The notes under the pieces: model-generated
Database searches by the model: none
What the model was told of the DNA's origin: nothing
What the model saw: only the letters and a program-made list of their open reading frames with translations
Shown: positions 1 through 64,000 of the stretch, piece by piece
How the letters are laid out: every line of letters begins with the position of its first letter
How positions within the stretch are numbered: the first letter of the stretch is position 1
Made by a program: the position numbers and the translations under genes
NCBI RefSeq assembly: GCF_009739905.1
Contig: NZ_CP034279.1
Span: 496,001-560,000, forward strand
DNA: 64,000 nt
Direction of reading: 5' to 3'
From: Streptomyces ficellus
Lineage (GTDB): Bacteria > Actinomycetota > Actinomycetes > Streptomycetales > Streptomycetaceae

Positions 1-1778
1 AAGTTGCCCAGTTGTTCGCCGGTGGGGCCGATCTCCTCGGCGAAGAGCCCGACGTGGTTGGCGTAGGTGAACATCTTCTCGAAGGCGAACCGGGCCTTCT
101 CCAGTCGTCCGGCGCGGGCGAGGGCGTCGACCCGGAGGAAGCTGCACAGGCTGAACGTGCCCTCGCAGCCGCGCAGTCCGTCGGGCGAGGCGGCGGGGTC
201 GTAGCGGTAGACCAGGCTGTCGGACACCAGGTTCTCCTCGATCGCGTCGAGGGTGCCCAGCCACTCAGGGTCGGTGGGTGACAGGAACCCGACGCGCGGG
301 GTGAGCAGGAGGGAGGCGTCCAGGACGTCGCCGCCGTAGTGCTGTGCCAGTCCGCCGCGCGCGGACGACCAGCCCCTGTCCATGATCTGGGCGAAGATGG
401 CGTCGCGCGTGGTCCGCCAGCGGACCAGGTCCGCGGGGCGGGAGAACTCGGTGGCGAGGCCCAGCCCCCGGTCCAGGGCGACCCAGCACATGACGCGGCT
501 GAAGGTGAAGTCCTGCCGCCCGCCGCGGGTCTCCCAGATGCCGTCGTCGGGGCGGTCCCAGGAGTTCGCCAGCCGGTCCAGCACCTCGGCGATCGCCTTC
601 CAGCTGCGGTGGTGCGGCCGTGTGCCGCCGCCCCGGCCCTGGGCGAGGGCGTAGAGCGCCTCGCCGTAGATGTCGAGCTGGAGCTGGTCCATGGCGGCGT
701 TGCCGACGCGGACGGGGGCCGAGCCGCGGTAGCCCTCGAAGTGGTCGAGCACCTCTTCGGGAAGGTCCGGATCGCCGTCGACCCGGTACATGATCTGGAG
801 CGGTTCGCGGTCGCGTCCCCCGCCGCCCGGGCCGGGTCCCGACGGGCTCTCGGTCAGCCGGGCGGTGAGCCAGTCGGTGAACGCGGTCGCCTCCTCGACG
901 AACCCCAGGTCCAGCAGCGCCCGTACGGACAGGGAGCCGTCCCGTATCCAGGTGTAGCGGTAGTCCCAGTTGCGTTCCCCGCCGACCTGCTCGGGGAGCC
1001 CGAGGGTGGCGGCGGCGACGGGCGCGCCCGTGGGCGCGTAGGTGAGGAGCTTGAGGGTGATGGCGGCGCGGTGCACCATGTCCGGCCACCGGCCCCGGTA
1101 GTGGGTGGTGTGGATCCACCGCTGCCAGAACCTCACCGCGTCGTTCAGTTCGTCCTCCAGCCCCGGTACGTCGATGGGGCCGGGGGGCGCGCCGTCGGGC
1201 CGGCACACCGTCAGGGCGGCTCCGGCCTTCTGTCCCGCGCTCAGGTGGATGGTGCCGTAGGCGTCGTCGCCGGTGGCGCCGCCGGGGCCTCGCTCCAGGG
1301 GGAACGTGGCGCGCAGGTGCGCGGCCGTGCCGGGGCTGCGGAAGGTGGCGTGGTCGCCGTCGACGTGCAGGGTGTGCGGGGCGCGGGCGAAGTCGAAGCG
1401 GGGCGCGCAGCGCAGCCGGAAGCGGACGGTGCCGCGCATGCAGCGCAGCATCCGTACCAGGACGTGCCGGTCGGTCGCCGCGCCGCCCGGGGACGGGGGC
1501 ATCCAGTCGAGCAGTTCGCCCACACCGTCGGGCGACATGAAACGGGTCACCAGCACGGCCGTGTTGGGGTAGTACAACTGCTTGCAGGTGCCGCTGGGGT
1601 GGTCCGGGGCGATCTCGAAGAACCCGCCGCGGTCGTGGTCCAGGAGGGCCGCGAAGAGGGCGGGTGAGTCGAACCGCGGCGCCGCGAACCAGTCGACGAC
1701 GCCTTCGGACGAGATGACCGCGGCGGTCTGCAGGTCGCCCACGAGACCGTGGTCGGCTATGGGAGGGTAACGCTCCAC
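1..1778 (-). CDS. GH15 family glucoamylase/trehalase-like protein, C-terminus cut by window edge
   Basis: Hydrolyses alpha-glucosidic bonds (glucoamylase or trehalase type) by inversion. About 592 residues are visible, against a usual family length near 600-650, so only the last residues lie outside. The N-terminus carries the GH15-like block IADHGLVGDLQTAA and VDWFAAPRFDSP. Later come WIRDGSLSVRALL (about residue 280), QLQLDIYGEALY (about 365), and the C-terminal catalytic region EEIGPTGEQLGNF just before the edge. The start is the GTG at 1778, preceded by GAGGAG; the overlapping ATG at 1780 runs into a stop after seven codons. There is no signal peptide, so it is probably cytoplasmic. Trehalase versus glucoamylase cannot be decided from motifs alone. 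Confidence 0.9.
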   Translation of the reverse strand, partial: MERYPPIADHGLVGDLQTAAVISSEGVVDWFAAPRFDSPALFAALLDHDRGGFFEIAPDHPSGTCKQLYYPNTAVLVTRFMSPDGVGELLDWMPPSPGGAATDRHVLVRMLRCMRGTVRFRLRCAPRFDFARAPHTLHVDGDHATFRSPGTAAHLRATFPLERGPGGATGDDAYGTIHLSAGQKAGAALTVCRPDGAPPGPIDVPGLEDELNDAVRFWQRWIHTTHYRGRWPDMVHRAAITLKLLTYAPTGAPVAAATLGLPEQVGGERNWDYRYTWIRDGSLSVRALLDLGFVEEATAFTDWLTARLTESPSGPGPGGGGRDREPLQIMYRVDGDPDLPEEVLDHFEGYRGSAPVRVGNAAMDQLQLDIYGEALYALAQGRGGGTRPHHRSWKAIAEVLDRLANSWDRPDDGIWETRGGRQDFTFSRVMCWVALDRGLGLATEFSRPADLVRWRTTRDAIFAQIMDRGWSSARGGLAQHYGGDVLDASLLLTPRVGFLSPTDPEWLGTLDAIEENLVSDSLVYRYDPAASPDGLRGCEGTFSLCSFLRVDALARAGRLEKARFAFEKMFTYANHVGLFAEEIGPTGEQLGN

Positions 1779-1911
1779 ATGGGCTCCTCGTGTGGTGCGT
1801 GGCCGTCTCCCCCCACTATCCGCCTCGCCGGTCCTCCCGTCGCCCCGAGACGCCTTCCCGCAGGCCAGGCGCTGGGTGCGGGGCGGGCGGCCGGTGTGCG
1901 AGGCTCAGCCC

Positions 1912-2931
1912 ATGCGGTACATCATCATCGGCGCGGGCGCGGTCGGCGCCACCATCGGCGGGCGGCTCGCGCAGGCGGGCAAGGAGGTCGTCCTGGTCGC
2001 GCGGGGCGAGCACGCACAGGCCCTGCGGGCGGACGGACTGCGGCTCACCACGGCGGAGGGGACGCGGGTCCACCGGCTGCCGGTCGTCACCGGCCCGGCG
2101 GACGCGGGCCGTCTGCGGCGGGACGACGTCCTGCTGCTCACCGTGAAGACGCAAGGAGCGGTCGCCGCCCTGGACGCGTGGGGCGACGCGGAGGTGGCGG
2201 GCGGCGGCACGGCGGCCCAGCGCCTGCCGGTGTTCTGCCTGCAGAACGGTGTGGAGGGCGAGCGGATCGCGCTGCGGCGGTTCTCCCGCGTCCACGGCGT
2301 GTGCGTCTGGCTGCCGTCGACGTTCCTGCGGCCGGGCATCGTGTCGGCGCTCTGCGCCCCGCTGACCGGCGTCCTGCACCTCGGGCTCGCCGCGGGTGGC
2401 AGTGACGCGTTGTGCCGGGCGGTGGCGGCGGACCTGACCGCCGCGGGCTTCGGGGCGCCGGTCGTCGACGACGTGATGCGCTGGAAGTACGCCAAGCTGC
2501 TGTCCAATCTGGGCAACGCGATCCAGGCCACCACCGGCCCGGAGGCCGCGCCCGCGAAACGGGCTCTTTTGGGGCGGGCGGTCCGCGAGGCGGAGGCGGT
2601 GTACGCGGCGGCGGGCATCGCGTACGCCTCCGCCGCCGAGGAGGCGGAGGCCCGCGACGGCAAGGCCGAGCAGCCGGCGGAGGTGCGGGGTGGCTCGTCC
2701 TGGCAGAGCCTGGCCCGGGGGACGGGATCGATCGAGGCGGACTACCTGAACGGCGAGATCTCGCTGCTCGGGCGGCTGCACGGGGTCGCGACCCCGGTCA
2801 ACGACGTCCTGCGGCACGCGGCGAACATCTTCGCGCGCAAGGGCCTGCCGCCGGGTGCGATGTCCGTCGAGGACCTCACGGCCCTCGCGGACGAGGCCAC
2901 CGCCCGCACCGCCGGTCAACCCCCGGGGTAG
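1912..2931 (+). CDS. 2-dehydropantoate 2-reductase family protein (ApbA/PanE-like)
   Basis: NADPH-dependent ketoreductase family; the classic member reduces ketopantoate to pantoate in coenzyme A synthesis. The protein is 339 residues, near the family norm of about 300-340. It opens with MRYIIIGAGAVGATIGG, a textbook Rossmann dinucleotide site at residues 7-13. The C-terminal domain has MRWKYAKLLSNLGNA, which holds the catalytic lysine region, and a later SIEADYLNGE block matching the substrate-binding segment. ATG at 1912 was preferred because the Rossmann strand begins there; upstream in-frame sequence has no family character. Genomes usually carry several paralogues, so whether this one is the true PanE is open. 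The stop codon lies inside a CCCCCGGGG repeat. Confidence 0.85.
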   Translation: MRYIIIGAGAVGATIGGRLAQAGKEVVLVARGEHAQALRADGLRLTTAEGTRVHRLPVVTGPADAGRLRRDDVLLLTVKTQGAVAALDAWGDAEVAGGGTAAQRLPVFCLQNGVEGERIALRRFSRVHGVCVWLPSTFLRPGIVSALCAPLTGVLHLGLAAGGSDALCRAVAADLTAAGFGAPVVDDVMRWKYAKLLSNLGNAIQATTGPEAAPAKRALLGRAVREAEAVYAAAGIAYASAAEEAEARDGKAEQPAEVRGGSSWQSLARGTGSIEADYLNGEISLLGRLHGVATPVNDVLRHAANIFARKGLPPGAMSVEDLTALADEATARTAGQPPG

Positions 2932-2959
2932 CCCCCGGGGCCCCCGGGGCCCCCGGGGG
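2920..2959. repeat. Four copies of CCCCCGGGG, overlapping a stop codon
   Basis: CCCCCGGGG occurs at 2920-2928, 2932-2940, 2941-2949 and 2950-2958. The first copy supplies the last codons of the reductase gene and TAG sits between copies one and two. Each unit is self-complementary, so the array can fold into GC hairpins and may act as a terminator or processing site. Confidence 0.7.
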
Positions 2960-3027
2960 CTTTGGGCGCGCGGGGGGTCCGGCACCGTACAGTGCTCCTG
3001 GGCGCGGCACGAGCATCGGGAGAGCAC

Positions 3028-3609
3028 GTGACTGCGGTGAGCCTTGAGCACAGGACCGTACCCGCCGACACCGGCGAGGTGACCCTGCTGATCGCGCGGC
3101 AGGTCGAGCCGGGACACGAGGCCGTCTTCGAGCGCTGGGCGCGGGGCATCCTCGCGACCGCGGCGGGGTTCCCCGGTCACCTGGGCCACGGCCTGTTCCG
3201 GCCGTCCGCCGACGGCGCGCCCTGGTTCCTGATCCACCGGTTCCGGGACGCCGAGGCGTGCCGCCGCTGGCAGGAGTCCCCGGAGAGGGCGGCCTGGTTC
3301 GCCGCCTGCGAGGGGCACCACCACATCGAGGTGGCGCGGCGGGAACTCACCGGGATGGAGACGTGGTTCGCCGAGCCGGGCGCGGTGACGCCGGCGCCCC
3401 CGCGGTGGAAGATGGCGATCAGCGCCACGCTGGCGATCTACCCGATCTCCCTGGCGGGCAGCTATGTCCTCGTCCCGCACCTGACCGGCCTGCACCCGGT
3501 CGTGAGCAGTGCGGTGATCGCCTGCGTCTTCAACGTCCTGATGACGTACGCGGCGATGCCCGCGGTCAGCCGCCTGCTGCGGGGTTGGCTCCGCGGACCG
3601 CGGGCGTAG
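3028..3609 (+). CDS. ABM-domain protein with two C-terminal membrane helices
   Basis: A 193-residue protein. Residues about 10-105 resemble the antibiotic biosynthesis monooxygenase (ABM) dimeric alpha-beta barrel, with LLIARQVEPGHEAVFERWA followed by a WFLIHRFRDAEACRRW block. The C-terminal third contains two hydrophobic helices (about 128-151 and 157-183), the layout of ABM proteins annotated as membrane-anchored. The family includes cofactor-free quinone-forming oxygenases but also many members without known activity, so no reaction is assigned. GTG at 3028 is chosen because CGGGAG lies seven to nine bases upstream. Confidence 0.75.
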   Translation: MTAVSLEHRTVPADTGEVTLLIARQVEPGHEAVFERWARGILATAAGFPGHLGHGLFRPSADGAPWFLIHRFRDAEACRRWQESPERAAWFAACEGHHHIEVARRELTGMETWFAEPGAVTPAPPRWKMAISATLAIYPISLAGSYVLVPHLTGLHPVVSSAVIACVFNVLMTYAAMPAVSRLLRGWLRGPRA

Positions 3610-3738
3610 GGGACGCCCCTGCCCGGGCCGCGGAGCCGGATCCGGTGGCGGCTTCGGTGCGGGCGGCCGGTCGGTGAACCCTCGTGGCGCGTGGTGGGGG
3701 CAGCAAGGGTTTCCCCTCTTTCTCCGTGGTTTCTCCGT

Positions 3739-3766
3739 CTGACATCTTGCGTTCGCCCCCTACACA
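3739..3766 (+). promoter_or_regulatory. Candidate housekeeping promoter for the subtilase gene
   Basis: CTGACA (3739-3744) and TACACA (3761-3766) are separated by 16 bases, close to the -35/-10 pattern of the principal Streptomyces sigma factor. The predicted start lies about 40 bases before the GGAGGA ribosome site at 3802. Assigned by pattern only. Confidence 0.4.
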
Positions 3767-3811
3767 CTCGGCCCGGCTGCCCGACCAGCACGCCGGGACT
3801 CGGAGGACGCG

Positions 3812-5617
3812 TTGATACGTCACATATCCCGTTGGCACCCGGCGAGATCGCTCACGGCCGCCGCGGCCGTACTCGGCTCGACCCTCGCCCTCGTCACTCC
3901 GGCCGCGGCCCTCGGCAGCGCGCCGGACGCCGCCACCCCCGTGCCCGCACCGGCCGTCGCGCCGGCGTCGGCCGCCGCGTGGGTCGCGGGCACCCGGGCC
4001 CACCTCGTGATCACCTCGCCCGGTGACACCTCCGCCGTGCGGGCGGCCGTGACCGCCAACGGCGGTTCGGTGTTCGCCGCCTACGACGCGATCGGCGTGA
4101 TCGTCGCCCACTCGGCCTCGGCCGGCTTCGCCTCCGCGATGCGCGGGGTTTCCGGAGTGCAGCAGGTCGGTGCGACGCGTACGTCGGACGTGCCGGCCGA
4201 CGCGTACGACCCCGCCCTCCCGGCGAACCCGCCCCAGGCGTCGAACCCGCCGGCGGAGAGCCTGCGCTGGGACATGACCCAGATCAACGCCGACAAGGCG
4301 TGGGCGGTGAACCCCGGTTCCGCGACGGTCAAGGTCGGTGTGCTCGACACGGGCGTGGACGACCGGCACCAGGACATCGCGCCGAACTTCAACGCGGCGG
4401 ACTCCGCCTCCTGCGCCTACGGCAAGGCCGACACCCGCGCGGGCGCGTGGCGGGACGTCGGTACGCACGGGACGCACGTGGCCGGGACGATCGCGGCCGC
4501 CAAGAACGGCAAGGGCGTGGTCGGTGTGGCGCCCGGGGTGAAGATCTCCTCGGTCCGCATCGCCGAACCGGGCAGCAGCCTGTTCTTCGCGGAGAACACG
4601 ATCTGCGGCTTCATGTGGGCCGGTGACCACGGCTTCAAGGTCACCAACAACAGCTATTACACGGACCCGTGGCAGTTCAACTGCCCGGACAACGCCGACC
4701 AGGCCGCCATCATCGAGGGTGTCCGCAGGGCGCAGGAGTACGCCGAGAGGCGGGGTTCGCTGCAGGTCGCGGCGGCCGGCAACTCCAACCTCGACCTGGC
4801 GAACAAGACGGTCGACACGGAGAGCCCCAACGACTCCACTCCGGTCAGGCGCCCGATCACCAACGCCTGCCTGGACATTCCGACCGAGCTGCCCGGCGTC
4901 GTGACGGTCGCCGCCATGGGCAAGGGCAACGTCAAGGCGTCGTACTCCAACTACGGCAACGGCGTCGTCGACATCGCCGCCCCGGGCGGTGACGGTGCCT
5001 CCGGCGTCTACTCCACCCTGCCCGGCGGCAAGTACGGCAACATGAACGGTACGTCGATGGCGTCGCCGCACGTCGCGGGCGTCGCCGCGCTGATGGCGAG
5101 CGCCGACCCCACGGCCACCCCGGCCGACATCCGGTCCCGGCTCGGCGTCCAGGCTGTGGACGTGGCGTGCCCGGCCGACAGCCGGTGCACGGGTACCACC
5201 GCCAGGAACGGGTTCTTCGGCGAGGGTCAGACCGACGCCCTGAAGGCGGTCGGTGGGACGACGCCGCCTCCCGGCGGGTACTTCGAGACCACCACGGACG
5301 TGACGATCGCGGACAACGCGACCGTGGACAGCCCGATCACCGTCTCGGGTGTGACGGGCAACGCGCCGGCCGCCCTGAAGGTGGGCGTCGACATCGCGCA
5401 CACGTACCGCGGTGACCTGGTCGTCTCGCTGGTGGCGCCCGACGGCACGGTGTACCCGCTGGAGGACTTCGCCGACAACGACGGTACGGACAACGTGCGC
5501 AAGGCGTACACGGTCGACGCCTCCGCGGAGGTGGCGAACGGCACCTGGAAGCTCCGGGTGCGGGACATCGCGCGGCAGGACACCGGGAAGATCGACGCCT
5601 GGAACCTGACCTTCTGA
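3812..5617 (+). CDS. Secreted S8 (subtilisin-family) serine protease with C-terminal P-domain
   Basis: An extracellular endopeptidase of 601 residues. The TTG start at 3812 is well placed after GGAGGA and gives a Sec signal peptide (Arg-rich n-region, hydrophobic core LTAAAAVLGSTLALV, Ala-rich cleavage area). An inhibitor-like propeptide follows (about 45-125). The catalytic triad is visible: Asp near 179 in VLDTGVDD, His near 219 in GTHGTHVAG, Ser near 415 in NGTSMASPHVAG. Residues about 490-601 form a proprotein-convertase P-domain (DVTIADNATVDSPI, then WKLRVRDIA and DAWNLTF), which usually stabilises the enzyme or binds substrate. It is monocistronic, ending in a strong hairpin shared with the convergent DUF1206 gene. 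Confidence 0.93.
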   Translation: MIRHISRWHPARSLTAAAAVLGSTLALVTPAAALGSAPDAATPVPAPAVAPASAAAWVAGTRAHLVITSPGDTSAVRAAVTANGGSVFAAYDAIGVIVAHSASAGFASAMRGVSGVQQVGATRTSDVPADAYDPALPANPPQASNPPAESLRWDMTQINADKAWAVNPGSATVKVGVLDTGVDDRHQDIAPNFNAADSASCAYGKADTRAGAWRDVGTHGTHVAGTIAAAKNGKGVVGVAPGVKISSVRIAEPGSSLFFAENTICGFMWAGDHGFKVTNNSYYTDPWQFNCPDNADQAAIIEGVRRAQEYAERRGSLQVAAAGNSNLDLANKTVDTESPNDSTPVRRPITNACLDIPTELPGVVTVAAMGKGNVKASYSNYGNGVVDIAAPGGDGASGVYSTLPGGKYGNMNGTSMASPHVAGVAALMASADPTATPADIRSRLGVQAVDVACPADSRCTGTTARNGFFGEGQTDALKAVGGTTPPPGGYFETTTDVTIADNATVDSPITVSGVTGNAPAALKVGVDIAHTYRGDLVVSLVAPDGTVYPLEDFADNDGTDNVRKAYTVDASAEVANGTWKLRVRDIARQDTGKIDAWNLTF

Positions 5618-5658
5618 ATGTTCTGAGGGCTTTCGTCCCTCCGGGCACCGCCGTTCAT

Positions 5659-5697
5659 GGCCGTGCCGCCCCGCGTCGGTCGCGGGGCGGCACGGCC
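5659..5697. terminator. Strong bidirectional hairpin terminator
   Basis: A perfect 17-bp GC-rich stem (5659-5675 with 5681-5697) and a five-base loop sits between two convergent genes, the subtilase and the DUF1206 protein. There is no T-run, as is common for actinobacterial terminators. Confidence 0.85.
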
Positions 5698-5704
5698 GCG
5701 GCGT

Positions 5705-6508
5705 TCACACCCGGCGCCACCTCGCCATGGCGAACGAGAACAGCCCGTACAGCGCGAGCCCCAGTGCGACGGCCACGAGCAGCCAGGGGCCGGCCGGGGT
5801 GTCGGCGAAGGAGCGGATGGTGTCGTCGACGCCCTTCGCCTCGCTGGGCCGGTACGTGATCGCGGCTCGCAGCGCGAACCCGCCGGCCACCATGAAGACC
5901 AGGCCGCGGGCCACACCGCCGCCCACTCCGGCGACGTCGACGGCCTGACGGGCCCGGGTGCTCATCTCGCCCAGTTTCAGATGTTTGTGGTAGCTGCGCC
6001 GGATTGCCTGCACGGCACCGACGGCGCCCGCGACGGCGATGCCGATCCCGGCGGCCGCCACCAGCCACTGCCCGGCGGGCAGTTCCAGCGCGCGAGCCGT
6101 CAGGTCGTCGGACTGCCGGTCGCTCTGTCCGCCGCCGCCGCTGTGGTCACCGCCGGCGAACGTGAACACCGACCAGGCGGCCACGGCGTAGAAGACGGCG
6201 CGGCCGGCCGAGAGCAGTCGCCGGGTCGTCTTGTTCCCCCACAGCGCCTCGGTGAGCTGCCACAGGGCCATGCCCACCAGGCCGATGCCGAGCAGCCACA
6301 GGAGCACCGATCCCATGGGTTTGGCGGCGACCTCGGCGAGGGCACCGCCCTTGTCGGCCTGTTCGCCGCCGTCTCCGAAGGCGATCCGCAGGGCCAGGAA
6401 GCCGACGAGGAGATAAATCACACCCCGTGCGGCGAATCCCCACCGACCTGCCACCTCTACGACGGTTCTGCCGCTTTTGCCGTTTGCCTTGTTCCGTATG
6501 CTCACCAC
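5705..6508 (-). CDS. DUF1206 domain membrane protein
   Basis: A 267-residue integral membrane protein with about six helices arranged as three repeats of a two-helix unit, the architecture of DUF1206. Recognisable segments are GFAARGVIYLLVGFLA near the N-terminus, then GRAVFYAVAAWSVF, and GGGVARGLVFMVAGGF in the third unit. The function of the family is unknown. Two adjacent GTG codons (6508 and 6505) follow AGGGGAGG; the second has the better spacing and would remove one residue. It is divergent from the sigma-CAP fusion gene and may share its control region. Confidence 0.85.
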   Translation of the reverse strand: MVSIRNKANGKSGRTVVEVAGRWGFAARGVIYLLVGFLALRIAFGDGGEQADKGGALAEVAAKPMGSVLLWLLGIGLVGMALWQLTEALWGNKTTRRLLSAGRAVFYAVAAWSVFTFAGGDHSGGGGQSDRQSDDLTARALELPAGQWLVAAAGIGIAVAGAVGAVQAIRRSYHKHLKLGEMSTRARQAVDVAGVGGGVARGLVFMVAGGFALRAAITYRPSEAKGVDDTIRSFADTPAGPWLLVAVALGLALYGLFSFAMARWRRV

Positions 6509-6697
6509 GGCACCTCCCCTGCCCCGTTGCCCTGCGCGGCGGACGGGAAACCGGGCGGCCGCCCGGCAGTGGGACCTGTGGGGTGCGGGTTCTCGAAGGT
6601 TGCCATTGTTTTTTCGCTGTTTCCGTTATCACCGGCCCGGCGGCCGGTCTCCCAGGTGTCGGGCGGATCGTCGTCCGCGGGAGGAAGGAGCCGAGAA

Positions 6698-8371
6698 GTG
6701 AGCCAGACAGACGAGGCACGGCTGGTCAGGGCGGCGCAGGCCGGGGACCAGCGGGCGCAGGACGAGCTGGTGGCGGCCTACCTGCCGCTCGTCTACAACA
6801 TCGTCGGGCGGGCGCTGAGCGGGCACGCCGATGTGGACGACGTGGTGCAGGAGACGATGATCCGGGCGCTCGGCGGCCTCGGTTCGCTGCGCGATCCGGA
6901 CCGGTTCCGGTCCTGGCTGGTGGCGATCACCATGAACCGGATACGTGACCACCGGTCGGTCCCCACCCTGGCGGGTGACTCGTACGCCGGGGAGGAGCCG
7001 GCGGATCCGGGCGCCGACTTCGTGGACCTCACGATCCTGCGGCTGGGACTGTCGGGGCAGCGGCGCGAGGCGGCCGAGGCCACCCGGTGGCTGGAGGACG
7101 ACGACCGGGAGCTGCTGTCGCTGTGGTGGCTGGAGGCGGCGGGCGAGCTGAGCCGGACGGAGGTGGCCGAGGCTCTGGAGCTCACGCCGCAGCACACGGC
7201 CGTGCGCGTACAGCGGATGAAGGCGCAGCTGGAGACCGCGCGGATCGTGGTCCGGGCGCTGGCGGCGGTGCCGCGGTGTGTGCTGCTGGACGACGCGGTG
7301 GCGGGGTGGGACGGGCTGCCGTCGGCGCTCTGGCGCAAGCGGATCGCCCGGCACGCCCGTGATTGCACGGTGTGTTCCGGTCATGGTGCGGGGCTGGTCC
7401 CCGCCGAGGGGCTGCTGGTCGGTCTGGGGCTGGTGCCCGTGGGGGCCGCGCTCGCGGGAGCGGGTGCGGGGCTCGCGGCCGGCGCGGGCGACACGTTCGT
7501 CCTGGCGGGTGCCGGGTCGGCGGTCCCGGGCGCGCACGGGTCGGTGCCCGCCGGGGTGGCCGCGGGCGGTGCCGGGCGCGGGGGCGGGAGCGGTCCGGGC
7601 GTCCGGCGGCAGGAGCGCCACGCCCGGCGCCGGCGGCAGCGACGCGGGGCGGCCGCCGCGGCGGCGCTGCTGGTGGCGGGCGGCGGGGTGGCCGGCTGGC
7701 AGCTCCTCGGGCCCGAGGAGGGCAGCCGGGAGCTGCGTACGCAGACGGCGACGGAACCCTCCCGCGCGGCGCTCGCGACACCGTCCGCGCCGGCCCGGCC
7801 GAGCGCGCGGCCGTCGGCCTCGCCGTCACCGTCCGCGTCGAAGAGCCCCTCGCCGTCGGCGTCGCCGTCCAAGAAGCCGAAGCCGAAGGCGACGCCCAGC
7901 CGGAAGACGGCCGAGCCGCGGCCGGAGGCGTCCCCGTCACGGGAGCGTTCCGCCCCGCGGCCCGAGCGGCCGCAGGCGCCCTCGGGGGGGTCGTTCGCGG
8001 AGCAGGTGACCGCGCTGGTCAACTCGGAGCGGGCGGACAACGGCTGCGGTCCGGTGAGCCAGAACGGGCAGCTGGACACGGCCGCCCAGCGGCACTCCGA
8101 GGACATGGCGGCCCGCGGCTACTTCGACCACACGAGCCCGGACGGCACGGACCCGGGCGACCGGGTCACCGCCGCGGGGTACCAGTGGTCGACGTACGGC
8201 GAGAACATAGCGAGGGGCCAGCAGAGCGCCGCCTCGGTGATGGAGTCCTGGATGAACAGCCCGGGCCACCGTGCCAACATCCTCAACTGCTCGTTCAAGG
8301 AGATCGGCCTCGGCGTCCACCAGGGGCAGGGCGGCCCGTGGTGGACACAGGTTTTCGGCGCACGCGGCTGA
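6698..8371 (+). CDS. Sigma-70 family factor fused to a zinc-finger, membrane segment and extracellular CAP domain
   Basis: A 557-residue composite protein. Residues about 10-90 look like sigma region 2 ([25 protein letters not shown]) and about 125-190 like region 4 ([25 protein letters not shown]). Next comes HARDCTVC (His219, Cys223, Cys226), the HX3CX2C signature of ZAS anti-sigma domains. A hydrophobic stretch follows at about 236-262, then a membrane helix at about 316-338 and a Ser/Pro/Lys-rich linker. Residues about 430-557 are a CAP/SCP-PR1 domain ([40 protein letters not shown]). This suggests one chain carrying sigma, anti-sigma and sensor parts. The GTG start at 6698 follows GGAAGGAG. 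It has no separate anti-sigma neighbour. Confidence 0.88.
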
Positions 8372-8455
8372 CCGGGCGACGACGGGCACGGCCGTTGATC
8401 GCCGTGCCCCGATCGGGGGGCTCCGGGCCGAGGCTTCAACCGGGGAAGAGGAGGG

Positions 8456-8479
8456 GCTTATCCTCGGACGACGGGGTAG
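8456..8479 (+). promoter_or_regulatory. Candidate SigB-type stress promoter
   Basis: GCTT (8456-8459), a 14-base spacer, then GGGTAG (8474-8479) resembles the Streptomyces SigB-class consensus GNNT-N14-16-GGGTAY, with the last base unmatched. It lies about 80 bases before the methanogen-output-domain gene and would drive it and the following phosphatase. Confidence 0.35.
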
Positions 8480-8558
8480 ATGGTCACCGCACCTCGCCGA
8501 CGACCCTGCGGCGGCAGACCGCGCGGTGCCCATCACGAGGGAGGAAGGGAGCGGGCAC

Positions 8559-9137
8559 GTGAGACCGGCGAGGGAAGCGGACGTGGGGCTGGACCGTGAC
8601 GTCTTCATGCGCGGGCTCGTCCGGGAGCTGGCGACGTCCCTGGAGACGGTGGTCGGCCTGGAGGAGGCGTCCGGCTACATCAGCCTGGTCGGCCAGTCGG
8701 TCGGCACCCAGATCAACGCGTCCTACACCGCGGCCCTCGGTGTGCCGCGGCTCACCCGCGAGCAGGTGGCCGACGTCCTGGTCGACCTCAAGCAGCGCAT
8801 CAGGGGCGACTTCTACCTGATCTCCCAGGACGAGGAGAAGATCGTCCTGGGCAGCCGCAGCTGCCCGTTCGCCGAGAAGGTGGAGGGCCGGGAGTCGATG
8901 TGCATGATGACGTCGAACATGTTCGGCACCATCGCCGCCCAGAACCTCGGCTACGCGCGCGTGGAGCTGGAGGAGACGATCGCCCGCGGCAGCTCCGGCT
9001 GCCGGGTCGTCGTCCACCTCACCCCCGACCTCGAGATCGACGAGCACGACGAGCCCGGCCGCGAGTACTTCGGCGACTCGCGGAAGGCGGAAGCCCCTAC
9101 CGCCGCCCCCACGACGCCGGCGCCGGCAGAGGACTGA
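8559..9137 (+). CDS. Methanogen output domain 1-type sensory protein
   Basis: A 192-residue cytoplasmic protein resembling Streptomyces proteins annotated with methanogen output domain 1. Visible features are [16 protein letters not shown], then [14 protein letters not shown], and a Cys-containing segment [20 protein letters not shown] followed by [13 protein letters not shown]. The cysteines could bind metal or sense redox, but that is inference. GTG at 8559 is chosen because GGAAGGGAG ends seven bases upstream; an in-frame GTG at 8526 lacks a ribosome site. It ends six bases before the SpoIIE-type phosphatase gene, so the two are co-transcribed and probably work as an input/output pair. Confidence 0.75.
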
Positions 9138-9143
9138 ACCGAG

Positions 9144-10772
9144 ATGGACCTGGCCGGCTTCCACGCCGTGGCCAAGCTCCTGCCGCACGCGGTCGTGGTC
9201 GTCGCCGCCTCGGGCAGGATCCTGGCCGTCAACCCCGCGACGCACCGGACGATGGACACGCTCCGTCCCGGTGCCGACCTGCTCGGGCTGGTGGCCGACG
9301 CCGACGACGTGGCGCAGCGGCTGAGGCAGTGGCTGCGCAGCGGCTCGCCGCTCCCGGGCGTGATGACCGCGCACGACGGTGAGGGCCGTCCGATCCGGCT
9401 GCGGTGCCACGGGGCCCGCGCCACCTGGTGGCAGGGCTCCGAGCCGGCCGTACAGATCCACCTGTCGCGGCTGGACGTCAGCGACCGCTTCGTGGCGCTC
9501 AGCCAGCGGGTCAGTCTCATGAACCAGCAGATGGCCTACCGCCGGGCGATCGCCGAGCAGCGGGACCGCATGCTGCGCAGCGAGACCGAGGCGCGCGCCC
9601 GGATGCAGCGCCTGTACCGTCTGACGGCCGCGCTGGCCGCCAGCGCGAACCTCACCGACGTGTGCGAGGCGGTGCACAAGTGCGCGCCGCAGGCCCTGGA
9701 CGCGGCCGGGGTGACCCTGGAGCTGCACCCCCGCCGCATCGTGCCGTCGCTGGCGCCCACCGACACGCTTCCGGTCACGACCGCCGCCTGGACCGATCTG
9801 GACCAGCTGCCCGGCGGCCCCTCCCCCACCGGGTCGCTGCCGGAGGCGGCGCGGCGCGTGCCGCTGGAGGCGGAGGGCGTGACCCTGGGCAGCCTGGTGA
9901 TCCACTACCTGCCCGGGGCGGACCCGGACCCCGACCACACCGTCGCCATCGCCCAGCAGATCGCCCAGGCGGTACGCCGCGCCGGTCTGTTCGAGCACGA
10001 ACACCGCCTGGCCGTTCGGCTCCAGCGCAGCCTGCTGCCGCGCCTGCCGGAGATCGACGGTCTGGACATCGCCAGCGGCTACGCCCCCGGTACCCACATG
10101 GTGGACGTGGGCGGCGACTGGTACGACGTCCACCTGCTCAGCCAGGACACCATCGGCTTCACCATCGGGGACGTGGCCGGCCACGGCATCACCGAGGCGA
10201 CGGCGATGGCGCAGATCAGCACGGTGCTACGCGGCCTGTCCCGGCGGCACCGGGAGAACCTCCCGGCGGTGATGGCGGAGCTCAACGACTACCTGGGCAC
10301 GTACCACGACGGGCTGATGGCCACCGCCTGCTACGCCACCTACCACCGCAGCACCCGTACGCTGCGCTACACCCGTGCGGGACACCCGCCGCCGCTGCTG
10401 ATCCGGCGCGACGGCACCACCGAGTACCTGATGAGCGGGCTCGCCCCACCGCTCGGCCCGGTGCCGTTCACCCGGTACCCGCAGGCGGAGATCACCGTCC
10501 CGGCGGGCGCCACGCTCGTGTTCTACACCGACGGCCTCATCGAGCGCCGGGGCGAGAGCCTGGACGTCGGGCTGGACCGCCTCGCCCGTACGGCCTCCAC
10601 CGCGGCCGCGCTCGACGCGCAGGGCACGTGCGACCTGCTGCTGCACGAGCAGCCGGACACGGACATGCCCGACGACCAGGCCCTCCTCGTCGTCCGTTTC
10701 CCGGAGGAGGACCCGTCCGGGGAGGACCCGTCCGGGGAGGGCCCCGAGGCTGAGGCCGCCCCCGAGGGCTGA
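9144..10772 (+). CDS. PP2C-type (SpoIIE family) serine phosphatase with PAS and GAF-like sensor regions
   Basis: A 542-residue cytoplasmic phosphatase of the RsbU/SpoIIE class, which dephosphorylates anti-sigma-factor antagonists. Residues about 5-110 look like a PAS domain (HAVVVVAASGRILAVNPAT), about 115-155 a coiled coil, about 155-290 a GAF-like region and about 300-525 the catalytic domain. Metal-binding aspartates sit in VGGDWYDV and GDVAGHGITEA, with the usual RAGHPPPLL and VFYTDGLIERRG motifs. The C-terminal tail repeats DPSGE twice. It is translationally close to the upstream output-domain protein. No antagonist or anti-sigma gene lies beside it, so the partner must be elsewhere. Confidence 0.9.
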   Translation: MDLAGFHAVAKLLPHAVVVVAASGRILAVNPATHRTMDTLRPGADLLGLVADADDVAQRLRQWLRSGSPLPGVMTAHDGEGRPIRLRCHGARATWWQGSEPAVQIHLSRLDVSDRFVALSQRVSLMNQQMAYRRAIAEQRDRMLRSETEARARMQRLYRLTAALAASANLTDVCEAVHKCAPQALDAAGVTLELHPRRIVPSLAPTDTLPVTTAAWTDLDQLPGGPSPTGSLPEAARRVPLEAEGVTLGSLVIHYLPGADPDPDHTVAIAQQIAQAVRRAGLFEHEHRLAVRLQRSLLPRLPEIDGLDIASGYAPGTHMVDVGGDWYDVHLLSQDTIGFTIGDVAGHGITEATAMAQISTVLRGLSRRHRENLPAVMAELNDYLGTYHDGLMATACYATYHRSTRTLRYTRAGHPPPLLIRRDGTTEYLMSGLAPPLGPVPFTRYPQAEITVPAGATLVFYTDGLIERRGESLDVGLDRLARTASTAAALDAQGTCDLLLHEQPDTDMPDDQALLVVRFPEEDPSGEDPSGEGPEAEAAPEG

Positions 10773-10920
10773 GCCCCGCCGGGCGGGCGGTCCGCGTCTG
10801 CCGGCCGGTCCGGTGCCCCCTGCGGGTGAAGCGTGGGCCGAAGATCGCCGATTCCGCTCGTTCCGCCGCGAGACTGTGCCGCGGGGCCGCTGGGCCCACG
10901 GATCAGGGAAGGCGGACGCA

Positions 10921-13275
10921 ATGGCGAACGGCACCGTTCTGCTGGCACTGCGGGAGAACCCTCTGGGCGGTGGGGTCAGCACCGAGCAGCTGCGCCGGAT
11001 CGGCAAGGAGCTGGCGAACCAGGGGCTGGAGCCGCGGTGGGCCGCCAGTGCCCAGGAGGCGCGCGCCACCCTCCACACGGAGTCGGGTCTGGCGGCTGCC
11101 GTCGTCGCCTGGGACCTGCCGCGCGGCACCGGTGCCGCCGCCGGGAAGGGCGACGGGGCGGACGGCGAGGTGGCCGGCGGGGCGGACGTCCTGCGCCACA
11201 TCGGACGGCGGTTCAAGAACCTGCCCGTCTTCCTGCTCATGGCCGACGACGCCGACCAGGACCTGGAACGGCTGCCGCTGTGGGTCTCCGAGACGGTGGT
11301 CGGCTACATCTGGCCGCTGGAGGACACCGCCGCCTTCATCGCCGGGCGGGTCGTGACCGCCGCCCGCGCCTACCACCAGGACATCCTGCCGCCGTTCTTC
11401 AAGGCGCTGCGCCGCTTCGACGACGCGCACCAGTACTCGTGGCACACCCCCGCGCACTCGGGAGGTGTCGCGTTCCTCAAGTCCGCCGCCGGGCGGGCGT
11501 TCTTCGACTACTTCGGCGAGCGGCTCTTCCGCAGCGACCTGTCCATCTCGGTGGGGGAACTGGGGTCGCTGTTCGAGCACAGCGGGCCGATCGGCGAGGC
11601 CGAACGCAACGCCGCCCGCGTCTTCGGCGCCGACCGCACCTACTTCGTCCTGCACGGCGACTCCACCGCCGACCGCATGGTGGGCCACTACAGCGTCACC
11701 ACCGACGAGATCGCCCTGGTGGACCGCAACTGCCACAAGTCCGTCCTGCACGGCCTGGTGATCTCCGGCGCCCGCCCCGTGTACCTGGTGCCGACGCGCA
11801 ACGGTTACGGCCTGGCGGGTCCGCTGCCGCCGGCGGAGACCGGTTCCTCGGCGGTCGCCGCCCGGATCGCGGCCAACCCGCTGGCGGCCGGGGCGGTCTC
11901 GCGCGAGGCCCAGTACGCGGTGCTCACCAACTCGACGTACGACGGCCTGTGTTACGACACCGTCGCAGCCGCCCGGGCCCTCGCGCCGAGCACTCCGCGC
12001 CTGCACTTCGACGAGGCGTGGTTCGCCTACGCCCGCTTCCATCCCCTGTACGCGGGGCGCTACGGGATGGCGGTCGGCCCGGACACGCTCCCGGGCCCGG
12101 AGCGGCCCACCGTGTTCTCCACCCAGTCGACGCACAAACTGCTGGCCGCCCTGTCGCAGACCGCGATGGTGCACGTCAGGTCGGCGCCGCGGGCCCCCGT
12201 GGTGCACGAACGGTTCAACGAGGCGTTCATGATGCACGGCACCACCTCGCCGCTCTATCCGGCCATCGCGTCCCTCGACGTGGCGACCGCGATGATGGAC
12301 GGTCCGCAGGGGCAGTGGCTGATCGACGAGGCGGTGACCGAGGCCATCCGCTTCCGGCAGGCCGTGGTGCGCACCGGACGGCGCATCGCGGGCGCCGGGG
12401 ACCGGCCCGGCTGGTTCTTCGGCGTCTGGCAGCCGGAGACCGTCACGGACCCGGCCACCGGTGAGCGCGTCGCCTTCGCCGACGCCCCGGCCTCACTGCT
12501 GCGCCGCGAACCGGGCTGCTGGCACCTCGAACCGGGCGCCGCCTGGCACGGTTTCCGTGATCTGACCGACGGCTACTGCATGCTCGACCCGATCAAGGTG
12601 ACGCTGACCTGCCCCGGTGTGTCCGCCACCGGGGAGACCTCGCCGTGGGGGATCCCGGCGCGCGTGCTGACCGCGTACCTCGCCACGCGGGGCATCGTCG
12701 TGGAGAAGACCGACAGCTACACCACGCTCGTCCTGTTCTCGATGGGCATCACCAAGGGCAAGTGGGGCACGCTGATGGACGCCCTGATGGACTTCAAGGC
12801 GCTGTACGACGCGGACGCGCCCCTCGACCGGGTGCTGCCGGACCTGGTGGGGCGGTATCCGCGCCGGTACGCCGGCACCACGCTGCGCGACCTGTGCCAG
12901 GAGATGCACGAGCACCTGACCGGCGCCCGGCTGATCACCGCGCTCGACACCGCGTTCCAGCAGCTCCCCGAGCCGGTCGCCCCGCCGCAGGCCTGCTACC
13001 AACAGCTGATCCGCGGCGGTACCGAACGCCTCCCGCTCAGGGAGGCGTCCATGCGGGTCGCCGCCGCCATGGTGACGGTGACCCCGCCGGGCATCCCGGT
13101 GCTGATGCCCGGCGAGTCCACCGGAGCGCCGGACGGGCCGCTGCTGCGCTACCTGGGCGCGCTGGAGGCGTTCGACCGGGCGTTCCCCGGCTTCCACAGC
13201 GAGGCGCACGGTGTGACCGTGGACGCCGAGACCGGTGACTACCTGATCGAGTGCGTCCGCCCGGCCCGGGTCTGA
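10921..13275 (+). CDS. Orn/Lys/Arg decarboxylase (PLP-dependent, fold III-type family I)
   Basis: A 784-residue PLP enzyme of the biodegradative amino acid decarboxylase family, which removes CO2 from arginine, lysine or ornithine to give agmatine, cadaverine or putrescine. An N-terminal receiver-like wing domain spans about 1-135. The core shows SWHTPAHSGGVAF, FDEAWFAYARFHPLY and STQSTHK, where Lys406 should form the Schiff base with PLP. The C-terminal domain has GIPVLMPGE. ATG at 10921 is used; the upstream in-frame stretch has no family similarity. Substrate preference cannot be read from the sequence. Such enzymes often serve acid or polyamine stress, fitting the neighbouring signalling genes. 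Confidence 0.92.
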   Translation: MANGTVLLALRENPLGGGVSTEQLRRIGKELANQGLEPRWAASAQEARATLHTESGLAAAVVAWDLPRGTGAAAGKGDGADGEVAGGADVLRHIGRRFKNLPVFLLMADDADQDLERLPLWVSETVVGYIWPLEDTAAFIAGRVVTAARAYHQDILPPFFKALRRFDDAHQYSWHTPAHSGGVAFLKSAAGRAFFDYFGERLFRSDLSISVGELGSLFEHSGPIGEAERNAARVFGADRTYFVLHGDSTADRMVGHYSVTTDEIALVDRNCHKSVLHGLVISGARPVYLVPTRNGYGLAGPLPPAETGSSAVAARIAANPLAAGAVSREAQYAVLTNSTYDGLCYDTVAAARALAPSTPRLHFDEAWFAYARFHPLYAGRYGMAVGPDTLPGPERPTVFSTQSTHKLLAALSQTAMVHVRSAPRAPVVHERFNEAFMMHGTTSPLYPAIASLDVATAMMDGPQGQWLIDEAVTEAIRFRQAVVRTGRRIAGAGDRPGWFFGVWQPETVTDPATGERVAFADAPASLLRREPGCWHLEPGAAWHGFRDLTDGYCMLDPIKVTLTCPGVSATGETSPWGIPARVLTAYLATRGIVVEKTDSYTTLVLFSMGITKGKWGTLMDALMDFKALYDADAPLDRVLPDLVGRYPRRYAGTTLRDLCQEMHEHLTGARLITALDTAFQQLPEPVAPPQACYQQLIRGGTERLPLREASMRVAAAMVTVTPPGIPVLMPGESTGAPDGPLLRYLGALEAFDRAFPGFHSEAHGVTVDAETGDYLIECVRPARV

Positions 13276-13296
13276 CGCGTCCGGTGTTCCGTCCGT

Positions 13297-13327
13297 GACC
13301 GGGGTGATTGCCCGGTCCGGTGTTTTC
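13297..13327 (+). terminator. Hairpin with downstream T-run after the decarboxylase gene
   Basis: A seven-bp stem GACCGGG/CCCGGTC with loop GTGATTG is followed within a few bases by TGTTTTCT. It lies in the 64-base gap before the channel gene and would separate the two transcripts. Confidence 0.5.
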
Positions 13328-13339
13328 TGGGGGGTCTGT

Positions 13340-15235
13340 ATGGCGCGGCGCGCGTCCGGTCCGTGGTCACGCCTGCGGTACCGCTTCGACAACCTGATGG
13401 TCCACGGCACGCCCGTGCTCATCGGCTGGCTGACGCTGGTCTGCCTGGTGATCGTGGTTCCGGCCAGTGTGGTGCTCGTCTGGGCCGACCGCGGTGCTCC
13501 GTCCGGTTTCTCCGGGCGGGCGACGGCCGTCTGGCAGAGCGTCGGCCGCACGCTCAGGCTGGGTGGCGAGGTCGGTCCGCCCGTGTACGTGGCGATGTCG
13601 GTCCTGCTGGCGCTCGTGGCACTGCTGTTCGTGTCGGCGCTCGTCAGCCTGATCACCACGGGGCTCAACGAGCGCCTGCTGGCCTTGCGGCTGGGCCGGT
13701 CGGTGGTCCTGGAGGAGCGGCACACGGTGCTGCTCGGCTGGTCCGACCAGGTGTTCCCGGTCGTCGCGGAGCTGGTCGCCGCCAACGCCAATCAGCGCAG
13801 GGCGGCCGTCGCCGTGCTCGCCGACGAGGACAAGGCCCACATGGACGGCGAGATCGCGACGCACGTCGGTGACACGGGCACCACACGGGTGATCTGCCGC
13901 AGCGGTGCCACCACCGACCCGGCGGTCCTGCCGCGGGTGAGCCCCGGGACCGCGAAGGCCGTGCTGGTGCTGTCCCCCGGCGGCCCGGACGGCGACCGTC
14001 ATGTGGTGAAGACGCTGCTCGCCCTGGACGCGGCCGTGCCGCGCGCGGAGGACCGGGTGGTGGTCGCCGCGGTGCGCGAGCCCCGGCACCACACGGCCGC
14101 GGTCCTGGCCGCGGGCCCGCACGGGCACGTCCTGAGCATCGACGACATCGTCGCCCGGCTCCTGGTCCAGACCTCGCGACAGCCGGGACTGTCGCTCGTC
14201 TACCGGGAGTTGCTCGACTTCGCGGGTGACGAGTTCTATCTGGTGCCCGCCGCCGGGCTCGCCGGCCGTACGTTCGGCGAGGCGCTCAGCGCGTTCGCGA
14301 CCACCTCGGTGGCGGGGCTGGTCCGGGCCGGCGGGGACACCGTCCTCAGTCCGCCGCCCGACGTGCGCATCGGCGCCGGCGACCGGCTCGTGGTCATCAC
14401 CGAGGACGACGACACCGCGGTGCCGGCCGACACGGTGCCGCCCGTCGACGAGGACGCGATCGTCGCGGCCGGACCCCGCGCACCGGCGGCGGAACGGCTG
14501 CTGCTCCTCGGCTGGAACCGCCGCGCCCCGCTGATCGTCGAGCAGCTCGACCAGTACGTACGGCCCGGCTCGTCCCTGGACGTGGTGTCGCTGAGCGACG
14601 CGGCGACGCTGCGCTCGGCGGTGAGCGCGGTGGGCGGGTGCGTGCGCCTGCTGGTGACGTTCCACCACGGTGACATCACCGAGCGGCGGACGCTGAGCGG
14701 CCTGGACGTGCCGTCGTACGACAGCGTGATGCTCATCGCGGACGACGGGGGTTCGGCGCAGGCCGGTCCGGAGACGGACGACCGGACGCTGGTCACCCTG
14801 CTTCACCTGCGCGCCGTCGAGGAGGCCGCCGGGCGGGAGCTGTCCGTGATCACGGAGATGACCGACGACCGCAACCGGCTGCTGGCACCGGTGCGGCAGG
14901 GCGCGGACTTCATCGTCAGCGGCCGGCTGATCAGTCTGCTGATGACGCAGATCGCGGAGAACCGGCACCTGGCCGGTGTGTTCGACGAACTGTTCAGCGC
15001 CACCGGGAGCTCGATCCACCTGCGGCCGGCGGCCGACTACGTCCTGCCCGGCCGTGACGTCTCCTTCGCCACCGTGGTGGAGTCCGCGCGCCGCCGTCAG
15101 GAGTGCGCCATCGGCTACCGGCTGCGGGCCGAGGCGGCCACGGGTCCGTCCCACGGCGTGCGGATCAACCCGGACAAGCGCGTGCCGGTGCGGTTCGGGA
15201 CGGGGGACGCGGTGATCGTCGTGGCGGAGGGCTGA
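13340..15235 (+). CDS. CASTOR/POLLUX-related putative ion channel with tandem RCK (TrkA-N-like) domains
   Basis: A 631-residue membrane protein. Two hydrophobic helices occur at about 25-47 (VLIGWLTLVCLVIVVPASVV) and about 75-100. Two cytosolic Rossmann-like regions follow, starting with TVLLGWSDQVFPVVAELV near 130 and RLLLLGWNRRAPLIVEQL near 390, each the nucleotide-binding start of an RCK domain. This is the plan of bacterial relatives of plant CASTOR/POLLUX channels, and Streptomyces homologues carry that name. The ion (K+ or Ca2+) is unknown. ATG at 13340 directly precedes an Arg-rich segment ahead of the first helix. No RBS is obvious. Confidence 0.82.
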   Translation: MARRASGPWSRLRYRFDNLMVHGTPVLIGWLTLVCLVIVVPASVVLVWADRGAPSGFSGRATAVWQSVGRTLRLGGEVGPPVYVAMSVLLALVALLFVSALVSLITTGLNERLLALRLGRSVVLEERHTVLLGWSDQVFPVVAELVAANANQRRAAVAVLADEDKAHMDGEIATHVGDTGTTRVICRSGATTDPAVLPRVSPGTAKAVLVLSPGGPDGDRHVVKTLLALDAAVPRAEDRVVVAAVREPRHHTAAVLAAGPHGHVLSIDDIVARLLVQTSRQPGLSLVYRELLDFAGDEFYLVPAAGLAGRTFGEALSAFATTSVAGLVRAGGDTVLSPPPDVRIGAGDRLVVITEDDDTAVPADTVPPVDEDAIVAAGPRAPAAERLLLLGWNRRAPLIVEQLDQYVRPGSSLDVVSLSDAATLRSAVSAVGGCVRLLVTFHHGDITERRTLSGLDVPSYDSVMLIADDGGSAQAGPETDDRTLVTLLHLRAVEEAAGRELSVITEMTDDRNRLLAPVRQGADFIVSGRLISLLMTQIAENRHLAGVFDELFSATGSSIHLRPAADYVLPGRDVSFATVVESARRRQECAIGYRLRAEAATGPSHGVRINPDKRVPVRFGTGDAVIVVAEG

Positions 15236-15365
15236 CCGGCCACCACGAGGCTTCCGCGTGGTGCGGTCTTCACTCCTCGGGGTGGTCGTCCGTCGCCACC
15301 GTCGACTGCCAGGTGCGAACCCGACAACCGGGGGAAGAAGTAGCGGCAGCGAAAAGGAGGCTGCT

Positions 15366-16559
15366 GTGGACGGTGAAACACTGAGGATCGGGGACGTACT
15401 GGCCGAGGCGGCCGACGCCTCGCCGGTGGAGTCCGTGGACGTCGTCGCCCGCCACCTTCAAAAGCGCTTCCAAGCGGTGTGCGTCTCCTTCCTGTTCGCA
15501 GACCTCATCGGGGAGAAGCTCATCCGGCTGGCGATCGCCGACGGGCCGGAGGCCGAGCGGGAGGGCACCACGCGCATCGGCCTGCGGGGCAGTGTGTACG
15601 AGAAGGTGCTGCGGTCACAACGCCTGCACGTGGAGCCGCACGGCGACAACGCCCGGCGGGTCGTCGCGCCGGTCACCAACCGGGGCGACTGCATCGGTGT
15701 GCTGGAGATGACGCTGCCGTACACCGACGAGTCGACGCTGCGGCAAGTGCACGAGGCGGCGCGGGCGCTGGCGTACATCATCGTGACGGACCGCCGGTTC
15801 ACCGACCTCTACCACGTGGGGAGACGGACGACGCCGACGAGCCTGGCGGCCGAGATCCAGCACAACCTGCTTCCGTCGGCCTCGTGTTGCGAGGCGGCGC
15901 AGTTCTCGGTGGCCGGTGGCCTGGTGCCGGCCGACGACATCGGCGGCGACACCTACGACTACGCGCTGGACCGCGACACCCTGCACCTGTCCATCACGGA
16001 CGCCATGGGGCACGACACGGAGTCCGCCCTGCTGGCCACCCTCCTGGTGGCGGCGCTGCGCGGTGCCCGGCGGGCGGGCTGCGGGATCGCCGAGCAGGCC
16101 CGCCGGGCGCACCGGGCCCTGGTCGCCCACGACTGTGGCATCGCCACCGGTCAGCTGCTCCGGGTCGACCTGGGCGAAGGACGCGTCCAGCTCGTCAACG
16201 CCGGCCATCCGCGCCCCCTGCGGCTGCGCGACGGCGAGGTGGAGGAGCTCGCCCTCGCGGTGAACCTGCCCTTCGGGGTGCCCTCTCCGGTCCCGTACCG
16301 GGTCCAGGAGCTGGAGTTGCGGCCCGGTGACCGGCTGGTGCTGCTGACGGACGGCATGCAGGAGCGGTCCGCGTCGGCGGTGGACCTGCCGGCCCTCGTC
16401 CGGGACACCCGGTGGCTCCACCCGCGTGAGGCGGTCACCGCGCTGGTGGGCGCGGTGCGTACGGCCTGTCAGGACCGTCTGCCGGACGACGCCACGGTGA
16501 TGTGCCTCGACTGGTACGGCGCGGATGCCGCCGGGCGGCGGGAGTCGTGGTCCTCGTAG
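15366..16559 (+). CDS. GAF-PP2C (SpoIIE family) serine phosphatase
   Basis: A 397-residue soluble RsbU-like phosphatase, the second in 6 kb. Residues about 15-140 form a GAF-type sensor (VDVVARHLQKRF, VCVSFLFADL, RGDCIGVLEMTLPY). The PP2C domain spans about 165-385, with metal ligands in ADDIGGDTYDY and TDAMGHDTES, then NAGHPRPLRLRDG and LVLLTDGMQER. An excellent AAAGGAGG site (15353-15360) lies five bases before the GTG start at 15366, which decides the start. Its stop codon falls in a 15-bp tandem repeat. Probable substrate: a phosphorylated anti-anti-sigma factor encoded elsewhere. Confidence 0.9.
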   Translation: MDGETLRIGDVLAEAADASPVESVDVVARHLQKRFQAVCVSFLFADLIGEKLIRLAIADGPEAEREGTTRIGLRGSVYEKVLRSQRLHVEPHGDNARRVVAPVTNRGDCIGVLEMTLPYTDESTLRQVHEAARALAYIIVTDRRFTDLYHVGRRTTPTSLAAEIQHNLLPSASCCEAAQFSVAGGLVPADDIGGDTYDYALDRDTLHLSITDAMGHDTESALLATLLVAALRGARRAGCGIAEQARRAHRALVAHDCGIATGQLLRVDLGEGRVQLVNAGHPRPLRLRDGEVEELALAVNLPFGVPSPVPYRVQELELRPGDRLVLLTDGMQERSASAVDLPALVRDTRWLHPREAVTALVGAVRTACQDRLPDDATVMCLDWYGADAAGRRESWSS

Positions 16560-16595
16560 GAGAGGTCTTCGTAGCAACGGTCTTCGTAGGAGCGG
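16551..16595. repeat. Three tandem 15-bp repeats over the end of the phosphatase gene
   Basis: Units at 16551-16565, 16566-16580 and 16581-16595 share the form TCtTCGTAGgAgcGG with one to four differences. The first contains the TAG stop (16557-16559), so copy-number change could extend or shift the 3' end of the gene. Confidence 0.65.
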
Positions 16596-16615
16596 GGGGG
16601 TGAGGCGATGGTGGC

Positions 16616-16643
16616 GGAATGCGCCATTCCTTCACCGTGTGAA
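16616..16643. promoter_or_regulatory. Two adjacent perfect inverted repeats, possible operators or small hairpins
   Basis: GGAATG-CGC-CATTCC (16616-16630) is followed without a gap by TTCAC-CGT-GTGAA (16631-16643). Both have three-base centres, and they are less GC-rich than the surroundings. They lie about 200 bases before the small secreted protein gene and just after the phosphatase gene. Confidence 0.4.
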
Positions 16644-16843
16644 GAAATTGTCGGCACGCTGGGTGCCGTCGCCGGAGGCCTCGGCTCCGTATGGCCCTCA
16701 CGCGGGGCACATGCGTCCGCCGGGCCCTCCGACGGACGCACCGGTGACGCCCCGGTACCCGCGTCCTGTTCGAGCCGGTGAGCCCCGCGCACCGGCGGGA
16801 CGGGGCAGACGGCCGCGGCGGGCGTGTCCTAGCCTCCCGCGCC

Positions 16844-17383
16844 ATGCGCATCACACACCTCAGCAAAGCGATCCTGACCGCACTGCTCACCGTCGCCTTC
16901 GCCCTCGGCCTGAGCGGGCCGGCGACCGCGGCGGGGCAGGGGAACACCGGGGCCGCCGCCGCGGACCTGACCTTCACGGCCGACCAGCAGAGCGTCACGC
17001 CGGGGTCCACGGTCAACTTCACGATGACGTTCACCAACAACCAGGAGACGGACATCTGGTTCGTCTACCAGTCGGTGCAGCCGACGTGGCTCACCACCCA
17101 GCGCAAGGACCTGAAGTACGCGTTCACCTCCTGCACCGCCGACGGCGTGACCTGCTCGGGGACCGGCACCACGAGCGTGGGCATGAACTACGCCATCCCG
17201 CTGGCGCCGGGCGCGACCCGGACGGTGACGCTGTCCGTCCAGATCGCCGCCGACTCCGGCTGCAACGGGAACATCGGCTTCTACTCGTACCTCTACTACG
17301 AGTACAACGGCGGCCAGGCCACCAAGGACGGGGTGTTCAACACGCCCGAGACGCGGGTCGTCTGCGCGCCCGCCACCAGCTGA
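16844..17383 (+). CDS. Small secreted protein with DUF11-like/Ig-like fold, function unknown
   Basis: A 179-residue exported protein. A Sec signal peptide covers about 1-30 (positively charged start, hydrophobic ILTALLTVAFALGL, cleavage near ATAAG). The mature part reads as a beta-sandwich: QQSVTPGSTVNFTMTFTNNQ is typical of conserved-repeat/DUF11-like domains, and a C-terminal segment is rich in Tyr (GFYSYLYYEYN). Four cysteines could form two disulfides. ATG at 16844 was chosen because the signal peptide starts there; CCTAGCCT 10-16 bases upstream could be a -10 of a near-leaderless transcript. I do not recognise a specific function. Confidence 0.8.
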   Translation: MRITHLSKAILTALLTVAFALGLSGPATAAGQGNTGAAAADLTFTADQQSVTPGSTVNFTMTFTNNQETDIWFVYQSVQPTWLTTQRKDLKYAFTSCTADGVTCSGTGTTSVGMNYAIPLAPGATRTVTLSVQIAADSGCNGNIGFYSYLYYEYNGGQATKDGVFNTPETRVVCAPATS

Positions 17384-17423
17384 CCGACCCCCCCTTCTCG
17401 CAGGATCCCGTCCCCCGGCCCGC

Positions 17424-17459
17424 AGGCGGCCGGCCGCACCCGGGTGCGGCCGGCCGCCT
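17424..17459. terminator. Perfect 36-base palindrome, probable terminator
   Basis: Two 18-base arms (17424-17441 and 17442-17459) are fully complementary around a CCCGGG centre. It lies 40 bases after the stop of the secreted protein gene and well before the polysaccharide cluster. Confidence 0.8.
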
Positions 17460-17837
17460 CGTCGTGTGGCCGAAAACCGGCAGCGGCCCCCGGGGCTTCG
17501 CACGGGCCGGCCGGGCGCCTCCGGCAGGGCCGCCGCGCGGCCGGCCGCAAGCGATTTCCGCCGCGCCGCACCAGCGCCGCACTCCGCCGGGACCGTGCGG
17601 AGAGGCCCTTCCGCACAGCCCTTCGAGCGGCCCCGGGAACCGTCTCCCACCCGGTCCGGCACCTGCGCTTTTCCGTCATGTTCCACATCGTGCGCACGGA
17701 TCCTCCACACAGGCCGCACTATGTGACGCGTTGGAGCCGATCGGCGCCGCCTCGGCGAGGCGCGGCCGGGAGGCTGGGGGGTGGGGTGCGTCCGCCGGGG
17801 AGAGGCGGGCCGCCCTTCCGGGGAGGGACATCACCGC
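17460..17837. other. Gene-free upstream region of the polysaccharide cluster
   Basis: After the palindrome, about 380 bases carry no convincing gene. Overlapping long open frames here have no ribosome site and no family features. The second half is less GC-rich (TTCCGTCATGTTCCACATC near 17660 and CACTATGTGACG near 17716) and is the likely promoter region. No clear consensus promoter could be fixed. Confidence 0.5.
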
Positions 17838-19988
17838 ATGAAGCGGACGCTGCGCACGACCGCGCTCACCATGGGCGCGCTGTTACTCGGGCTCGGGTCC
17901 CCGGCCATACCGGCGACCACCGCGGCGGCGGACCCGGCGCCGCGCGTCGACCTGCGGGTCCTGGTCGTCACGGACGGCGGGCCGGCCACCGCGGCGATCG
18001 CCGCCGAGCTCGACGGCGCCGGGACCCCGTACACGCTGGTGGACCTCACCCGTGCGGACCGGCCCGTGATCGACGCGGCGTTCCTGGCCGACACCGTCGA
18101 CGGCCGGCCGCGGGCGAAGTTCCAGGCGGTAGTGCTGCCCAACGACGCCCCGTTCGCGGCCGGTTCGGGCGAGATGGCCGCGCTCGTCTCGTACGAGAGG
18201 ACCTACGCCGTCCCCCAGGTCGACGCCTACACCTACGCGAGACCGCAGAACGGGCTGGCCTACCCGGTGAACGGCGGCTACCTCGGCACCGTGGACGGGG
18301 TGCGCGCCGAGGTGACCGCGGCGGGCCGGTCGGGGCCGTTCGGGTACCTCGACGGCGCCGTGCCGTTCGAGGACAACTCACCCACGGTCAGCGAGAGTTA
18401 CGCGTTCCTGTCCCGGCCGGTCGCCGGGGCCGACTTCACGCCCTACGTCGAGGCGCCGATGCCCGGCCGGCAGACCCGGGGCGTCCTGGTCGGCGAGTAC
18501 CGCCACGACGGCCGCCGGGAGCTGGTGGTCACCTTCGCCTACAACCAGCACCAGCAGCAGTTCCGGCTCCTGGCGCGGGGGATCGTCGACTGGATGACCC
18601 AGGAGACCAGGCTCGGCACCTCGCGCAACTACTTCGCCGTGCACGTGGACGACGTCTTCGCGGCCGACGACCGCTGGGACACCACGCTGAACTGCACGCC
18701 CGGCGACGTGGACTGCGCGCCCGGCACCGGGGCCCCGGACCCGATCCGGATGACCGCCGCGGACGTCGAGCACGCGGCCCGGTGGTCGCGCGACCACGGG
18801 TTCACCCTCGACATGGCGTTCAACGGCGGCGGCAGCGTGGAGCACCGCGAGGAGCACGGCGGCAGCGATCCCGCCGCCGACCGGCTCGTCGCCGACCGCG
18901 ACGCGTTCCGCTGGATCAACCACACCTACGACCACCCCTACCTGGGGTGCGAGCAGGACGTCAGCAGCGTCCCGTGGAAGTGCGCCACCGACGCGGCGGG
19001 CGCCACCCGGTACGTGAGCCGCGCCGAGATCGACCACCAGATCGCCGGCAACCGCAGGTGGGCCGAGCGGGCCGGACTGCCGCTGCGCGACGGCGAACTG
19101 ATCACCGGCGAGCACTCGGGGCTCAGGCTGCTCCCGCAGCAGCCCGAGGACAACCCCCACCTGGCACCGTCGCTCACCGCCAACGGCATCGCCTGGCTCG
19201 GGGCCGACAACTCCCGCGACCCCGGGCAGCGGCAGGTGGGCTCCGCCCTGACCGTCGCCCGCCACCCGGTGAACATCTTCTACAACGCGGGCCGGGTCGC
19301 CGAGCAGGTCGACGAGTACAACTGGATCTACACCAGCCGGGCGCAGGGCGGCAGCGGCCTGTGCGAGGAACTGGCCACCACCACCTGTCTCGACGAGCCG
19401 CTGGACGCCGCGACCGGCTACACCGGTCACATCGTGCCGCTCGAGACGCGGGTCGCGCTCGGGCACGTCCTGTCCGGCGACCCCCGCCCGCACTTCATCC
19501 ACCAGTCCAACCTGGCCGAGGACCGCATCGCCTACCCCGTCCTCGACGGGGTGCTGGACCGGTACGCCGCCCTCCACGCCGCCAACACCCCCCTGGTGAA
19601 CCTGCCGATGAGCGCCATCGGGGCCGAGCTGCGCGACCGCGCGGCCTGGCGGACCGCGGTCCGGGACGGCGACGTCACCGCCTACCGCGTGGGTGACACG
19701 GTGACGGTGGAGGCCCCCGCGGGGCTGCCCGTCGCCGCCACCATGCCGGCCGGCACCGTCCACGGCGCCACCGCCTTCGGCGAGCCGTACGCCGGCACCA
19801 CCTCGGGCCGGGTCGCCGGCCCCGGGAGCGGCCCGATGACCCTCGCGCTGCCCGGTTCCGCCACCGGCGCGGACACGGCCGACACTGGCGCCGCGCGGAC
19901 CCCGGCACCGGCCCCGTACCGGAAGGCACCGCACACCCCGGTGCCCCCGGGGGTCACCCGGCCGGTGCCGCCCGGCCCGCAGGGCTGA
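17838..19988 (+). CDS. Secreted PelA-type polysaccharide deacetylase-like protein
   Basis: A 716-residue exported protein. The signal peptide (about 1-32) includes a rare TTA leucine codon at 17883-17885. Residues about 38-230 resemble a Rossmann/flavodoxin-like domain (VDLRVLVVTDGGPATAAIAAEL). Next is a deacetylase-like core: YFAVHVDDVF with Asp271/Asp272, then NHTYDH with His362-x3-His366, the Asp plus HxxxH metal site of CE4-related PelA deacetylases. The C-terminus is Pro/Ala-rich. PelA normally also carries a GH114 domain; here that enzyme is a separate gene at the end of the cluster. Probable role: deacetylation of an extracellular GalNAc polymer. That substrate is inferred from context. 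The gene lies 100 bases before the PelF-like gene. Confidence 0.75.
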   Translation: MKRTLRTTALTMGALLLGLGSPAIPATTAAADPAPRVDLRVLVVTDGGPATAAIAAELDGAGTPYTLVDLTRADRPVIDAAFLADTVDGRPRAKFQAVVLPNDAPFAAGSGEMAALVSYERTYAVPQVDAYTYARPQNGLAYPVNGGYLGTVDGVRAEVTAAGRSGPFGYLDGAVPFEDNSPTVSESYAFLSRPVAGADFTPYVEAPMPGRQTRGVLVGEYRHDGRRELVVTFAYNQHQQQFRLLARGIVDWMTQETRLGTSRNYFAVHVDDVFAADDRWDTTLNCTPGDVDCAPGTGAPDPIRMTAADVEHAARWSRDHGFTLDMAFNGGGSVEHREEHGGSDPAADRLVADRDAFRWINHTYDHPYLGCEQDVSSVPWKCATDAAGATRYVSRAEIDHQIAGNRRWAERAGLPLRDGELITGEHSGLRLLPQQPEDNPHLAPSLTANGIAWLGADNSRDPGQRQVGSALTVARHPVNIFYNAGRVAEQVDEYNWIYTSRAQGGSGLCEELATTTCLDEPLDAATGYTGHIVPLETRVALGHVLSGDPRPHFIHQSNLAEDRIAYPVLDGVLDRYAALHAANTPLVNLPMSAIGAELRDRAAWRTAVRDGDVTAYRVGDTVTVEAPAGLPVAATMPAGTVHGATAFGEPYAGTTSGRVAGPGSGPMTLALPGSATGADTADTGAARTPAPAPYRKAPHTPVPPGVTRPVPPGPQG

Positions 19989-20088
19989 CCCGCCGCGCTC
20001 CCCGCCCCACCCACTCCCCGCCCGGCCCCCGGGCACCGGTGCGCGTCACCGGTGCCCCGGCCGGCCCCTGCTGCCGCGGAGCACGTCC

Positions 20089-21594
20089 ATGCACGTATCG
20101 CACCCCGCGCCGCGCACCGGCGCGGCGCACGTCACCCTGCTCACCGAAGGCACCTACCCGCACAGTCACGGCGGCGTCAGCGTCTGGTGCGACCAACTCG
20201 TCAACGGCATGCCGGACATCGACTTCGAGGTGATCGCGGTGACGGGAACCGGCCGGGAACCACTCGTCTGGAAGATCCCCCCGCACGTGTCCGAGCCCGT
20301 CGCGGTCCCCATGTGGGGCCCCACGCCCACCGGCGCACCACCGTCGGGCCGCCGTGGGCGACGGCTCATGGCGGCGTACGAGCGGTTCCTCACCGCCCTG
20401 CTCGACCCCGCCCACGAGGAGCTGTTCGGGCCGGCGCTGCACGAGTTGGCGGGGGCCGCCCGCGACGGGCTGCTCAGCCCCGCCCTGCGCTCGGACCGCG
20501 CCGTCACGGTGCTGACCGGGGTGTGGAACCGGCCCGGCCTGACGGTCCGGGAGGCCCGCCCCTCCCTGCACGACGCCGTGACCGCCACGAACCTGCTGGA
20601 GCACGCCCTGCGTCCGCTGGCCGCGCGGCCGCCGCACCGCGGGGTGGCCCACGCGGTCAGCGGCGGCATCGCCGCGCTCCCGGGCCTGGCCGCACACCAA
20701 CTGCACGGTGTGCCCCTGCTGTTGACGGAGCACGGGGTGTACCTGCGCGAGCGGTACATCGGCTACCGGGGCGCCGCCTACCGCTGGCCCGTGAAGGCGG
20801 TGATGCTGGGCTTCTTCCGGCTGCTCGCCGGGGAGACGTACCGCCGGGCCGCGCTCATCACCCCGGGCAACCGCTACAACCGGCTGTGGGAGGAGCAGGG
20901 CGGGGCCGACCCCGCGCTGATCCGCACGGTCTACAACGGGGTGGACCCCGCCGCGTTCCCGGCCGCCGGCCCGGAACCGGAGCGCCCCACCCTCAGCTGG
21001 GCCGGCCGGGTCGACCCCATCAAGGACCTGGAGACGCTGATACGCGCCTTCGCGCAGGTGCGCGAGCGCATACCGGAGGCCGTGCTGCGGCTCTTCGGCG
21101 GGACGCCCCGCGGCGGCGAGGCCTACCGGGACCGGTGCGAGGAGCTGGCCCGTTCGCTGGGCCAGGGGGACGCCGTGACCTTCGAGGGCCGGGTGGAGGA
21201 CATCCGGGACGCCTACGCCGCGGGCAACGTGGTGATGCTGTCCAGCATCAGCGAAGGGTTCCCCTTCACCCTGATCGAGGCCATGTCGTGCGGGCGGGCC
21301 ACCGTCTCGACCGACGTGGGCGGGGTGCGCGAGGCGGTCGGGGGCGCCGGTCTGGTCGTACCGCCGCGCGACCCCGGCGCGATGGCCGCCGCCGCGCTGG
21401 AGCTCCTGAGCGACGCGCCGCGCCGGGCGGCGATGGGTGAGGCGGCACGGCTGCGGGTGATCGAGCAGTTCACGCTCCGGCAGACCGTGGAGACCTTCCG
21501 CTCCATCTACGTGGAACTCTCCGCCCCCGCCCGGGACGCACTCCCCCACCCGGAGCGCGCACACCTCGCCGCCCGCGGGAGCGTGGCCGGATGA
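20089..21594 (+). CDS. PelF-like GT4 family glycosyltransferase
   Basis: A 501-residue cytosolic glycosyltransferase of the GT-B fold. The N-terminal motif VTLLTEGTYPHSHGGVSVWC is the signature of PelF, the Pel polymer synthase. The C-terminal donor domain has SWAGRVDPIKDLETLIRAF, then ISEGFPFTLIEAMSCGRATV (an EX7E motif, about residues 387-395) and TDVGGVREAVGGAGLVVPP. By analogy it polymerises UDP-GalNAc/UDP-GlcNAc into an alpha-linked chain. ATG at 20089 follows GGAG by eight bases. It overlaps the next gene by four bases (ATGA), so synthase and membrane protein are translationally coupled. Confidence 0.88.
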   Translation: MHVSHPAPRTGAAHVTLLTEGTYPHSHGGVSVWCDQLVNGMPDIDFEVIAVTGTGREPLVWKIPPHVSEPVAVPMWGPTPTGAPPSGRRGRRLMAAYERFLTALLDPAHEELFGPALHELAGAARDGLLSPALRSDRAVTVLTGVWNRPGLTVREARPSLHDAVTATNLLEHALRPLAARPPHRGVAHAVSGGIAALPGLAAHQLHGVPLLLTEHGVYLRERYIGYRGAAYRWPVKAVMLGFFRLLAGETYRRAALITPGNRYNRLWEEQGGADPALIRTVYNGVDPAAFPAAGPEPERPTLSWAGRVDPIKDLETLIRAFAQVRERIPEAVLRLFGGTPRGGEAYRDRCEELARSLGQGDAVTFEGRVEDIRDAYAAGNVVMLSSISEGFPFTLIEAMSCGRATVSTDVGGVREAVGGAGLVVPPRDPGAMAAAALELLSDAPRRAAMGEAARLRVIEQFTLRQTVETFRSIYVELSAPARDALPHPERAHLAARGSVAG

Positions 21595-22904
21595 GCGGAC
21601 GGTCCGTTCCCGAGCCGGACAGCGACACCGTGACGCTGCGGCTGGCGGGACCGGTCGACGAGCTGGCCGCCGAACTGTCCGACCGGACGGCCTCGGCGAT
21701 GCACCCCTACGAAGTGGCGGCGCTCCTGGAATCCGAGGGGCTGACGGGAGAGCGGATACGGGAGCGGTACGGCCACCCGGACATCTTCTCCCTCGCCGAG
21801 GAGCTCTACCGGCGGGTGCCGCGCGCCTTCCCCGAGCCGCCCCCGGCCACCGACCCCTGGGCGCCCGACCACCTGCGCTGCGCCCTGCGCGGGTTGCTGT
21901 TCGCGCTCCCGGGGCTCGCCTATCCGCTGACCGCGCCGCTGTGGCGGGGGGCGGGGGCGGTGACCGGGCTGGTCCTCGCGGGGCTCGTGTCGTGGGCGTG
22001 GGGGCAGGCGCTGAGCCACCGCACCTACGTACGTCTCGCCACGGGCCGGCACGAGGCGGGTCTCACGCTGCGGGCCGGTGCGCCGGTGGGCGCCGTGCTG
22101 GCGAGCCTGGCCGCCCTGGCGGTGGCGGGACCGGGGGCGGCGGCCCTGTTCGCGGTGGGCCAGTCCGTGTACCTGGCCGCGGCGGGCGTCCTGCTGGTGC
22201 TGGGCCGTGAGCGGGTGCTGGCGGCGGCGCTGTCGCCGCTCGTCGTGGGCGGCGCGCTGCTGCTGTACGGGGAGCCGGGGGCGGCCTGGCGGGTCGGTCT
22301 GCCGCTGCTGGCCCTCGCGGCGACGACGGCGTCGGCCGTGCGCGCGGTGCGCGGCGCCCTCGGTTCGGCACCGGTGCCGGGGGCGGCCCGGCCGGGGTAC
22401 CTGTCCTCGTCGCCGTACGGGCTGTTCGGGCTGGCGGCGGGGGTCCTCGTGCTGTCCCTGGGGGCCCGGCACCCGTACACCGTGGTCGCGCTGACGGTGA
22501 GCATGGGGCCCGCCGAGTGGCTGCTGTACCGCTTCCGGGGGATGTCGGTGGCGGCGCTGCGGGCGTCGGCCACGCCCGCGGGGTTCCGGCTGCGGACGGC
22601 ACGCACCCTGACGTTCTGTCTCGCGGCGTACCTGGGGCTGCTCGTCCCGGCGGCGCTGCTGACCGGGGCGCCCGCGGCGGAGGTGGCCGCTCTGGGCGCC
22701 GCCCTGTGGGCCGCCCTGCTGCTCCAGGCCTTCGGCGCGGGCTGGTTCCCGGCGGCCGTGTGCCTCCTGGCGGCGGCCGGTGTCCTGGCGGCGGCCACCG
22801 GCGGGGCGCCGCCGTGGGTGTCCCTCGCCTGGTGCGCCGCCGCCGCGCTCGCCCTGGCCGGCTGCGTCCTGCACGTGCTGGGCCGGCCCTCCGCGCACGC
22901 CTGA
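21591..22904 (+). CDS. Polytopic membrane protein, candidate exporter for the PelF-like synthase
   Basis: A 437-residue protein with a cytosolic N-terminal helical region (about 1-95, containing MHPYEVAALLESEGLTGERI and DIFSLAEELYRRVPR), followed by about 12 hydrophobic segments from residue 100 to the end. I do not recognise a named family. It lacks the N-terminal signature I know for PelG but matches its topology and length (about 450 residues, 12 helices), and its start codon overlaps the PelF-like stop. It is best explained as the membrane partner that carries the nascent polymer across the cell membrane; this is inference from position and topology. Confidence 0.7.
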   Translation: MSGRSVPEPDSDTVTLRLAGPVDELAAELSDRTASAMHPYEVAALLESEGLTGERIRERYGHPDIFSLAEELYRRVPRAFPEPPPATDPWAPDHLRCALRGLLFALPGLAYPLTAPLWRGAGAVTGLVLAGLVSWAWGQALSHRTYVRLATGRHEAGLTLRAGAPVGAVLASLAALAVAGPGAAALFAVGQSVYLAAAGVLLVLGRERVLAAALSPLVVGGALLLYGEPGAAWRVGLPLLALAATTASAVRAVRGALGSAPVPGAARPGYLSSSPYGLFGLAAGVLVLSLGARHPYTVVALTVSMGPAEWLLYRFRGMSVAALRASATPAGFRLRTARTLTFCLAAYLGLLVPAALLTGAPAAEVAALGAALWAALLLQAFGAGWFPAAVCLLAAAGVLAAATGGAPPWVSLAWCAAAALALAGCVLHVLGRPSAHA

Positions 22905-22985
22905 CCGCACCTTCAGCACTTCCGTCTCGCGCACCACCGCCTCGCGCACCACACGACCAGCCATCCGGACGAAGGGGAACACCAC

Positions 22986-23987
22986 GTGACCTCCGCACCG
23001 CTCGCCGCCGTCACCGGAGCCGACGGGTTCATCGGCTCACACCTGACCGAGGCCCTGGTGGCCTCGGGGCACCGGGTCCGCGCCATGGCGCAGTACAACT
23101 CCTTCTCGTCGTACGGCTGGCTGGAGGTGCTGCCTCGCGACGTGCTCGACCAGGTCGAGATCGTCCTGGGCGACGTGCGCGACCCCGGTTCGGTGCGCGC
23201 CCTCGCCGAAGGGGCGGACGCCGTCTACCACCTGGCCGCGCTCATCGCGATCCCGTACTCCTACCGGGCGCCGCACAGCTACGTCGACACCAATGTGACG
23301 GGCACCCTCAACGTGCTGGAGGCGGTGCGGACGCTGGAGACGCCCCGGCTGGTGCACACCTCCACCAGCGAGACGTACGGCACCGCCCGTACGGTGCCCA
23401 TCACCGAGGACCACCCCATCAACACGCAGTCGCCGTACGCGGCGTCGAAGGCGGGCGGGGACCGGCTCGCCGACAGCTACCACGCGAGCTTCGGCACGCC
23501 GGTGGTCACCCTGCGCCCGTTCAACACCTTCGGCCCCCGGCAGTCGATGCGGGCCGTCATCCCGACCGTGATCGGACAGGTCGCCGCGGGCTCGCGCACG
23601 ATCACGCTCGGGGACCTGCGGCCGACCCGCGACTTCACCTATGTCGCCGACACGGCGCGGGCGTTCCTGGCCGTCGGCACCGCCCCGGCCGAACGCGTCG
23701 TGGGGCGGACCTTCAACGCCGGTACGGGGCAGGAGATCTCGGTCGGCGACCTGGTCCGGCTCATCGGCAAGGTGATGGGCGCCGACCTGGACGTCCAGGA
23801 GGACGCGCAGCGCATCCGGCCCGCGGCCTCGGAGGTCATGCGGCTGGTCGCGGACGCCACCCGGCTGCGCGACGCCACGGGCTGGGCGCCGGGCCACGAC
23901 CTGGAGCAGGGCCTCGCCCGGACCGTCGAGTTCTTCCGCGACCCGGCGCATCTCGCCCGCTACAAGACGGACATCTACAACATCTGA
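22986..23987 (+). CDS. NAD-dependent nucleotide-sugar 4,6-dehydratase/epimerase, LegB-like
   Basis: An extended SDR of 333 residues. The NAD site [13 protein letters not shown] is at residues 9-21, the active site SPYAASK has Tyr151 and Lys155, and STSETYG supplies the Ser/Thr. Segments [28 protein letters not shown] and [18 protein letters not shown] match LegB-type dehydratases closely. Such enzymes convert UDP-GlcNAc-type sugars to 4-keto intermediates or epimerise them. In this cluster it probably supplies the modified hexosamine donor. The GTG start at 22986 follows AAGGGG. No nonulosonate synthase gene is present, which argues against a legionaminic acid pathway. Confidence 0.85.
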
Positions 23988-24030
23988 CCCGCACGGAACC
24001 CGTACGAGCCATGGAGAGGGAGGCATCCCC

Positions 24031-24744
24031 ATGCACGCAGTGATACTCGCCGGGGGCAAGGGTGTGCGGTTGCGTCCGTACACCACCGCACTGCCCAAGC
24101 CGCTGGTGCCCATCGGGGACCGGCACGCGATCCTGGAGATCGTGCTGCGGCAGCTGGCGGCGGCCGGCTTCACCAGCTGCACGCTGGCCATCGGCCACCT
24201 CGGGCAGATCATCCGCGCCTACGTGGGCAACGGCTCGCGGTGGGGCCTGGAGGTCGACTACGCGGCCGAGGAGAGCCCGCTGGGCACGATCGGGCCGCTG
24301 CTGATGATGCGGGACCGGCTGCCCGAGACGTTCCTGGTGATGAACGGCGACGTCCTGACCGACCTCGACTACGCCGATCTGCTGCGCCGCCACGCCGGCG
24401 GGGACGCCCCGCTGACGATCGCCACCTACTGCCGCCAGGTGCACATCGACTTCGGGGTGCTCACCACCGACGCCGGCAAGGTCGTCGGGTTCAGCGAGAA
24501 GCCCAGCCTGGACTACCGGGTCTCCATGGGCGTGTACGGGCTGTCGCGCGCCACGCTGGAGCACTACACGCCGGGCCTGCCGCTCGGTTTCGACGAACTG
24601 ATCCTCGACCTGCTGGACACGCCCACTCCCCCGGCGTCGTACGAGTTCGACGGCTACTGGCTCGACATCGGGCGGCCGGACGACTACGACCGGGCCAACG
24701 CGGAGTTCACCACCCACCAGTCCCTCCTGCTGAAGGGGGCCTGA
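24031..24744 (+). CDS. Sugar-1-phosphate nucleotidyltransferase
   Basis: A 237-residue enzyme that joins a sugar-1-phosphate to an NTP. The signature [19 protein letters not shown] is at residues 5-23, with [13 protein letters not shown] (metal-binding Asp) near 107-119 and [19 protein letters not shown] further on. It is a single-domain form without a C-terminal hexapeptide-repeat acyltransferase, like the guanylyl/thymidylyl transferases of LegF/RfbA-type. Nucleotide and sugar cannot be decided here. It lies 43 bases after the LegB-like gene and seven bases before the next SDR gene, in one operon. Confidence 0.87.
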
Positions 24745-24751
24745 GACCCGC

Positions 24752-25681
24752 ATGCGCATCCTCGTCCTGGGCTCCACCGGCTACCTGGGGGGCCACGTCA
24801 CCGCCGGGCTGCGCGCCGTCGAGGGGGCGCGGCTGCTCCTCGGCGGCCGCTCCCCCGGCACCGACCTGGCGGTGGACCTCGCGACGGCCCGGACCGGTCC
24901 GCTGTGCGAGGCGCTCGCCCCGCTCGCGCCCGACGTGGTGGTCAACTGCGCGGGCGCCGTGGGGGGCGACCCGGTGACGCTCGCGGAGGTGAACGCCCGG
25001 GGGCCGGCCGTGCTGTGCGCCGCGCTGCGGGAGGCCGCGCCGGGCGCCCGGCTGGTCCACCTCGGGTCGGCCGCCGAGTACGGCCCCGGCACCGCCGGGG
25101 AGCCGGTCACGGAAGGGGCACCGACCCGGCCGGTCGCCCCCTACGGGGCCACCAAGCTCGCCGGGACGGTCGCCGTCACCTCGTCCGGTCTGGACGCCGT
25201 CGTCCTGCGGGTGGGCAACCCGGTCGGGCCGGGGGCTCCGGCGGCCGGGCTGCCCGGAGGTCTGGCGAGACGGCTGTACCGGGCGGGCGGGGACGCGGCG
25301 GAGCCGGTGCGGCTCGGCGACCTCTCCGCGTACCGCGACTTCGTGGACGTGCGCGACGTCGCCCGTGCGGTGGTGCTCGCGGTGACCCGGCCGGGCCCGG
25401 TGCCCCCGGTGCTGAACGTCGGCGGCGGGCGGGCGGTGCCCGTGCGCGACCTGGTGCACGGGCTGGCGCGTACGGCCGGGTTCACGGGCCGTATCGAGGA
25501 GGCGGGCGGCGGGTCGGCCCGCTCGGCCGCCGTCGCCTGGCAGTGCTCCGACATCTCCGCGGCGCGCGAGGCGCTGGGGTGGGCGCCCCGGTACGGGCTC
25601 GCCGACTCGCTCGCGGCGCTGTGGGCGGCCGTCGCGGACGCGGCACCGGCGGCGGGCGCGGGCCTGGACGTGGTGCGGTGA
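24752..25681 (+). CDS. NAD-dependent epimerase/dehydratase (SDR)
   Basis: A 309-residue extended SDR. LVLGSTGYLGGHVTAGL gives the Rossmann site (residues 4-20), VVNCAGAVGGDP the next strand, HLGSAAEYGPG the Ser region and PYGATKLAG the YxxxK pair. It resembles dTDP-4-dehydrorhamnose reductase/UDP-sugar epimerase families and is a second sugar-modifying enzyme in this cluster, perhaps a C4-epimerase giving the GalNAc donor. ATG at 24752 lies seven bases after the preceding stop. The stop overlaps the next start by four bases (GTGA). Confidence 0.82.
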   Translation: MRILVLGSTGYLGGHVTAGLRAVEGARLLLGGRSPGTDLAVDLATARTGPLCEALAPLAPDVVVNCAGAVGGDPVTLAEVNARGPAVLCAALREAAPGARLVHLGSAAEYGPGTAGEPVTEGAPTRPVAPYGATKLAGTVAVTSSGLDAVVLRVGNPVGPGAPAAGLPGGLARRLYRAGGDAAEPVRLGDLSAYRDFVDVRDVARAVVLAVTRPGPVPPVLNVGGGRAVPVRDLVHGLARTAGFTGRIEEAGGGSARSAAVAWQCSDISAAREALGWAPRYGLADSLAALWAAVADAAPAAGAGLDVVR

Positions 25682-26481
25682 CGGGGCTCGCCCGGCGGGG
25701 GGTGCGGCCGTCGCTGCTGGTGGCCGCGCTGCTCCTGGTGGTCGCGGGGTGCGCCGGGGACACCGCCCCCCGGCCGCCCCGGGAGCGCTGGGTGCCGCGG
25801 CCGGGCACGGCGTGGGAGTGGCAGCTGGACGGCCGGGTCGACCCGCGTGCCGACGTACCGGTGTACGACATCGACGGTTTCGAGAACAGCGCCGAGGACG
25901 TGGCGCGGCTGCACCGGGACGGCCGCCGGGTCGTCTGCTACGTCAACGCCGGCGCCTGGGAGGACTTCCGTCCCGACAGGGACGACTTCCCCGCGTCCGT
26001 CCGGGGCCGGCCCAACGGCTGGAGCGGCGAACGGTGGCTGGACGTCCGGCGCCTGGACGTCCTGCGGCCGCTGATGGAACGTCGGCTGGACATGTGCCGG
26101 CGGAAGGGCTTCGACGCGGTGGAGCCGGACCTCGTGGACGGCTACCTCCACGACACCGGTTTCCCGCTCGAAGCCGCGCACCAGCTCGCGTACAACCGCA
26201 TGATCGCCCGGGCGGCGCACGAGCGGGGCCTGTCGGTCGGGCTGAAGAACGACCTGCCGCAGATCCCGGAGCTGGTCGGCACGTTCGACTTCGCGGTGAA
26301 CGAGCAGTGCGCCGAGTACGGCGAGTGCGCGCGGCTCAGCCCGTTCGTCCGGGCGGGCAAGGCGGTGTTCCACGTCGAGTACGGGCTCGCGCGGGCCGAC
26401 TTCTGCGCCGAGACGCGCCGGCTGGGCCTGTCGTCGATGCGCAAGCGGCTACGGCTGGACACCTGGCGTCAGGCCTGCTGA
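25678..26481 (+). CDS. GH114 endo-alpha-1,4-polygalactosaminidase-like lipoprotein
   Basis: A 267-residue exported lipoprotein. The signal peptide ends in lipobox VAGC (Cys near residue 25). The rest is a GH114 (TM1410-like) barrel: WQLDGRVDPRADVPVYDIDG at the first strand, then RVVCYVNAGAWEDFRPD, FDAVEPDLVDGY with the acidic residues expected of the active site, and LKNDLPQIPELVGTFDFAVN. GH114 enzymes cut alpha-1,4-linked galactosamine polymers and form the N-terminal domain of PelA. Here it is separate and membrane-anchored, presumably trimming or releasing the polymer. The GTG start overlaps the preceding stop, placing it in the same operon, and the stop lies inside a hairpin. Confidence 0.9.
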   Translation: MTGLARRGVRPSLLVAALLLVVAGCAGDTAPRPPRERWVPRPGTAWEWQLDGRVDPRADVPVYDIDGFENSAEDVARLHRDGRRVVCYVNAGAWEDFRPDRDDFPASVRGRPNGWSGERWLDVRRLDVLRPLMERRLDMCRRKGFDAVEPDLVDGYLHDTGFPLEAAHQLAYNRMIARAAHERGLSVGLKNDLPQIPELVGTFDFAVNEQCAEYGECARLSPFVRAGKAVFHVEYGLARADFCAETRRLGLSSMRKRLRLDTWRQAC

Positions 26482-26485
26482 CGCC
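26465..26485 (+). terminator. Hairpin overlapping the GH114 stop codon
   Basis: GGCGTCAG and CTGACGCC pair around GCCTG, with the TGA stop (26479-26481) in the right arm. It closes the polysaccharide operon 30 bases before a convergent gene. An 11-base direct repeat GCGGCCGGTCA follows at 26499-26509 and 26510-26520. Confidence 0.55.
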
Positions 26486-26517
26486 GGGTGTCCGGGCGGC
26501 GGCCGGTCAGCGGCCGG

Positions 26518-27537
26518 TCAGCGGGCTTCGGCCAGTTCGGGGTGGTGGCGGCGGGCGACCTCGGGGTGGGCGCGCACCCAGCCCTTGAGTTCGTTGCGGC
26601 CGTACTCGGCGTGCAGGGGATTGGCGTGGTCGTGCGCGATGCCCGGTGCCCGGCCGAGGTAGCCGCCCGGGACGGTGTCGATGACGGCGTCGAGGCGGGG
26701 GTTGTAGAAGAACGGCACGGAGAAGCGCTCCACGGCGCCGGGCGGGCTGACGACCCGGTGGTCGGTCGCGACGAGGTAGCCGTTCGTCGCGATCTCCAGC
26801 AGCTCGCCCAGGTTGACCACGAAGGCGCCGGGCATGGGAGGGACTTCGATGAACGTGTCGCCGGAGCGCACCTGGAGCCCGCCCACGCCGTCCTGGAGCA
26901 GCAGCGTCAGGAAGCCGTAGTCCTTGTGGGCCCCCACGCCCTGGCCGCTGCCGGAGGGCGCCGATCCGGGGTAGCGGATCAGCTTGGTGTGCAGGTGGGG
27001 CCGGTCGGCGAAGGCCTCGTCGAAGAAGCCGGCGGGCGCGCCGATGGACACCAGCAGTTCGCGCAGCAGCCGGTGGGCCACCGCGGCCAGCCGCTCCTGC
27101 CAGGCCAGCACGACGGTGCGCAGTTCGGGCAGGGCGGCCGGCCACTGGTTGGGGCCCTCCAGCCACAGGTACGCGGGGTCGTCCGGGCCCACCGCCGGTG
27201 CGGGCCGTTCGGCGCCGACGTCGAGCTGGTCGCGCCAGTCGGAGCGGCCGCCGGTGAGCTCGTGCCCGATCCGCGTGTAGCCGCGGAAGTGCGGCGAGCG
27301 CAGGTTGCTGAGGGCCAGCCGGTCGGCCTCGGGCAGTGCGAAGAACTCCCGGGTGACGCGGAGGATCCGGTCCGTCTCCGCCGGGCCGATGCCGTGGCCG
27401 GTCAGGTGGAGGAACCCGACGTCGTGGGCGGCGTCGTGCAGTTCCTCGTGGAACGCCGCGCGGGTGGCGGGGTCGTCGGCCCGGGACAGGTCGATGACGG
27501 GCAGCGAGGTGGTGGACGCTGGTGGCATGGACGGCAT
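26518..27537 (-). CDS. 2-oxoglutarate/Fe(II)-dependent oxygenase, isopenicillin-N-synthase-like family
   Basis: A 339-residue non-heme iron oxygenase. The N-terminal DIOX_N region reads LPVIDLSRADDPATRAAF and VGFLHLTGHGIG. The C-terminal jelly-roll has iron ligands in GAHKDYGFLTLLLQD (His and Asp near 203-205) and ATDHRVVSPPG (His near 259), and the 2OG-binding RFSVPFFYNP. The substrate is unknown; the family covers hydroxylation, desaturation and ring formation. ATG at 27537 has GGAAGG eight bases upstream; a second ATG nine bases in is less well placed. It is convergent to the polysaccharide operon and divergent from the hydrolase gene. Confidence 0.88.
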   Translation of the reverse strand: MPSMPPASTTSLPVIDLSRADDPATRAAFHEELHDAAHDVGFLHLTGHGIGPAETDRILRVTREFFALPEADRLALSNLRSPHFRGYTRIGHELTGGRSDWRDQLDVGAERPAPAVGPDDPAYLWLEGPNQWPAALPELRTVVLAWQERLAAVAHRLLRELLVSIGAPAGFFDEAFADRPHLHTKLIRYPGSAPSGSGQGVGAHKDYGFLTLLLQDGVGGLQVRSGDTFIEVPPMPGAFVVNLGELLEIATNGYLVATDHRVVSPPGAVERFSVPFFYNPRLDAVIDTVPGGYLGRAPGIAHDHANPLHAEYGRNELKGWVRAHPEVARRHHPELAEAR

Positions 27538-27937
27538 GATGGCCTTCCGTTTCTGCGGTGACGAGGCCCTGTTCCCGGAGGTGGCGGGATATGGGGGTAC
27601 GCGGAGCCGTCGGCAGGGGTGTGACCGGGGCCGCGCGCCCCGACAGGACCGTGTGGGTCGTGAGAACCGAGTGGGTCGTGAGGGGGGAGGGTCAGGCCTG
27701 CGGCCGACAGCCCATGGTCGTGACGCGCGCGTAGTCCACGTGCCGGCGCATCACGAGAAGAGGAACCCGAAGAGTCACCCGTTGAGCTTAACCCGGCCCA
27801 CGGCCCGCCGGCCGGAGACGTCGGCCACACGGGCGGCCCCCGCACCGGTCCGGGATGCGGCAGCGGGCGGCGGACAGGACGATCGTCCGGGAGGGCCGAA
27901 CCGGTCGGCCCTGTTCACACGCCTTTGCGAGGCCGCC
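27538..27937. other. Gene-free divergent control region with repeats and palindromes
   Basis: 400 bases separate the oxygenase start from the hydrolase start. I see no supported gene. It contains a 12-base direct repeat GTGGGTCGTGAG (27653-27664 and 27671-27682), the AT-richer TTGAGCTTAACC near 27782, and two palindromes close to the hydrolase start (listed separately). Open frames crossing the region have no ribosome site. Confidence 0.5.
27877..27910. promoter_or_regulatory. Two nearby palindromes upstream of the hydrolase gene
   Basis: GGACGATCGTCC (27877-27888) is a perfect 12-base palindrome. GGCCGA-ACCGG-TCGGCC (27894-27910) follows five bases later. They end 27 bases before the ATG at 27938, a typical operator position. 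Confidence 0.4.
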
Positions 27938-30154
27938 ATGGCGACCCACCACCATGCCGGTACGGCGCGGCACGGCGACGCCGGTGCGGCCGCGACCGCA
28001 CGGCTGCTGCGGGAGACCGCCCTGGAGGTGTCCCGCAGCGCGCGGGAGATCCGGGGCGTCGCGGCGCGGGCCGGTGCCGTGCTCGGCTCCCCGCGGTTCG
28101 CCCGGTCCGCGCTGCGGCACCCGCTGACCGGGGTGGCGGCGCAGTGGTCGCTGGTGCGCGCGCTGACGAGCGGGGCGGGGCTGGGTTTCGCGCTGGGCGC
28201 CGGGGACGGGGTGCTCAGGCGGATGGGGCAGGCCGGTGAGGTGTGCGGCCGGGAGAGCCTGGCGAACCGGGTGGCCGTGACGTCGCTGCGGCTGCGGGCG
28301 GCCGCGGTGCTGGCGGTCCACCCGGAGCTGGGGCGGGACCCGGGGATGCGCAGGCTGATGGACGCCGTGACCGGCGACCGGGACGTGGAGGCGCTGCGCG
28401 CCCTGCGGGCGATGCTGAAGGACAAGGGGGCCGAGCGGGCCATGTCCACGGTGGCGCCGCTGTTCGCGGAGCTGTCGGCCATCCGGGCACTGCTGGACGA
28501 GAACCCCCTCAACGACGAGGTGGGCTGGCAGATCGCGACCGGTGAGGCGCTGCACGCCGATCCGTGGTTCGGGATCTCGGCCCGGCACCTGGCGGCGTTC
28601 GACGTGGGCGAGGGGGCCGCCGTGCCGGTGGAGCCGGCCGGTGACGAGCGGTGGCCCATCGCCGGCGAGGGCTCCCTGATGGACTTCCTGCGGAACATCG
28701 ACTTCCTGGGCACGGACGGGCGGATCCTGATCCAGGACGTCCGTGGACCCGACGGGGTGGTGCGGCACGTCCTCCAGGCGCCGGGCATGGCGCCCGGCAA
28801 GCCGCGCAACGACTCGCCGCAGGACTTCGTCGGCGCCTGGAGCAACCTGTTCGACCCGGAGTCGCCGTACACCCGGGGGATCCTGCTGGCCATCGACGAG
28901 TACGGGCTGCCCGCGGGCGCGGACCTGGCGCTCGTCGGGCACAGCGAGGGCGGCATCGCGCTGATGAACCTGGCGCAGAACAGCGCGTTCTGCCGTCGTT
29001 TCCGGGTGACGCACGTGGTGGCGGTGGGCTCCCCCATCGACAACAAGAAGCCCGCCGACGCCCGCACCTGGGTCGCCAGCGTCACCAACCAGCACGATCT
29101 GGTGCCGACGCTGGACGGCAGGGGCGCGGGCTCGGGGTCGGTGTTCACCCCGCACCCGGACTGGTACGAGGTGGACTACGTCGACTCCAGTCACGAGTTC
29201 CCGCTGTGCCACTCGCTGGGCAAGTACCTGGGGAACCTGGAGGACGACCTGGCCGACGCGCGGCGGGACATCGACGAGGCGCTGGCGCCGTACCGGGGGC
29301 CGGTGGTGCGCTCCCAGGTGTACCAGCTGAAGGACCGGGCGAACCCTCCGCAGGGGTATCCCCTGATGGCGGTGCCCGTGACGCCGGTGGCGACCTCCGT
29401 GGGGCCGGTGGAGGTCCCGGTGCGGTACTACGACTCGTCGGCCGTCGTCGCCGTGTTCGCCGTGGAGGCCGACCGGGCGGCGGGGCTGCTGTCCGAGACG
29501 TCCTGGATGAGCCCCAGCCGGGTGGGGCGGCGGGTCCTGGTGGCGCTGTCCGCGTACGAGCACCGCTGCGTGAGCCTCGGGCCCTACAACGAGCTGAGCC
29601 TCGCCGTCCTGGTGAACGACCTGTGGCGGCCGCGGGCGCACGACGTGCTGCGGGAGCTGCTGCGCCGGGCGGACACCCGCCGCACCGGTCGTCAGGTGAC
29701 GGCCGTCGCCGTCACCACGGCGGAGGCGGAGGCGGCGGCCCGGGAGGTGTGGGGGCAGCCCGCCACGCGGGCGTCCGTCGACGTCCGGCTGGCGGCCAAC
29801 CGGCTGCACGCCGTGCTGGCGCCCGAGGGCGGGCCGGACGGTGTCCCGGGTGGTCCGCTGCTGGCGCTCACCGGCGACCTCGGTCCGTACGCGCCGGCGC
29901 CGCACCTGGACTCGGTCCTGTACGGGCGCACGGCCGACGCGACGCTGCGGTCGATGGTGCACTGCGAGGGCCGCCAGCGGTTCCACGCCGCGCCCCGGGT
30001 GCGGCTGCGCTGCGCGCCGGGCGCCGCGGCGGTGGAGGAACCGCTGGTGCGGCAGGTGCGGGCGCTGGGGCTGGACGGTGCGCGGCCGCTGTGCGTGCTG
30101 AGCGCGCCCGAGTACCGGGCCCGCCGTGGTGCCGGGGCGCCCCTGCCCCGGTGA
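27938..30154 (+). CDS. Alpha/beta hydrolase fused to an acetoacetate-decarboxylase-like domain
   Basis: A 738-residue protein without a signal peptide. An N-terminal helical region (about 1-180) precedes an alpha/beta-hydrolase core. The nucleophile elbow is LVGHSEGG with Ser near 335; VVAVGSPIDNKK follows, then SSHEFPLCHS, which may supply the catalytic His. From about 480 the sequence resembles the acetoacetate decarboxylase fold (VEVPVRYYDSSAVVAVFAV, LSAYEHRCVSLGPYNELSLA, REVWGQPATRASVDVR). The usual catalytic Lys of true decarboxylases is not obvious. This could be a lipase/esterase with a ligand-binding ADC-like module. ATG at 27938 begins a His-rich N-terminus; the RBS is weak. It is followed 24 bases later by a small gene. 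Confidence 0.7.
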   Translation: MATHHHAGTARHGDAGAAATARLLRETALEVSRSAREIRGVAARAGAVLGSPRFARSALRHPLTGVAAQWSLVRALTSGAGLGFALGAGDGVLRRMGQAGEVCGRESLANRVAVTSLRLRAAAVLAVHPELGRDPGMRRLMDAVTGDRDVEALRALRAMLKDKGAERAMSTVAPLFAELSAIRALLDENPLNDEVGWQIATGEALHADPWFGISARHLAAFDVGEGAAVPVEPAGDERWPIAGEGSLMDFLRNIDFLGTDGRILIQDVRGPDGVVRHVLQAPGMAPGKPRNDSPQDFVGAWSNLFDPESPYTRGILLAIDEYGLPAGADLALVGHSEGGIALMNLAQNSAFCRRFRVTHVVAVGSPIDNKKPADARTWVASVTNQHDLVPTLDGRGAGSGSVFTPHPDWYEVDYVDSSHEFPLCHSLGKYLGNLEDDLADARRDIDEALAPYRGPVVRSQVYQLKDRANPPQGYPLMAVPVTPVATSVGPVEVPVRYYDSSAVVAVFAVEADRAAGLLSETSWMSPSRVGRRVLVALSAYEHRCVSLGPYNELSLAVLVNDLWRPRAHDVLRELLRRADTRRTGRQVTAVAVTTAEAEAAAREVWGQPATRASVDVRLAANRLHAVLAPEGGPDGVPGGPLLALTGDLGPYAPAPHLDSVLYGRTADATLRSMVHCEGRQRFHAAPRVRLRCAPGAAAVEEPLVRQVRALGLDGARPLCVLSAPEYRARRGAGAPLPR

Positions 30155-30178
30155 GGGAAGAGGAAGCGAGGAAACGGG

Positions 30179-30451
30179 ATGACCGTGGACGCCGTACCGC
30201 AGGGCGACGGACCGGCCGCGCAGGAGGCGGCGCTGCGCGCCGACGCCGAGGTGCTCACCGGCGCGGAGCGGCGGCTGCTGGCCCAGGCCGCCGCGCTGGA
30301 GGGCCGTCCGGGCGTGCCCGACTGGTGCGTTCCCACACTGCGGCGACAGGCGGAGTGCTGCCGGGCCGCCGCGCGGGACCTGTCGCGGGCGGCGGCCGTC
30401 CTCGGGCGGCACGCGGCCCGTGTCGTGGACGGGCGCCCGACGGCCGTCTGA
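30179..30451 (+). CDS. Small hypothetical helical protein
   Basis: A 90-residue, Ala/Arg-rich, probably all-helical soluble protein with two cysteines (WCVPTLRRQAECCRAAARD has three Cys). I recognise no family. It starts 24 bases after the hydrolase gene behind GAGGAAACGGG and is probably co-transcribed with it. Codon use and the start context support a real gene, but function is unknown. Confidence 0.6.
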   Translation: MTVDAVPQGDGPAAQEAALRADAEVLTGAERRLLAQAAALEGRPGVPDWCVPTLRRQAECCRAAARDLSRAAAVLGRHAARVVDGRPTAV

Positions 30452-30485
30452 CGGTCACCGCGGGCGCCCCCGCCGGGTCGGGTCC

Positions 30486-31736
30486 TCAGGGGACGCGCGG
30501 GTGTTCCGGGGCGCGCAGGACGAGTGCGGTGTTCTGGCCGCCGAACCCGAACGACGTGCTGAGGGCCGTGCGCATCCGGGCGGCGGGGCGCGGCACGCGG
30601 GTGACGACGTCCAGTTCCGCGCCCGGTTCCTGGCGGGTCAGGTTGGCCGTGGGCGGGATGGTCCGGTGCTGGAGGCTCAGCACGGTCAGTACGGCCTCGA
30701 TGGCGCCCGCCGCGCCCAGGGCGTGGCCGATGACGCTCTTGTTCGCCGTCACCGGCGGGTCGTGCCGGAAGACCCGGCGCAGCATGCGCGCCTCGGTGAC
30801 GTCGTTGAGCGGGGTGGACGTGGCGTGGGCGTTGACGTGGTCGATGTCGTCGGCGGTGCACCCGGCGTCGGCCAGGGCCGCCAGGACCGCCGCCTGGGCG
30901 CCGCGGCCCTCCGGGTGCGGGGCGGCGGGGTGGTGGGCGTCGGCGCTGGCGCCGTAGCCCGCGAGGTAGCCGCGGACCCCGGCGCCGCGCCGGTGGGCGT
31001 CGTCGGCGCGCTCCAGGACCATCACGGCGGCGCCCTCCCCGGGCACGAAGCCGTCCCGTTCGACGTCGAAGGGGCGGGAGGCGGTGGCGGGGTCGGCGCG
31101 GCGGGCCGACATGGCCCGCATCTGGCCGAAGCAGGTCGTCGTCATCCTGCTCCGGGCGGACTCGCTGCCCCCGGCCAGCACGATGTCGCAGCGGCCGGCG
31201 CGCAGCAGGTCCAGGGCGGTGCCGAGGGCGGTGGCCCCGGAGGCGCACGCGCTGCTGGTGGTGAAGTTGACGCCGTGGGCGCCGAGGTCGAGGGCCACCT
31301 CCGCCGCGGCCATGCTGGGCACGCTGCGGGTGACCTGGTAGGGCGAGACGCGGTGGCCGCGGTTCTCCCGCAGGAGCCGGAAGGGCTCCTCGTACGAGTG
31401 CAGGCTGTTGCTGCCGACACCGAGGACGACGGCGACGCGGTCGCCGCGCCACCCGTCGGGGTCGAGGCCCGCGTCGTCCACGGCCTGCCGGGCGGCGACC
31501 ACCGCCATCTGGGCGTACGGGTCCAGCCGGCGGGCGGTGGCGTGGCCGAGGACCATGCCGGCGGAGAAGTCGGGCACCGCGCAGGAGAAGTCGGTGCGCA
31601 GCCCGGCGAGCACGGGATCGGGGCGTGCCACGGACTCGCCGCGGAGCAGGGTGGCCCAGGTCGTGTCGGGGCACGTCCCCGCCGGTGTCAGGAGCCCGAC
31701 GCCGGTGACGGCGACGTCGCGCGTGCGCGGGTCCAA
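30486..31736 (-). CDS. Beta-ketoacyl-ACP synthase, FabF-type
   Basis: A 416-residue condensing enzyme. The Cys-His-His triad is visible: Cys near 164 in TTSSACASG, His near 303 in VNAHATSTPLND and His near 338 in NKSVIGHALGAAG; the C-terminal FGFGGQNTALVL is typical. It extends an acyl chain by condensing with malonyl-ACP. No acyl carrier protein or ketoreductase lies beside it, so it draws on the host fatty acid system or a remote partner. The start is TTG at 31736, with GGGAGG seven bases upstream. It lies 118 bases downstream of the desaturase gene on the same strand. Confidence 0.9.
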   Translation of the reverse strand: MDPRTRDVAVTGVGLLTPAGTCPDTTWATLLRGESVARPDPVLAGLRTDFSCAVPDFSAGMVLGHATARRLDPYAQMAVVAARQAVDDAGLDPDGWRGDRVAVVLGVGSNSLHSYEEPFRLLRENRGHRVSPYQVTRSVPSMAAAEVALDLGAHGVNFTTSSACASGATALGTALDLLRAGRCDIVLAGGSESARSRMTTTCFGQMRAMSARRADPATASRPFDVERDGFVPGEGAAVMVLERADDAHRRGAGVRGYLAGYGASADAHHPAAPHPEGRGAQAAVLAALADAGCTADDIDHVNAHATSTPLNDVTEARMLRRVFRHDPPVTANKSVIGHALGAAGAIEAVLTVLSLQHRTIPPTANLTRQEPGAELDVVTRVPRPAARMRTALSTSFGFGGQNTALVLRAPEHPRVP

Positions 31737-31854
31737 CGGGGGAGCCTCCCGGGCGGTGCGTGGTGCGGTGCGGGATGGTGAACGGACGCCCCCTGCCTAC
31801 CACCACCCCGGCCCGCGCGGGTGCCGGTCGCCGACCGCGACACGCGCGCCGACC

Positions 31855-32934
31855 TCAGCGTTCACTCCATCGTGGGGCGGCGCCGGGGAGCGTGCGGGCG
31901 GCGAGGCGGTCCCGGTCGGGCCAGCGGACGTCGTGGGCCCAGCCCCGGCGCTCGAACAGCCGGATGAGGGTGGCGGTGGCGTCCGGCTGCCCGCGCAGGG
32001 CGCCGTGCCGGGCGCTGGTCGGGTCGGCGTGGTGCAGGTTGTGCCAGCCCTCGCCGAAGGTGAGCAGCGCGACCCAGCGCACGTCGCGCGACTGGTCGCG
32101 GCTGCGGTAGTGCTGCGGCCCGAAGGCGTGGGCGACGGAGTTGACCGACCAGGTGACGTGGTGGACGACGGCGTAGCGCACCAGGCTGCCCCAGAAGAAG
32201 GCGGTGGCGGCGCCGTGCCAGGACATGGTCCACAGCCCGCCGGCCAGCGGGGGCAGCGCGAAGGACACGGACACGGTGAGCCAGTACCAGCGGTCCAGGC
32301 GGCTGATGTCGGGGTCGCCGAGGATGTCGGGGGCGTAGTGGGCCAGGTCCGCGCGCCGCCGCCGCGCGAACCAGCCGATCTGCGCGTGCCACAGGCCCCG
32401 CAGGAGTGCGCGGCGCCCGGTGCCGAAGGCCCACGGCGAGTGCGGGTCGCCCTCGCGGTCGGAGAACTGGTGGTGCCGGCGGTGCTCGGCGACCCAGAGC
32501 GCGACCGGCCCTTGCATGGCCATCCCGCCGGCCAGCGCCAGGGCGATGCGCAGCGGGCGTTTCGCCTTGAACGACTGGTGGGTGAAGTGGCGGTGGTAGC
32601 CGGTCGAGATGCCCGCGATGGAGACGACGTACATCACCAGGCCGAGGGCCAGGTCGCGGCCGTTCACGCCCCAGCCCCACGCGAGGGGTACCGCCGCGGC
32701 GAGCACGGCGAAGGGCAGGACGATGATGCCGACCAGGTAGCCGGTGTACTCGGCAGCCGAGACGGGGACGGTGCCGGCCGGTCCCCCGCCGTCCGGTCCT
32801 CCCGCGGACGGTCTGGAGCGGTCGCGGTCGCGGCTCCCGCGGTCGCGGCTCGCGCGATCGTGGTTCCCGGCGGGCGGGGTGGCCGTCCCGGTGTCGCCGG
32901 CGGCCGGCGCCGGGGGTTCGCCTCGTCGAAGCAT
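31855..32934 (-). CDS. Acyl-CoA desaturase (membrane fatty acid desaturase)
   Basis: A 359-residue membrane diiron enzyme that introduces a double bond (typically delta-9) into acyl-CoA. Three histidine boxes are present: HRHFTH, HRRHH and HNLHH. Hydrophobic segments include IIVLPFAVLAAAVPLAWGWG and ALALGLVMYVVSIAGI. The N-terminal 50 residues are charged and repetitive (RDRGSRDRDRSR). ATG at 32934 is chosen because AGGAGG lies nine bases upstream; an in-frame ATG at 32973 has no ribosome site. It is divergent from the P450 gene and followed by the ketosynthase. Confidence 0.9.
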   Translation of the reverse strand: MLRRGEPPAPAAGDTGTATPPAGNHDRASRDRGSRDRDRSRPSAGGPDGGGPAGTVPVSAAEYTGYLVGIIVLPFAVLAAAVPLAWGWGVNGRDLALGLVMYVVSIAGISTGYHRHFTHQSFKAKRPLRIALALAGGMAMQGPVALWVAEHRRHHQFSDREGDPHSPWAFGTGRRALLRGLWHAQIGWFARRRRADLAHYAPDILGDPDISRLDRWYWLTVSVSFALPPLAGGLWTMSWHGAATAFFWGSLVRYAVVHHVTWSVNSVAHAFGPQHYRSRDQSRDVRWVALLTFGEGWHNLHHADPTSARHGALRGQPDATATLIRLFERRGWAHDVRWPDRDRLAARTLPGAAPRWSER

Positions 32935-33020
32935 GCTGTGCGGCCTCCTGTCTCGCCGGGTGGGTCCGGTCACATGCTGGGGCGTCGCCGGGACGGCGGG
33001 ACGGCGGCGCGCGGCCGGTC

Positions 33021-33047
33021 CGGTGTGCCACGCGCATATTCACACCG
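33021..33047. promoter_or_regulatory. Inverted repeat between the desaturase and P450 genes
   Basis: CGGTGTG (33021-33027) and CACACCG (33041-33047) are perfectly complementary across 13 bases that include the AT-rich GCATATT. The position between two divergent genes suits a shared operator. A possible -10-like CGTAAT follows near 33085 for the P450 direction. Confidence 0.4.
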
Positions 33048-33147
33048 TCGGCGCGGCCCGGGTGCGCACGCCGGGGCGGCGTGCCGTAATGGGAGGGAAT
33101 CCGCCGGCGACCGCTGTCGCGTCGCCCTGCCACGTCTGGGTGGTCCC

Positions 33148-34455
33148 ATGGAGTTCCTCGCGGCGTACGACGCGATCCCGCCGACCGACGCCGCCGGGCG
33201 CGTGGGTCTGCTGAGGCGGCACATGAAGTCCGACGGGGCGGCCCTCCTGCGCGAACTGCGCGAGGAGCGGCCGGTGTTCGCCACCCCGGCCGGGGTCTTC
33301 GTCACCCGGATGCCCGATGTGATGGAGGTGCTGTCCACCCCGGACGTGTTCACGGTCGGGGTGTACGGGGCGGCCCTGGAGGAGGCCCTGCACGGTCCGT
33401 TCATGCTCGCCCGGGACGGTGCCGACCTCCACTGGCACGACCGTGCCCACGCCCAGCTGATGCTGCCCGCGGAGGACTTCGGCCCGGTGCGCCGGCTCAC
33501 CGCCCGGATCGCCGACGACGCGCTGGACCGGGCCGTCGCGGTGGCGCGCATCGAGGGCCGGACGACGTTCGACTGCGTCCAGCAGTACGCGGCCCCCGTC
33601 GCCGCCCGGGTCGCCCGGGAGTACCTGGGCTTCGGGGACGTACCGGAGGAGACGCTGCACACCCTGTCGCAGCGGGTGCAGCGGGCGGTCTTCGTCAACC
33701 AGGAGCGGGACCCGGAGGTGCACGCCTCCGGTGTGGCGGCCGGCAAGGAGCTGCACGACATCGTGGCCGGCGTGATCGCGCGGCGCCGGGCCGGCGGTGC
33801 CGGGCCGGACGCGGCGGACGACGCACCCGACGACGTCCTCGGCCGGATGCTGCGCACGACCCTGGCGCCGGGCACCGGCCGGGAGCTGGACGACGAGCGG
33901 ATCAACCACCAGCTCGTCGGCTACCTGATCGGCTACCAGCAGAACGCCACGCAGTGCGCGGTGACCGCGCTGAAGGAACTCGTCTCGCGCCCCGACGCGC
34001 TGGCCGGGGCCGAACGGGCGGCCGCCGAGGAGGACACCGCGTCCTTCGACGGCCACGTGTGGGAGGCGCTGCGCTTCCACCCGTTCGTGCCGTCGACACC
34101 GAGGCTCTGCGTCCGCGATCACCTGCTGGCCGCCGGGACGTCCCGCGAGACGCGTCTGGCCGCCGGCACGGTCGTGCACGCGCACATGGCGTCGGCGATG
34201 TTCGACGGGACGGTCGTCGAGGACCCGGAGACCTTCCGGCCGGACCGGACGCCGGTGCACAACATGGTGCTGGGGTACGGGGCGCACGACTGCGTGGGGA
34301 AGTACCCGGCCCGGGCGATCGTGCCGGAGATGGTGCGGCGGGTGCTCCTGCGCCCGGGCGTCCGGCCGCTGCCGGGCGGCGAGCGCGCGCTGGACTACGC
34401 GGGCACGCCGTACCCGCAGCACTACACCGTGACCGCGGGCGCGACGGCGTCCTGA
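33148..34455 (+). CDS. Cytochrome P450, partner of the adjacent cyclooxygenase-like enzyme
   Basis: A 435-residue soluble heme protein. The heme-binding loop is VLGYGAHDCVGKY with Cys382 as axial ligand, and the K-helix ExxR is EALR (306-309). The I-helix region is LIGYQQNATQCAVTAL, which lacks the usual acid-alcohol pair (A/G-G-x-D/E-T), a trait of P450s that rearrange hydroperoxides instead of activating O2. That fits a partner for the downstream fatty-acid dioxygenase, as in fungal Ppo and diol-synthase fusions. ATG at 33148 has only a weak GGGTGG upstream. The dioxygenase starts 73 bases after the stop, across a short tandem repeat. Confidence 0.85.
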   Translation: MEFLAAYDAIPPTDAAGRVGLLRRHMKSDGAALLRELREERPVFATPAGVFVTRMPDVMEVLSTPDVFTVGVYGAALEEALHGPFMLARDGADLHWHDRAHAQLMLPAEDFGPVRRLTARIADDALDRAVAVARIEGRTTFDCVQQYAAPVAARVAREYLGFGDVPEETLHTLSQRVQRAVFVNQERDPEVHASGVAAGKELHDIVAGVIARRRAGGAGPDAADDAPDDVLGRMLRTTLAPGTGRELDDERINHQLVGYLIGYQQNATQCAVTALKELVSRPDALAGAERAAAEEDTASFDGHVWEALRFHPFVPSTPRLCVRDHLLAAGTSRETRLAAGTVVHAHMASAMFDGTVVEDPETFRPDRTPVHNMVLGYGAHDCVGKYPARAIVPEMVRRVLLRPGVRPLPGGERALDYAGTPYPQHYTVTAGATAS

Positions 34456-34478
34456 CGCCGCGGCCGGCGGCGTACCCC

Positions 34479-34510
34479 GCGTACCGGCGTACCGGCGTAC
34501 CGGCGTACCG
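34479..34510. repeat. Four perfect tandem copies of GCGTACCG
   Basis: Units at 34479-34486, 34487-34494, 34495-34502 and 34503-34510, with a degenerate fifth copy just upstream (34470-34477). The array ends 18 bases before the ATG of the cyclooxygenase-like gene and includes most of the gap after the P450 stop. Confidence 0.85.
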
Positions 34511-34528
34511 ACGAGAGGGCAGGGACCG

Positions 34529-36151
34529 ATGACCACCACCGCGCGCCGCGCACGCACCGGGAACGGGAACGGAGACGGGGGCGGGGGCGGGGGTGGGGAA
34601 GGCCGCGACCCGTCCAGGGACGGACTGCGCAACCGGATCGAGGCCCACGTCCTCACCCACTACGAGCCGCTGTGGCGGGCGGTCCAGGGCAACCGGTGGC
34701 TGTACCGCCGGACCAACGCCGCGCTGACCGACCTCGCCATCCTCAAGGCGCCGCCGCGCCCCAACCCGCTGAGCACGCTGGCGCCCTACACCTCGTGGAC
34801 CTCCCTCACCGACCGGTCGTACGTCGGCCGTCACCTCCCCCCGGACCCCGCGCCCCACCCGGCACGGCCCGCCCCCGAGCGGGCGGCCGAGCTGTTCCGC
34901 CGGGACGGGGAGGGCGGGACCTGCGCCCGGTCGACCGCGCTGCTGCCGGCCTTCGCCCAGTGGTTCACGGACGGCTTCCTGCGCGGGCACGGCAAGGGCG
35001 GCGACCCCCGGCGCACCGACTCGCCGCACACCATCGACATGGTGCAGCTGTACGGTGCCGACCCGGAGATGACGGCGTGCCTGCGGGAGTTCGAGGGCGG
35101 ACGGCTGAAGAGCCGGACCGTCGACGGTGGGGAGTTCCCGCCCCTGCTGTGCGACGAGGGCCGGATCAAGGCCGAGTTCGAGGCGCTGAAGCCGGTCCGG
35201 TGGGAGGACGTCCCGGAACCGCTGCGCGACACCGTCTTCGCGTCGGGCGGCGACCGGGCGCACGCCCACCTCGGGCCGATGCTCGTCAACGTGCTCTTCC
35301 TCCGCGAGCACAACCGCATCGCGGGGCTGCTGGCCCGTGCCCACCGGTCGTGGGACGACGAGCGGATCTTCCAGACCACCCGCAACATCCTGGTGGTGAT
35401 GACGATCCGGCTGGTGCTGGAGGAGTACATCAACCACCTGACGCCGTTCCACTTCCGGTTCCGCCTCGACCCGTCACGCACGGTGCGGTCCAGCTGGTAC
35501 CGGGAGAACTGGTCGACCATCGAGTTCAGCCTGGTCTACCGCTGGCACGCCCTCATTCCGTCGGCGTACCGGATCGCGGGCCGGGAAGTACCGCTGCTCC
35601 ACACGCTCGCCAACGGCCGGATCATCGAGGAGCGGGGCATGGGCCCGCTGTTCGACGACCTGTCCCGGCAACCGGCGGGACACATGGGGCTGTTCAACAC
35701 CGATCCCCTGCTGCTGCCCATCGAGGCCCGCAGCGTCGAGGTGGGCCGGGAGCTGAAAGTGGCGTCGTACAACGACTACCGGGAGCACTTCGGTTTCCCC
35801 CGGGCGACCGATCTGCGCCAGGTGTCCGGCGACCCGGTGGTGCGCGAGGCGCTGCACGACCTGTACGGCGGTGTCGACGAGCTGGACCTGTACGTCGGCA
35901 TCCACGCCGAGGACGCCCGGCACGGCAGCCTGTTCGGCAACCTGCTCGGGCGGATCATCGGCATCGACTCCTTCTCCGAGGCGCTCACCAACCCGTTGCT
36001 GTCGCCCCGGCTGTTCACCGCCGAGACGTTCTCCCCGGAGGGGATGGAGATCCTGCGCCGGACCCGCTCGCTGTCCGACGTCGTCCACCGCAACCTGCCG
36101 GAGGACGACGGGCGTTACCGGGTGTCGCTGGGGGTCAAGCACGCGCGGTGA
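34529..36151 (+). CDS. Cyclooxygenase/diol-synthase-like heme dioxygenase (animal heme peroxidase family)
   Basis: A 540-residue protein that aligns by eye along most of its length with prostaglandin H synthase. EFSLVYRWHALIP contains Tyr337 and His340, matching the catalytic tyrosine and proximal heme His; YRWH is the form found in fungal Ppo and linoleate diol synthases, YHWH that of mammalian COX. FLREHNRIAGLL and TRNILVVMTIRLVLEEYI also match. Ser483 in DSFSEALTNPLLSP falls where COX has the aspirin-sensitive serine. The distal region FAQWFTDGF has Gln144 but Asp148 where COX has His. The N-terminus is Gly-rich. Probable role: dioxygenation of an unsaturated fatty acid, with the P450 processing the hydroperoxide. 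No signal peptide. Confidence 0.87.
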   Translation: MTTTARRARTGNGNGDGGGGGGGEGRDPSRDGLRNRIEAHVLTHYEPLWRAVQGNRWLYRRTNAALTDLAILKAPPRPNPLSTLAPYTSWTSLTDRSYVGRHLPPDPAPHPARPAPERAAELFRRDGEGGTCARSTALLPAFAQWFTDGFLRGHGKGGDPRRTDSPHTIDMVQLYGADPEMTACLREFEGGRLKSRTVDGGEFPPLLCDEGRIKAEFEALKPVRWEDVPEPLRDTVFASGGDRAHAHLGPMLVNVLFLREHNRIAGLLARAHRSWDDERIFQTTRNILVVMTIRLVLEEYINHLTPFHFRFRLDPSRTVRSSWYRENWSTIEFSLVYRWHALIPSAYRIAGREVPLLHTLANGRIIEERGMGPLFDDLSRQPAGHMGLFNTDPLLLPIEARSVEVGRELKVASYNDYREHFGFPRATDLRQVSGDPVVREALHDLYGGVDELDLYVGIHAEDARHGSLFGNLLGRIIGIDSFSEALTNPLLSPRLFTAETFSPEGMEILRRTRSLSDVVHRNLPEDDGRYRVSLGVKHAR

Positions 36152-36199
36152 CCACCGGACGGGACGGGGCCACCGCCGGGCCGGGCGGCGGGTGGGCTC

Positions 36200-37858
36200 T
36201 CAGGCCCGGGGGGCCGGGAGGACCCGTCTCGCCGTGGCCCGCAGTTCCTCCACCGTGGCCAGTTTGACCCGGGGCCGGCCCTCGCGGCGGCCACCGGCGA
36301 GTTCCGCCCGCTCGATCCTGGCCAGTCCGCGGGCGTCGACGACTCCCCGGACCCGGCGCCGGACCAGCCGCCGGAAGTCCTTCGCCGAGCGGGCCGGTTC
36401 GGGCAGGACGCCGGCGACCGCGTCGGCGAGCAGGGTGCCCACCGTCTCGGCCGCGCAGGTGCGGTTGGTCCCGATGCCGCCCGAGGGGCCGCGCTTGATC
36501 CACCCCACGACGTAGGTGCCGGGGCGCTCCCGCACCCGGCCCGCGTCGTGCGGGACGGTGCCGGTGGCGTCGTCGAAGGGCAGTCCGGCGACCGGCACGC
36601 CGCGGTAGCCGACCGCTCGCACCACGGTGCCCGCGGGGATCCTCGCTTCGGCCTGCCGCCCGGTGACGCGTACGGCGGTCACGGCGTCGCCGCCGAGGAT
36701 CTCCAGGGGTGCGGAGTGGAAGCGCAGCACGATGCGGCGCCCGCGCCCGGGGGCGGGCGGCCCGGACCAGTCGGGGCGTTCGCGGGTGACGTCCGCGAGG
36801 AGGGCGGCCTTGTCCGACGGGCCTGCCGCGTCGATCGCGGCGCCGACGCGCGGGTCGTGGTCGTCGACGACCAGTTCGACACCGTCCAGGTGTTTCAGCG
36901 CGCGCAGTTCGGAGGGTGTGTATGCCGCGTCCTCGGGGCCGCGGCGCCCCAGCAGCACCACCTCGCGCACGCCCCCCGCCCGCAGCGCGCCCAGCGCGTG
37001 GCCGGCGATGTCGGTGCCGGCCGCCAGGGCGTCGGGGTCCGACACCAGGATCCGGGCGATGTCCAGGGCGACGTTGCCGTTCCCGACGACGACCACCCGC
37101 TCGCCGGCCGGCCGTACCGCGTCCGCCGCGACGTCCGGGTGGGCGTTGTACCAGGCGACGAACGTGGTGGCGGACAGGCTGCCGGGCAGGTCCTCCCCGG
37201 GTATCCCGAGCCGGCGGCCGGTGGAGGCGCCCACGGCGTACACGACCGCGTGGTGGTGCGCGGCGAGTTCCTCGGCGGTGATGTCGCGGCCGACATCGAG
37301 GCCCAGGTGCATCCGCACGCGCGGGTGGGAGTGGAAGCGGGCGAAGGCGTCGCCGATCCTCTTGGTCCCGGGGTGGTCCGGAGCGACGCCGTAGCGGACG
37401 AGGCCGCCGGCCACCGGGAGCCGGTCGACGAGGGTGACCTCGGCGTTGGTGTGCAGCAGCAGGTCCTCGGCGGCGTACATGCCCGCCGGGCCGGTGCCGA
37501 CCACCGCGACCCGGACGGGGGCGAAGTCGGCCGGCAGGGCTCGCTCGAAGCGCGGCGCGCCCCAGGGGTGGAAGTTGGGGCCGGTGTCGGCGGGCGGCTC
37601 CGGCGTGCCCTCGTAGTACGCGGCGTTGACGTCGGCGAAGTCCCGGTGCGCGCCGGTCAGCGCGTCGGCGGGGAAGATCGCGTCCACCGGGCAGGCGTCC
37701 GCGCAGGCGCCGCAGTCGATGCAGGCCCGCGGGTCGATGTACAGCATGTCGGTGGTCCCGAACGCGGGCTCGCCGGGCGCGGGATGGATGCAGTTGACCG
37801 GGCACACGGCGACACAGGTGGCGTCGTTGCAGCAGGTCTGGGTGATGGCGTACGTCAT
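36200..37858 (-). CDS. Ferredoxin-NADP reductase with N-terminal bacterial ferredoxin domain (FprA/adrenodoxin reductase type)
   Basis: A 552-residue electron-transfer flavoprotein. Residues 1-70 are a 7Fe/8Fe-type ferredoxin with clusters in CCNDATCVAVCPVNC and CIDCGACADACPVD. Then VAVVGTGPAGMYAAEDLL (about 116-133) binds FAD and VVVVGNGNVALDIARILV (about 248-265) NADP(H). WIKRGPSGGIGTNRTCAAET near the C-terminus is typical of FprA/adrenodoxin reductase. It moves electrons from NADPH to iron-sulfur partners and could feed the P450, desaturase or diiron oxygenase nearby. ATG at 37858 precedes the first Cys cluster by eight residues. It lies 61 bases downstream of the diiron oxygenase gene, probably as an operon. 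Confidence 0.9.
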   Translation of the reverse strand: MTYAITQTCCNDATCVAVCPVNCIHPAPGEPAFGTTDMLYIDPRACIDCGACADACPVDAIFPADALTGAHRDFADVNAAYYEGTPEPPADTGPNFHPWGAPRFERALPADFAPVRVAVVGTGPAGMYAAEDLLLHTNAEVTLVDRLPVAGGLVRYGVAPDHPGTKRIGDAFARFHSHPRVRMHLGLDVGRDITAEELAAHHHAVVYAVGASTGRRLGIPGEDLPGSLSATTFVAWYNAHPDVAADAVRPAGERVVVVGNGNVALDIARILVSDPDALAAGTDIAGHALGALRAGGVREVVLLGRRGPEDAAYTPSELRALKHLDGVELVVDDHDPRVGAAIDAAGPSDKAALLADVTRERPDWSGPPAPGRGRRIVLRFHSAPLEILGGDAVTAVRVTGRQAEARIPAGTVVRAVGYRGVPVAGLPFDDATGTVPHDAGRVRERPGTYVVGWIKRGPSGGIGTNRTCAAETVGTLLADAVAGVLPEPARSAKDFRRLVRRRVRGVVDARGLARIERAELAGGRREGRPRVKLATVEELRATARRVLPAPRA

Positions 37859-37919
37859 GTCGTCGGCCCGTCCGGCTCGTTCGGCTCGTGTCGTCTCTTC
37901 TCGCCCTGTCCCGGCTCGT

Positions 37920-38834
37920 TCAGATCAGGTGGGCGCGCTTGTAGAACGCCAGGGCGGGGCGGGTGAGGAGCCCGGCCGACGCCAGGAACTCCATCAGTCC
38001 GGCGCAGCTCGAACGCATCAGGGACTTGTGGTGCTCGTTGGCCCCGGCCTCGCGGAGGGCACGCTTCCGGTCGAGTCCGGCGTTCTGGTACACGTCCTTG
38101 TTCACCATGCTGGTGACGATGACGTAGGAGGCGATGGCGATGACGACGGCGTGGACGTGCCGGCGCAGGCGCCCCGCCTTCGCGAGCCTCCTGCGGGTCT
38201 CGTCGCGGGCGAACTTCATGTGCCGCGACTCCTCGACCACGTGGATGTTGTTGATGGTGCGGACGAAGGGCACGACGCGTTCGTCCCGCATCCAGTCGCG
38301 CTGCATGACGTCGAGCACCTCCTCGGCCACGAGGATGGCGGCGTACGCGGCCTCTCCGAACGCGATCGTCTTGAAGGCCCTGCCGAGTTCGACGGCGATC
38401 CGGTGCGGCCGGTACGCGGGGGCTCCGAGCTTCTGCGCCCCGCGAGCGAACATGATGGAGTGCCGGCACTCGTCGGCGATCTCGGTCAGCGCCCACTGGA
38501 AGCCGGGGTCGGTCGGGTCCTTGGCGTAGATGTCACGCAGCACCATCTGCTGGAGGATCATCTCGAACCAGATGCCGGTGCTCGCCACCGACGCGGCTTC
38601 CTGCCTGGTCAGTTCCTTGCGCTGCGCGTCGGTCATCTCGCGCCAGTAGGCCGTGCCGTAGAGCGTGCTCCATTCGGGGCTGGCGCCGTGGAAGTCCTTG
38701 TCCAGCGGCGTCTCCCAGTCGACCTCGGTGGCCGGGTCGTACGACAGGGTCGCGGCCGAGTCGAGCAGGCGGCGGGCGACGTCCTGGGCGTGCGGCCCGC
38801 GCCGGGTCTCCGGCCGGGCGGTGCTGCTTGCCAT
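37920..38834 (-). CDS. AurF-type diiron oxygenase
   Basis: A 304-residue ferritin-like protein. Metal ligand motifs are visible in order: LTRQEAASVAS, EIADECRHSIMFARG (ExxxxH), AILVAEEVLDVMQRD and NNIHVVEESRHMKFA. This pattern matches AurF-type oxygenases, which oxidise aryl amines or related substrates, and many uncharacterised actinobacterial relatives. A hydrophobic segment (about 228-243) may touch the membrane. The gene is paired with the ferredoxin reductase downstream, its likely electron source. ATG at 38834 follows GAGGAGCCCCGC. An AT-rich imperfect dyad lies just upstream. Confidence 0.82.
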   Translation of the reverse strand: MASSTARPETRRGPHAQDVARRLLDSAATLSYDPATEVDWETPLDKDFHGASPEWSTLYGTAYWREMTDAQRKELTRQEAASVASTGIWFEMILQQMVLRDIYAKDPTDPGFQWALTEIADECRHSIMFARGAQKLGAPAYRPHRIAVELGRAFKTIAFGEAAYAAILVAEEVLDVMQRDWMRDERVVPFVRTINNIHVVEESRHMKFARDETRRRLAKAGRLRRHVHAVVIAIASYVIVTSMVNKDVYQNAGLDRKRALREAGANEHHKSLMRSSCAGLMEFLASAGLLTRPALAFYKRAHLI

Positions 38835-38867
38835 GCGGGGCTCCTCGGATCGAGCGGCGTTTCCTTA

Positions 38868-38887
38868 TTAGACAAGATGTAAGCAAG
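38868..38887 (-). promoter_or_regulatory. AT-rich imperfect dyad upstream of the diiron oxygenase gene
   Basis: Read on the minus strand, CTTACATCTTGTCTAATAAG has complementary ends (CTTA/TAAG) and half-sites ACA/TGT around TCT. It is strikingly AT-rich for this genome and about 35-55 bases from the start codon, so it may be an operator (TetR-like size) or part of the promoter. Confidence 0.35.
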
Positions 38888-39018
38888 CCGTCGGACGGAC
38901 CGTACAGCACGAGGGCCGCCGGGGCCTACCCTCCGGTAGAAATCTCCACGCGATCGGTCGGACCGGCGAGTTGGGAGAGCCGCGCCGGCCTCGCCGGTCA
39001 CGCCGCACCACGCGAAAA

Positions 39019-39062
39019 GCCCCGGCGGGTCACTCACCGGGTGGTGGATGACCCGCCGGGGC
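39019..39062 (-). terminator. Hairpin terminator after the membrane-anchored protein gene
   Basis: A perfect 14-bp stem (39019-39032 with 39049-39062) encloses a 16-base loop that itself holds the short stem CACC/GGTG. It lies 46 bases beyond the stop of the 39109-40047 gene. Confidence 0.75.
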
Positions 39063-39108
39063 ACGGGCGGCGGGGGGTGAGGCGGTGGGGGTGGGGCGGG
39101 CCGCCGGC

Positions 39109-40047
39109 TCAGGGGGTTCTCGCCGTGAGGCGTACGGTGCCGAGGATCCGGCGGACGGTCGCGTCGGGCACCCGGTCGGACACCCCCGCCGCCCCCAGGA
39201 AGGTCCACGACAGGATCTCCCCCTCCGGTCCGGTGAAGGCGAAGGTGGTGGCCGTGCCCTCGACGTCGCACTTGCCGGGGCCGGCCGCACCGGACGACGA
39301 GGCCGTCGCCACGACGCCCTTGAGCCCGGAAGGCGTGGTGTACGGCGTGACCGCGCCGACCCGGACCTTGTCCCGGTCGGGCTGGGTGTAGGCCCCGTAC
39401 ACCCACAGCTCCACGCTCTTGCGGGCCGCCTCCTCGGGCGTCCCGGCGTCCTTCTCACCGCGGGAGCCCACGGAGGCGAGCGGGGTGTCCTCGGGCGTAC
39501 CGTCCCTGTCGTCGTCGGACTGGCACCACTGCTCCTTGAGCATGGCCGGCGCCGCGAAGCCGACGAGGGGCTTGTCCTCGGGATCGTTCTCGTCGCTCAC
39601 GTAACTCACCCAGGAGGCCGCCTTGACGCCCCACTCCGGCGGGACGTCGAACGCGATGCCCTTCTTGGGGTTGACCACGGTCTTCCACCCGGCGACGACC
39701 GGGCGCCCGGCGGCACCGCGGCCGTCCGGCGAGGCGGGCGGCGAGGACGCGGCGACGGGAGGGCCGGGGCGGGGGGCGGGGTCCTCCTCGCCGCCCAGGA
39801 CGAGGTAGCCGGTGACACCCGCGGCGGCGACGACCACCGCGGCCGCGGCCACCGCGACCATCACGGTCGTGCTCCGGGCGCCCCGCGCGGGCGGCCCGGA
39901 CGGCACGGCGCCGGGCGGCACGAGAGGCCCCTGCGCGACGGTCGGGGCGTAGGGCTGCGCATAGGGGTTGGGCTGCGCGCCCGGGGCGTTCGGTGTGTTC
40001 GGTGCGTTCGGGTCGTCACCCGTCGGCTGCTGCTGTCCTGGCCACAT
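39109..40047 (-). CDS. Membrane-anchored protein with extracellular domain, function unknown
   Basis: A 312-residue type II-like membrane protein. The cytosolic N-terminus (about 1-58) is Pro/Gln/Asn-rich (PNAPNTPNAPGAQPNPYAQP). One helix follows (about 60-85, VMVAVAAAAVVVAAAGVTGY), then a Pro-rich linker and a folded outer domain (about 120-312) starting PKKGIAFDVPPEWGV and ending in TVRRILGTVRLTA. Two cysteines (WCQSDDD and GKCDVEG) may form a disulfide. Similar proteins in Streptomyces are unnamed or DUF-class. Such tails often dock to kinases or scaffolds, but nothing here proves a role. Confidence 0.75.
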   Translation of the reverse strand: MWPGQQQPTGDDPNAPNTPNAPGAQPNPYAQPYAPTVAQGPLVPPGAVPSGPPARGARSTTVMVAVAAAAVVVAAAGVTGYLVLGGEEDPAPRPGPPVAASSPPASPDGRGAAGRPVVAGWKTVVNPKKGIAFDVPPEWGVKAASWVSYVSDENDPEDKPLVGFAAPAMLKEQWCQSDDDRDGTPEDTPLASVGSRGEKDAGTPEEAARKSVELWVYGAYTQPDRDKVRVGAVTPYTTPSGLKGVVATASSSGAAGPGKCDVEGTATTFAFTGPEGEILSWTFLGAAGVSDRVPDATVRRILGTVRLTARTP

Positions 40048-40116
40048 GGTGTTCCACCCTAGGTCGTGGCTCGGGCCGGCCCCTTTCCCGGCCTCGGCCC
40101 CCGCGTCGGCCGGTCG

Positions 40117-41103
40117 TCACATGCGCAGGCGTGCGGCGACAGGCAGGTGGTCGCTGCCGGTGCGCGGGAGGGGCCGGATGTCGACGACGGTCGCCGAGCG
40201 GGCCATGACCTGGTCGATCCGCGCCAACGGGAACGCGGCCGGCCAGCTGAGGGCGAAGTCCTCGGGGGCGGGCCGCAACGCCCCGGTGACGGGGGCGAGC
40301 CCGCGGTCTTGGACCGTGCCGTTGAGGTCGCCGAGCAGGATCACCGTCCCGAGCGGCTCGGCAGCGATCGCCCGCCCCAGCATGGCGGCGCTCCTGTCCC
40401 GCGCGGCCGAGCCCAGCCCGGTCGACAGGCCGAGGCGTACCGAGGGCAGGTGGGCGACGAGCACGGCCGCCTCGCCGGAGGGCGTCACCGCGGTCGCCCG
40501 GAGCCCGCGGTTCCAGTCGGTGCCGAACCCCGGGGGCCTGATGTCCAGCGGCCGTACGTCCCGCAGGGGGTACGCCGACCACAGCCCGACCGTGCCGTGC
40601 ACGGCGTGGTGCGGATAGCGGGACGCGAGGGCCGCCCGGTACGCGGGGAGGGCGGCGGGGGTCAGCTCCTGGAGGGCTATCAGCTGGGGCGCGGCCTCCA
40701 TCAGGGTGCGGGCGGTGCCTTCGGGGTCCCGGTTCTCGTCGCTGACGTTGTGCTGGACGACCGTGAGGTCGTGGCCCGGCACGTCGCCCGCCGTCAGGGC
40801 GCCGCCGAACGGGACCAGCCACGCCACGGTCAGCGGGACCAACGCCACGAGCGCGGTGGCGGAGCGCCGTACCAGCGCGGCGACCAGCACCACCGGGGCG
40901 GCCAGGCCGAGCCACGGCAGGAACGTCTCCAGCAGGCTGCCCAGCCGCCCGGGCGTGTTGGGCACCGCGCCGGGGAAGGCCAGCAGGGCGGCGGTCACGA
41001 CGGCCAGGGCGGCGGTCACCCGGCCCCGCCGCCACGGCGACCGTCCCCGCGCGACCGGTGTGCCGGTCGTTCCCCCGCCCTTGCCCAGCATGTCCCCGTC
41101 CAT
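40117..41103 (-). CDS. Endonuclease/exonuclease/phosphatase (EEP) family membrane protein
   Basis: A 328-residue protein with three N-terminal hydrophobic helices (about 25-105: VTAALAVVTAALLAFPGAV, WLGLAAPVVLVAALV, ALVALVPLTVAWLVPFG), followed by an EEP catalytic domain facing outside or the membrane. Motifs are VVQHNVSDEN, LIALQELTPA (Glu), VILLGDLNGT (Asp-x-Asn) and TGSDHLPVAARL (Asp-His). The family cleaves phosphodiester bonds in nucleic acids, lipids or phosphoesters; the layout with N-terminal helices is common in Streptomyces and the substrate is unknown. ATG at 41103 has no strong ribosome site; ATG at 41091 is an alternative. Confidence 0.85.
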   Translation of the reverse strand: MDGDMLGKGGGTTGTPVARGRSPWRRGRVTAALAVVTAALLAFPGAVPNTPGRLGSLLETFLPWLGLAAPVVLVAALVRRSATALVALVPLTVAWLVPFGGALTAGDVPGHDLTVVQHNVSDENRDPEGTARTLMEAAPQLIALQELTPAALPAYRAALASRYPHHAVHGTVGLWSAYPLRDVRPLDIRPPGFGTDWNRGLRATAVTPSGEAAVLVAHLPSVRLGLSTGLGSAARDRSAAMLGRAIAAEPLGTVILLGDLNGTVQDRGLAPVTGALRPAPEDFALSWPAAFPLARIDQVMARSATVVDIRPLPRTGSDHLPVAARLRM

Positions 41104-41233
41104 ACCGGACGATGACGCCCGTGCGCGCCGCCGGGTTCCCTGATCGTTGCTGACGCCAAAAAATGGACGCCGGTGCCCGGTGTCGCCTAACGTGAGCGCC
41201 GACGCCCACGACAGCGGAAAGGAGGCGAGCGCC

Positions 41234-41290
41234 GTGCCCAAGTCACGTTCCCCTCGCTCCCGTTCCGTCTCCCCGGCGTCATCGGTCTGA
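41234..41290 (+). CDS. Possible 18-residue leader peptide upstream of the GNAT gene
   Basis: A short frame of GTG plus 17 codons then TGA, encoding a Ser/Arg/Pro-rich peptide (PKSRSPRSRSVSPASSV after the start). It is preceded by a nearly perfect AAAGGAGG (41218-41225) eight bases from the GTG, a better ribosome site than most genes here. It ends 41 bases before the acetyltransferase start. A regulatory uORF is possible; no attenuator hairpin is evident. Confidence 0.45.
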   Translation: MPKSRSPRSRSVSPASSV

Positions 41291-41331
41291 CCGGGAGCGC
41301 CACACTTCACCGCGTCCCGGAGGACACCCCC

Positions 41332-42234
41332 ATGACCGAGCTGGTCATCCGCGCGCTCGACTCGAGCGACGCCCATCTTTTCGACACCCTGCCCGATCCC
41401 CTCGGCGCCCGCGCGGCACACGCGCACAACCGGCACCGTCCCGACTGGAAGCGCGTGGCGGTCCGCGACGGTGCGGTCGTCGCCCGCGGCGCCTGGTGGG
41501 GCGGCCCCGACGACGACACCCCGCTGAACATCAACTGGTTCGACGTCGCCGAGGGCGAGGAGGAAGCGGGCGCCCAGTTGCTGCGCGGCGCTCCTCACCA
41601 GGTCGAGCTGGAGCTGAACCTGCCCTCGGGCTGGCGCGACGACGCCGTCGCGCGGGCCGCGGGCGAGGCCCGGCTCCGGGCCGCGCGGGCGGCCGGATAC
41701 GAGGTGCTGGTGGAGCGGTTCATGTACCGCTGGACGCCGGACCTCGGCCTGCCGGAGCGGCCGGGACGCCTGCGGTTCGCGGCCGAGCCGGACGACGCCG
41801 TGTTCTTCGACGCCCTGCGCCGCATCCACTCGGTGACGCTGGACGCGCACGCGCTGCGGGCGATCGCGCAGGGCGGGCTGGACCAGGCGGCCCAGGAGGA
41901 GCTGGACTTCTTCCACTGGTGCCCGTCGCCGCGCGAGTGGTGGCAGGTGGCGTACACGCCGGACGGCGAACCGGTCGGCATCCACATCCCCGCGCACAAC
42001 CCCGCCGGGCCGTGCGTCGGTTTCATCGGCGTGCTGCCCGAGCACCGGGGACACGGTTACGCCCACGACCTGCTGGCGGAGTGCACGCACTTCCTGGCCG
42101 AGCGGGGAGCCGCTTTCATCGCGGCGGCGACGGACCAGGGCAACACCCCGATGGCGGCGAACTTCGCCAAGGCCGGGTACCCGGTGGTCCGGGAACGCAT
42201 CAACCTGGTGCCCGGCGTCGCCCCCCGGGCCTGA
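41332..42234 (+). CDS. GNAT family N-acetyltransferase
   Basis: A 300-residue acetyltransferase. The C-terminal half holds the acetyl-CoA site: CVGFIGVLPEHRGHGYAHDL (about 222-241, R/Q-x-x-G-x-G/A form) and ANFAKAGYPVVRERINLV. The N-terminal half is a degenerate second GNAT-like module (LVIRALDSSDAHLFDTL), giving the double-domain size of about 300. The acceptor substrate is unknown. ATG at 41332 comes behind GGAGGACACCCCC. The gene ends in a strong hairpin. Confidence 0.85.
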   Translation: MTELVIRALDSSDAHLFDTLPDPLGARAAHAHNRHRPDWKRVAVRDGAVVARGAWWGGPDDDTPLNINWFDVAEGEEEAGAQLLRGAPHQVELELNLPSGWRDDAVARAAGEARLRAARAAGYEVLVERFMYRWTPDLGLPERPGRLRFAAEPDDAVFFDALRRIHSVTLDAHALRAIAQGGLDQAAQEELDFFHWCPSPREWWQVAYTPDGEPVGIHIPAHNPAGPCVGFIGVLPEHRGHGYAHDLLAECTHFLAERGAAFIAAATDQGNTPMAANFAKAGYPVVRERINLVPGVAPRA

Positions 42235-42243
42235 CACGCCTGG

Positions 42244-42284
42244 CCCGCCCGGGGGCGTACCCGCCCGGCACACCCCCGGGCGGG
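42244..42284 (+). terminator. Hairpin terminator after the GNAT gene
   Basis: CCCGCCCGGGGG (42244-42255) pairs perfectly with CCCCCGGGCGGG (42273-42284) across a 17-base loop, starting 10 bases after the stop codon. Confidence 0.75.
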
Positions 42285-42348
42285 TCTCCTCCGCGGCCGG
42301 TCACCGCTCCGCCGGTGGCCCGCCGATTGGCGGATCGCGGCCGTTCCC

Positions 42349-43596
42349 GTGACCGTGGAAGACATGAGGCGCGACGCATCGCCGGGCATCGCACCCGCAT
42401 CAGCACCCACACCGGGCGGGACGCCTTATACGTCGTCGACGGGACGACTGGTCGGCCTGGACCTGGCCCGGGGGCTGGCCATCCTGGGCATGTACGCCGT
42501 CCATGTCGGTCCGGAGCCGTCGTACGCCGGCGGTGCGGTGGGCTGGGCGATGGAGGCGGCGCGCGGGCGTTCGGCGACCCTCTTCGCGGTGCTGGCCGGC
42601 TTCTCGCTGGTCATCCTCACCGGCCGGCCCGAGCCGAAGACCGGGCGCGCCGGACGCCAGGCGGCGGGCAGGGTGCTGATCCGCGCCTGCTTCCTGGTCG
42701 CCCTGGGTTACGTCCTGAGCGCCTTCGACACCGACGTCCTGGTCATCCTCTCCTATTACGGCGTCCTCTTCGTGCTGGCCCTGCCGCTGCACCGGCTGGG
42801 GGCGGCCGCCCTGGGCGCCGTCGCCGCGGCGGCGGCCCTCGTCCTGCCCCAGGTGCTGTACCTGCTGCGGGAGGCGGTCGACGGAGGCGGGTGGCCGGAC
42901 GCGGTCACCGCCCGCGACCCGCTGGCCCGCGTCACCGGTTCGGGCGGCGTCATCGAGCTGTTCGTCACCGGCGCCTACCCCCTGCCGAGCTGGCTGCCGT
43001 TCATCCTCGCGGGGATGGCGGTGGCCAAACTGGACCTCCGGCGGCCGCGCGCCGTCACGGGGGTGGGTGTGGTCGGCGGGGCGCTCGCCGTCATCGGGTA
43101 CGGCGGGTCGTGGCTGGCCCTGCACCTCGTGCCCGGGGCGCTGGAGGGGGTGCGGGCGGCCTCGAACACCGGCACCGCGTCGCCGGGCTGGTGGTCCAGT
43201 GCCGTGGGCTGGGACCCCGAGTCCGGCCTGCCGGCCTGGCTCCTCGTGGCCGCGCCGCACAGCCAGACGACGCTGTCCGTCGTGGGCAACACGGGCGTGG
43301 CCCTGGTGGTGCTGGCGGTGTGCCTGGTCGCCACCGGCCGTTCGGCGGCGCTGCGGTGGGTGACCACGCCCGTCAGCGCGGTCGGGTCGATCGCGCTGAC
43401 CGCGTACGTCGGCCATGTGGTGGCCATCGAGGTGCTGGACACCGGCGACCTGCCCGACTCCGCCTCGCTGCCGGCGTTTTTCTGGTTCGCCGCGGCGGCC
43501 ATGCTCTTCGCCCTGGTGTGGACGCGGTTCTTCCGGCGGGGGCCCCTGGAGTACGTGATGCACGTGCTCACGCTGCCCGCGCGCCTGATCCGCTGA
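42349..43596 (+). CDS. DUF418/HGSNAT-like multi-pass membrane protein
   Basis: A 415-residue integral membrane protein with about ten helices. The N-terminal block RLVGLDLARGLAILGMYAVH is the signature of the DUF1624/heparan-alpha-glucosaminide acetyltransferase-like group that also contains DUF418 proteins, and the C-terminal part (VGSIALTAYVGHVVAIEVL) matches DUF418. The family is thought to acylate cell-surface sugars, but this member is uncharacterised. Three in-frame starts are possible (GTG 42349, GTG 42355, ATG 42364); none has a strong ribosome site. Confidence 0.8.
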   Translation: MTVEDMRRDASPGIAPASAPTPGGTPYTSSTGRLVGLDLARGLAILGMYAVHVGPEPSYAGGAVGWAMEAARGRSATLFAVLAGFSLVILTGRPEPKTGRAGRQAAGRVLIRACFLVALGYVLSAFDTDVLVILSYYGVLFVLALPLHRLGAAALGAVAAAAALVLPQVLYLLREAVDGGGWPDAVTARDPLARVTGSGGVIELFVTGAYPLPSWLPFILAGMAVAKLDLRRPRAVTGVGVVGGALAVIGYGGSWLALHLVPGALEGVRAASNTGTASPGWWSSAVGWDPESGLPAWLLVAAPHSQTTLSVVGNTGVALVVLAVCLVATGRSAALRWVTTPVSAVGSIALTAYVGHVVAIEVLDTGDLPDSASLPAFFWFAAAAMLFALVWTRFFRRGPLEYVMHVLTLPARLIR

Positions 43597-43661
43597 GAGC
43601 CGCCGAGCCGGGCCGCGCCGGGCCGTGTCCGTGACGGCGGCGCCGGTCCGGCGGCAGGGCC

Positions 43662-44048
43662 TCAGTCCTCGGTGAACTCCTTGGTGACGCACACCTCACC
43701 GGGGCCGTTCCAGCACAGCTTCATCATGTACTTGGCGGCGTAGGGGACGACGTTGTAGTCGAAGTAGCCGCAGCCGGAGTCGCCGCCGTCCTGCTTGGTC
43801 TCCTTCAGCTGCCAGCCGGCCATGTACATGTAGAGCTTGCCGGTGACGCCGTGACCGTCCGCCCGGGTGTCGCAGACGCGGAAGGTGTCGGGGTCCGGGT
43901 CGAGGTGGGTCATGGTGCCGATGGTGTGACCGCCGCGCTTGAGCGTCAGCTTCGTGTCGGCCGCGGCCGCGGGCCCGCTGCCCGCCGCCACCAGCGCCGC
44001 CGCACCCGCCAGGGCCACCGCGGCCCGAGCGTACTGGATCTTCCTCAT
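43662..44048 (-). CDS. Small secreted protein, function unknown
   Basis: A 128-residue exported protein. The signal peptide (about 1-30) has a basic start, AAVALAGAAALVAAG and a cleavage region SGPAAAA. The mature part is about 98 residues with four Cys (RVCDTRADG, SGCGYFDYN, KLCWNGPGEVCVTKE), probably two disulfides, and several aromatic residues. I recognise no family. ATG at 44048 follows AGAGGTG. TAGGGT near 44086-44091 (minus-strand reading) could be a -10. Confidence 0.75.
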   Translation of the reverse strand: MRKIQYARAAVALAGAAALVAAGSGPAAAADTKLTLKRGGHTIGTMTHLDPDPDTFRVCDTRADGHGVTGKLYMYMAGWQLKETKQDGGDSGCGYFDYNVVPYAAKYMMKLCWNGPGEVCVTKEFTED

Positions 44049-44224
44049 GTGCACCTCTGTGGTGTCGTGCTCGATGGACCCGCTCCACCCTAAACACCGC
44101 GGGATCGTCCGCCGGAGGGTGGGTGCGGCACCGGCCGGTTCCCCCAACGGCGCCCGCGCCGCCGCGTCGTTGTGCCAGAGTGCCGGGGGGATCGTCGCAA
44201 CCGGCTGGTGACCGTGGGGGCTTG

Positions 44225-47182
44225 GTGGGGGTACGCGGACTGCTGTCGTTCTCGGACGCGCTGGTGCTGCTGGGCGGTGACCCGCCCGCCGTCGCCGCGC
44301 TGGACCGGGCGCTCGGCGGGGCGCTGAACGTCGCCACGGGCGGGATCGGTGACGGGCTCGTGCGGATCGCCGACGCCCGGGGCAGCGTGCTGGCCCTCGG
44401 CCGTGGCGCGGTACGGGGCGTCGGGCGGCGCCTGGGCCGCGCGGACGGCCGCGCCGAGCGCACCGAGCTGCTGCACGCCGCCCACACCGTGATCGTCGTC
44501 CTCGCCTGGTTCCAGGCCCTGGAGGAGCGGGAACCGGCCGTCGGCGCCGCGGAACTGGAGCTGACCCGTGGCGACCAGCTCGTCCTGTCGGGCGCGGAGC
44601 GGGTGGCGGAGCGCGGCGCCGCGTTCGCCCGGGCGCTGGCAGCCACCGACGCGCCGCGCCCGGCCCCGCACCGCCCCTTCGAAGCGGTCACGGAGGAACT
44701 GCTCGGCTGGTACACGGGGTTGTCGGAGAGGTTCCTCGACTTCGCCGAGGGGCTGAGCGCCTGGAGCGCGCGGCCTTCGAGCGCCCGCGAGGAGGCCGGG
44801 CGGCTGATCCGCGCCGAGCTGCCCCGTGCGGCGGTCCGGCAGTACGAGTCGCTGTACGCCCAGCTGGCGCAGGAGGCACCGGAGTTCGGGTTCTGGACGA
44901 CGCAGATCGAGCACCGGGCGACCCGGGCGGAGATCCGCCGCTCCCTCGCGGGCGTCGCCGAGCTGCTGGCCGGCCCGGCGGAGGGGATCCGGCCGCCGAC
45001 GGGGGTGGCGGCCGCGCTGGCCCGCTCCCACGAAGCGGTGCTGGCCCGCCCGGTCCTGGACGCCTCCTCGGGGCCGCGGGGCATCCGGGTGCCGACGCTG
45101 CGCGAGATGTACCTCGACCCCGACTTCCGGGTGCGCGAGGTGACCGGCGGGAGTGGCCCGGCGACCGAGGCGTGGTGGGAGGAGGCCCCGGTGCGCCGGG
45201 ACCTCACCGGCTACCTCGCCGGGGCGCTGACGTCCGCCGGTCCGGCCGAGGTGCCGCTGCTCGTGCTCGGCCAGCCCGGCGCGGGTAAGTCCGTCCTGAC
45301 GCGGGTCCTCGCCGCCCGGCTGCCGTCGGCCGGCTTCCTGCCGGTGCGGGTTCCGCTGCGGGACGTCCGCGCCGAGGACGACGTCCAGAGCCAGATCGAA
45401 CAGGCCGTGCGCACGGCGACCGGTGAGCGGGTGTCGTGGCCGGAGCTGGCCCGGGCGGCCGGGGGCGCCGTACCCGTACTGCTCCTCGACGGGTTCGACG
45501 AGCTGCTCCAGACCACCGGTGTCCACCACAGCGACTTCCTCGCCAGGGTCGCCCGCTTCCAGCAGCGCGAGGCGGAACAGGGCCGCCCGGTACGCGCCCT
45601 GGTCACCAGCCGCACCGCCGTCGCCGACCGGGCCCGCTACCCCGAGGGGCTCGTCGCCCTGCGCCTGGAGCCGTTCCGCCCCGAACAGGTGCGCCGCTGG
45701 CTCGCCCTGTGGAACGAGGCGAACGCCGGGGGTTTCGCCGCCCGCGGGCTGCGGCCGCTGACCTGGGAGGCCGTGGCGCACCACCGGGCGCTCGCCGCGC
45801 AGCCGCTGCTGCTGACGATGCTCGCGCTGTACGACGCCGCGGACAACGCGCTGCGCCGCGACGGCGAAGGCCCCCTCGACGAGGCGGAGCTGTACGAGGA
45901 GCTGCTGACCTCGTTCGCCCGCCGGGAGATCGACAAGTCCGGCCCGGCGCCGGCCGCCGTACCGGACGACGAGGCGCGGGCCCGCGCCGAGCGGGAGCTG
46001 CAACGCCTGTCGCTGGTCGCCTTCGCCCTGCACAACCGCCGCCGCCAGTGGGTGTCGGCCACCGAACTCGACGAGGACCTCACGGCGCTGCTGGGGCGCG
46101 CATCCGCCGAGGCGTCCGGGTTCCGTACGCCCCTGGGCGCCGCGGAGGTGGCGCTCGGCCGTTTCTTCTTCGTCCAGCGCGCCCGGTCCGTACGCGACGG
46201 GCGGGTGCTGGCGACGTACGAGTTCCTGCACGCCACCTTCGGCGAGTACCTGGTGGTGCGCCTCGCGCTGCACGTGCTGACGAGTCTGCTGGCGCACCGG
46301 CCGTCCCTGTCCGACGCCGCGACCAGCGTCGACGACGACCTGGCGTACACCCTGCTGTCGTACGCGCCGCTGTCGTCACGGCAGATGCTGCGGTTCGCGG
46401 GGGCGATGGTGCGCCGGATCCCGGCCGCCGAACGCGACCGGCTGGCCCGCCTCCTCGTCGGCGTGCTGGAGCAGCACGGGCAGCGCACGCACGAGCCGCA
46501 CCGCGGGTACCGGCCCGCCCGTTCCCCCGCCTCCCCCGGGCTGCGGACGTCGGCCCGGCACGGCGTGTACGGCGCCAACCTGGTCCTGGTGATCCTGCTC
46601 CTGAAGGGCACGGTCACCGCGAGCGAGCTGTTCCCGTCCTGGAACGACCGGGCCAGTGCGTGGCACCGCCATGTGCTGCTGTGGCGTGCCGCGTTCGACG
46701 AGGAGCAGTGGACCGACTTCGCCGTGTCCGTCTCGACCCGGCGCACCTGGTCCGAGCACGGCAGGGAGCTGGAGATCAGCCTGCGGAGCGGTGCCCTGGC
46801 GGCGCCGGACCCGGTGGACATGAACTGGCTCTACCGCTACCCCCGGGGCAACGACGGGCCGGGCTGGTCCCGGACGTACTGGTCGGAGCTGCGGCACAAG
46901 CAGGACGTGTCGGGCGGCACCAACGACGCCGTGGTACGGCACGCGATGGATCCCGTGTACGCGTGGCTGGGGCCGGCCGTCACGACGTTCCTGACGTCCC
47001 CGGGCGGTCCGGCCACCTCGCTGGCGCACGACGTGCTGGAGCTGCTGCTCGGCGGGGCCGACCTGCCGCCCGGCGAGGCGGACGCCCTGCGCGCCCGGGT
47101 GCTGGGCGGCCTCGACGGCCTATCCCCCGAGGTGGGGGCGCGGATACGGCGGCTGCTCGCCGCGCCGGACGGGACGGCCTGA
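44225..47182 (+). CDS. NACHT-domain NTPase (NLR-like STAND protein)
   Basis: A 985-residue STAND ATPase. An N-terminal helical region (about 1-300) resembles the NACHT N-terminal helical domains seen in actinobacteria. The NTPase shows Walker A VLGQPGAGKSVLT (about 345), then Walker B PVLLLDGFDELLQ (about 420) and LVTSRTAVADR (sensor 1). A winged-helix-like region follows, with TYEFLHATFGEYLVVRLALH, the usual end of the NACHT module. The last 250 residues are unlike known repeats. Bacterial NACHT proteins include antiphage sensors; others are undefined. No obvious effector fusion or toxin partner is seen. GTG at 44225 follows GGGGG; TTG at 44222 is possible. It is convergent with the ABC permease gene, three bases apart. 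Confidence 0.85.
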   Translation: MGVRGLLSFSDALVLLGGDPPAVAALDRALGGALNVATGGIGDGLVRIADARGSVLALGRGAVRGVGRRLGRADGRAERTELLHAAHTVIVVLAWFQALEEREPAVGAAELELTRGDQLVLSGAERVAERGAAFARALAATDAPRPAPHRPFEAVTEELLGWYTGLSERFLDFAEGLSAWSARPSSAREEAGRLIRAELPRAAVRQYESLYAQLAQEAPEFGFWTTQIEHRATRAEIRRSLAGVAELLAGPAEGIRPPTGVAAALARSHEAVLARPVLDASSGPRGIRVPTLREMYLDPDFRVREVTGGSGPATEAWWEEAPVRRDLTGYLAGALTSAGPAEVPLLVLGQPGAGKSVLTRVLAARLPSAGFLPVRVPLRDVRAEDDVQSQIEQAVRTATGERVSWPELARAAGGAVPVLLLDGFDELLQTTGVHHSDFLARVARFQQREAEQGRPVRALVTSRTAVADRARYPEGLVALRLEPFRPEQVRRWLALWNEANAGGFAARGLRPLTWEAVAHHRALAAQPLLLTMLALYDAADNALRRDGEGPLDEAELYEELLTSFARREIDKSGPAPAAVPDDEARARAERELQRLSLVAFALHNRRRQWVSATELDEDLTALLGRASAEASGFRTPLGAAEVALGRFFFVQRARSVRDGRVLATYEFLHATFGEYLVVRLALHVLTSLLAHRPSLSDAATSVDDDLAYTLLSYAPLSSRQMLRFAGAMVRRIPAAERDRLARLLVGVLEQHGQRTHEPHRGYRPARSPASPGLRTSARHGVYGANLVLVILLLKGTVTASELFPSWNDRASAWHRHVLLWRAAFDEEQWTDFAVSVSTRRTWSEHGRELEISLRSGALAAPDPVDMNWLYRYPRGNDGPGWSRTYWSELRHKQDVSGGTNDAVVRHAMDPVYAWLGPAVTTFLTSPGGPATSLAHDVLELLLGGADLPPGEADALRARVLGGLDGLSPEVGARIRRLLAAPDGTA

Positions 47183-47185
47183 GGG

Positions 47186-47845
47186 TCACTCGCGGCGCAC
47201 GGCGACGACGTGCGCGACGGCGGTGAACACCGCGAGGATCACCGCGGAGACCGCCAGCATGACGCCGGCGGGGGCGAGGAGTTCCGCCGCGTCGGGGGTC
47301 GTGGCCATCAGGGTGAACAGCCGGTTGACCGGCGGCGCGCCCTTGGCGAAGAGGGCGGCCGTCACCAGCGTGAGGGCGGCGACCAGGGCGTGACCCCGGC
47401 GTCCGAAGACCGGCCGCGAGCAGAGCACGCCGATGGCGATGCCGGTGAGCGCGCAGGTGAGCTGCGCCTCGACGCCCAGGAGGAGGTCCGTCGCGGTGAC
47501 CGCGTGGTCGCCCGTCCACAGCGGGAACAGCAGCCCGACGACCATTAGGACGAGACAGCTCAGCAGCGCGGTGCAGATCACCGCCAGCAGGACGGTGAGC
47601 GACCGGCCGCCGGAGGCGACGACGACGATCGCCCGCTGCGGCGGGGCGTCCAGGCCCGTCAGCGCGACGGTGAGCCAGGTCGAGCAGACGAGCAGGGCAC
47701 CGGCGGAGGAGGCGTAGGCGGGTGGCAACGGGCCGCTGCCGTTGACGGTCAGCACGCCCATCAGGCCCATGAACAGCAGCAGCGGGGCGAGGTGGCGCTG
47801 TGTGTGCAGCACGGTGGCGAAGGTGTAACGGATGAGCGCGATCAC
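47186..47845 (-). CDS. ABC transporter membrane subunit
   Basis: A 219-residue membrane protein with about six helices (LAPLLLFMGLMGVLTV, LLVCSTWLTVALTGL, LLSCLVLMVVGLLFPLW, AGVMLAVSAVILAVFTAVAH). The GTG start at 47845 overlaps the stop of the ATP-binding gene by four bases, so the two are coupled. The small size suggests a homodimeric exporter-type permease (ABC-2-like). The substrate is unknown. Confidence 0.75.
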   Translation of the reverse strand: MIALIRYTFATVLHTQRHLAPLLLFMGLMGVLTVNGSGPLPPAYASSAGALLVCSTWLTVALTGLDAPPQRAIVVVASGGRSLTVLLAVICTALLSCLVLMVVGLLFPLWTGDHAVTATDLLLGVEAQLTCALTGIAIGVLCSRPVFGRRGHALVAALTLVTAALFAKGAPPVNRLFTLMATTPDAAELLAPAGVMLAVSAVILAVFTAVAHVVAVRRE

Positions 47846-48732
47846 CGGGTGTCCCCGCTCGTCGTGGCGTGCGGCGTCGCGTGGTGGCCGGTGGTCGTCT
47901 CGGTGACGGTCCCGACGGACCAGCCGTGCCGGAGCGCGGCGAGCAGCAGGGCGTCGGTGGACTCGCGCAGGACGCGCACCCGGACGCCGGTGGTGTCCCG
48001 GTGTACGGCCAGTACGCCGTCCAGGCGCTCCCACGCCAGGTCCTCAGGTACGCGGCCGTCCCGGTCGGCGGTGAGGACGACGTCGGCCACGGTCCGGTGC
48101 GCGGCGGCCCGTGTCTCCGGTCCGCGCGGCGACACCCGGCCGTCGCCGACGCGGTAGGTGCGGGTGGCCTGGGCGCGGGTGACCGACTCGCGGTGGTCGG
48201 TGAACAGCACGATGCCGCCGGAGGCCGCGACGTCGGTCATGATCTCGGCGAGCATCCCGTGGGCGTCGGCGTCCAGCCCCGACCACGGCTCGTCCAGGAC
48301 GAGCAGTCCGGGTTCCACCAGCAGGGCCTGGGCCAGCGCGACCTTCTGCGCGTTGCCCTTGGACAGGCTCAGCAGGGGGGCCTCCCGGCCGCCCACCAGG
48401 GCGAGCCGCTCCAGCAGGAGGCCGGCCCGTGCGGAGGCGACCGAGGTGGCCAGCCCGCGGACCCGGCCCATGTGCGTGAGGTAGGCCATGGCCGACATGC
48501 GTTCACCGGGCGAGAACCGGTCCGGTACGTACCCGACGACCGGTGGCCGGGCCGTCACCCCGCCACGGGTCGGCCGGGACAGGCCCACCGCGATCCGCAA
48601 CAGGGTCGACTTCCCGGATCCGTTGCCGCCGGCGAACGCCACGACCTCCCCGGCCGGGACCTCCACGTCCACGTCTCGCAGGACCCAGCCGCCACGGCCG
48701 TAGCGCTTGCACACCGCGTCAAGTCGTAACAA
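47842..48732 (-). CDS. ABC transporter ATP-binding protein with TTA second codon
   Basis: A 296-residue ATPase. Walker A is GGNGSGKSTLLR (about 36-47), signature LSLSKGNAQKVAL (SKGN replacing LSGGQ), Walker B LLVLDEPWSGLD, switch His in FTDHRES. Residues about 200-296 form an extra C-terminal domain. The likely start is TTG at 48732, with GGGAG six bases upstream. The next codon is TTA (48727-48729), rare in Streptomyces and read by the bldA tRNA, so translation may be limited to later growth. The ABC fold needs LRLDAVCKRYG as its first strand, so a start after the TTA is unlikely. Confidence 0.85.
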   Translation of the reverse strand: MLRLDAVCKRYGRGGWVLRDVDVEVPAGEVVAFAGGNGSGKSTLLRIAVGLSRPTRGGVTARPPVVGYVPDRFSPGERMSAMAYLTHMGRVRGLATSVASARAGLLLERLALVGGREAPLLSLSKGNAQKVALAQALLVEPGLLVLDEPWSGLDADAHGMLAEIMTDVAASGGIVLFTDHRESVTRAQATRTYRVGDGRVSPRGPETRAAAHRTVADVVLTADRDGRVPEDLAWERLDGVLAVHRDTTGVRVRVLRESTDALLLAALRHGWSVGTVTETTTGHHATPHATTSGDTR

Positions 48733-48823
48733 ACGGAACTCCCATGTCCGGTACGGCCCGCCCGGCTCGCTGCTCGCACGTCGCGGGGGGTGTCGGTCCT
48801 GCTGCGCCGCGTGCTCTGAGCCT

Positions 48824-48852
48824 CCCGGGGAACCGGTGGCCGGCTCCCCGGG
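48824..48852 (-). terminator. Hairpin after the amidase-domain gene
   Basis: CCCGGGGA (48824-48831) pairs with TCCCCGGG (48845-48852) across 13 bases, 12 bases past the stop of the amidase-domain gene on the minus strand. Confidence 0.6.
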
Positions 48853-48863
48853 GGCCCGGCGGA

Positions 48864-50063
48864 TCAGGTGCGGTAGGCGTAGTACGCGGCGGTCGGGTGG
48901 GACGCGAGGATGCTCGTCACGGACCTGCTGTAGGTGTTGACGGAGTGGTACGTCAGGTAGGGCACGCCTTGGGCGCTGCGGGAGGTGACGACCATGGTGT
49001 GGTCCTTGGAGCCGTCCTTGTCGAAGTCGATCTGGAGCACGTCGCCGATGTCCATCTGGTAGACGTTGGCGAGGCTGGTCACGCGCTGGGAGGACAGGGC
49101 GAACCAGGAGAACTCGTTCACGCCGACGAACGAGTGCGACTGGATGTCGGCGTTGCCGAACCACTTGTGCCAGTCGTAGACGTAGCCGGGGACGTGCTTC
49201 CAGCCGCCGGCCTTGAGGGACTGGCTGACGAAGTTGGTGCAGTCGCCGCCGGCACCAGCGCCGTCGAAGCTCGGGTAGGCGGGGTTGTAATTGCGCCAGT
49301 ACTTCTGGGCGTAGGCCGCCATCGCCTTGTAGTCGTAGGCACCGGTGGTGAGGTTCTTCGGGCTGGCCGCGGCGGGCCAGGTGGTGGCCGCGCGGGGCGC
49401 GTTGGGCGGGGCGTCCGCCGCGACGCGGGGCACGGCCGCGGTGCGGGGTGCGGCGGCGGGCCCGGTGACCTGGTTGACCGTGGGCTGGCCCCCGTCGGTG
49501 TCGCGGACGGCGGTCAGGAGCCAGTCGCCCCGCCGGTCGGCCTGGAAGGTCAGCTCGTGGTGGGCACGGAAGCCGGTGGCCGTGGGCTCGGCGCGCCGGG
49601 CCTTCGCGTACGTCAGGGTCGTCGTCTCGGTGACGCGGACGGTGGCGCGCCGGCCGTTGACGTCGGCGGCGTCCACGGTCACCGAGGTGGCGCCCTTGCT
49701 GTACGTCTCGCCGAGTGCCGCGAGGCGGGCCCTGCGGTCGCGCAGGCCGTCCAGCACGGCACGCTCGTGGAGCGCCGCCGCCGGGGAGAGCGTGACGGTC
49801 TTCTGGGCGGGCGTGGTCTGCCGGTGCTGTGCCCGCGCGCCGGTCCGGGTGTCGCCCACCAGGGCCTGGGTGCGGTCGGTGAGGACCGCGGTGGCCAGGC
49901 GCTGGAAGCCGGCCCTGGTCGTGGCGTCCACCCGCGGAGTGTCGTGCTCCGTGGCGGCGGCGGTCTGACCGGGCAGCAGGCCAACTCCCGCGGCGACCGC
50001 GACGGCCGTCGCCACGACTATGGACGCACGGCTCCCCCGACGGCCCAGTCCTCTTGTCTGCAA
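48864..50063 (-). CDS. Secreted protein with putative amidase domain (Amidase_6)
   Basis: A 399-residue exported protein. The signal peptide (about 1-35) contains SIVVATAVAVAAGVGLL. A spacer domain (about 40-235) precedes the amidase-like C-terminus (about 250-399). That domain has YDYKAMAAYAQKYWRNYNPA, then GGDCTNFVSQSLKAGGW (putative catalytic Cys near 275), GDVLQIDFDKDG and KDHTMVVTSR with the His. This NlpC/P60-like fold is common in Streptomyces and may cut peptidoglycan or peptide amides. TTG at 50063 has AAGGAG six bases upstream, which decides the start. Confidence 0.85.
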   Translation of the reverse strand: MQTRGLGRRGSRASIVVATAVAVAAGVGLLPGQTAAATEHDTPRVDATTRAGFQRLATAVLTDRTQALVGDTRTGARAQHRQTTPAQKTVTLSPAAALHERAVLDGLRDRRARLAALGETYSKGATSVTVDAADVNGRRATVRVTETTTLTYAKARRAEPTATGFRAHHELTFQADRRGDWLLTAVRDTDGGQPTVNQVTGPAAAPRTAAVPRVAADAPPNAPRAATTWPAAASPKNLTTGAYDYKAMAAYAQKYWRNYNPAYPSFDGAGAGGDCTNFVSQSLKAGGWKHVPGYVYDWHKWFGNADIQSHSFVGVNEFSWFALSSQRVTSLANVYQMDIGDVLQIDFDKDGSKDHTMVVTSRSAQGVPYLTYHSVNTYSRSVTSILASHPTAAYYAYRT

Positions 50064-50143
50064 TGGATGCTCCTTCCTTCGGCCGGCGCTCGGACGTCGA
50101 GCGCCGCTGTGCGGTGTGGGTCGGCGGTACACGGGCCGGAGGG

Positions 50144-52525
50144 TCAGTCCGGGATGCCCGCGGCGCGCGCCCAGATGGTGTACGGGACGCTGTCGCGTCC
50201 TGTTCCGGCGAGCCCTTCCAGCGGCAGCGGTTGCAGGCTGTCGGAGAGGTCCATCCGGTAGACGACCACCGCCGTGGACACGGACCTCGCCGTGCCGGCG
50301 TACCAGGCGGCCGTGTCGTCGGCGGTGGTGCCGGGCTTGCCGGAGACCCCTTCCGGAGCGGGGTCTCCAGGCTGCCGGGACGCACGGTAGGCGTCACCGA
50401 GCGCGTCGGTGACCTGCCCGGCGACCTCGTCGCTCACGGCGCGGCGCTTCTTGGGGGCGTCCAGCGGGACGGCGACCCCGTTGCGGGTGACGCGGCGGAC
50501 CGAGTACGGCTCGGTGTGCGTGCCCCGGGCGGCGAAGGTGGCGTAGCCGCTGGCCATGCGGATCGCGCTCGGCGTGGAGCTGCCCAGGGACAGGCCGGGC
50601 ACCATCGGGCCCATGCTGGAGGACAGCAGGCCCGACGCCTGGGCGGTCTGCTTCACCTTGTCGAGGCCGGTGTCCATGCCGAGCTGCATGAACGGCGTGT
50701 TCACCGAGTTGGCGAGCGCCCCGCGCAGGCTGATCCGCCCCCAGGACTTCTCGCCGTCGTTGTGTCCGGCGACCTTCCGGCCGTTGCGGTCCCAGTACGG
50801 TCCCTCCGGTGTGGTCACGGGCACCGCGTCGTCGCCGTCGTAGACGGTGTCCGGGCCGACCTGCTCGCGGGGCGCCTGGCGTTCCCTGACGACGCCGTGC
50901 TCGAGGCCGGCCGCGTACACGAACGGCAGGAAGGCCGAACCGGCGGGGACGGTGGTGGCGTTGGACTCGTTGAAGGCCTGTTTACGGTGGTCCGGGCCGC
51001 CGTGCACGGCGAGGATCCGGCCGTCGGCGGCCACCGAAGCGGCGCCGTAGTGCACGTCCTTCGCCGCGTCGGCGTCGCTCTTCGCCGCCTTCTGGCGGGC
51101 CTTGGTGACGACGTCGGTGAGCGTCGCCTCCCGCTCGCGGTCGAAGGTGGTGTAGATCTGGTAGCCGCCGAGGTCGAGGTCCTTGTCCGAGATGCCGCCG
51201 GCCTTCTTGGCGTACTGCGCGGCGAGTTCGACCAGGTAGTCGCTCTGCTTGCCGGTGCGGCCCAGGGGGTTGCGTTCGAGCGGCTCGGGGAACTTGGTGT
51301 ACGTCGCCCGCTCCGCCGGGGTCAGCTTGCCCAGGACGACCATGCGGTCGAGGATCCAGGACCAGCGCTGCACGGCCCGCTTGTGGTTGGCCGGGCCGAG
51401 GGTCGGGTCGTACAGGGATGCGCCCTTGAGCAGCGACGCCAGCACGGCGGCCTCGCTCGCGTTGAGCTTGCCGACGTCCTTGCCGTAGTAGGCCTGCGAG
51501 GCGCGCTGGATCCCGTAGGTGCCGCGGCCGAACCAGCTGGTGTTGAGGTAGCCCTCCAGGATCTCGTCCTTGCTCATCCGGTTGTCCAGCTTGAGGGCGA
51601 TCATCGCCTCGGTGAACTTGCGGGTGAGCGTGCGGTCCTGCGTCAGGTACACGTTCTTGACGTACTGCTGCGTGATGGTGGAGCCGCCCTCGGTGCTGCC
51701 CTCACCGAGGGTGCGCCACAGGCCGCGGGTGACGCCCTTCACGGACACCCCGGAGTCGGAGTAGAAGCTTCCGTTCTCGGCGGCCAGCACCGCCCACCGC
51801 ACGTCCTGCGGTATGTCCTTGAGCGGCATCGCCTGACGTTGCACCCAGCCCGTGCGGGCCATGACGGTGCCGTCGGACCAGAAGTAGACGTTGTCCTGCT
51901 GCGTGGCGTACGTGTTCAGGTTCTCGGGTATGTCCGTCGCCGCGTAGACGACGACCAGGCCGGCCCCGGCCAGCCCGATGGCGGACAGCCACGCGCCCAG
52001 CCACTGCCGCCAGGAGGGCACCCAGCGGCGCCAGCCGGCGCGGCCGGGGCGCGGGTAGGCGGGCCTGAGGCGCCGGAGGCGGAGCGCGATGCCCGCGGCG
52101 AACGGTGCCCGGCGCGTGGCGCGCCTGCCGCGCCCGGCCGTCGCCGGGGCGTCGGCCTCCGCGCCGCGCCGCCGCCGTCCGCCGCCCGTGCCCTTGCGGC
52201 CCGTGCCGTTGCCGTCCGTGCCCTTCGCGCCCGTGCGGGACCGGTCGGCCGCCTCCGTGGGCTTGAGCGCGCGCAGTTGCATGGTCTCGCCCGGCGCCGG
52301 GGCCGGGTCGTGGGCCGCGGTGAGGTCGTCGGTGCCGGCCGCGCCGCGCAGGTCGTCGACGCGCAACTGCATGGTCTCGTCCGGGGGTGCGGGCCGCCCC
52401 GCGGGTGCCCGGGTGTCACCGCCGTCCGGTGTCCGGCGGCGCCAGGACTTCTTGGGCGCGGCGCGGCGCCCGCGCGACCGGCGCCCTCCGGGCGGTGTGC
52501 CCTCCCCCTGCCCTGGCTCGGTCAC
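50144..52525 (-). CDS. Class A penicillin-binding protein with altered transpeptidase motifs
   Basis: A 793-residue murein synthase. A basic cytosolic tail (about 1-180) has two ETMQLR motifs; one helix follows (about 180-200). The GT51 domain shows AVLAAENGSFYSDSG (catalytic Glu) and GGSTITQQYVKN. The transpeptidase domain reads AGSAFLPFVYAAGLEHG where the normal motif is SxxK (usually STFKPF): Ser is kept, Lys is Leu. SVN is present (ANSVNTPF), and the KTG box reads GKPGTTADD. The glycosyltransferase should work, while the peptide cross-linking activity looks impaired. GTG at 52525 starts the protein. Confidence 0.88.
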   Translation of the reverse strand: MTEPGQGEGTPPGGRRSRGRRAAPKKSWRRRTPDGGDTRAPAGRPAPPDETMQLRVDDLRGAAGTDDLTAAHDPAPAPGETMQLRALKPTEAADRSRTGAKGTDGNGTGRKGTGGGRRRRGAEADAPATAGRGRRATRRAPFAAGIALRLRRLRPAYPRPGRAGWRRWVPSWRQWLGAWLSAIGLAGAGLVVVYAATDIPENLNTYATQQDNVYFWSDGTVMARTGWVQRQAMPLKDIPQDVRWAVLAAENGSFYSDSGVSVKGVTRGLWRTLGEGSTEGGSTITQQYVKNVYLTQDRTLTRKFTEAMIALKLDNRMSKDEILEGYLNTSWFGRGTYGIQRASQAYYGKDVGKLNASEAAVLASLLKGASLYDPTLGPANHKRAVQRWSWILDRMVVLGKLTPAERATYTKFPEPLERNPLGRTGKQSDYLVELAAQYAKKAGGISDKDLDLGGYQIYTTFDREREATLTDVVTKARQKAAKSDADAAKDVHYGAASVAADGRILAVHGGPDHRKQAFNESNATTVPAGSAFLPFVYAAGLEHGVVRERQAPREQVGPDTVYDGDDAVPVTTPEGPYWDRNGRKVAGHNDGEKSWGRISLRGALANSVNTPFMQLGMDTGLDKVKQTAQASGLLSSSMGPMVPGLSLGSSTPSAIRMASGYATFAARGTHTEPYSVRRVTRNGVAVPLDAPKKRRAVSDEVAGQVTDALGDAYRASRQPGDPAPEGVSGKPGTTADDTAAWYAGTARSVSTAVVVYRMDLSDSLQPLPLEGLAGTGRDSVPYTIWARAAGIPD

Positions 52526-52657
52526 GCCTCGTCACCCTCCCCAACTCCCGGCCCCCTCGCGGAACTCGCGACCCCACACATATCAGTATTGCGTGCGAGT
52601 TGCGGACAAAGATTTCCACTTGTGCCCCGCCGGTGCGTGTGACGAACATCGCGTGCG

Positions 52658-53224
52658 TCAGGTCGCCCCGGGGCTGGGCGTGTCGGGACCGGGCGTGCCG
52701 GACGGTGATGCCGTGCCGGGCGGGGGCGGGCCGGTGCCCGGTCCGGACGTGACGGGCTCACCCGCGGAGGCGCTCGCGCCGGGTGCCGTGCCCGCGGTCG
52801 CGCCCGGTGTCGTGCTCGGCGTCGCGCTCGGGGGCGGTGGTGCCAGGCTGGTGCTCGGCTCCGGACCCGGGTCCGGTGTGCCGGGCGGTGTCGCGTCGGG
52901 GGTGGGCGTCGGCGAGGGTGAGGGAGCCGTCGGCGGGGGCGGTGCCGGGGAGGTGTTCCTCGGCGGGTCGGCGGGCGGGACGGGCCGGGGGTCGGCGGGT
53001 CCGGGGGCCAGCGTCAGATAGGCGGCGCCCGCCAGAGCGGCGGCGGCCAGGCCGGCCAGACCGGCGCGGGTCACCGGGGCGGGCCTCCACCGGAGCCACC
53101 GGGCGGCCGGGCGCGGCGGCTGGGCGGGCCGCAGGTCCCGTACGGTGACGGACTGGGCCCGCGCTTCGAGGGCATGGCGCAGACGGCGCTCCACGGGGCG
53201 CTCGCGTTCCTCGCCGGGGGTCAT
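52658..53224 (-). CDS. Proline-rich single-pass membrane protein, possible anti-sigma partner
   Basis: A 188-residue protein. A charged cytosolic N-terminus (about 1-52, RRLRHALEARAQSVTVRDL) precedes one helix (about 54-72, AGLAGLAAAALAGAAYLTL) and a 110-residue Pro/Ser/Thr/Gly-rich outer tail without a fold. Its ATG overlaps the sigma factor stop (ATGA), a coupling typical of sigma/anti-sigma pairs, and genes of this kind often follow SigE-family sigma factors. No HX3CX2C zinc motif is present, so the anti-sigma role is inference. Confidence 0.7.
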   Translation of the reverse strand: MTPGEERERPVERRLRHALEARAQSVTVRDLRPAQPPRPAARWLRWRPAPVTRAGLAGLAAAALAGAAYLTLAPGPADPRPVPPADPPRNTSPAPPPPTAPSPSPTPTPDATPPGTPDPGPEPSTSLAPPPPSATPSTTPGATAGTAPGASASAGEPVTSGPGTGPPPPGTASPSGTPGPDTPSPGAT

Positions 53225-53919
53225 ATCCGTCCCTCCAGGATCCGTTCCAGCGCGTCCAGGGCGCGGCTGGCGTTCGACTTGACCGCCCCGCGGCTGATGC
53301 CGAGGGTCTCGGCGATCTCCGCCTCGCTCAGGTCCGCCCAGTAGCGCAGGACGAGGACCTGACGGCGGCGGGGCGTGAGGCGGCCCAGCGCGGCGAGCAC
53401 CTCGCGGTGCGCCTCGTCCAGGACGACGTGCTCCTCGGCGGAGGGCACGTCGGCCGCGGCGGGCGGTGTCCAGGCGCGGGCGGTCCGGCGGCGGCGCAGC
53501 ACGGAACGGGAGGTGTTGACGACCGCCGTGCGCAGGTAGCCCAGCGCGTTGTCGACCTCGGCGATGTGTTCGCCGTGGCGCCGGTAGAGGGCGGTGAAGG
53601 CGTCCTGGACGACGTCCTCGGCGGTGGCGAGGTCGTCCACGAGCAGCACGGCCAGGCGCACCATGCCGAGGCGGTGGGCCTGGTACAGCTCGACGAGCGT
53701 CGGCGGCCGTGAGTCCGGCGGGCCGTCGTACCGGGGTACGGGCCGGGGGCCGCCCAGCGTCGGGCGGTCGGCGGCCGGTGCCGTCCGGTCGCCGCGCAGC
53801 AGGGCGCGCAGGGCGGCGCCCACGCCCGGCCGCCCGCCGCGCCGTGCCCGGGGGAAGCCGGGCAGGGAGGGGCGGAACGGCAGGGCGTGGGGCAGCACGG
53901 GGTTCCTCGGGTCGAGCAC
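53221..53919 (-). CDS. SigE-family ECF RNA polymerase sigma factor
   Basis: A 232-residue ECF sigma factor. The first 75 residues are a Pro/Arg-rich extension. Region 2 follows (LVELYQAHRLGMVRLAVLL, DLATAEDVVQDAFTALYRR), then region 4 (LGRLTPRRRQVLVLRYWADL, EIAETLGISRGAVKSNASRA), matching the actinobacterial sigma-E family. GTG at 53919 lies one base after the stop of the LAXTG gene, so the two are co-transcribed. It ends overlapping the Pro-rich membrane protein. Later in-frame GTGs could shorten the extension. Confidence 0.88.
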   Translation of the reverse strand: MLDPRNPVLPHALPFRPSLPGFPRARRGGRPGVGAALRALLRGDRTAPAADRPTLGGPRPVPRYDGPPDSRPPTLVELYQAHRLGMVRLAVLLVDDLATAEDVVQDAFTALYRRHGEHIAEVDNALGYLRTAVVNTSRSVLRRRRTARAWTPPAAADVPSAEEHVVLDEAHREVLAALGRLTPRRRQVLVLRYWADLSEAEIAETLGISRGAVKSNASRALDALERILEGRI

Positions 53920-53920
53920 G

Positions 53921-54400
53921 TCAGCGGGCGGCGCGCCGCCGTACGGCGTACATGGTGCCGGCGCCCAGGCCGAGCAGCCCTACGGCGCCCGCCCCCAGGG
54001 CGGTGGTGGTGGCACTGGAGCCACCAGTATGGGCGAGCTCGGGGTCGTTGCTCGGCCGGGGTGCGGAGGTGGGGGCGCCACTGGGGTTGGGGCTGGGCGT
54101 GGCGCTGGGCGGTGCGCTGGGGGTGGCGCTGGGCGGTGCGCTCGTGGCCGGAGCGGGCGGCTCGCTGGGGGCGGCGCCCGCCGGGCCGCTGGTGGCCGGG
54201 GCGGGTGTGGCGGAGGGGGTGGCGGACGGGGCGCCGCTGGGGGCCGGGGACGGCGTGGCCGACGGGGCGGTGCTGGGCACCGGGGACGGGGTGGCCGACG
54301 GCGGCGTGGCGGGTCCGGCGGTCGCCGAGGCAGGCACGGCGAGGGCGGCCAGAGCGCCGGTGACGGCGGTGGCGAGGACCACGCGCTTCAGGTTGTTCAC
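53921..54400 (-). CDS. LAXTG-anchored, Ser/Pro/Ala-rich surface protein
   Basis: A 159-residue cell-wall protein. The signal peptide (about 1-30) is followed by a long repetitive tract of SATPSAPPSATPS-like units (about 30-120). The C-terminal sorting signal is LAHTG, a hydrophobic helix (TTTALGAGAVGLLGLGAGTMY) and a basic RRRAAR tail. LAXTG is the motif used by class E sortases of high-GC Gram-positives. It has no folded domain, so it probably acts as a wall stalk or sensor. GTG at 54400 follows GGGAGAG. It heads the operon with the SigE-family sigma factor. Confidence 0.83.
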   Translation of the reverse strand: MNNLKRVVLATAVTGALAALAVPASATAGPATPPSATPSPVPSTAPSATPSPAPSGAPSATPSATPAPATSGPAGAAPSEPPAPATSAPPSATPSAPPSATPSPNPSGAPTSAPRPSNDPELAHTGGSSATTTALGAGAVGLLGLGAGTMYAVRRRAAR

Positions 54401-54553
54401 GATCTCTCCCGACTGGCGGGGGCGCGGTTTCACGCCCTTCACCCCCGCACGACGTGCGAGTGGCCGGGAGGTTGCCGATCTCCGTGAAGTTTTTTCGGAC
54501 CGCCGTCCGGGTCGGTCCGGTCCGGGCGCGAGGGCCTGGCCGTCGGGCCGGGT

Positions 54554-56188
54554 TCAGGGCCGCCGGGCGCCGGCCGGGGGTTCCGTGGCGGTGGACGGCG
54601 CCGTGGCGGTGGTGACGCGGGTTCCGGGGTGCTGCGTCGCGCAGAGGAACGCGATGCCGAGCGCGATGGCCATCCCGTAGAAGACGTACTGGTTGGCCTC
54701 GGCGAAGTCCATGCGGATGGCGTTCATCGAGTCGCGCATGACGGAGGCGACGGGCCCCTCCCCGGCGGGCTGCTGCCCGTCCGGGTGGCCGGTCACCCCT
54801 TCGGCGATGTCGCGGGCGGCGCCCTCGGCCGAGGCGTGGGGCACGCCGCGCGCGGTGAGGGTGGAGACGATCCGGTTGGTGGTGACGTGCGTGAGGATCG
54901 TGCCGAAGACCGCGAGGCCGATGCTGGCGGCGAAGTTGCGCACGGTCTGCGTGATGCCGGTGACCTCGCCGTACGACGCGCCGATCGCCCGGTTGACGGC
55001 GTCGGTGGACGCCGGGGAGAGGAGGAAGCCGATCCCGGCGCCGGCGAGGGCGGCGTACGGCCACTGGTCGTGGGTCGACAGGTGGGTGAGCTTGCTCGCC
55101 CACAGCGCGAACCCGACCGCGCCCAGCGCGCAGCCGAGTCTCATCGCCGGCCGCGCCCCGCGCTTGTCGAGGATCCGGCCGCCCCACTGCGAGGCGATGC
55201 CGAAGCCGATGAAGAAGTACAGCAGGTAGAGGGCCGCCTGGTTCGGCGAGGAGCTGAGCGAGACCTGCGCGTACACCGAGGCGAAGAAGAAGACGGGTAC
55301 GAACGCCAGCATCGAGAAGAACAGCACCAGGATGTCGACGGTGAACGCCTTGTCGCGGAAGACCTCCAGCCGCACCAGCGGGTGTTCCCTCCCCAGTTCG
55401 TACCGGCAGAACAGGACCAGGACGACCAGGCCCCCGGCGATGCACGCCCAGGTGGCGACGCTGCTCCAGCCCCAGGCGGAGGCCTGCATCAGGCCCAGCA
55501 CGCTCAGGGCCATGCCGCCGCACACCAGGAGCGCGCCCACCAGGTCGAGCCGTTCGGGGCGGCGGGTGTTCGGGAGGTGGGCCATCGCCGTCAGGACCAG
55601 GGCGGCGATCGCCACCGGGACGTTCACCCAGAAGACGGCCCGCCAGGTCCAGTCGGTCAGCCAGCCGCCGAGGAGCGGGCCCACCGCCGTGAGGGCGCCG
55701 GACAGGCCGAAGAACAGGGCGAGCGCCCGGCCGCGCTTCTCGACGGGGAACACGGTGATGACGACGGCCAGGGCCGCCGGGAACATCAGTGCGGCGCCGA
55801 AGCCCTGGGTGGCACGGAAGATGATCAGCCAGGCCTGGGCGAAGTCGCCGGCGGGCACGCAGCCGCAGAGCACCGACGAGATCACGAACACCAGGGTGCC
55901 GGTGAGCAGGATCAGCCGGTGCCCGAACAGGTCGGCGATGCGGCCGCCGAGGGCGAAGAACGCGGCGAGGGACAGCAGATAGGCGTTGACCACCCACTGC
56001 ATGCCGGACGACGACAGACCCAGCTCGTCGATGATGTTGGGCGCGGCGATGCTCACGATCGTCTGGTCGATGAACGTCATCGACACGGCGAACAGGGTCG
56101 CCGCCAGCGCCAGTGACTGGCTGGGCGCCTTCACCCCGACGGCGGAACGCTCCTCCGCCGGCCCGCGCGCACCCTGGTGATCACTCAT
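54554..56188 (-). CDS. MFS drug exporter, DHA2 (14-helix) family
   Basis: A 544-residue proton-coupled exporter of the EmrB/QacA type. It has about 14 helices. Motif A is GGRIADLFGHRLIL (about 75), motif C ALTAVGPLLGGWLTDWTW (about 165-182), and TFIDQTIVSIAAPNI (about 38-52) is the DHA2 motif D1 start. The loop before the last helix is long and charged. Substrate unknown. ATG at 56188 was chosen; an upstream ATG at 56197 would add three residues. It is divergent from the sigK-like gene. Confidence 0.9.
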   Translation of the reverse strand: MSDHQGARGPAEERSAVGVKAPSQSLALAATLFAVSMTFIDQTIVSIAAPNIIDELGLSSSGMQWVVNAYLLSLAAFFALGGRIADLFGHRLILLTGTLVFVISSVLCGCVPAGDFAQAWLIIFRATQGFGAALMFPAALAVVITVFPVEKRGRALALFFGLSGALTAVGPLLGGWLTDWTWRAVFWVNVPVAIAALVLTAMAHLPNTRRPERLDLVGALLVCGGMALSVLGLMQASAWGWSSVATWACIAGGLVVLVLFCRYELGREHPLVRLEVFRDKAFTVDILVLFFSMLAFVPVFFFASVYAQVSLSSSPNQAALYLLYFFIGFGIASQWGGRILDKRGARPAMRLGCALGAVGFALWASKLTHLSTHDQWPYAALAGAGIGFLLSPASTDAVNRAIGASYGEVTGITQTVRNFAASIGLAVFGTILTHVTTNRIVSTLTARGVPHASAEGAARDIAEGVTGHPDGQQPAGEGPVASVMRDSMNAIRMDFAEANQYVFYGMAIALGIAFLCATQHPGTRVTTATAPSTATEPPAGARRP

Positions 56189-56347
56189 GGTCCACATGGT
56201 CACCCGGTCCCCGGCACCCCGCACGCCGAGCCGAGGCGGGCCGGGCCGGACCGGGCCGGGTCGAGCGGGACCGGGTCGCGGTGGACCTCGGCGCGGTGAA
56301 GAGGCAGCATCGAAGGGTGACCGGGCCGCACGAGGGAGGGGTTGCGC

Positions 56348-56911
56348 ATGGGCAGCCAGGAAGTCGTCGCCGGCCTGCCCCAGGTCGTGTCCCGGGTCGC
56401 GTCCGGCGACAAGGAGGCGTTCGCCACGCTCTACGACGCCGTCGCCGCGCCGGTCTTCGGTCTGGTGCTGAGGGTGGTCAGGGACGCGGCGCAGTCCGAG
56501 GAGGTGGCGCAGGACGTCATGGTGGAGGTGTGGCGTACCGCGGCGCGCTTCTCGCCCGAACGGGGAAGCGTCATGACGTGGGTGATGACGATGGCTCACC
56601 GCCGCGCGGTGGACCGGGTGCGCGCCGAACGGGCGGCCGCGGAGCGTGAGCGGCGCGACGCGCGGCGGGCCCTGATGCCGGCGTACGACGAGGTCGGCGA
56701 GGAGGTGGCGGCGCGGCTGGAGAGCGAGGAGGTGCGCCGGTGCCTTCAGTCGCTGACCGAGGTCCAGCGGCAGGCCGTCGCCCTCGCCTACTACGCGGGC
56801 TACACCCACCGTGAGCTCGCCGCGTCGCTGTCGGCACCGCTGGGCACGGTCAAGACCCGGCTGAGGGACGGTCTGCTCCGCCTCCGGGACTGCATGGGGG
56901 TGAGGGCATGA
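56348..56911 (+). CDS. sigK: SigK-like ECF sigma factor
   Basis: A 187-residue ECF sigma factor resembling SigK of mycobacteria. Region 2 has FATLYDAVAAPVFGLVLRVV and SEEVAQDVMVEVWRTAARF; PERGSVMTWVMTMAHRRAVD is the SigK-type loop; region 4 has LTEVQRQAVALAYYAGYTHR and LGTVKTRLRDGLLRLRD. ATG at 56348 sits seven bases after GAGGGAGGGG; a TTG at 56342 is too close. It overlaps the anti-sigma gene by four bases (ATGA). Confidence 0.88.
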   Translation: MGSQEVVAGLPQVVSRVASGDKEAFATLYDAVAAPVFGLVLRVVRDAAQSEEVAQDVMVEVWRTAARFSPERGSVMTWVMTMAHRRAVDRVRAERAAAERERRDARRALMPAYDEVGEEVAARLESEEVRRCLQSLTEVQRQAVALAYYAGYTHRELAASLSAPLGTVKTRLRDGLLRLRDCMGVRA

Positions 56912-57657
56912 GCGACGAGCATCCGCACCTCGCGACCGGTGCGTACGCGCTGGACGCGCTCCCCGACGACGAGCGGGCGGCCTTCGCACGTCATCTGGAG
57001 GGATGCCCGGCGTGCGCGCGGGAGGTGCGCGAGCTGACGGCCACCGCGGCGCTGCTGGGGTCGGCCGTCGCGTCCGCCCCGCCCGCCGGGATGAAGGAGG
57101 CGGTACTGGCGGGCATCGAGGGCGTACGGCAGTCCCCGTCGCCCGGCGGGCCGCCACCCGGTGCCGCCGCCCGGCTCGTCTCGGGCAGCAGGCGCGCCGT
57201 CGGCGGGCTGGTCCTCGCGGCGTGCCTGGTGGTGCTGGCGGGCTTCGGCGGGGTGGCGGCGTGGCAGTGGCAGGAGGCGCGGAACGCCCAGGAGCAGGCG
57301 CGGCAGGCCAGGGCGGAGACGGACCGGCTGGTCGCCGTCCTGGCGGCGCCGGACGCCCGTACGGTCACGGGAACCGTCGAGGGCGGCACGAGGGCGACGG
57401 TGGTCGTGGCCCGTTCCGAGAACAGCGCGGTCTTCGTGGCGTCCGGTCTGCCGGAGCTGCCGGGTGACCGGACGTACCAGCTGTGGTTCGACGAGGACGG
57501 CGCCATGCGCCCGGCCGGCCTGGTGGGGCGGGACGGCGCGTCGCTGATGGAGGGGGACGTGGACGGCGCCACCGGGGTCGGTGTGACGGTCGAGCCCTCC
57601 GGTGGTTCCCCGCGGCCCACGACCGCGCCCCTGATGGAGATGACGCTGCCCGCGTGA
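56908..57657 (+). CDS. rskA: RskA-like anti-sigma factor (membrane, ZAS domain)
   Basis: A 249-residue anti-sigma factor. The N-terminal ZAS domain holds FARHLEGCPACAREV (HX3CX2C). One helix (about 97-117, GGLVLAACLVVLAGFGGVAAW) crosses the membrane, and a short coiled region leads to an RskA-type outer domain (YQLWFDEDGAMRPAGLV). It should hold the SigK-like factor inactive until regulated proteolysis releases it. It is coupled by overlapping stop/start to the sigma gene. Confidence 0.9.
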   Translation: MSDEHPHLATGAYALDALPDDERAAFARHLEGCPACAREVRELTATAALLGSAVASAPPAGMKEAVLAGIEGVRQSPSPGGPPPGAAARLVSGSRRAVGGLVLAACLVVLAGFGGVAAWQWQEARNAQEQARQARAETDRLVAVLAAPDARTVTGTVEGGTRATVVVARSENSAVFVASGLPELPGDRTYQLWFDEDGAMRPAGLVGRDGASLMEGDVDGATGVGVTVEPSGGSPRPTTAPLMEMTLPA

Positions 57658-57717
57658 CGGGCGCCGGGAAGGGGGCGCCCAGGGGCTGGACGCCCGGTTC
57701 CGGTGCGCCGGCGCGCG

Positions 57718-58305
57718 TCAGGCCTTCGGCATGAGCACGGTGTCGATGACGTAGACGGTGGCGTTGGCGGTGGCGATGTTGCCGCACACCACGTTCGCCG
57801 TGCCGTTGACCTTGTAGGACTCGCCCGAGCCGGAGGTCGTGAGGGTGCTCTTCTCCAGGGTCGGGAAGGTGCCGTTCTCCATCTGCTGCGGGGTGAGCTT
57901 CTGGCCGACGACGTGGTAGGTGAGGATCTTCGTCAGCGCGGCCTTGTCGTTGAGGACCTTGTCGAGCTGTGCCTTCGGGATCTTCTCGAACGCCTCGTTC
58001 GTCGGGGCGAACACGGTGATGTCGCGGGCGTCGTTCAGCGTGCCGGCCAGTCCGGCCTTCTGGACGGCGGTGACCAGGGTGGACAGCGCCGGGGTGTTCG
58101 AGGCGGCGGTGGCGACCGGCTGCTTCGCCATCTCCGCCAGGCTGCCGGGGCCCTCCGCGGGCACGGACGCGCAGGCCGGGCCGAACGGGTCATCCGCCCT
58201 CGTGTCGCCCACCGCGCTGGTGGCGGACCAGCCGGCCAGCCCCAGGGGCAGGACGGCGGCGACGGCCACGGCTCCGGCGGTACGGCGGATCGGGATCGTC
58301 TTCAT
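57718..58305 (-). CDS. Secreted fasciclin (FAS1) domain protein, MPT70/MPT83-type
   Basis: A 195-residue exported protein. The signal peptide (about 1-32) precedes one FAS1 domain (about 60-195): LVTAVQKAGLAGTLNDA, TVFAPTNEAFEKIPK and LTYHVVGQKLTPQQM are the H1 and YHV motifs; VVCGNIATANATVYVIDTVL ends it. Three Cys are visible; a disulfide is likely, as in MPT70. In mycobacteria mpt70/mpt83 are the main SigK targets and lie beside sigK-rskA, so this gene, convergent with the same pair here, is a good candidate target. ATG at 58305. Confidence 0.9.
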   Translation of the reverse strand: MKTIPIRRTAGAVAVAAVLPLGLAGWSATSAVGDTRADDPFGPACASVPAEGPGSLAEMAKQPVATAASNTPALSTLVTAVQKAGLAGTLNDARDITVFAPTNEAFEKIPKAQLDKVLNDKAALTKILTYHVVGQKLTPQQMENGTFPTLEKSTLTTSGSGESYKVNGTANVVCGNIATANATVYVIDTVLMPKA

Positions 58306-58458
58306 CGCTTCATCCTTGGTGTGAGAGGTCCTGCGCGGGTGACCGCCCGGGCCGGTGGCCGCCCGTCGCGGGGACGGGGTTCCATCGCTTCACACCTGTA
58401 CTTCGGAGCCGGGACCGGAATGGATTGGTCCCCGTTCCGCACGGCGATGGCGGGCCGG

Positions 58459-59166
58459 TCAGGCTCGGGGCCCCTTGGAGGTGAGGACGCAGTCTCCGCA
58501 GTAACCGGCCCCGCGGACGCGGTAGTAGAGGCAGCAGCTGCGGCGGCGGTACGTGAGGGGCTGGGCGGTGAACGCGCCCGCGCCGGCCAGCGGCTCGCGC
58601 TCCAGCAGGGCGGTGGCGAGCGGGACCGGTGGGTGCGGGGCGCCGGGGGCGTGGGCGAGCAGCACCCGGACGGCGCCGATGAGGGCGGAGGCGGCGTTGC
58701 CGCGCAGGGCGTGCGGGGAGACGCCGTAGTGCCGGCGTACGGCGTCGGCCAGCGGCAGCAGGTTGCGGACGACCACGGCCTCGTGCAGGCCGTCGGCCAG
58801 GCCGTCCGGGGCGGCGGCCGTGGTGGTGGCTTCGGGGAGCCAGAGGTCGATGGGGCCCGATTCGGGCGTCCGCCACCACAGCCGGCCGGGCGCGAGGTCG
58901 GGTACGCGCCCGGTGAGGGAGGCCGTCGCCAGGCCGATCGACCACAGGCGGGCGGCGGTCCCGATGTGCAGGGTGGAGGCGGCCACCCGCCGCTGGCCGG
59001 TGCCGAGCCGCCGCGCCACGGCCTCGACGTACCGGTCCAGCACCTCGTGGTCCCCGTACAGCTCGGAGAGCGGCCGGTAGCGGGAGGCGTCCGGCCGGGG
59101 GCCGTGGGACACCGCGAAGTAGGGGCCGATGGCGGACACGCGGGCGAAGACGTCGGTGGTCACCAT
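58459..59166 (-). CDS. FhuF-type 2Fe-2S ferric/metal reductase-like protein
   Basis: A 235-residue cytosolic protein. The C-terminus has RRRSCCLYYRVRGAGYCGDC, the CC-x10-CxxC cluster signature of FhuF siderophore-iron reductases; the N-terminal two-thirds is the weakly conserved FhuF domain (AASTLHIGTAARLWSIGLA, LRGNAASALIGAVRVLL). It transfers electrons to a chelated metal. Here it is about 150 bases downstream of a cobalamin riboswitch and divergent from B12-dependent mutase genes, so a role in cobalt/cobalamin reduction is more likely than siderophore release. ATG at 59166; GTG at 59163 is an alternative. Confidence 0.82.
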   Translation of the reverse strand: MVTTDVFARVSAIGPYFAVSHGPRPDASRYRPLSELYGDHEVLDRYVEAVARRLGTGQRRVAASTLHIGTAARLWSIGLATASLTGRVPDLAPGRLWWRTPESGPIDLWLPEATTTAAAPDGLADGLHEAVVVRNLLPLADAVRRHYGVSPHALRGNAASALIGAVRVLLAHAPGAPHPPVPLATALLEREPLAGAGAFTAQPLTYRRRSCCLYYRVRGAGYCGDCVLTSKGPRA

Positions 59167-59329
59167 GTGCGTACCGCCCGGGTCAGTGCGTGGAAGGCAG
59201 CGGGGCGCACGACGCCGTCGCCGACGGGCCGTGGTCCGTCGCCGCCCGCGGACGCCGGCAGGCCGTCACGCGTACGAGGGCACACGGGTGCCACCGTCCT
59301 CTCTCGGGGAAGTCCGCCCCGGTCCATCG

Positions 59330-59495
59330 AGGTGCGACGGCGTGAGTCTCCTGACTCGGGATCGACGCTCCCCCGGCCTTCCCGCCCCTCTACGGGGCCG
59401 TGGCCATGGCGGGTTCGCTCCCCCTGCACAGTGGCGGTACCGTGCCGGAATCTCACCGGCTTCCTCGTTCCGCCGTCGCTGGTCGGACCGCAGCA
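59330..59495 (-). ncRNA. Cobalamin riboswitch
   Basis: On the minus strand the RNA contains GCCGGTGAGATTCCGGCACG then GGTACCGCCACTGTG, the conserved core, and GAGTCAGGAGACTCACG, the B12 box (plus-strand 59341-59357), closing with GCCGTCGCA. Order and spacing match the cobalamin aptamer. The expression platform should lie at about 59285-59330, where GGGG/CCCC can pair, before the FhuF-type gene at 59166. Boundaries are approximate. Confidence 0.85.
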
Positions 59496-59630
59496 TCCCA
59501 GACCGTGACCCGGCGCGCCAGCGCGTCTCCGTAGTACGAGGCGCCCGCGATGATCAAGGGCTGGCGAAGAGGGCAAGGTCACAGCCGTGCCCTCTGCTGC
59601 TCCTTTGGGCATGTGCCCTAGCATCCGAGC
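59496..59630 (+). promoter_or_regulatory. Upstream region of mutA
   Basis: This 135-base stretch separates the riboswitch from the mutase genes. No ribosome site precedes the mutA ATG at 59631, but TAGCAT (59619-59624) lies seven bases upstream, the position of a -10 for a leaderless transcript. No clear -35 is visible. Confidence 0.35.
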
Positions 59631-61441
59631 ATGACGGTCCTGCCTGATGACGGGCTCTCGCTGGCCGCCGATTTCCCTGCCGCGACCCACGAGCAATGGC
59701 AGCGCCTGGTTGAGGGCGTGCTGCGCAAGTCGGGCAAGGAAGCCGAAGGCACAGCAGCCGAAGACGCATTGTCCACCGCGCTGGAGGACGGGCTGCGCAC
59801 GCGCCCCCTCTATACGGCGCACGACACCGCCCCCGAGCCCGGTTTCCCCGGTTTCGCCCCGTTCGTACGGGGTGGCCGGGCGACCGGGAACACCGCGGGC
59901 GGCTGGGACCTGCGCCAGCGGTACACCGTGGCGGCGGGCGACGCCGTGCTCGGCGACCTGGAGAACGGCGTCACGTCGCTCTGGCTCGTCGTCGGTGAGG
60001 GCGGCCTGCCGGTGTCGTCGATCGAGCGTGTCCTCGACGGCGTCCACCTCGACCTGGCGCCCGTCGTCCTCGACGCCGGACGCGACGTCCAGGACGCCGC
60101 GGACGCGCTGCTGCGGCTGTACGAGCGGCGGGGCGTCGACCGCGGCGCGGCGCGCGGCGGCCTCGGCGCCGACCCGCTGGGGTACGAGGCCCGCACGGGC
60201 CGGCCCTGCGACATCACGCCCACCACGGACCTGGCGCACCGGTGCGCCGAGGGCTACCCGGGCCTGCGGGCCCTGACGGTGGACGCGCTGCCGTACCACG
60301 AGGCCGGCGGTTCGGCCGCGCAGGAGCTGGGCGCCTCGCTCGCCACCGGCGTCGCCTACCTGCGCGAACTGACCGGGGCGGGGCTGCCGGTGGAGCGGGC
60401 GTGCGCCCAGCTGGAGTTCCGGTACGCGGCCACCGCCGACCAGTTCCTGACGATCGCGAAGTTGCGCGCCGCGCGCCGCCTGTGGGCGCGCGTGGCAGAG
60501 GTGTGCGGAGCGGTCGGCGCCGGTGCGCAGGTCCAGCACGCGGTGACCTCGCCCGTGATGATGTCGCGCCGCGACCCGTGGGTGAACATGCTGCGGACGA
60601 CCATCGCGACCCTGGGCGCGGGTGTCGGCGGCGCCGACGCCGTCACGGTCCTCCCCTTCGACCACGCCCTGGGGCTGCCGGACGCCTTCGCCCGGCGCAT
60701 CGCCCGCAACACCTCGACGATCCTCATAGAGGAATCGCACCTGTCCCGGGTCATCGACCCGGCCGGCGGGTCCTGGTACGTGGAGCGCCTGACCGACGAA
60801 CTGGCGCACGCGGGCTGGGAGTTCTTCCAGTGGATCGAGCGGAACGGCGGCCAGGCCACGGCCCTGCGCTCGGGCCGGCTCGGCCAGGAGCTGGCGGACA
60901 CCTGGGCGGCGCGCGGCGCGAAGCTGGCCAAGCGGCGCGAACCCATCACCGGCGTCAGCGAGTTCCCGCACCTGGCGGAGCGGGCCGTGGAGCGCGAACC
61001 GGCGCCCGAGGGCCCGGCCGGCGGGCTGCCCCGCGTGCGGCGCGACGAGGCGTTCGAGGCGCTGCGCGCCCGCTCCGACGCCCACCTCGCCGCCACCGGC
61101 GCCCGGCCCCGTGTCTTCCTGGCGACGCTCGGCCCCGCCGCGGCGCACTCCGCGCGCGCCACGTTCGCGTCCAACCTGTTCCAGGCGGGCGGCATCGAGC
61201 CCGTGTCGGACGGCACCTTCGAGGACAGCGGCGCCACCGAGGCCTGCCTGTGCTCCAGCGACGCCCTGTACGAGGAGCGGGCGGCGGCGACCGCCGCGGC
61301 CCTCAAGGCGGCCGGGGCCCGGCACGTGTTCCTGGCGGGCCGCCCGGGCCCGTGGGACGCGGACGTCGACGGCCACGTCTTCGCGGGCTGCGACGCCGTC
61401 GCCGTACTCTCCGCCACCCTCGACCGCATGGGAGTGTCCTG

Positions 61442-61442
<1 letters not shown>
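59631..61442 (+). CDS. mutA: Methylmalonyl-CoA mutase, small (beta) subunit
   Basis: A 603-residue subunit of the heterodimeric mutase interconverting succinyl-CoA and (R)-methylmalonyl-CoA, supplying polyketide extender units or degrading propionate/branched acids. The barrel domain (about 50-450) contains [16 protein letters not shown] segment [20 protein letters not shown], and [20 protein letters not shown]. The C-terminal B12-fold (about 480-603) begins [19 protein letters not shown]; it lacks the DxHxxG cobalamin ligand, as expected for the small subunit. Its stop overlaps the mutB start by one base. Confidence 0.93.
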
Positions 61443-63618
<2,176 letters not shown>

Positions 63619-63622
<4 letters not shown>

Positions 63623-64000
63623 TCGATCTCGACACCTATGTGAAGGGCGTACGGGAGGGTAAGCGGGCCCTCGTGGCCCGGGCGATCACCCTGGTGGAGT
63701 CGACCCGGCCCCAGCACCGGGTGCTGGCGCAGGAGTTGCTGACCGAGCTGCTGCCGCACAGCGGCCGGGCCCGGCGGATCGGCATCAGCGGGGTGCCGGG
63801 GGTCGGCAAGTCGACCTTCATCGACGCGTTCGGCACCATGTTGACGTCGCTCGGGCACCGGGTCGCGGTGCTCGCGGTCGACCCGTCCTCCAGCCGGACG
63901 GGCGGTTCGATCCTCGGTGACAAGACACGGATGGAACGCCTGGCGGTGGACCCCGCGGCGTTCATTCGCCCCTCCCCCACCGCCGGCACGCTCGGCGGCG
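63619..64000 (+). CDS. meaB: MeaB-type GTPase, mutase-protecting chaperone, cut by window end
   Basis: The first 127 residues of a G3E P-loop GTPase that gates cobalamin loading and protects the mutase from inactivation. Visible motifs: [20 protein letters not shown] (Walker A), [20 protein letters not shown] and [15 protein letters not shown] at 63619 overlaps the mutB stop (GTGA). About 190 residues are missing beyond the edge. Confidence 0.93.

What the first reader, a model, noticed from the sequence alone, without database searches (positions are those of the whole stretch)
17838..26481. Rearranged Pel-like exopolysaccharide cluster in a single-membrane actinomycete
In sequence: a secreted protein with an Asp plus HxxxH deacetylase site, a GT4 with the PelF N-terminal signature, a 12-helix membrane protein coupled to it, two SDR sugar enzymes, a nucleotidyltransferase and a GH114 lipoprotein, all on one strand with overlapping or short spacings. 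In Pel systems GH114 and deacetylase are domains of one PelA protein; here they are two genes at opposite ends of the cluster. Outer-membrane parts are absent, as expected. I infer an alpha-1,4-linked galactosamine-type polymer made, deacetylated and trimmed at the Streptomyces surface. I see no gene for a PelD-like c-di-GMP receptor.
Basis: partly seen in the sequence, partly recalled or inferred. Interest (0 to 1): 0.85.

Follow-up and report, generated by a model that had tools for sequence, protein, structure and literature searches.

The report
Streptomyces version of a mould's coat
The two end genes of a seven-gene Streptomyces cluster match, one by sequence and one by predicted structure, the enzymes that cut and deacetylate galactosaminogalactan, the sticky amino-sugar coat of moulds, and three sugar genes between them would probably supply a 6-deoxy building block, so this soil bacterium likely makes a chemical variant of that coat.

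Summary

Added here: (1) the genome holds three related clusters; cluster B has CE18, GT4, membrane protein, Sph3 and GH114 without sugar genes. (2) The window's type adds a nucleotidyltransferase, a LegB-like dehydratase and an SDR, and lacks Sph3, present there in 55 of 58 named clusters. (3) With these sugar genes the GH114 residue after the catalytic Asp is Leu (58 of 58 named; 16 Leu, 1 Thr of 17 readable in a second set); without them it is Asn (12 of 12), as in Ega3. One orphan GH114 breaks the pattern, and it is essentially one evolutionary change. I infer a GAG-like polymer with a 6-deoxy amino sugar.

The parts
16844..17383 (+). small secreted protein (ATG at 16844), weakly DUF7927-like; possible accessory member in the window's close relatives only
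   Evidence: homolog within 3 kb upstream of the deacetylase gene in 59 of 69 named loci with enough upstream DNA; none in four Streptomyces B-type loci (L098, L104, L105, L106); among the 21 loci with the sugar genes it was found only in L107; DUF7927 20.9 bits, below cut-off 31
17838..19988 (+). Agd3-like (CE18-type) secreted polysaccharide de-N-acetylase (predicted)
20089..21594 (+). PelF-class GT4 with DUF3492 N-terminal domain, predicted polymerase
   Evidence: PF11997 208 bits; NCBIfam PelF NF038011 172.6 bits, cut-off 100
21591..22904 (+). 12-helix membrane protein, predicted MATE/MOP fold, with a helical N-terminal part (about 1-88)
22986..23987 (+). LegB-like NAD-dependent sugar 4,6-dehydratase (predicted)
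   Evidence: TIGR04180 453.3 bits (cut-off 475, so just below) against 169.5 for the next model; STSETYG and YAASK invariant in 68 sequences
24031..24744 (+). sugar-1-phosphate nucleotidyltransferase, nearest solved relatives mannose-1-phosphate guanylyltransferases
   Evidence: PF00483 125 bits; best PDB 7d72, mannose-1-phosphate guanyltransferase beta, E 7.9e-30
24752..25681 (+). extended SDR, 4-keto-sugar reductase or 4-epimerase
   Evidence: PF01370 121.6 bits; nearest PDB 6wjb and 6wj9, then 2pk3 and 6x3b, named GDP-6-deoxy-hexulose/mannose reductases
25678..26481 (+). GH114 endo-galactosaminidase-family lipoprotein (Ega3-like)
   Evidence: PF03537 275.5 bits; best PDB Ega3 6oj1 E 3.7e-52; D151 and E209 at the same 58-residue spacing as Ega3 D189/E247 (counted by hand; roles)
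26131..26133 (+). codon of GH114 Leu152, the residue right after the catalytic nucleophile; Asn in Ega3 and in sister clusters
25678..25681 (+). SDR/GH114 overlap, the place where most related clusters carry a Spherulin4 (Sph3-type) gene
   Evidence: present here in 55 of 58 named loci with both neighbours in view; absent in L005, L006, L008 and not found in the window

Best explanation
This cluster carries an Ega3-type GH114 hydrolase and, by predicted fold, an Agd3-type deacetylase as in the galactosaminogalactan (GAG) cluster of moulds, and likely makes, exports, deacetylates and trims a GAG-like polymer that probably contains a 6-deoxy amino sugar. Proposed steps, all inferred from family, predicted fold and neighbourhood: the nucleotidyltransferase (24031) activates a sugar-1-phosphate, perhaps with GTP; the LegB-like enzyme (22986) makes the 4-keto-6-deoxy form; the second SDR (24752) sets carbon 4, giving for example NDP-N-acetylfucosamine or NDP-N-acetylquinovosamine. 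The PelF-class GT4 (20089) polymerises it, alone or mixed with GalNAc, and hands the chain to its coupled MATE/MOP-fold partner (21591). Outside, the Agd3-like enzyme (17838) removes acetyl groups and makes the polymer cationic and adhesive; the GH114 lipoprotein (25678) cuts deacetylated stretches, its site changed from Asn to Leu beside the nucleophile. A sister cluster (B) without the sugar genes would make the plain GalNAc-type polymer.
Against: P0001 itself matches no Pfam model. The GT4 and membrane protein were not compared with fungal Gtb3; that they are its counterpart rests on function class alone. The Leu-type GH114s of this cluster form one clade (support 0.865), so the correlation rests on essentially one change, and one orphan GH114 without sugar genes has Leu too (L140/L144). 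P0004 misses the LegB cut-off. SDRs like P0006 occur in clusters C and D without a LegB-like dehydratase, so P0006 may be a 4-epimerase. No call shows which atom of the sugar faces the Asn/Leu position. Sph3-type genes compared by eye between clusters A and B showed no equally clean difference. No chemistry or expression was examined. Six of 61 long named loci show no GH114.
Confidence: 0.53

Rival explanations
1. Plain GAG/Pel-like polymer: the sugar genes only supply UDP-GalNAc or a minor side sugar, and the main chain is alpha-1,4-GalNAc/GalN as in GAG and Pel.
For: GT4, deacetylase and hydrolase are all of families tied to GalNAc polymers; the best PDB match of both SDRs is 6wjb, which I recall, untested, as the Pel-associated UDP-GlcNAc 4-epimerase PelX; P0006-like SDRs stand without a LegB-like dehydratase in clusters C and D.
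Against: A 4-epimerase alone needs no nucleotidyltransferase or dehydratase; P0004 scores 453 bits to LegB against 148 to GalE; the GH114 site differs in clusters with these genes; cluster B has none of them.
Confidence: 0.3
2. Rearranged Pel system: a Pel operon whose PelA was split and whose outer-membrane parts were lost.
For: GT4 passes the PelF model; MOP fold of the membrane protein, which I recall is also PelG's superfamily.
Against: Deacetylase is Agd3-like, not PelA-like; hydrolase is GH114, PelA's is GH166; PelG over its cut-off in 0 of 148 actinomycetes. [quoted passage not shown]
Confidence: 0.08
3. The locus decorates another wall polymer (for example a teichoic-acid-like chain), with the GT4 adding a few residues and no free exopolysaccharide.
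For: Galactosamine-containing polysaccharides are reported from Streptomyces cell walls (cited in PMC7229062, passage).
Against: A GT4 coupled to a predicted MOP-fold protein, with an endo-acting hydrolase family, looks like a polymerising system; none of the genes scanned in or beside the cluster matched a transferase to a wall carrier.
Confidence: 0.09

Closest known systems
Aspergillus fumigatus galactosaminogalactan cluster (uge3, gtb3, agd3, ega3, sph3)
   Same: Agd3-like deacetylase (predicted fold), Ega3-like GH114, a glycosyltransferase plus membrane protein, SDR sugar enzymes; Spherulin4/Sph3-type gene in most relatives and in the own genome's cluster B
   Different: GT4 and membrane part are two coupled genes (gtb3 is described as one integral membrane glycosyltransferase; not compared by sequence); three sugar genes in place of the single epimerase; Sph3 missing in the window; GH114 has Leu for Asn beside the nucleophile
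Bacterial agd3-containing operons (Bamford et al. 2020, PMC7229062; section on bacterial homologs read whole)
   Same: glycosyltransferase, multi-spanning membrane protein, GH114, sometimes Spherulin-4, in Actinobacteria among others
   Different: the sections and passages I read do not mention a dehydratase/nucleotidyltransferase cassette, several clusters per genome, or the GH114 site change; figure 8c and the supplements were not available to me
Gram-positive Pel operon pelDEADAFG (Whitfield et al. 2020, PMC7112168; passages)
   Same: PelF-class GT4, deacetylase, no outer-membrane parts
   Different: no PelG match; Agd3-type instead of PelA-type deacetylase; GH114 instead of PelA's hydrolase; no PelD found (control silent)
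LegB / GDP-sugar 4,6-dehydratase pathways (recalled)
   Same: dehydratase plus nucleotidyltransferase plus SDR
   Different: no aminotransferase or acetyltransferase among the cluster's seven genes; P0004 is below the LegB cut-off

Membership tests
CE18 (Agd3-type deacetylase) | three-domain Agd3 architecture | tested here: met
CE18 (Agd3-type deacetylase) | metal triad Asp + HxxxH, catalytic base Asp, catalytic acid His | tested here: met
   D271, D272, H362, H366, H555 in 38 of 38; assigned by order and motif, not by residue-level superposition
CE18 (Agd3-type deacetylase) | CM3 arginine (Agd3 R613) | tested here: inconclusive
   R475 in 37 of 38 with Y482 at the same +7 spacing as R613/Y620; not superposed
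CE18 (Agd3-type deacetylase) | Pfam Agd3_CE cut-off | tested here: inconclusive
   P0001 none; of 8 relatives scanned, P0088 passes (29.9 against 27.6), 6 match below cut-off, P0015 not at all; L103 passes with 44.1
CE18 (Agd3-type deacetylase) | deacetylates alpha-1,4-GalNAc polymer | not testable with these tools
   needs enzyme assay
GH114 | family model and catalytic Asp/Glu pair | tested here: met
   275.5 bits, cut-off 27; D151/E209
GAG-type gene set | CE18 deacetylase and GH114 | tested here: met
GAG-type gene set | Gtb3-type integral membrane glycosyltransferase | tested here: inconclusive
   a GT4 and a membrane protein are present as two coupled genes; neither was compared with Gtb3
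GAG-type gene set | Sph3 (GH135, Spherulin4) | tested here: not met
   not found in the window; in the own genome only in clusters B and C
GAG-type gene set | UDP-sugar 4-epimerase (Uge3/GalE) | tested here: not met
   no GalE over cut-off among the seven genes; LegB-like, NTP and SDR genes stand instead
Pel system | PelF | tested here: met
   NF038011 172.6 bits, cut-off 100; GT4s of clusters B and D also pass
Pel system | PelG | tested here: not met
   0 of 46 family members match PF16933; 0 in own genome; 0 of 148 over cut-off, 1 below it; MOP fold predicted
Pel system | PelA (GH166 plus deacetylase in one protein, or PelA-type deacetylase) | tested here: not met
Pel system | PelD c-di-GMP receptor | tested here: inconclusive
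   no PF16963 hit in own genome, but no control rang
LegB | TIGR04180 cut-off | tested here: not met
   453.3 against 475; LegB-like only
MATE/MOP superfamily | 12-helix MOP fold | tested here: met

The most novel reading that the evidence does not exclude
Streptomyces makes a cationic exopolysaccharide whose backbone is a 6-deoxy amino sugar (for example poly-N-acetylfucosamine/fucosamine): a GAG-type machine re-tuned by swapping its epimerase for a GDP-sugar dehydratase cassette, with the trimming hydrolase changed from Asn to Leu next to its nucleophile. It coexists in one cell with a plain GAG-type cluster, so one genome would write two chemically distinct, separately trimmed coats, with the core acting as a chassis for exchangeable sugar cassettes (GalE in L101; none in B; dehydratase in A; sugar dehydrogenase in D).
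Probability: 0.33. Interest if true: 0.78.

Novelty: new variant of a known kind. Interest (0 to 1): 0.56.

Why it matters
GAG and Pel are adhesive, cationic biofilm polymers. A GAG-type gene set in many streptomycetes (deacetylase homolog in 33 of 61 Streptomyces genomes), with three related clusters in this genome, would give the galactosaminidase activity reported from Streptomyces griseus in 1975 (no sequence available; PMC12054363 and PMC7229062, passages) a candidate home substrate, and would offer a harmless model for a fungal virulence polymer. If a cassette swap changes the sugar, the cluster pairs give a natural test of how synthase, deacetylase and hydrolase follow a change of monomer.

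Tried and rejected
Rejected: split PelA (hydrolase is GH114, deacetylase is Agd3-like). Rejected: membrane protein = PelG by sequence. ORF 16525-17841 (P0008) and 25749-26588 (P0007) were translated and set aside as spurious frames. The promoter/terminator scan gave 0 promoter-like sites and 3 terminator-like sites against 1.1 expected; not used. phmmer against PDB sequences found nothing for P0001 up to E 1 and only two matches at E above 1 for P0003. Spherulin4 proteins of clusters A and B were aligned and looked at by eye; no clean A/B difference. Paper searches bearing on this cluster in print. Among their listings I opened PMC7229062 (sections 9 and 13 and passages), PMC12054363, PMC7112168 and PMC4817252 (passages only); the other papers I saw only as listing lines and abstract starts, so I cannot say that none describes such a cluster. 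The Ega3 paper PMC6746457 is not held, so I could not check what the Asn contacts. A Fisher test on the GH114 residue is not used as evidence, because the sequences are related.

Rows dropped or partial: the 80 named loci are the best of 185 relatives found and lean to cluster A; the class (148 genomes, 10 with a match), genus (61, 33 with a match) and family (61, 29 with a match, 8 of 17 genera) surveys are the less biased counts. GH114 loci are the 30 the tool fetched out of a longer table. The tree used every third named GH114 (20 of 58) with the 30 loci, the window, three further loci and the Ega3 stretch. Sets overlap and are not added together, L154 and L155 repeat loci L104 and L105 (none of the four shows a GH114). 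The homolog search scored 7995 candidates and reported 1953 significant ones, 120 listed, 29 used with P0001 and 8 loci in the alignment.

Full report
What is there. The window lies at 496001-560000 of a single 7.08 Mb contig; the named relatives found are Streptomyces. The seven genes exist as described and five have clear families by Pfam/NCBIfam: PelF-class GT4, two extended SDRs, a nucleotidyltransferase and a GH114 lipoprotein. The secreted protein and the membrane protein match no Pfam or NCBIfam model.

Three clusters in one genome. Cluster A is the window. Cluster B (L098, contig 5357000 onward) is CE18, GT4, membrane protein, Spherulin4 and GH114 in a row, with no sugar genes. Cluster C (L100) has GT4, membrane protein, SDR and Spherulin4, with no deacetylase found. 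B parallels the fungal GAG cluster apart from its epimerase. In another actinomycete family, L101 adds a GalE above cut-off (337 bits against 262.3), so counterparts of all five fungal functions stand together there. That bacteria carry agd3 operons with a glycosyltransferase, a multi-spanning membrane protein, GH114 and in some Actinobacteria Spherulin-4 was reported in 2020 (PMC7229062, section 13 read whole), with the proposal that fungi received the cluster from bacteria (passage). The kind is therefore known.

What is particular to cluster A. (i) Sugar cassette: LegB-like dehydratase, nucleotidyltransferase and SDR lie after the membrane gene in the named loci long enough to show them. 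Of 61 Streptomyces genomes 33 have a homolog of the deacetylase and 15, own included, a LegB-like gene of at least 80% identity; each of the 15 has a deacetylase homolog within 5 kb on the same contig, in G162 only a fragment. A sixteenth genome in the tally has only a 56% paralog. (ii) Sph3 loss: of 58 named loci with SDR and GH114 both in view, 55 have a Spherulin4-type gene between them; the 3 without are L005, L006 and L008, among the window's closest relatives (84, 84 and 79% in the deacetylase), so the window's lineage probably lost it. (iii) A small secreted protein upstream in 59 of 69 named loci; it was found in only 1 (L107) of the 21 loci with the sugar genes, so it belongs to the window's close relatives, not to the type as a whole.

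The hydrolase site. Ega3's nucleophile D189 and acid/base E247 (PMC12054363, passage) map to D151 and E209 with equal spacing. The residue after the nucleophile is Asn in Ega3, in the two B-type enzymes and in those of two other actinomycete families, and Leu in the 13 cluster-A enzymes first aligned. Counts: 58 of 58 named cluster-A enzymes Leu. Among 30 GH114 loci fetched from 61 Streptomyces genomes, 5 of 5 near a LegB gene Leu; 15 of 15 near a deacetylase without LegB Asn; 10 near neither: 7 Asn and 3 Leu. Of these 3, one looks like a decayed cluster A (L143: part of the NTP gene, SDR, Sph3 pieces), one like a cluster A split over contigs (L145), one is a true orphan (L144). Among 42 loci of the wider set, 21 had LegB and NTP: 16 Leu, 1 Thr, 1 unreadable, 3 without GH114 in view; 19 had neither: 12 Asn and 7 without GH114 in view; 2 had NTP only and no GH114 in view. 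The Leu enzymes of cluster A form one clade (0.865), so this is close to a single evolutionary change and cannot by itself prove that sugar and hydrolase changed together.

What the cassette may make. P0005 is nearest to mannose-1-phosphate guanylyltransferases among solved proteins, P0004 to the LegB model (453 bits, just under cut-off) with STSETYG and YAASK invariant in 68 sequences (that this triad marks 4,6-dehydratases such as GMD is recalled, as is its use in UDP-xylose synthases), and P0006 to PDB entry 6wjb and GDP-6-deoxy-sugar reductases. A 6-deoxy amino sugar, with a polar residue lost beside the hydrolase nucleophile, is the reading that joins these facts. Against it, P0006-like SDRs stand without a LegB-like dehydratase in clusters C and D; D (L153) has a nucleotide-sugar dehydrogenase (291.8 bits, cut-off 189.8) and another SDR instead. 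I hold GAG-type machinery at about 0.8 and the 6-deoxy sugar at about 0.45; the first figure was 0.85 in my draft and is lowered, with the overall confidence, because Gtb3 was never compared.

Limits. No expression, chemistry or structure with ligand was available. Named loci favour cluster A by the way they were found. Absence of PelD is unproven. Whether figure 8c or the supplements of PMC7229062 already show the cassette could not be checked.

Noticed in passing
L098 (G000:C1:5357000-5376999), about 9937-16467: Second cluster of the same genome: CE18, GT4, membrane protein, Spherulin4, GH114, no sugar genes; a close bacterial mirror of the fungal GAG core.
   Followed up: yes
L100 (G000:C1:2535000-2554000), about 5129-10234, - strand: Third related cluster: DUF3492 GT4, membrane protein, SDR, Spherulin4, no deacetylase found.
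   Followed up: partly
L153 68-9575 and L184 5093-15265: Fourth cluster type: Agd3-like protein (in L103/L153 CBM87 and Agd3_CE over cut-off), GT4, membrane protein, NTP, P0006-like SDR, and in L153 a nucleotide-sugar dehydrogenase and another SDR; no GH114 in view. Suggests exchangeable sugar cassettes. L184 was matched only by homology, its sugar dehydrogenase not checked.
   Followed up: partly
L101 224-10177: Actinomycete of another family with GH114, two Spherulin4-like genes, membrane protein, GT4 and GalE on one strand and the CE18 gene divergent: counterparts of all five fungal GAG functions together.
   Followed up: partly
window 16844-17383: Small secreted protein, weak DUF7927 match, upstream of the deacetylase in 59 of 69 named loci but nearly absent from more distant clusters of the type; role unknown.
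   Followed up: partly
L143 9017-11554: Apparently decayed cluster A: tail of NTP gene, SDR, pieces of Sph3 and a GH114 that keeps the Leu.
   Followed up: partly
L144 9950-10906: Orphan GH114 with Leu after the nucleophile and no sugar genes near; a 1249-aa ORF without Pfam match lies upstream and a beta-lactamase-family gene downstream.
   Followed up: partly
L170 (G251): Cluster A in which the GH114 residue is Thr instead of Leu or Asn; a natural variant worth assaying.
   Followed up: no
window 9144-16559: Upstream neighbours: two SpoIIE-type phosphatases (9144-10772, 15258-16559), an Orn/Lys/Arg decarboxylase (10813-13275) and a Castor/Pollux-like channel (13295-15235).
   Followed up: no
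window 34529-36151: Animal haem peroxidase family protein (PF03098, 151.7 bits) in a streptomycete.
   Followed up: no
Relatives of the deacetylase are widespread (1953 significant among those scored); most of the 120 listed are named 'hypothetical protein' or 'secreted protein', a few 'polysaccharide deacetylase'. They could be re-annotated as Agd3-like.
   Followed up: no
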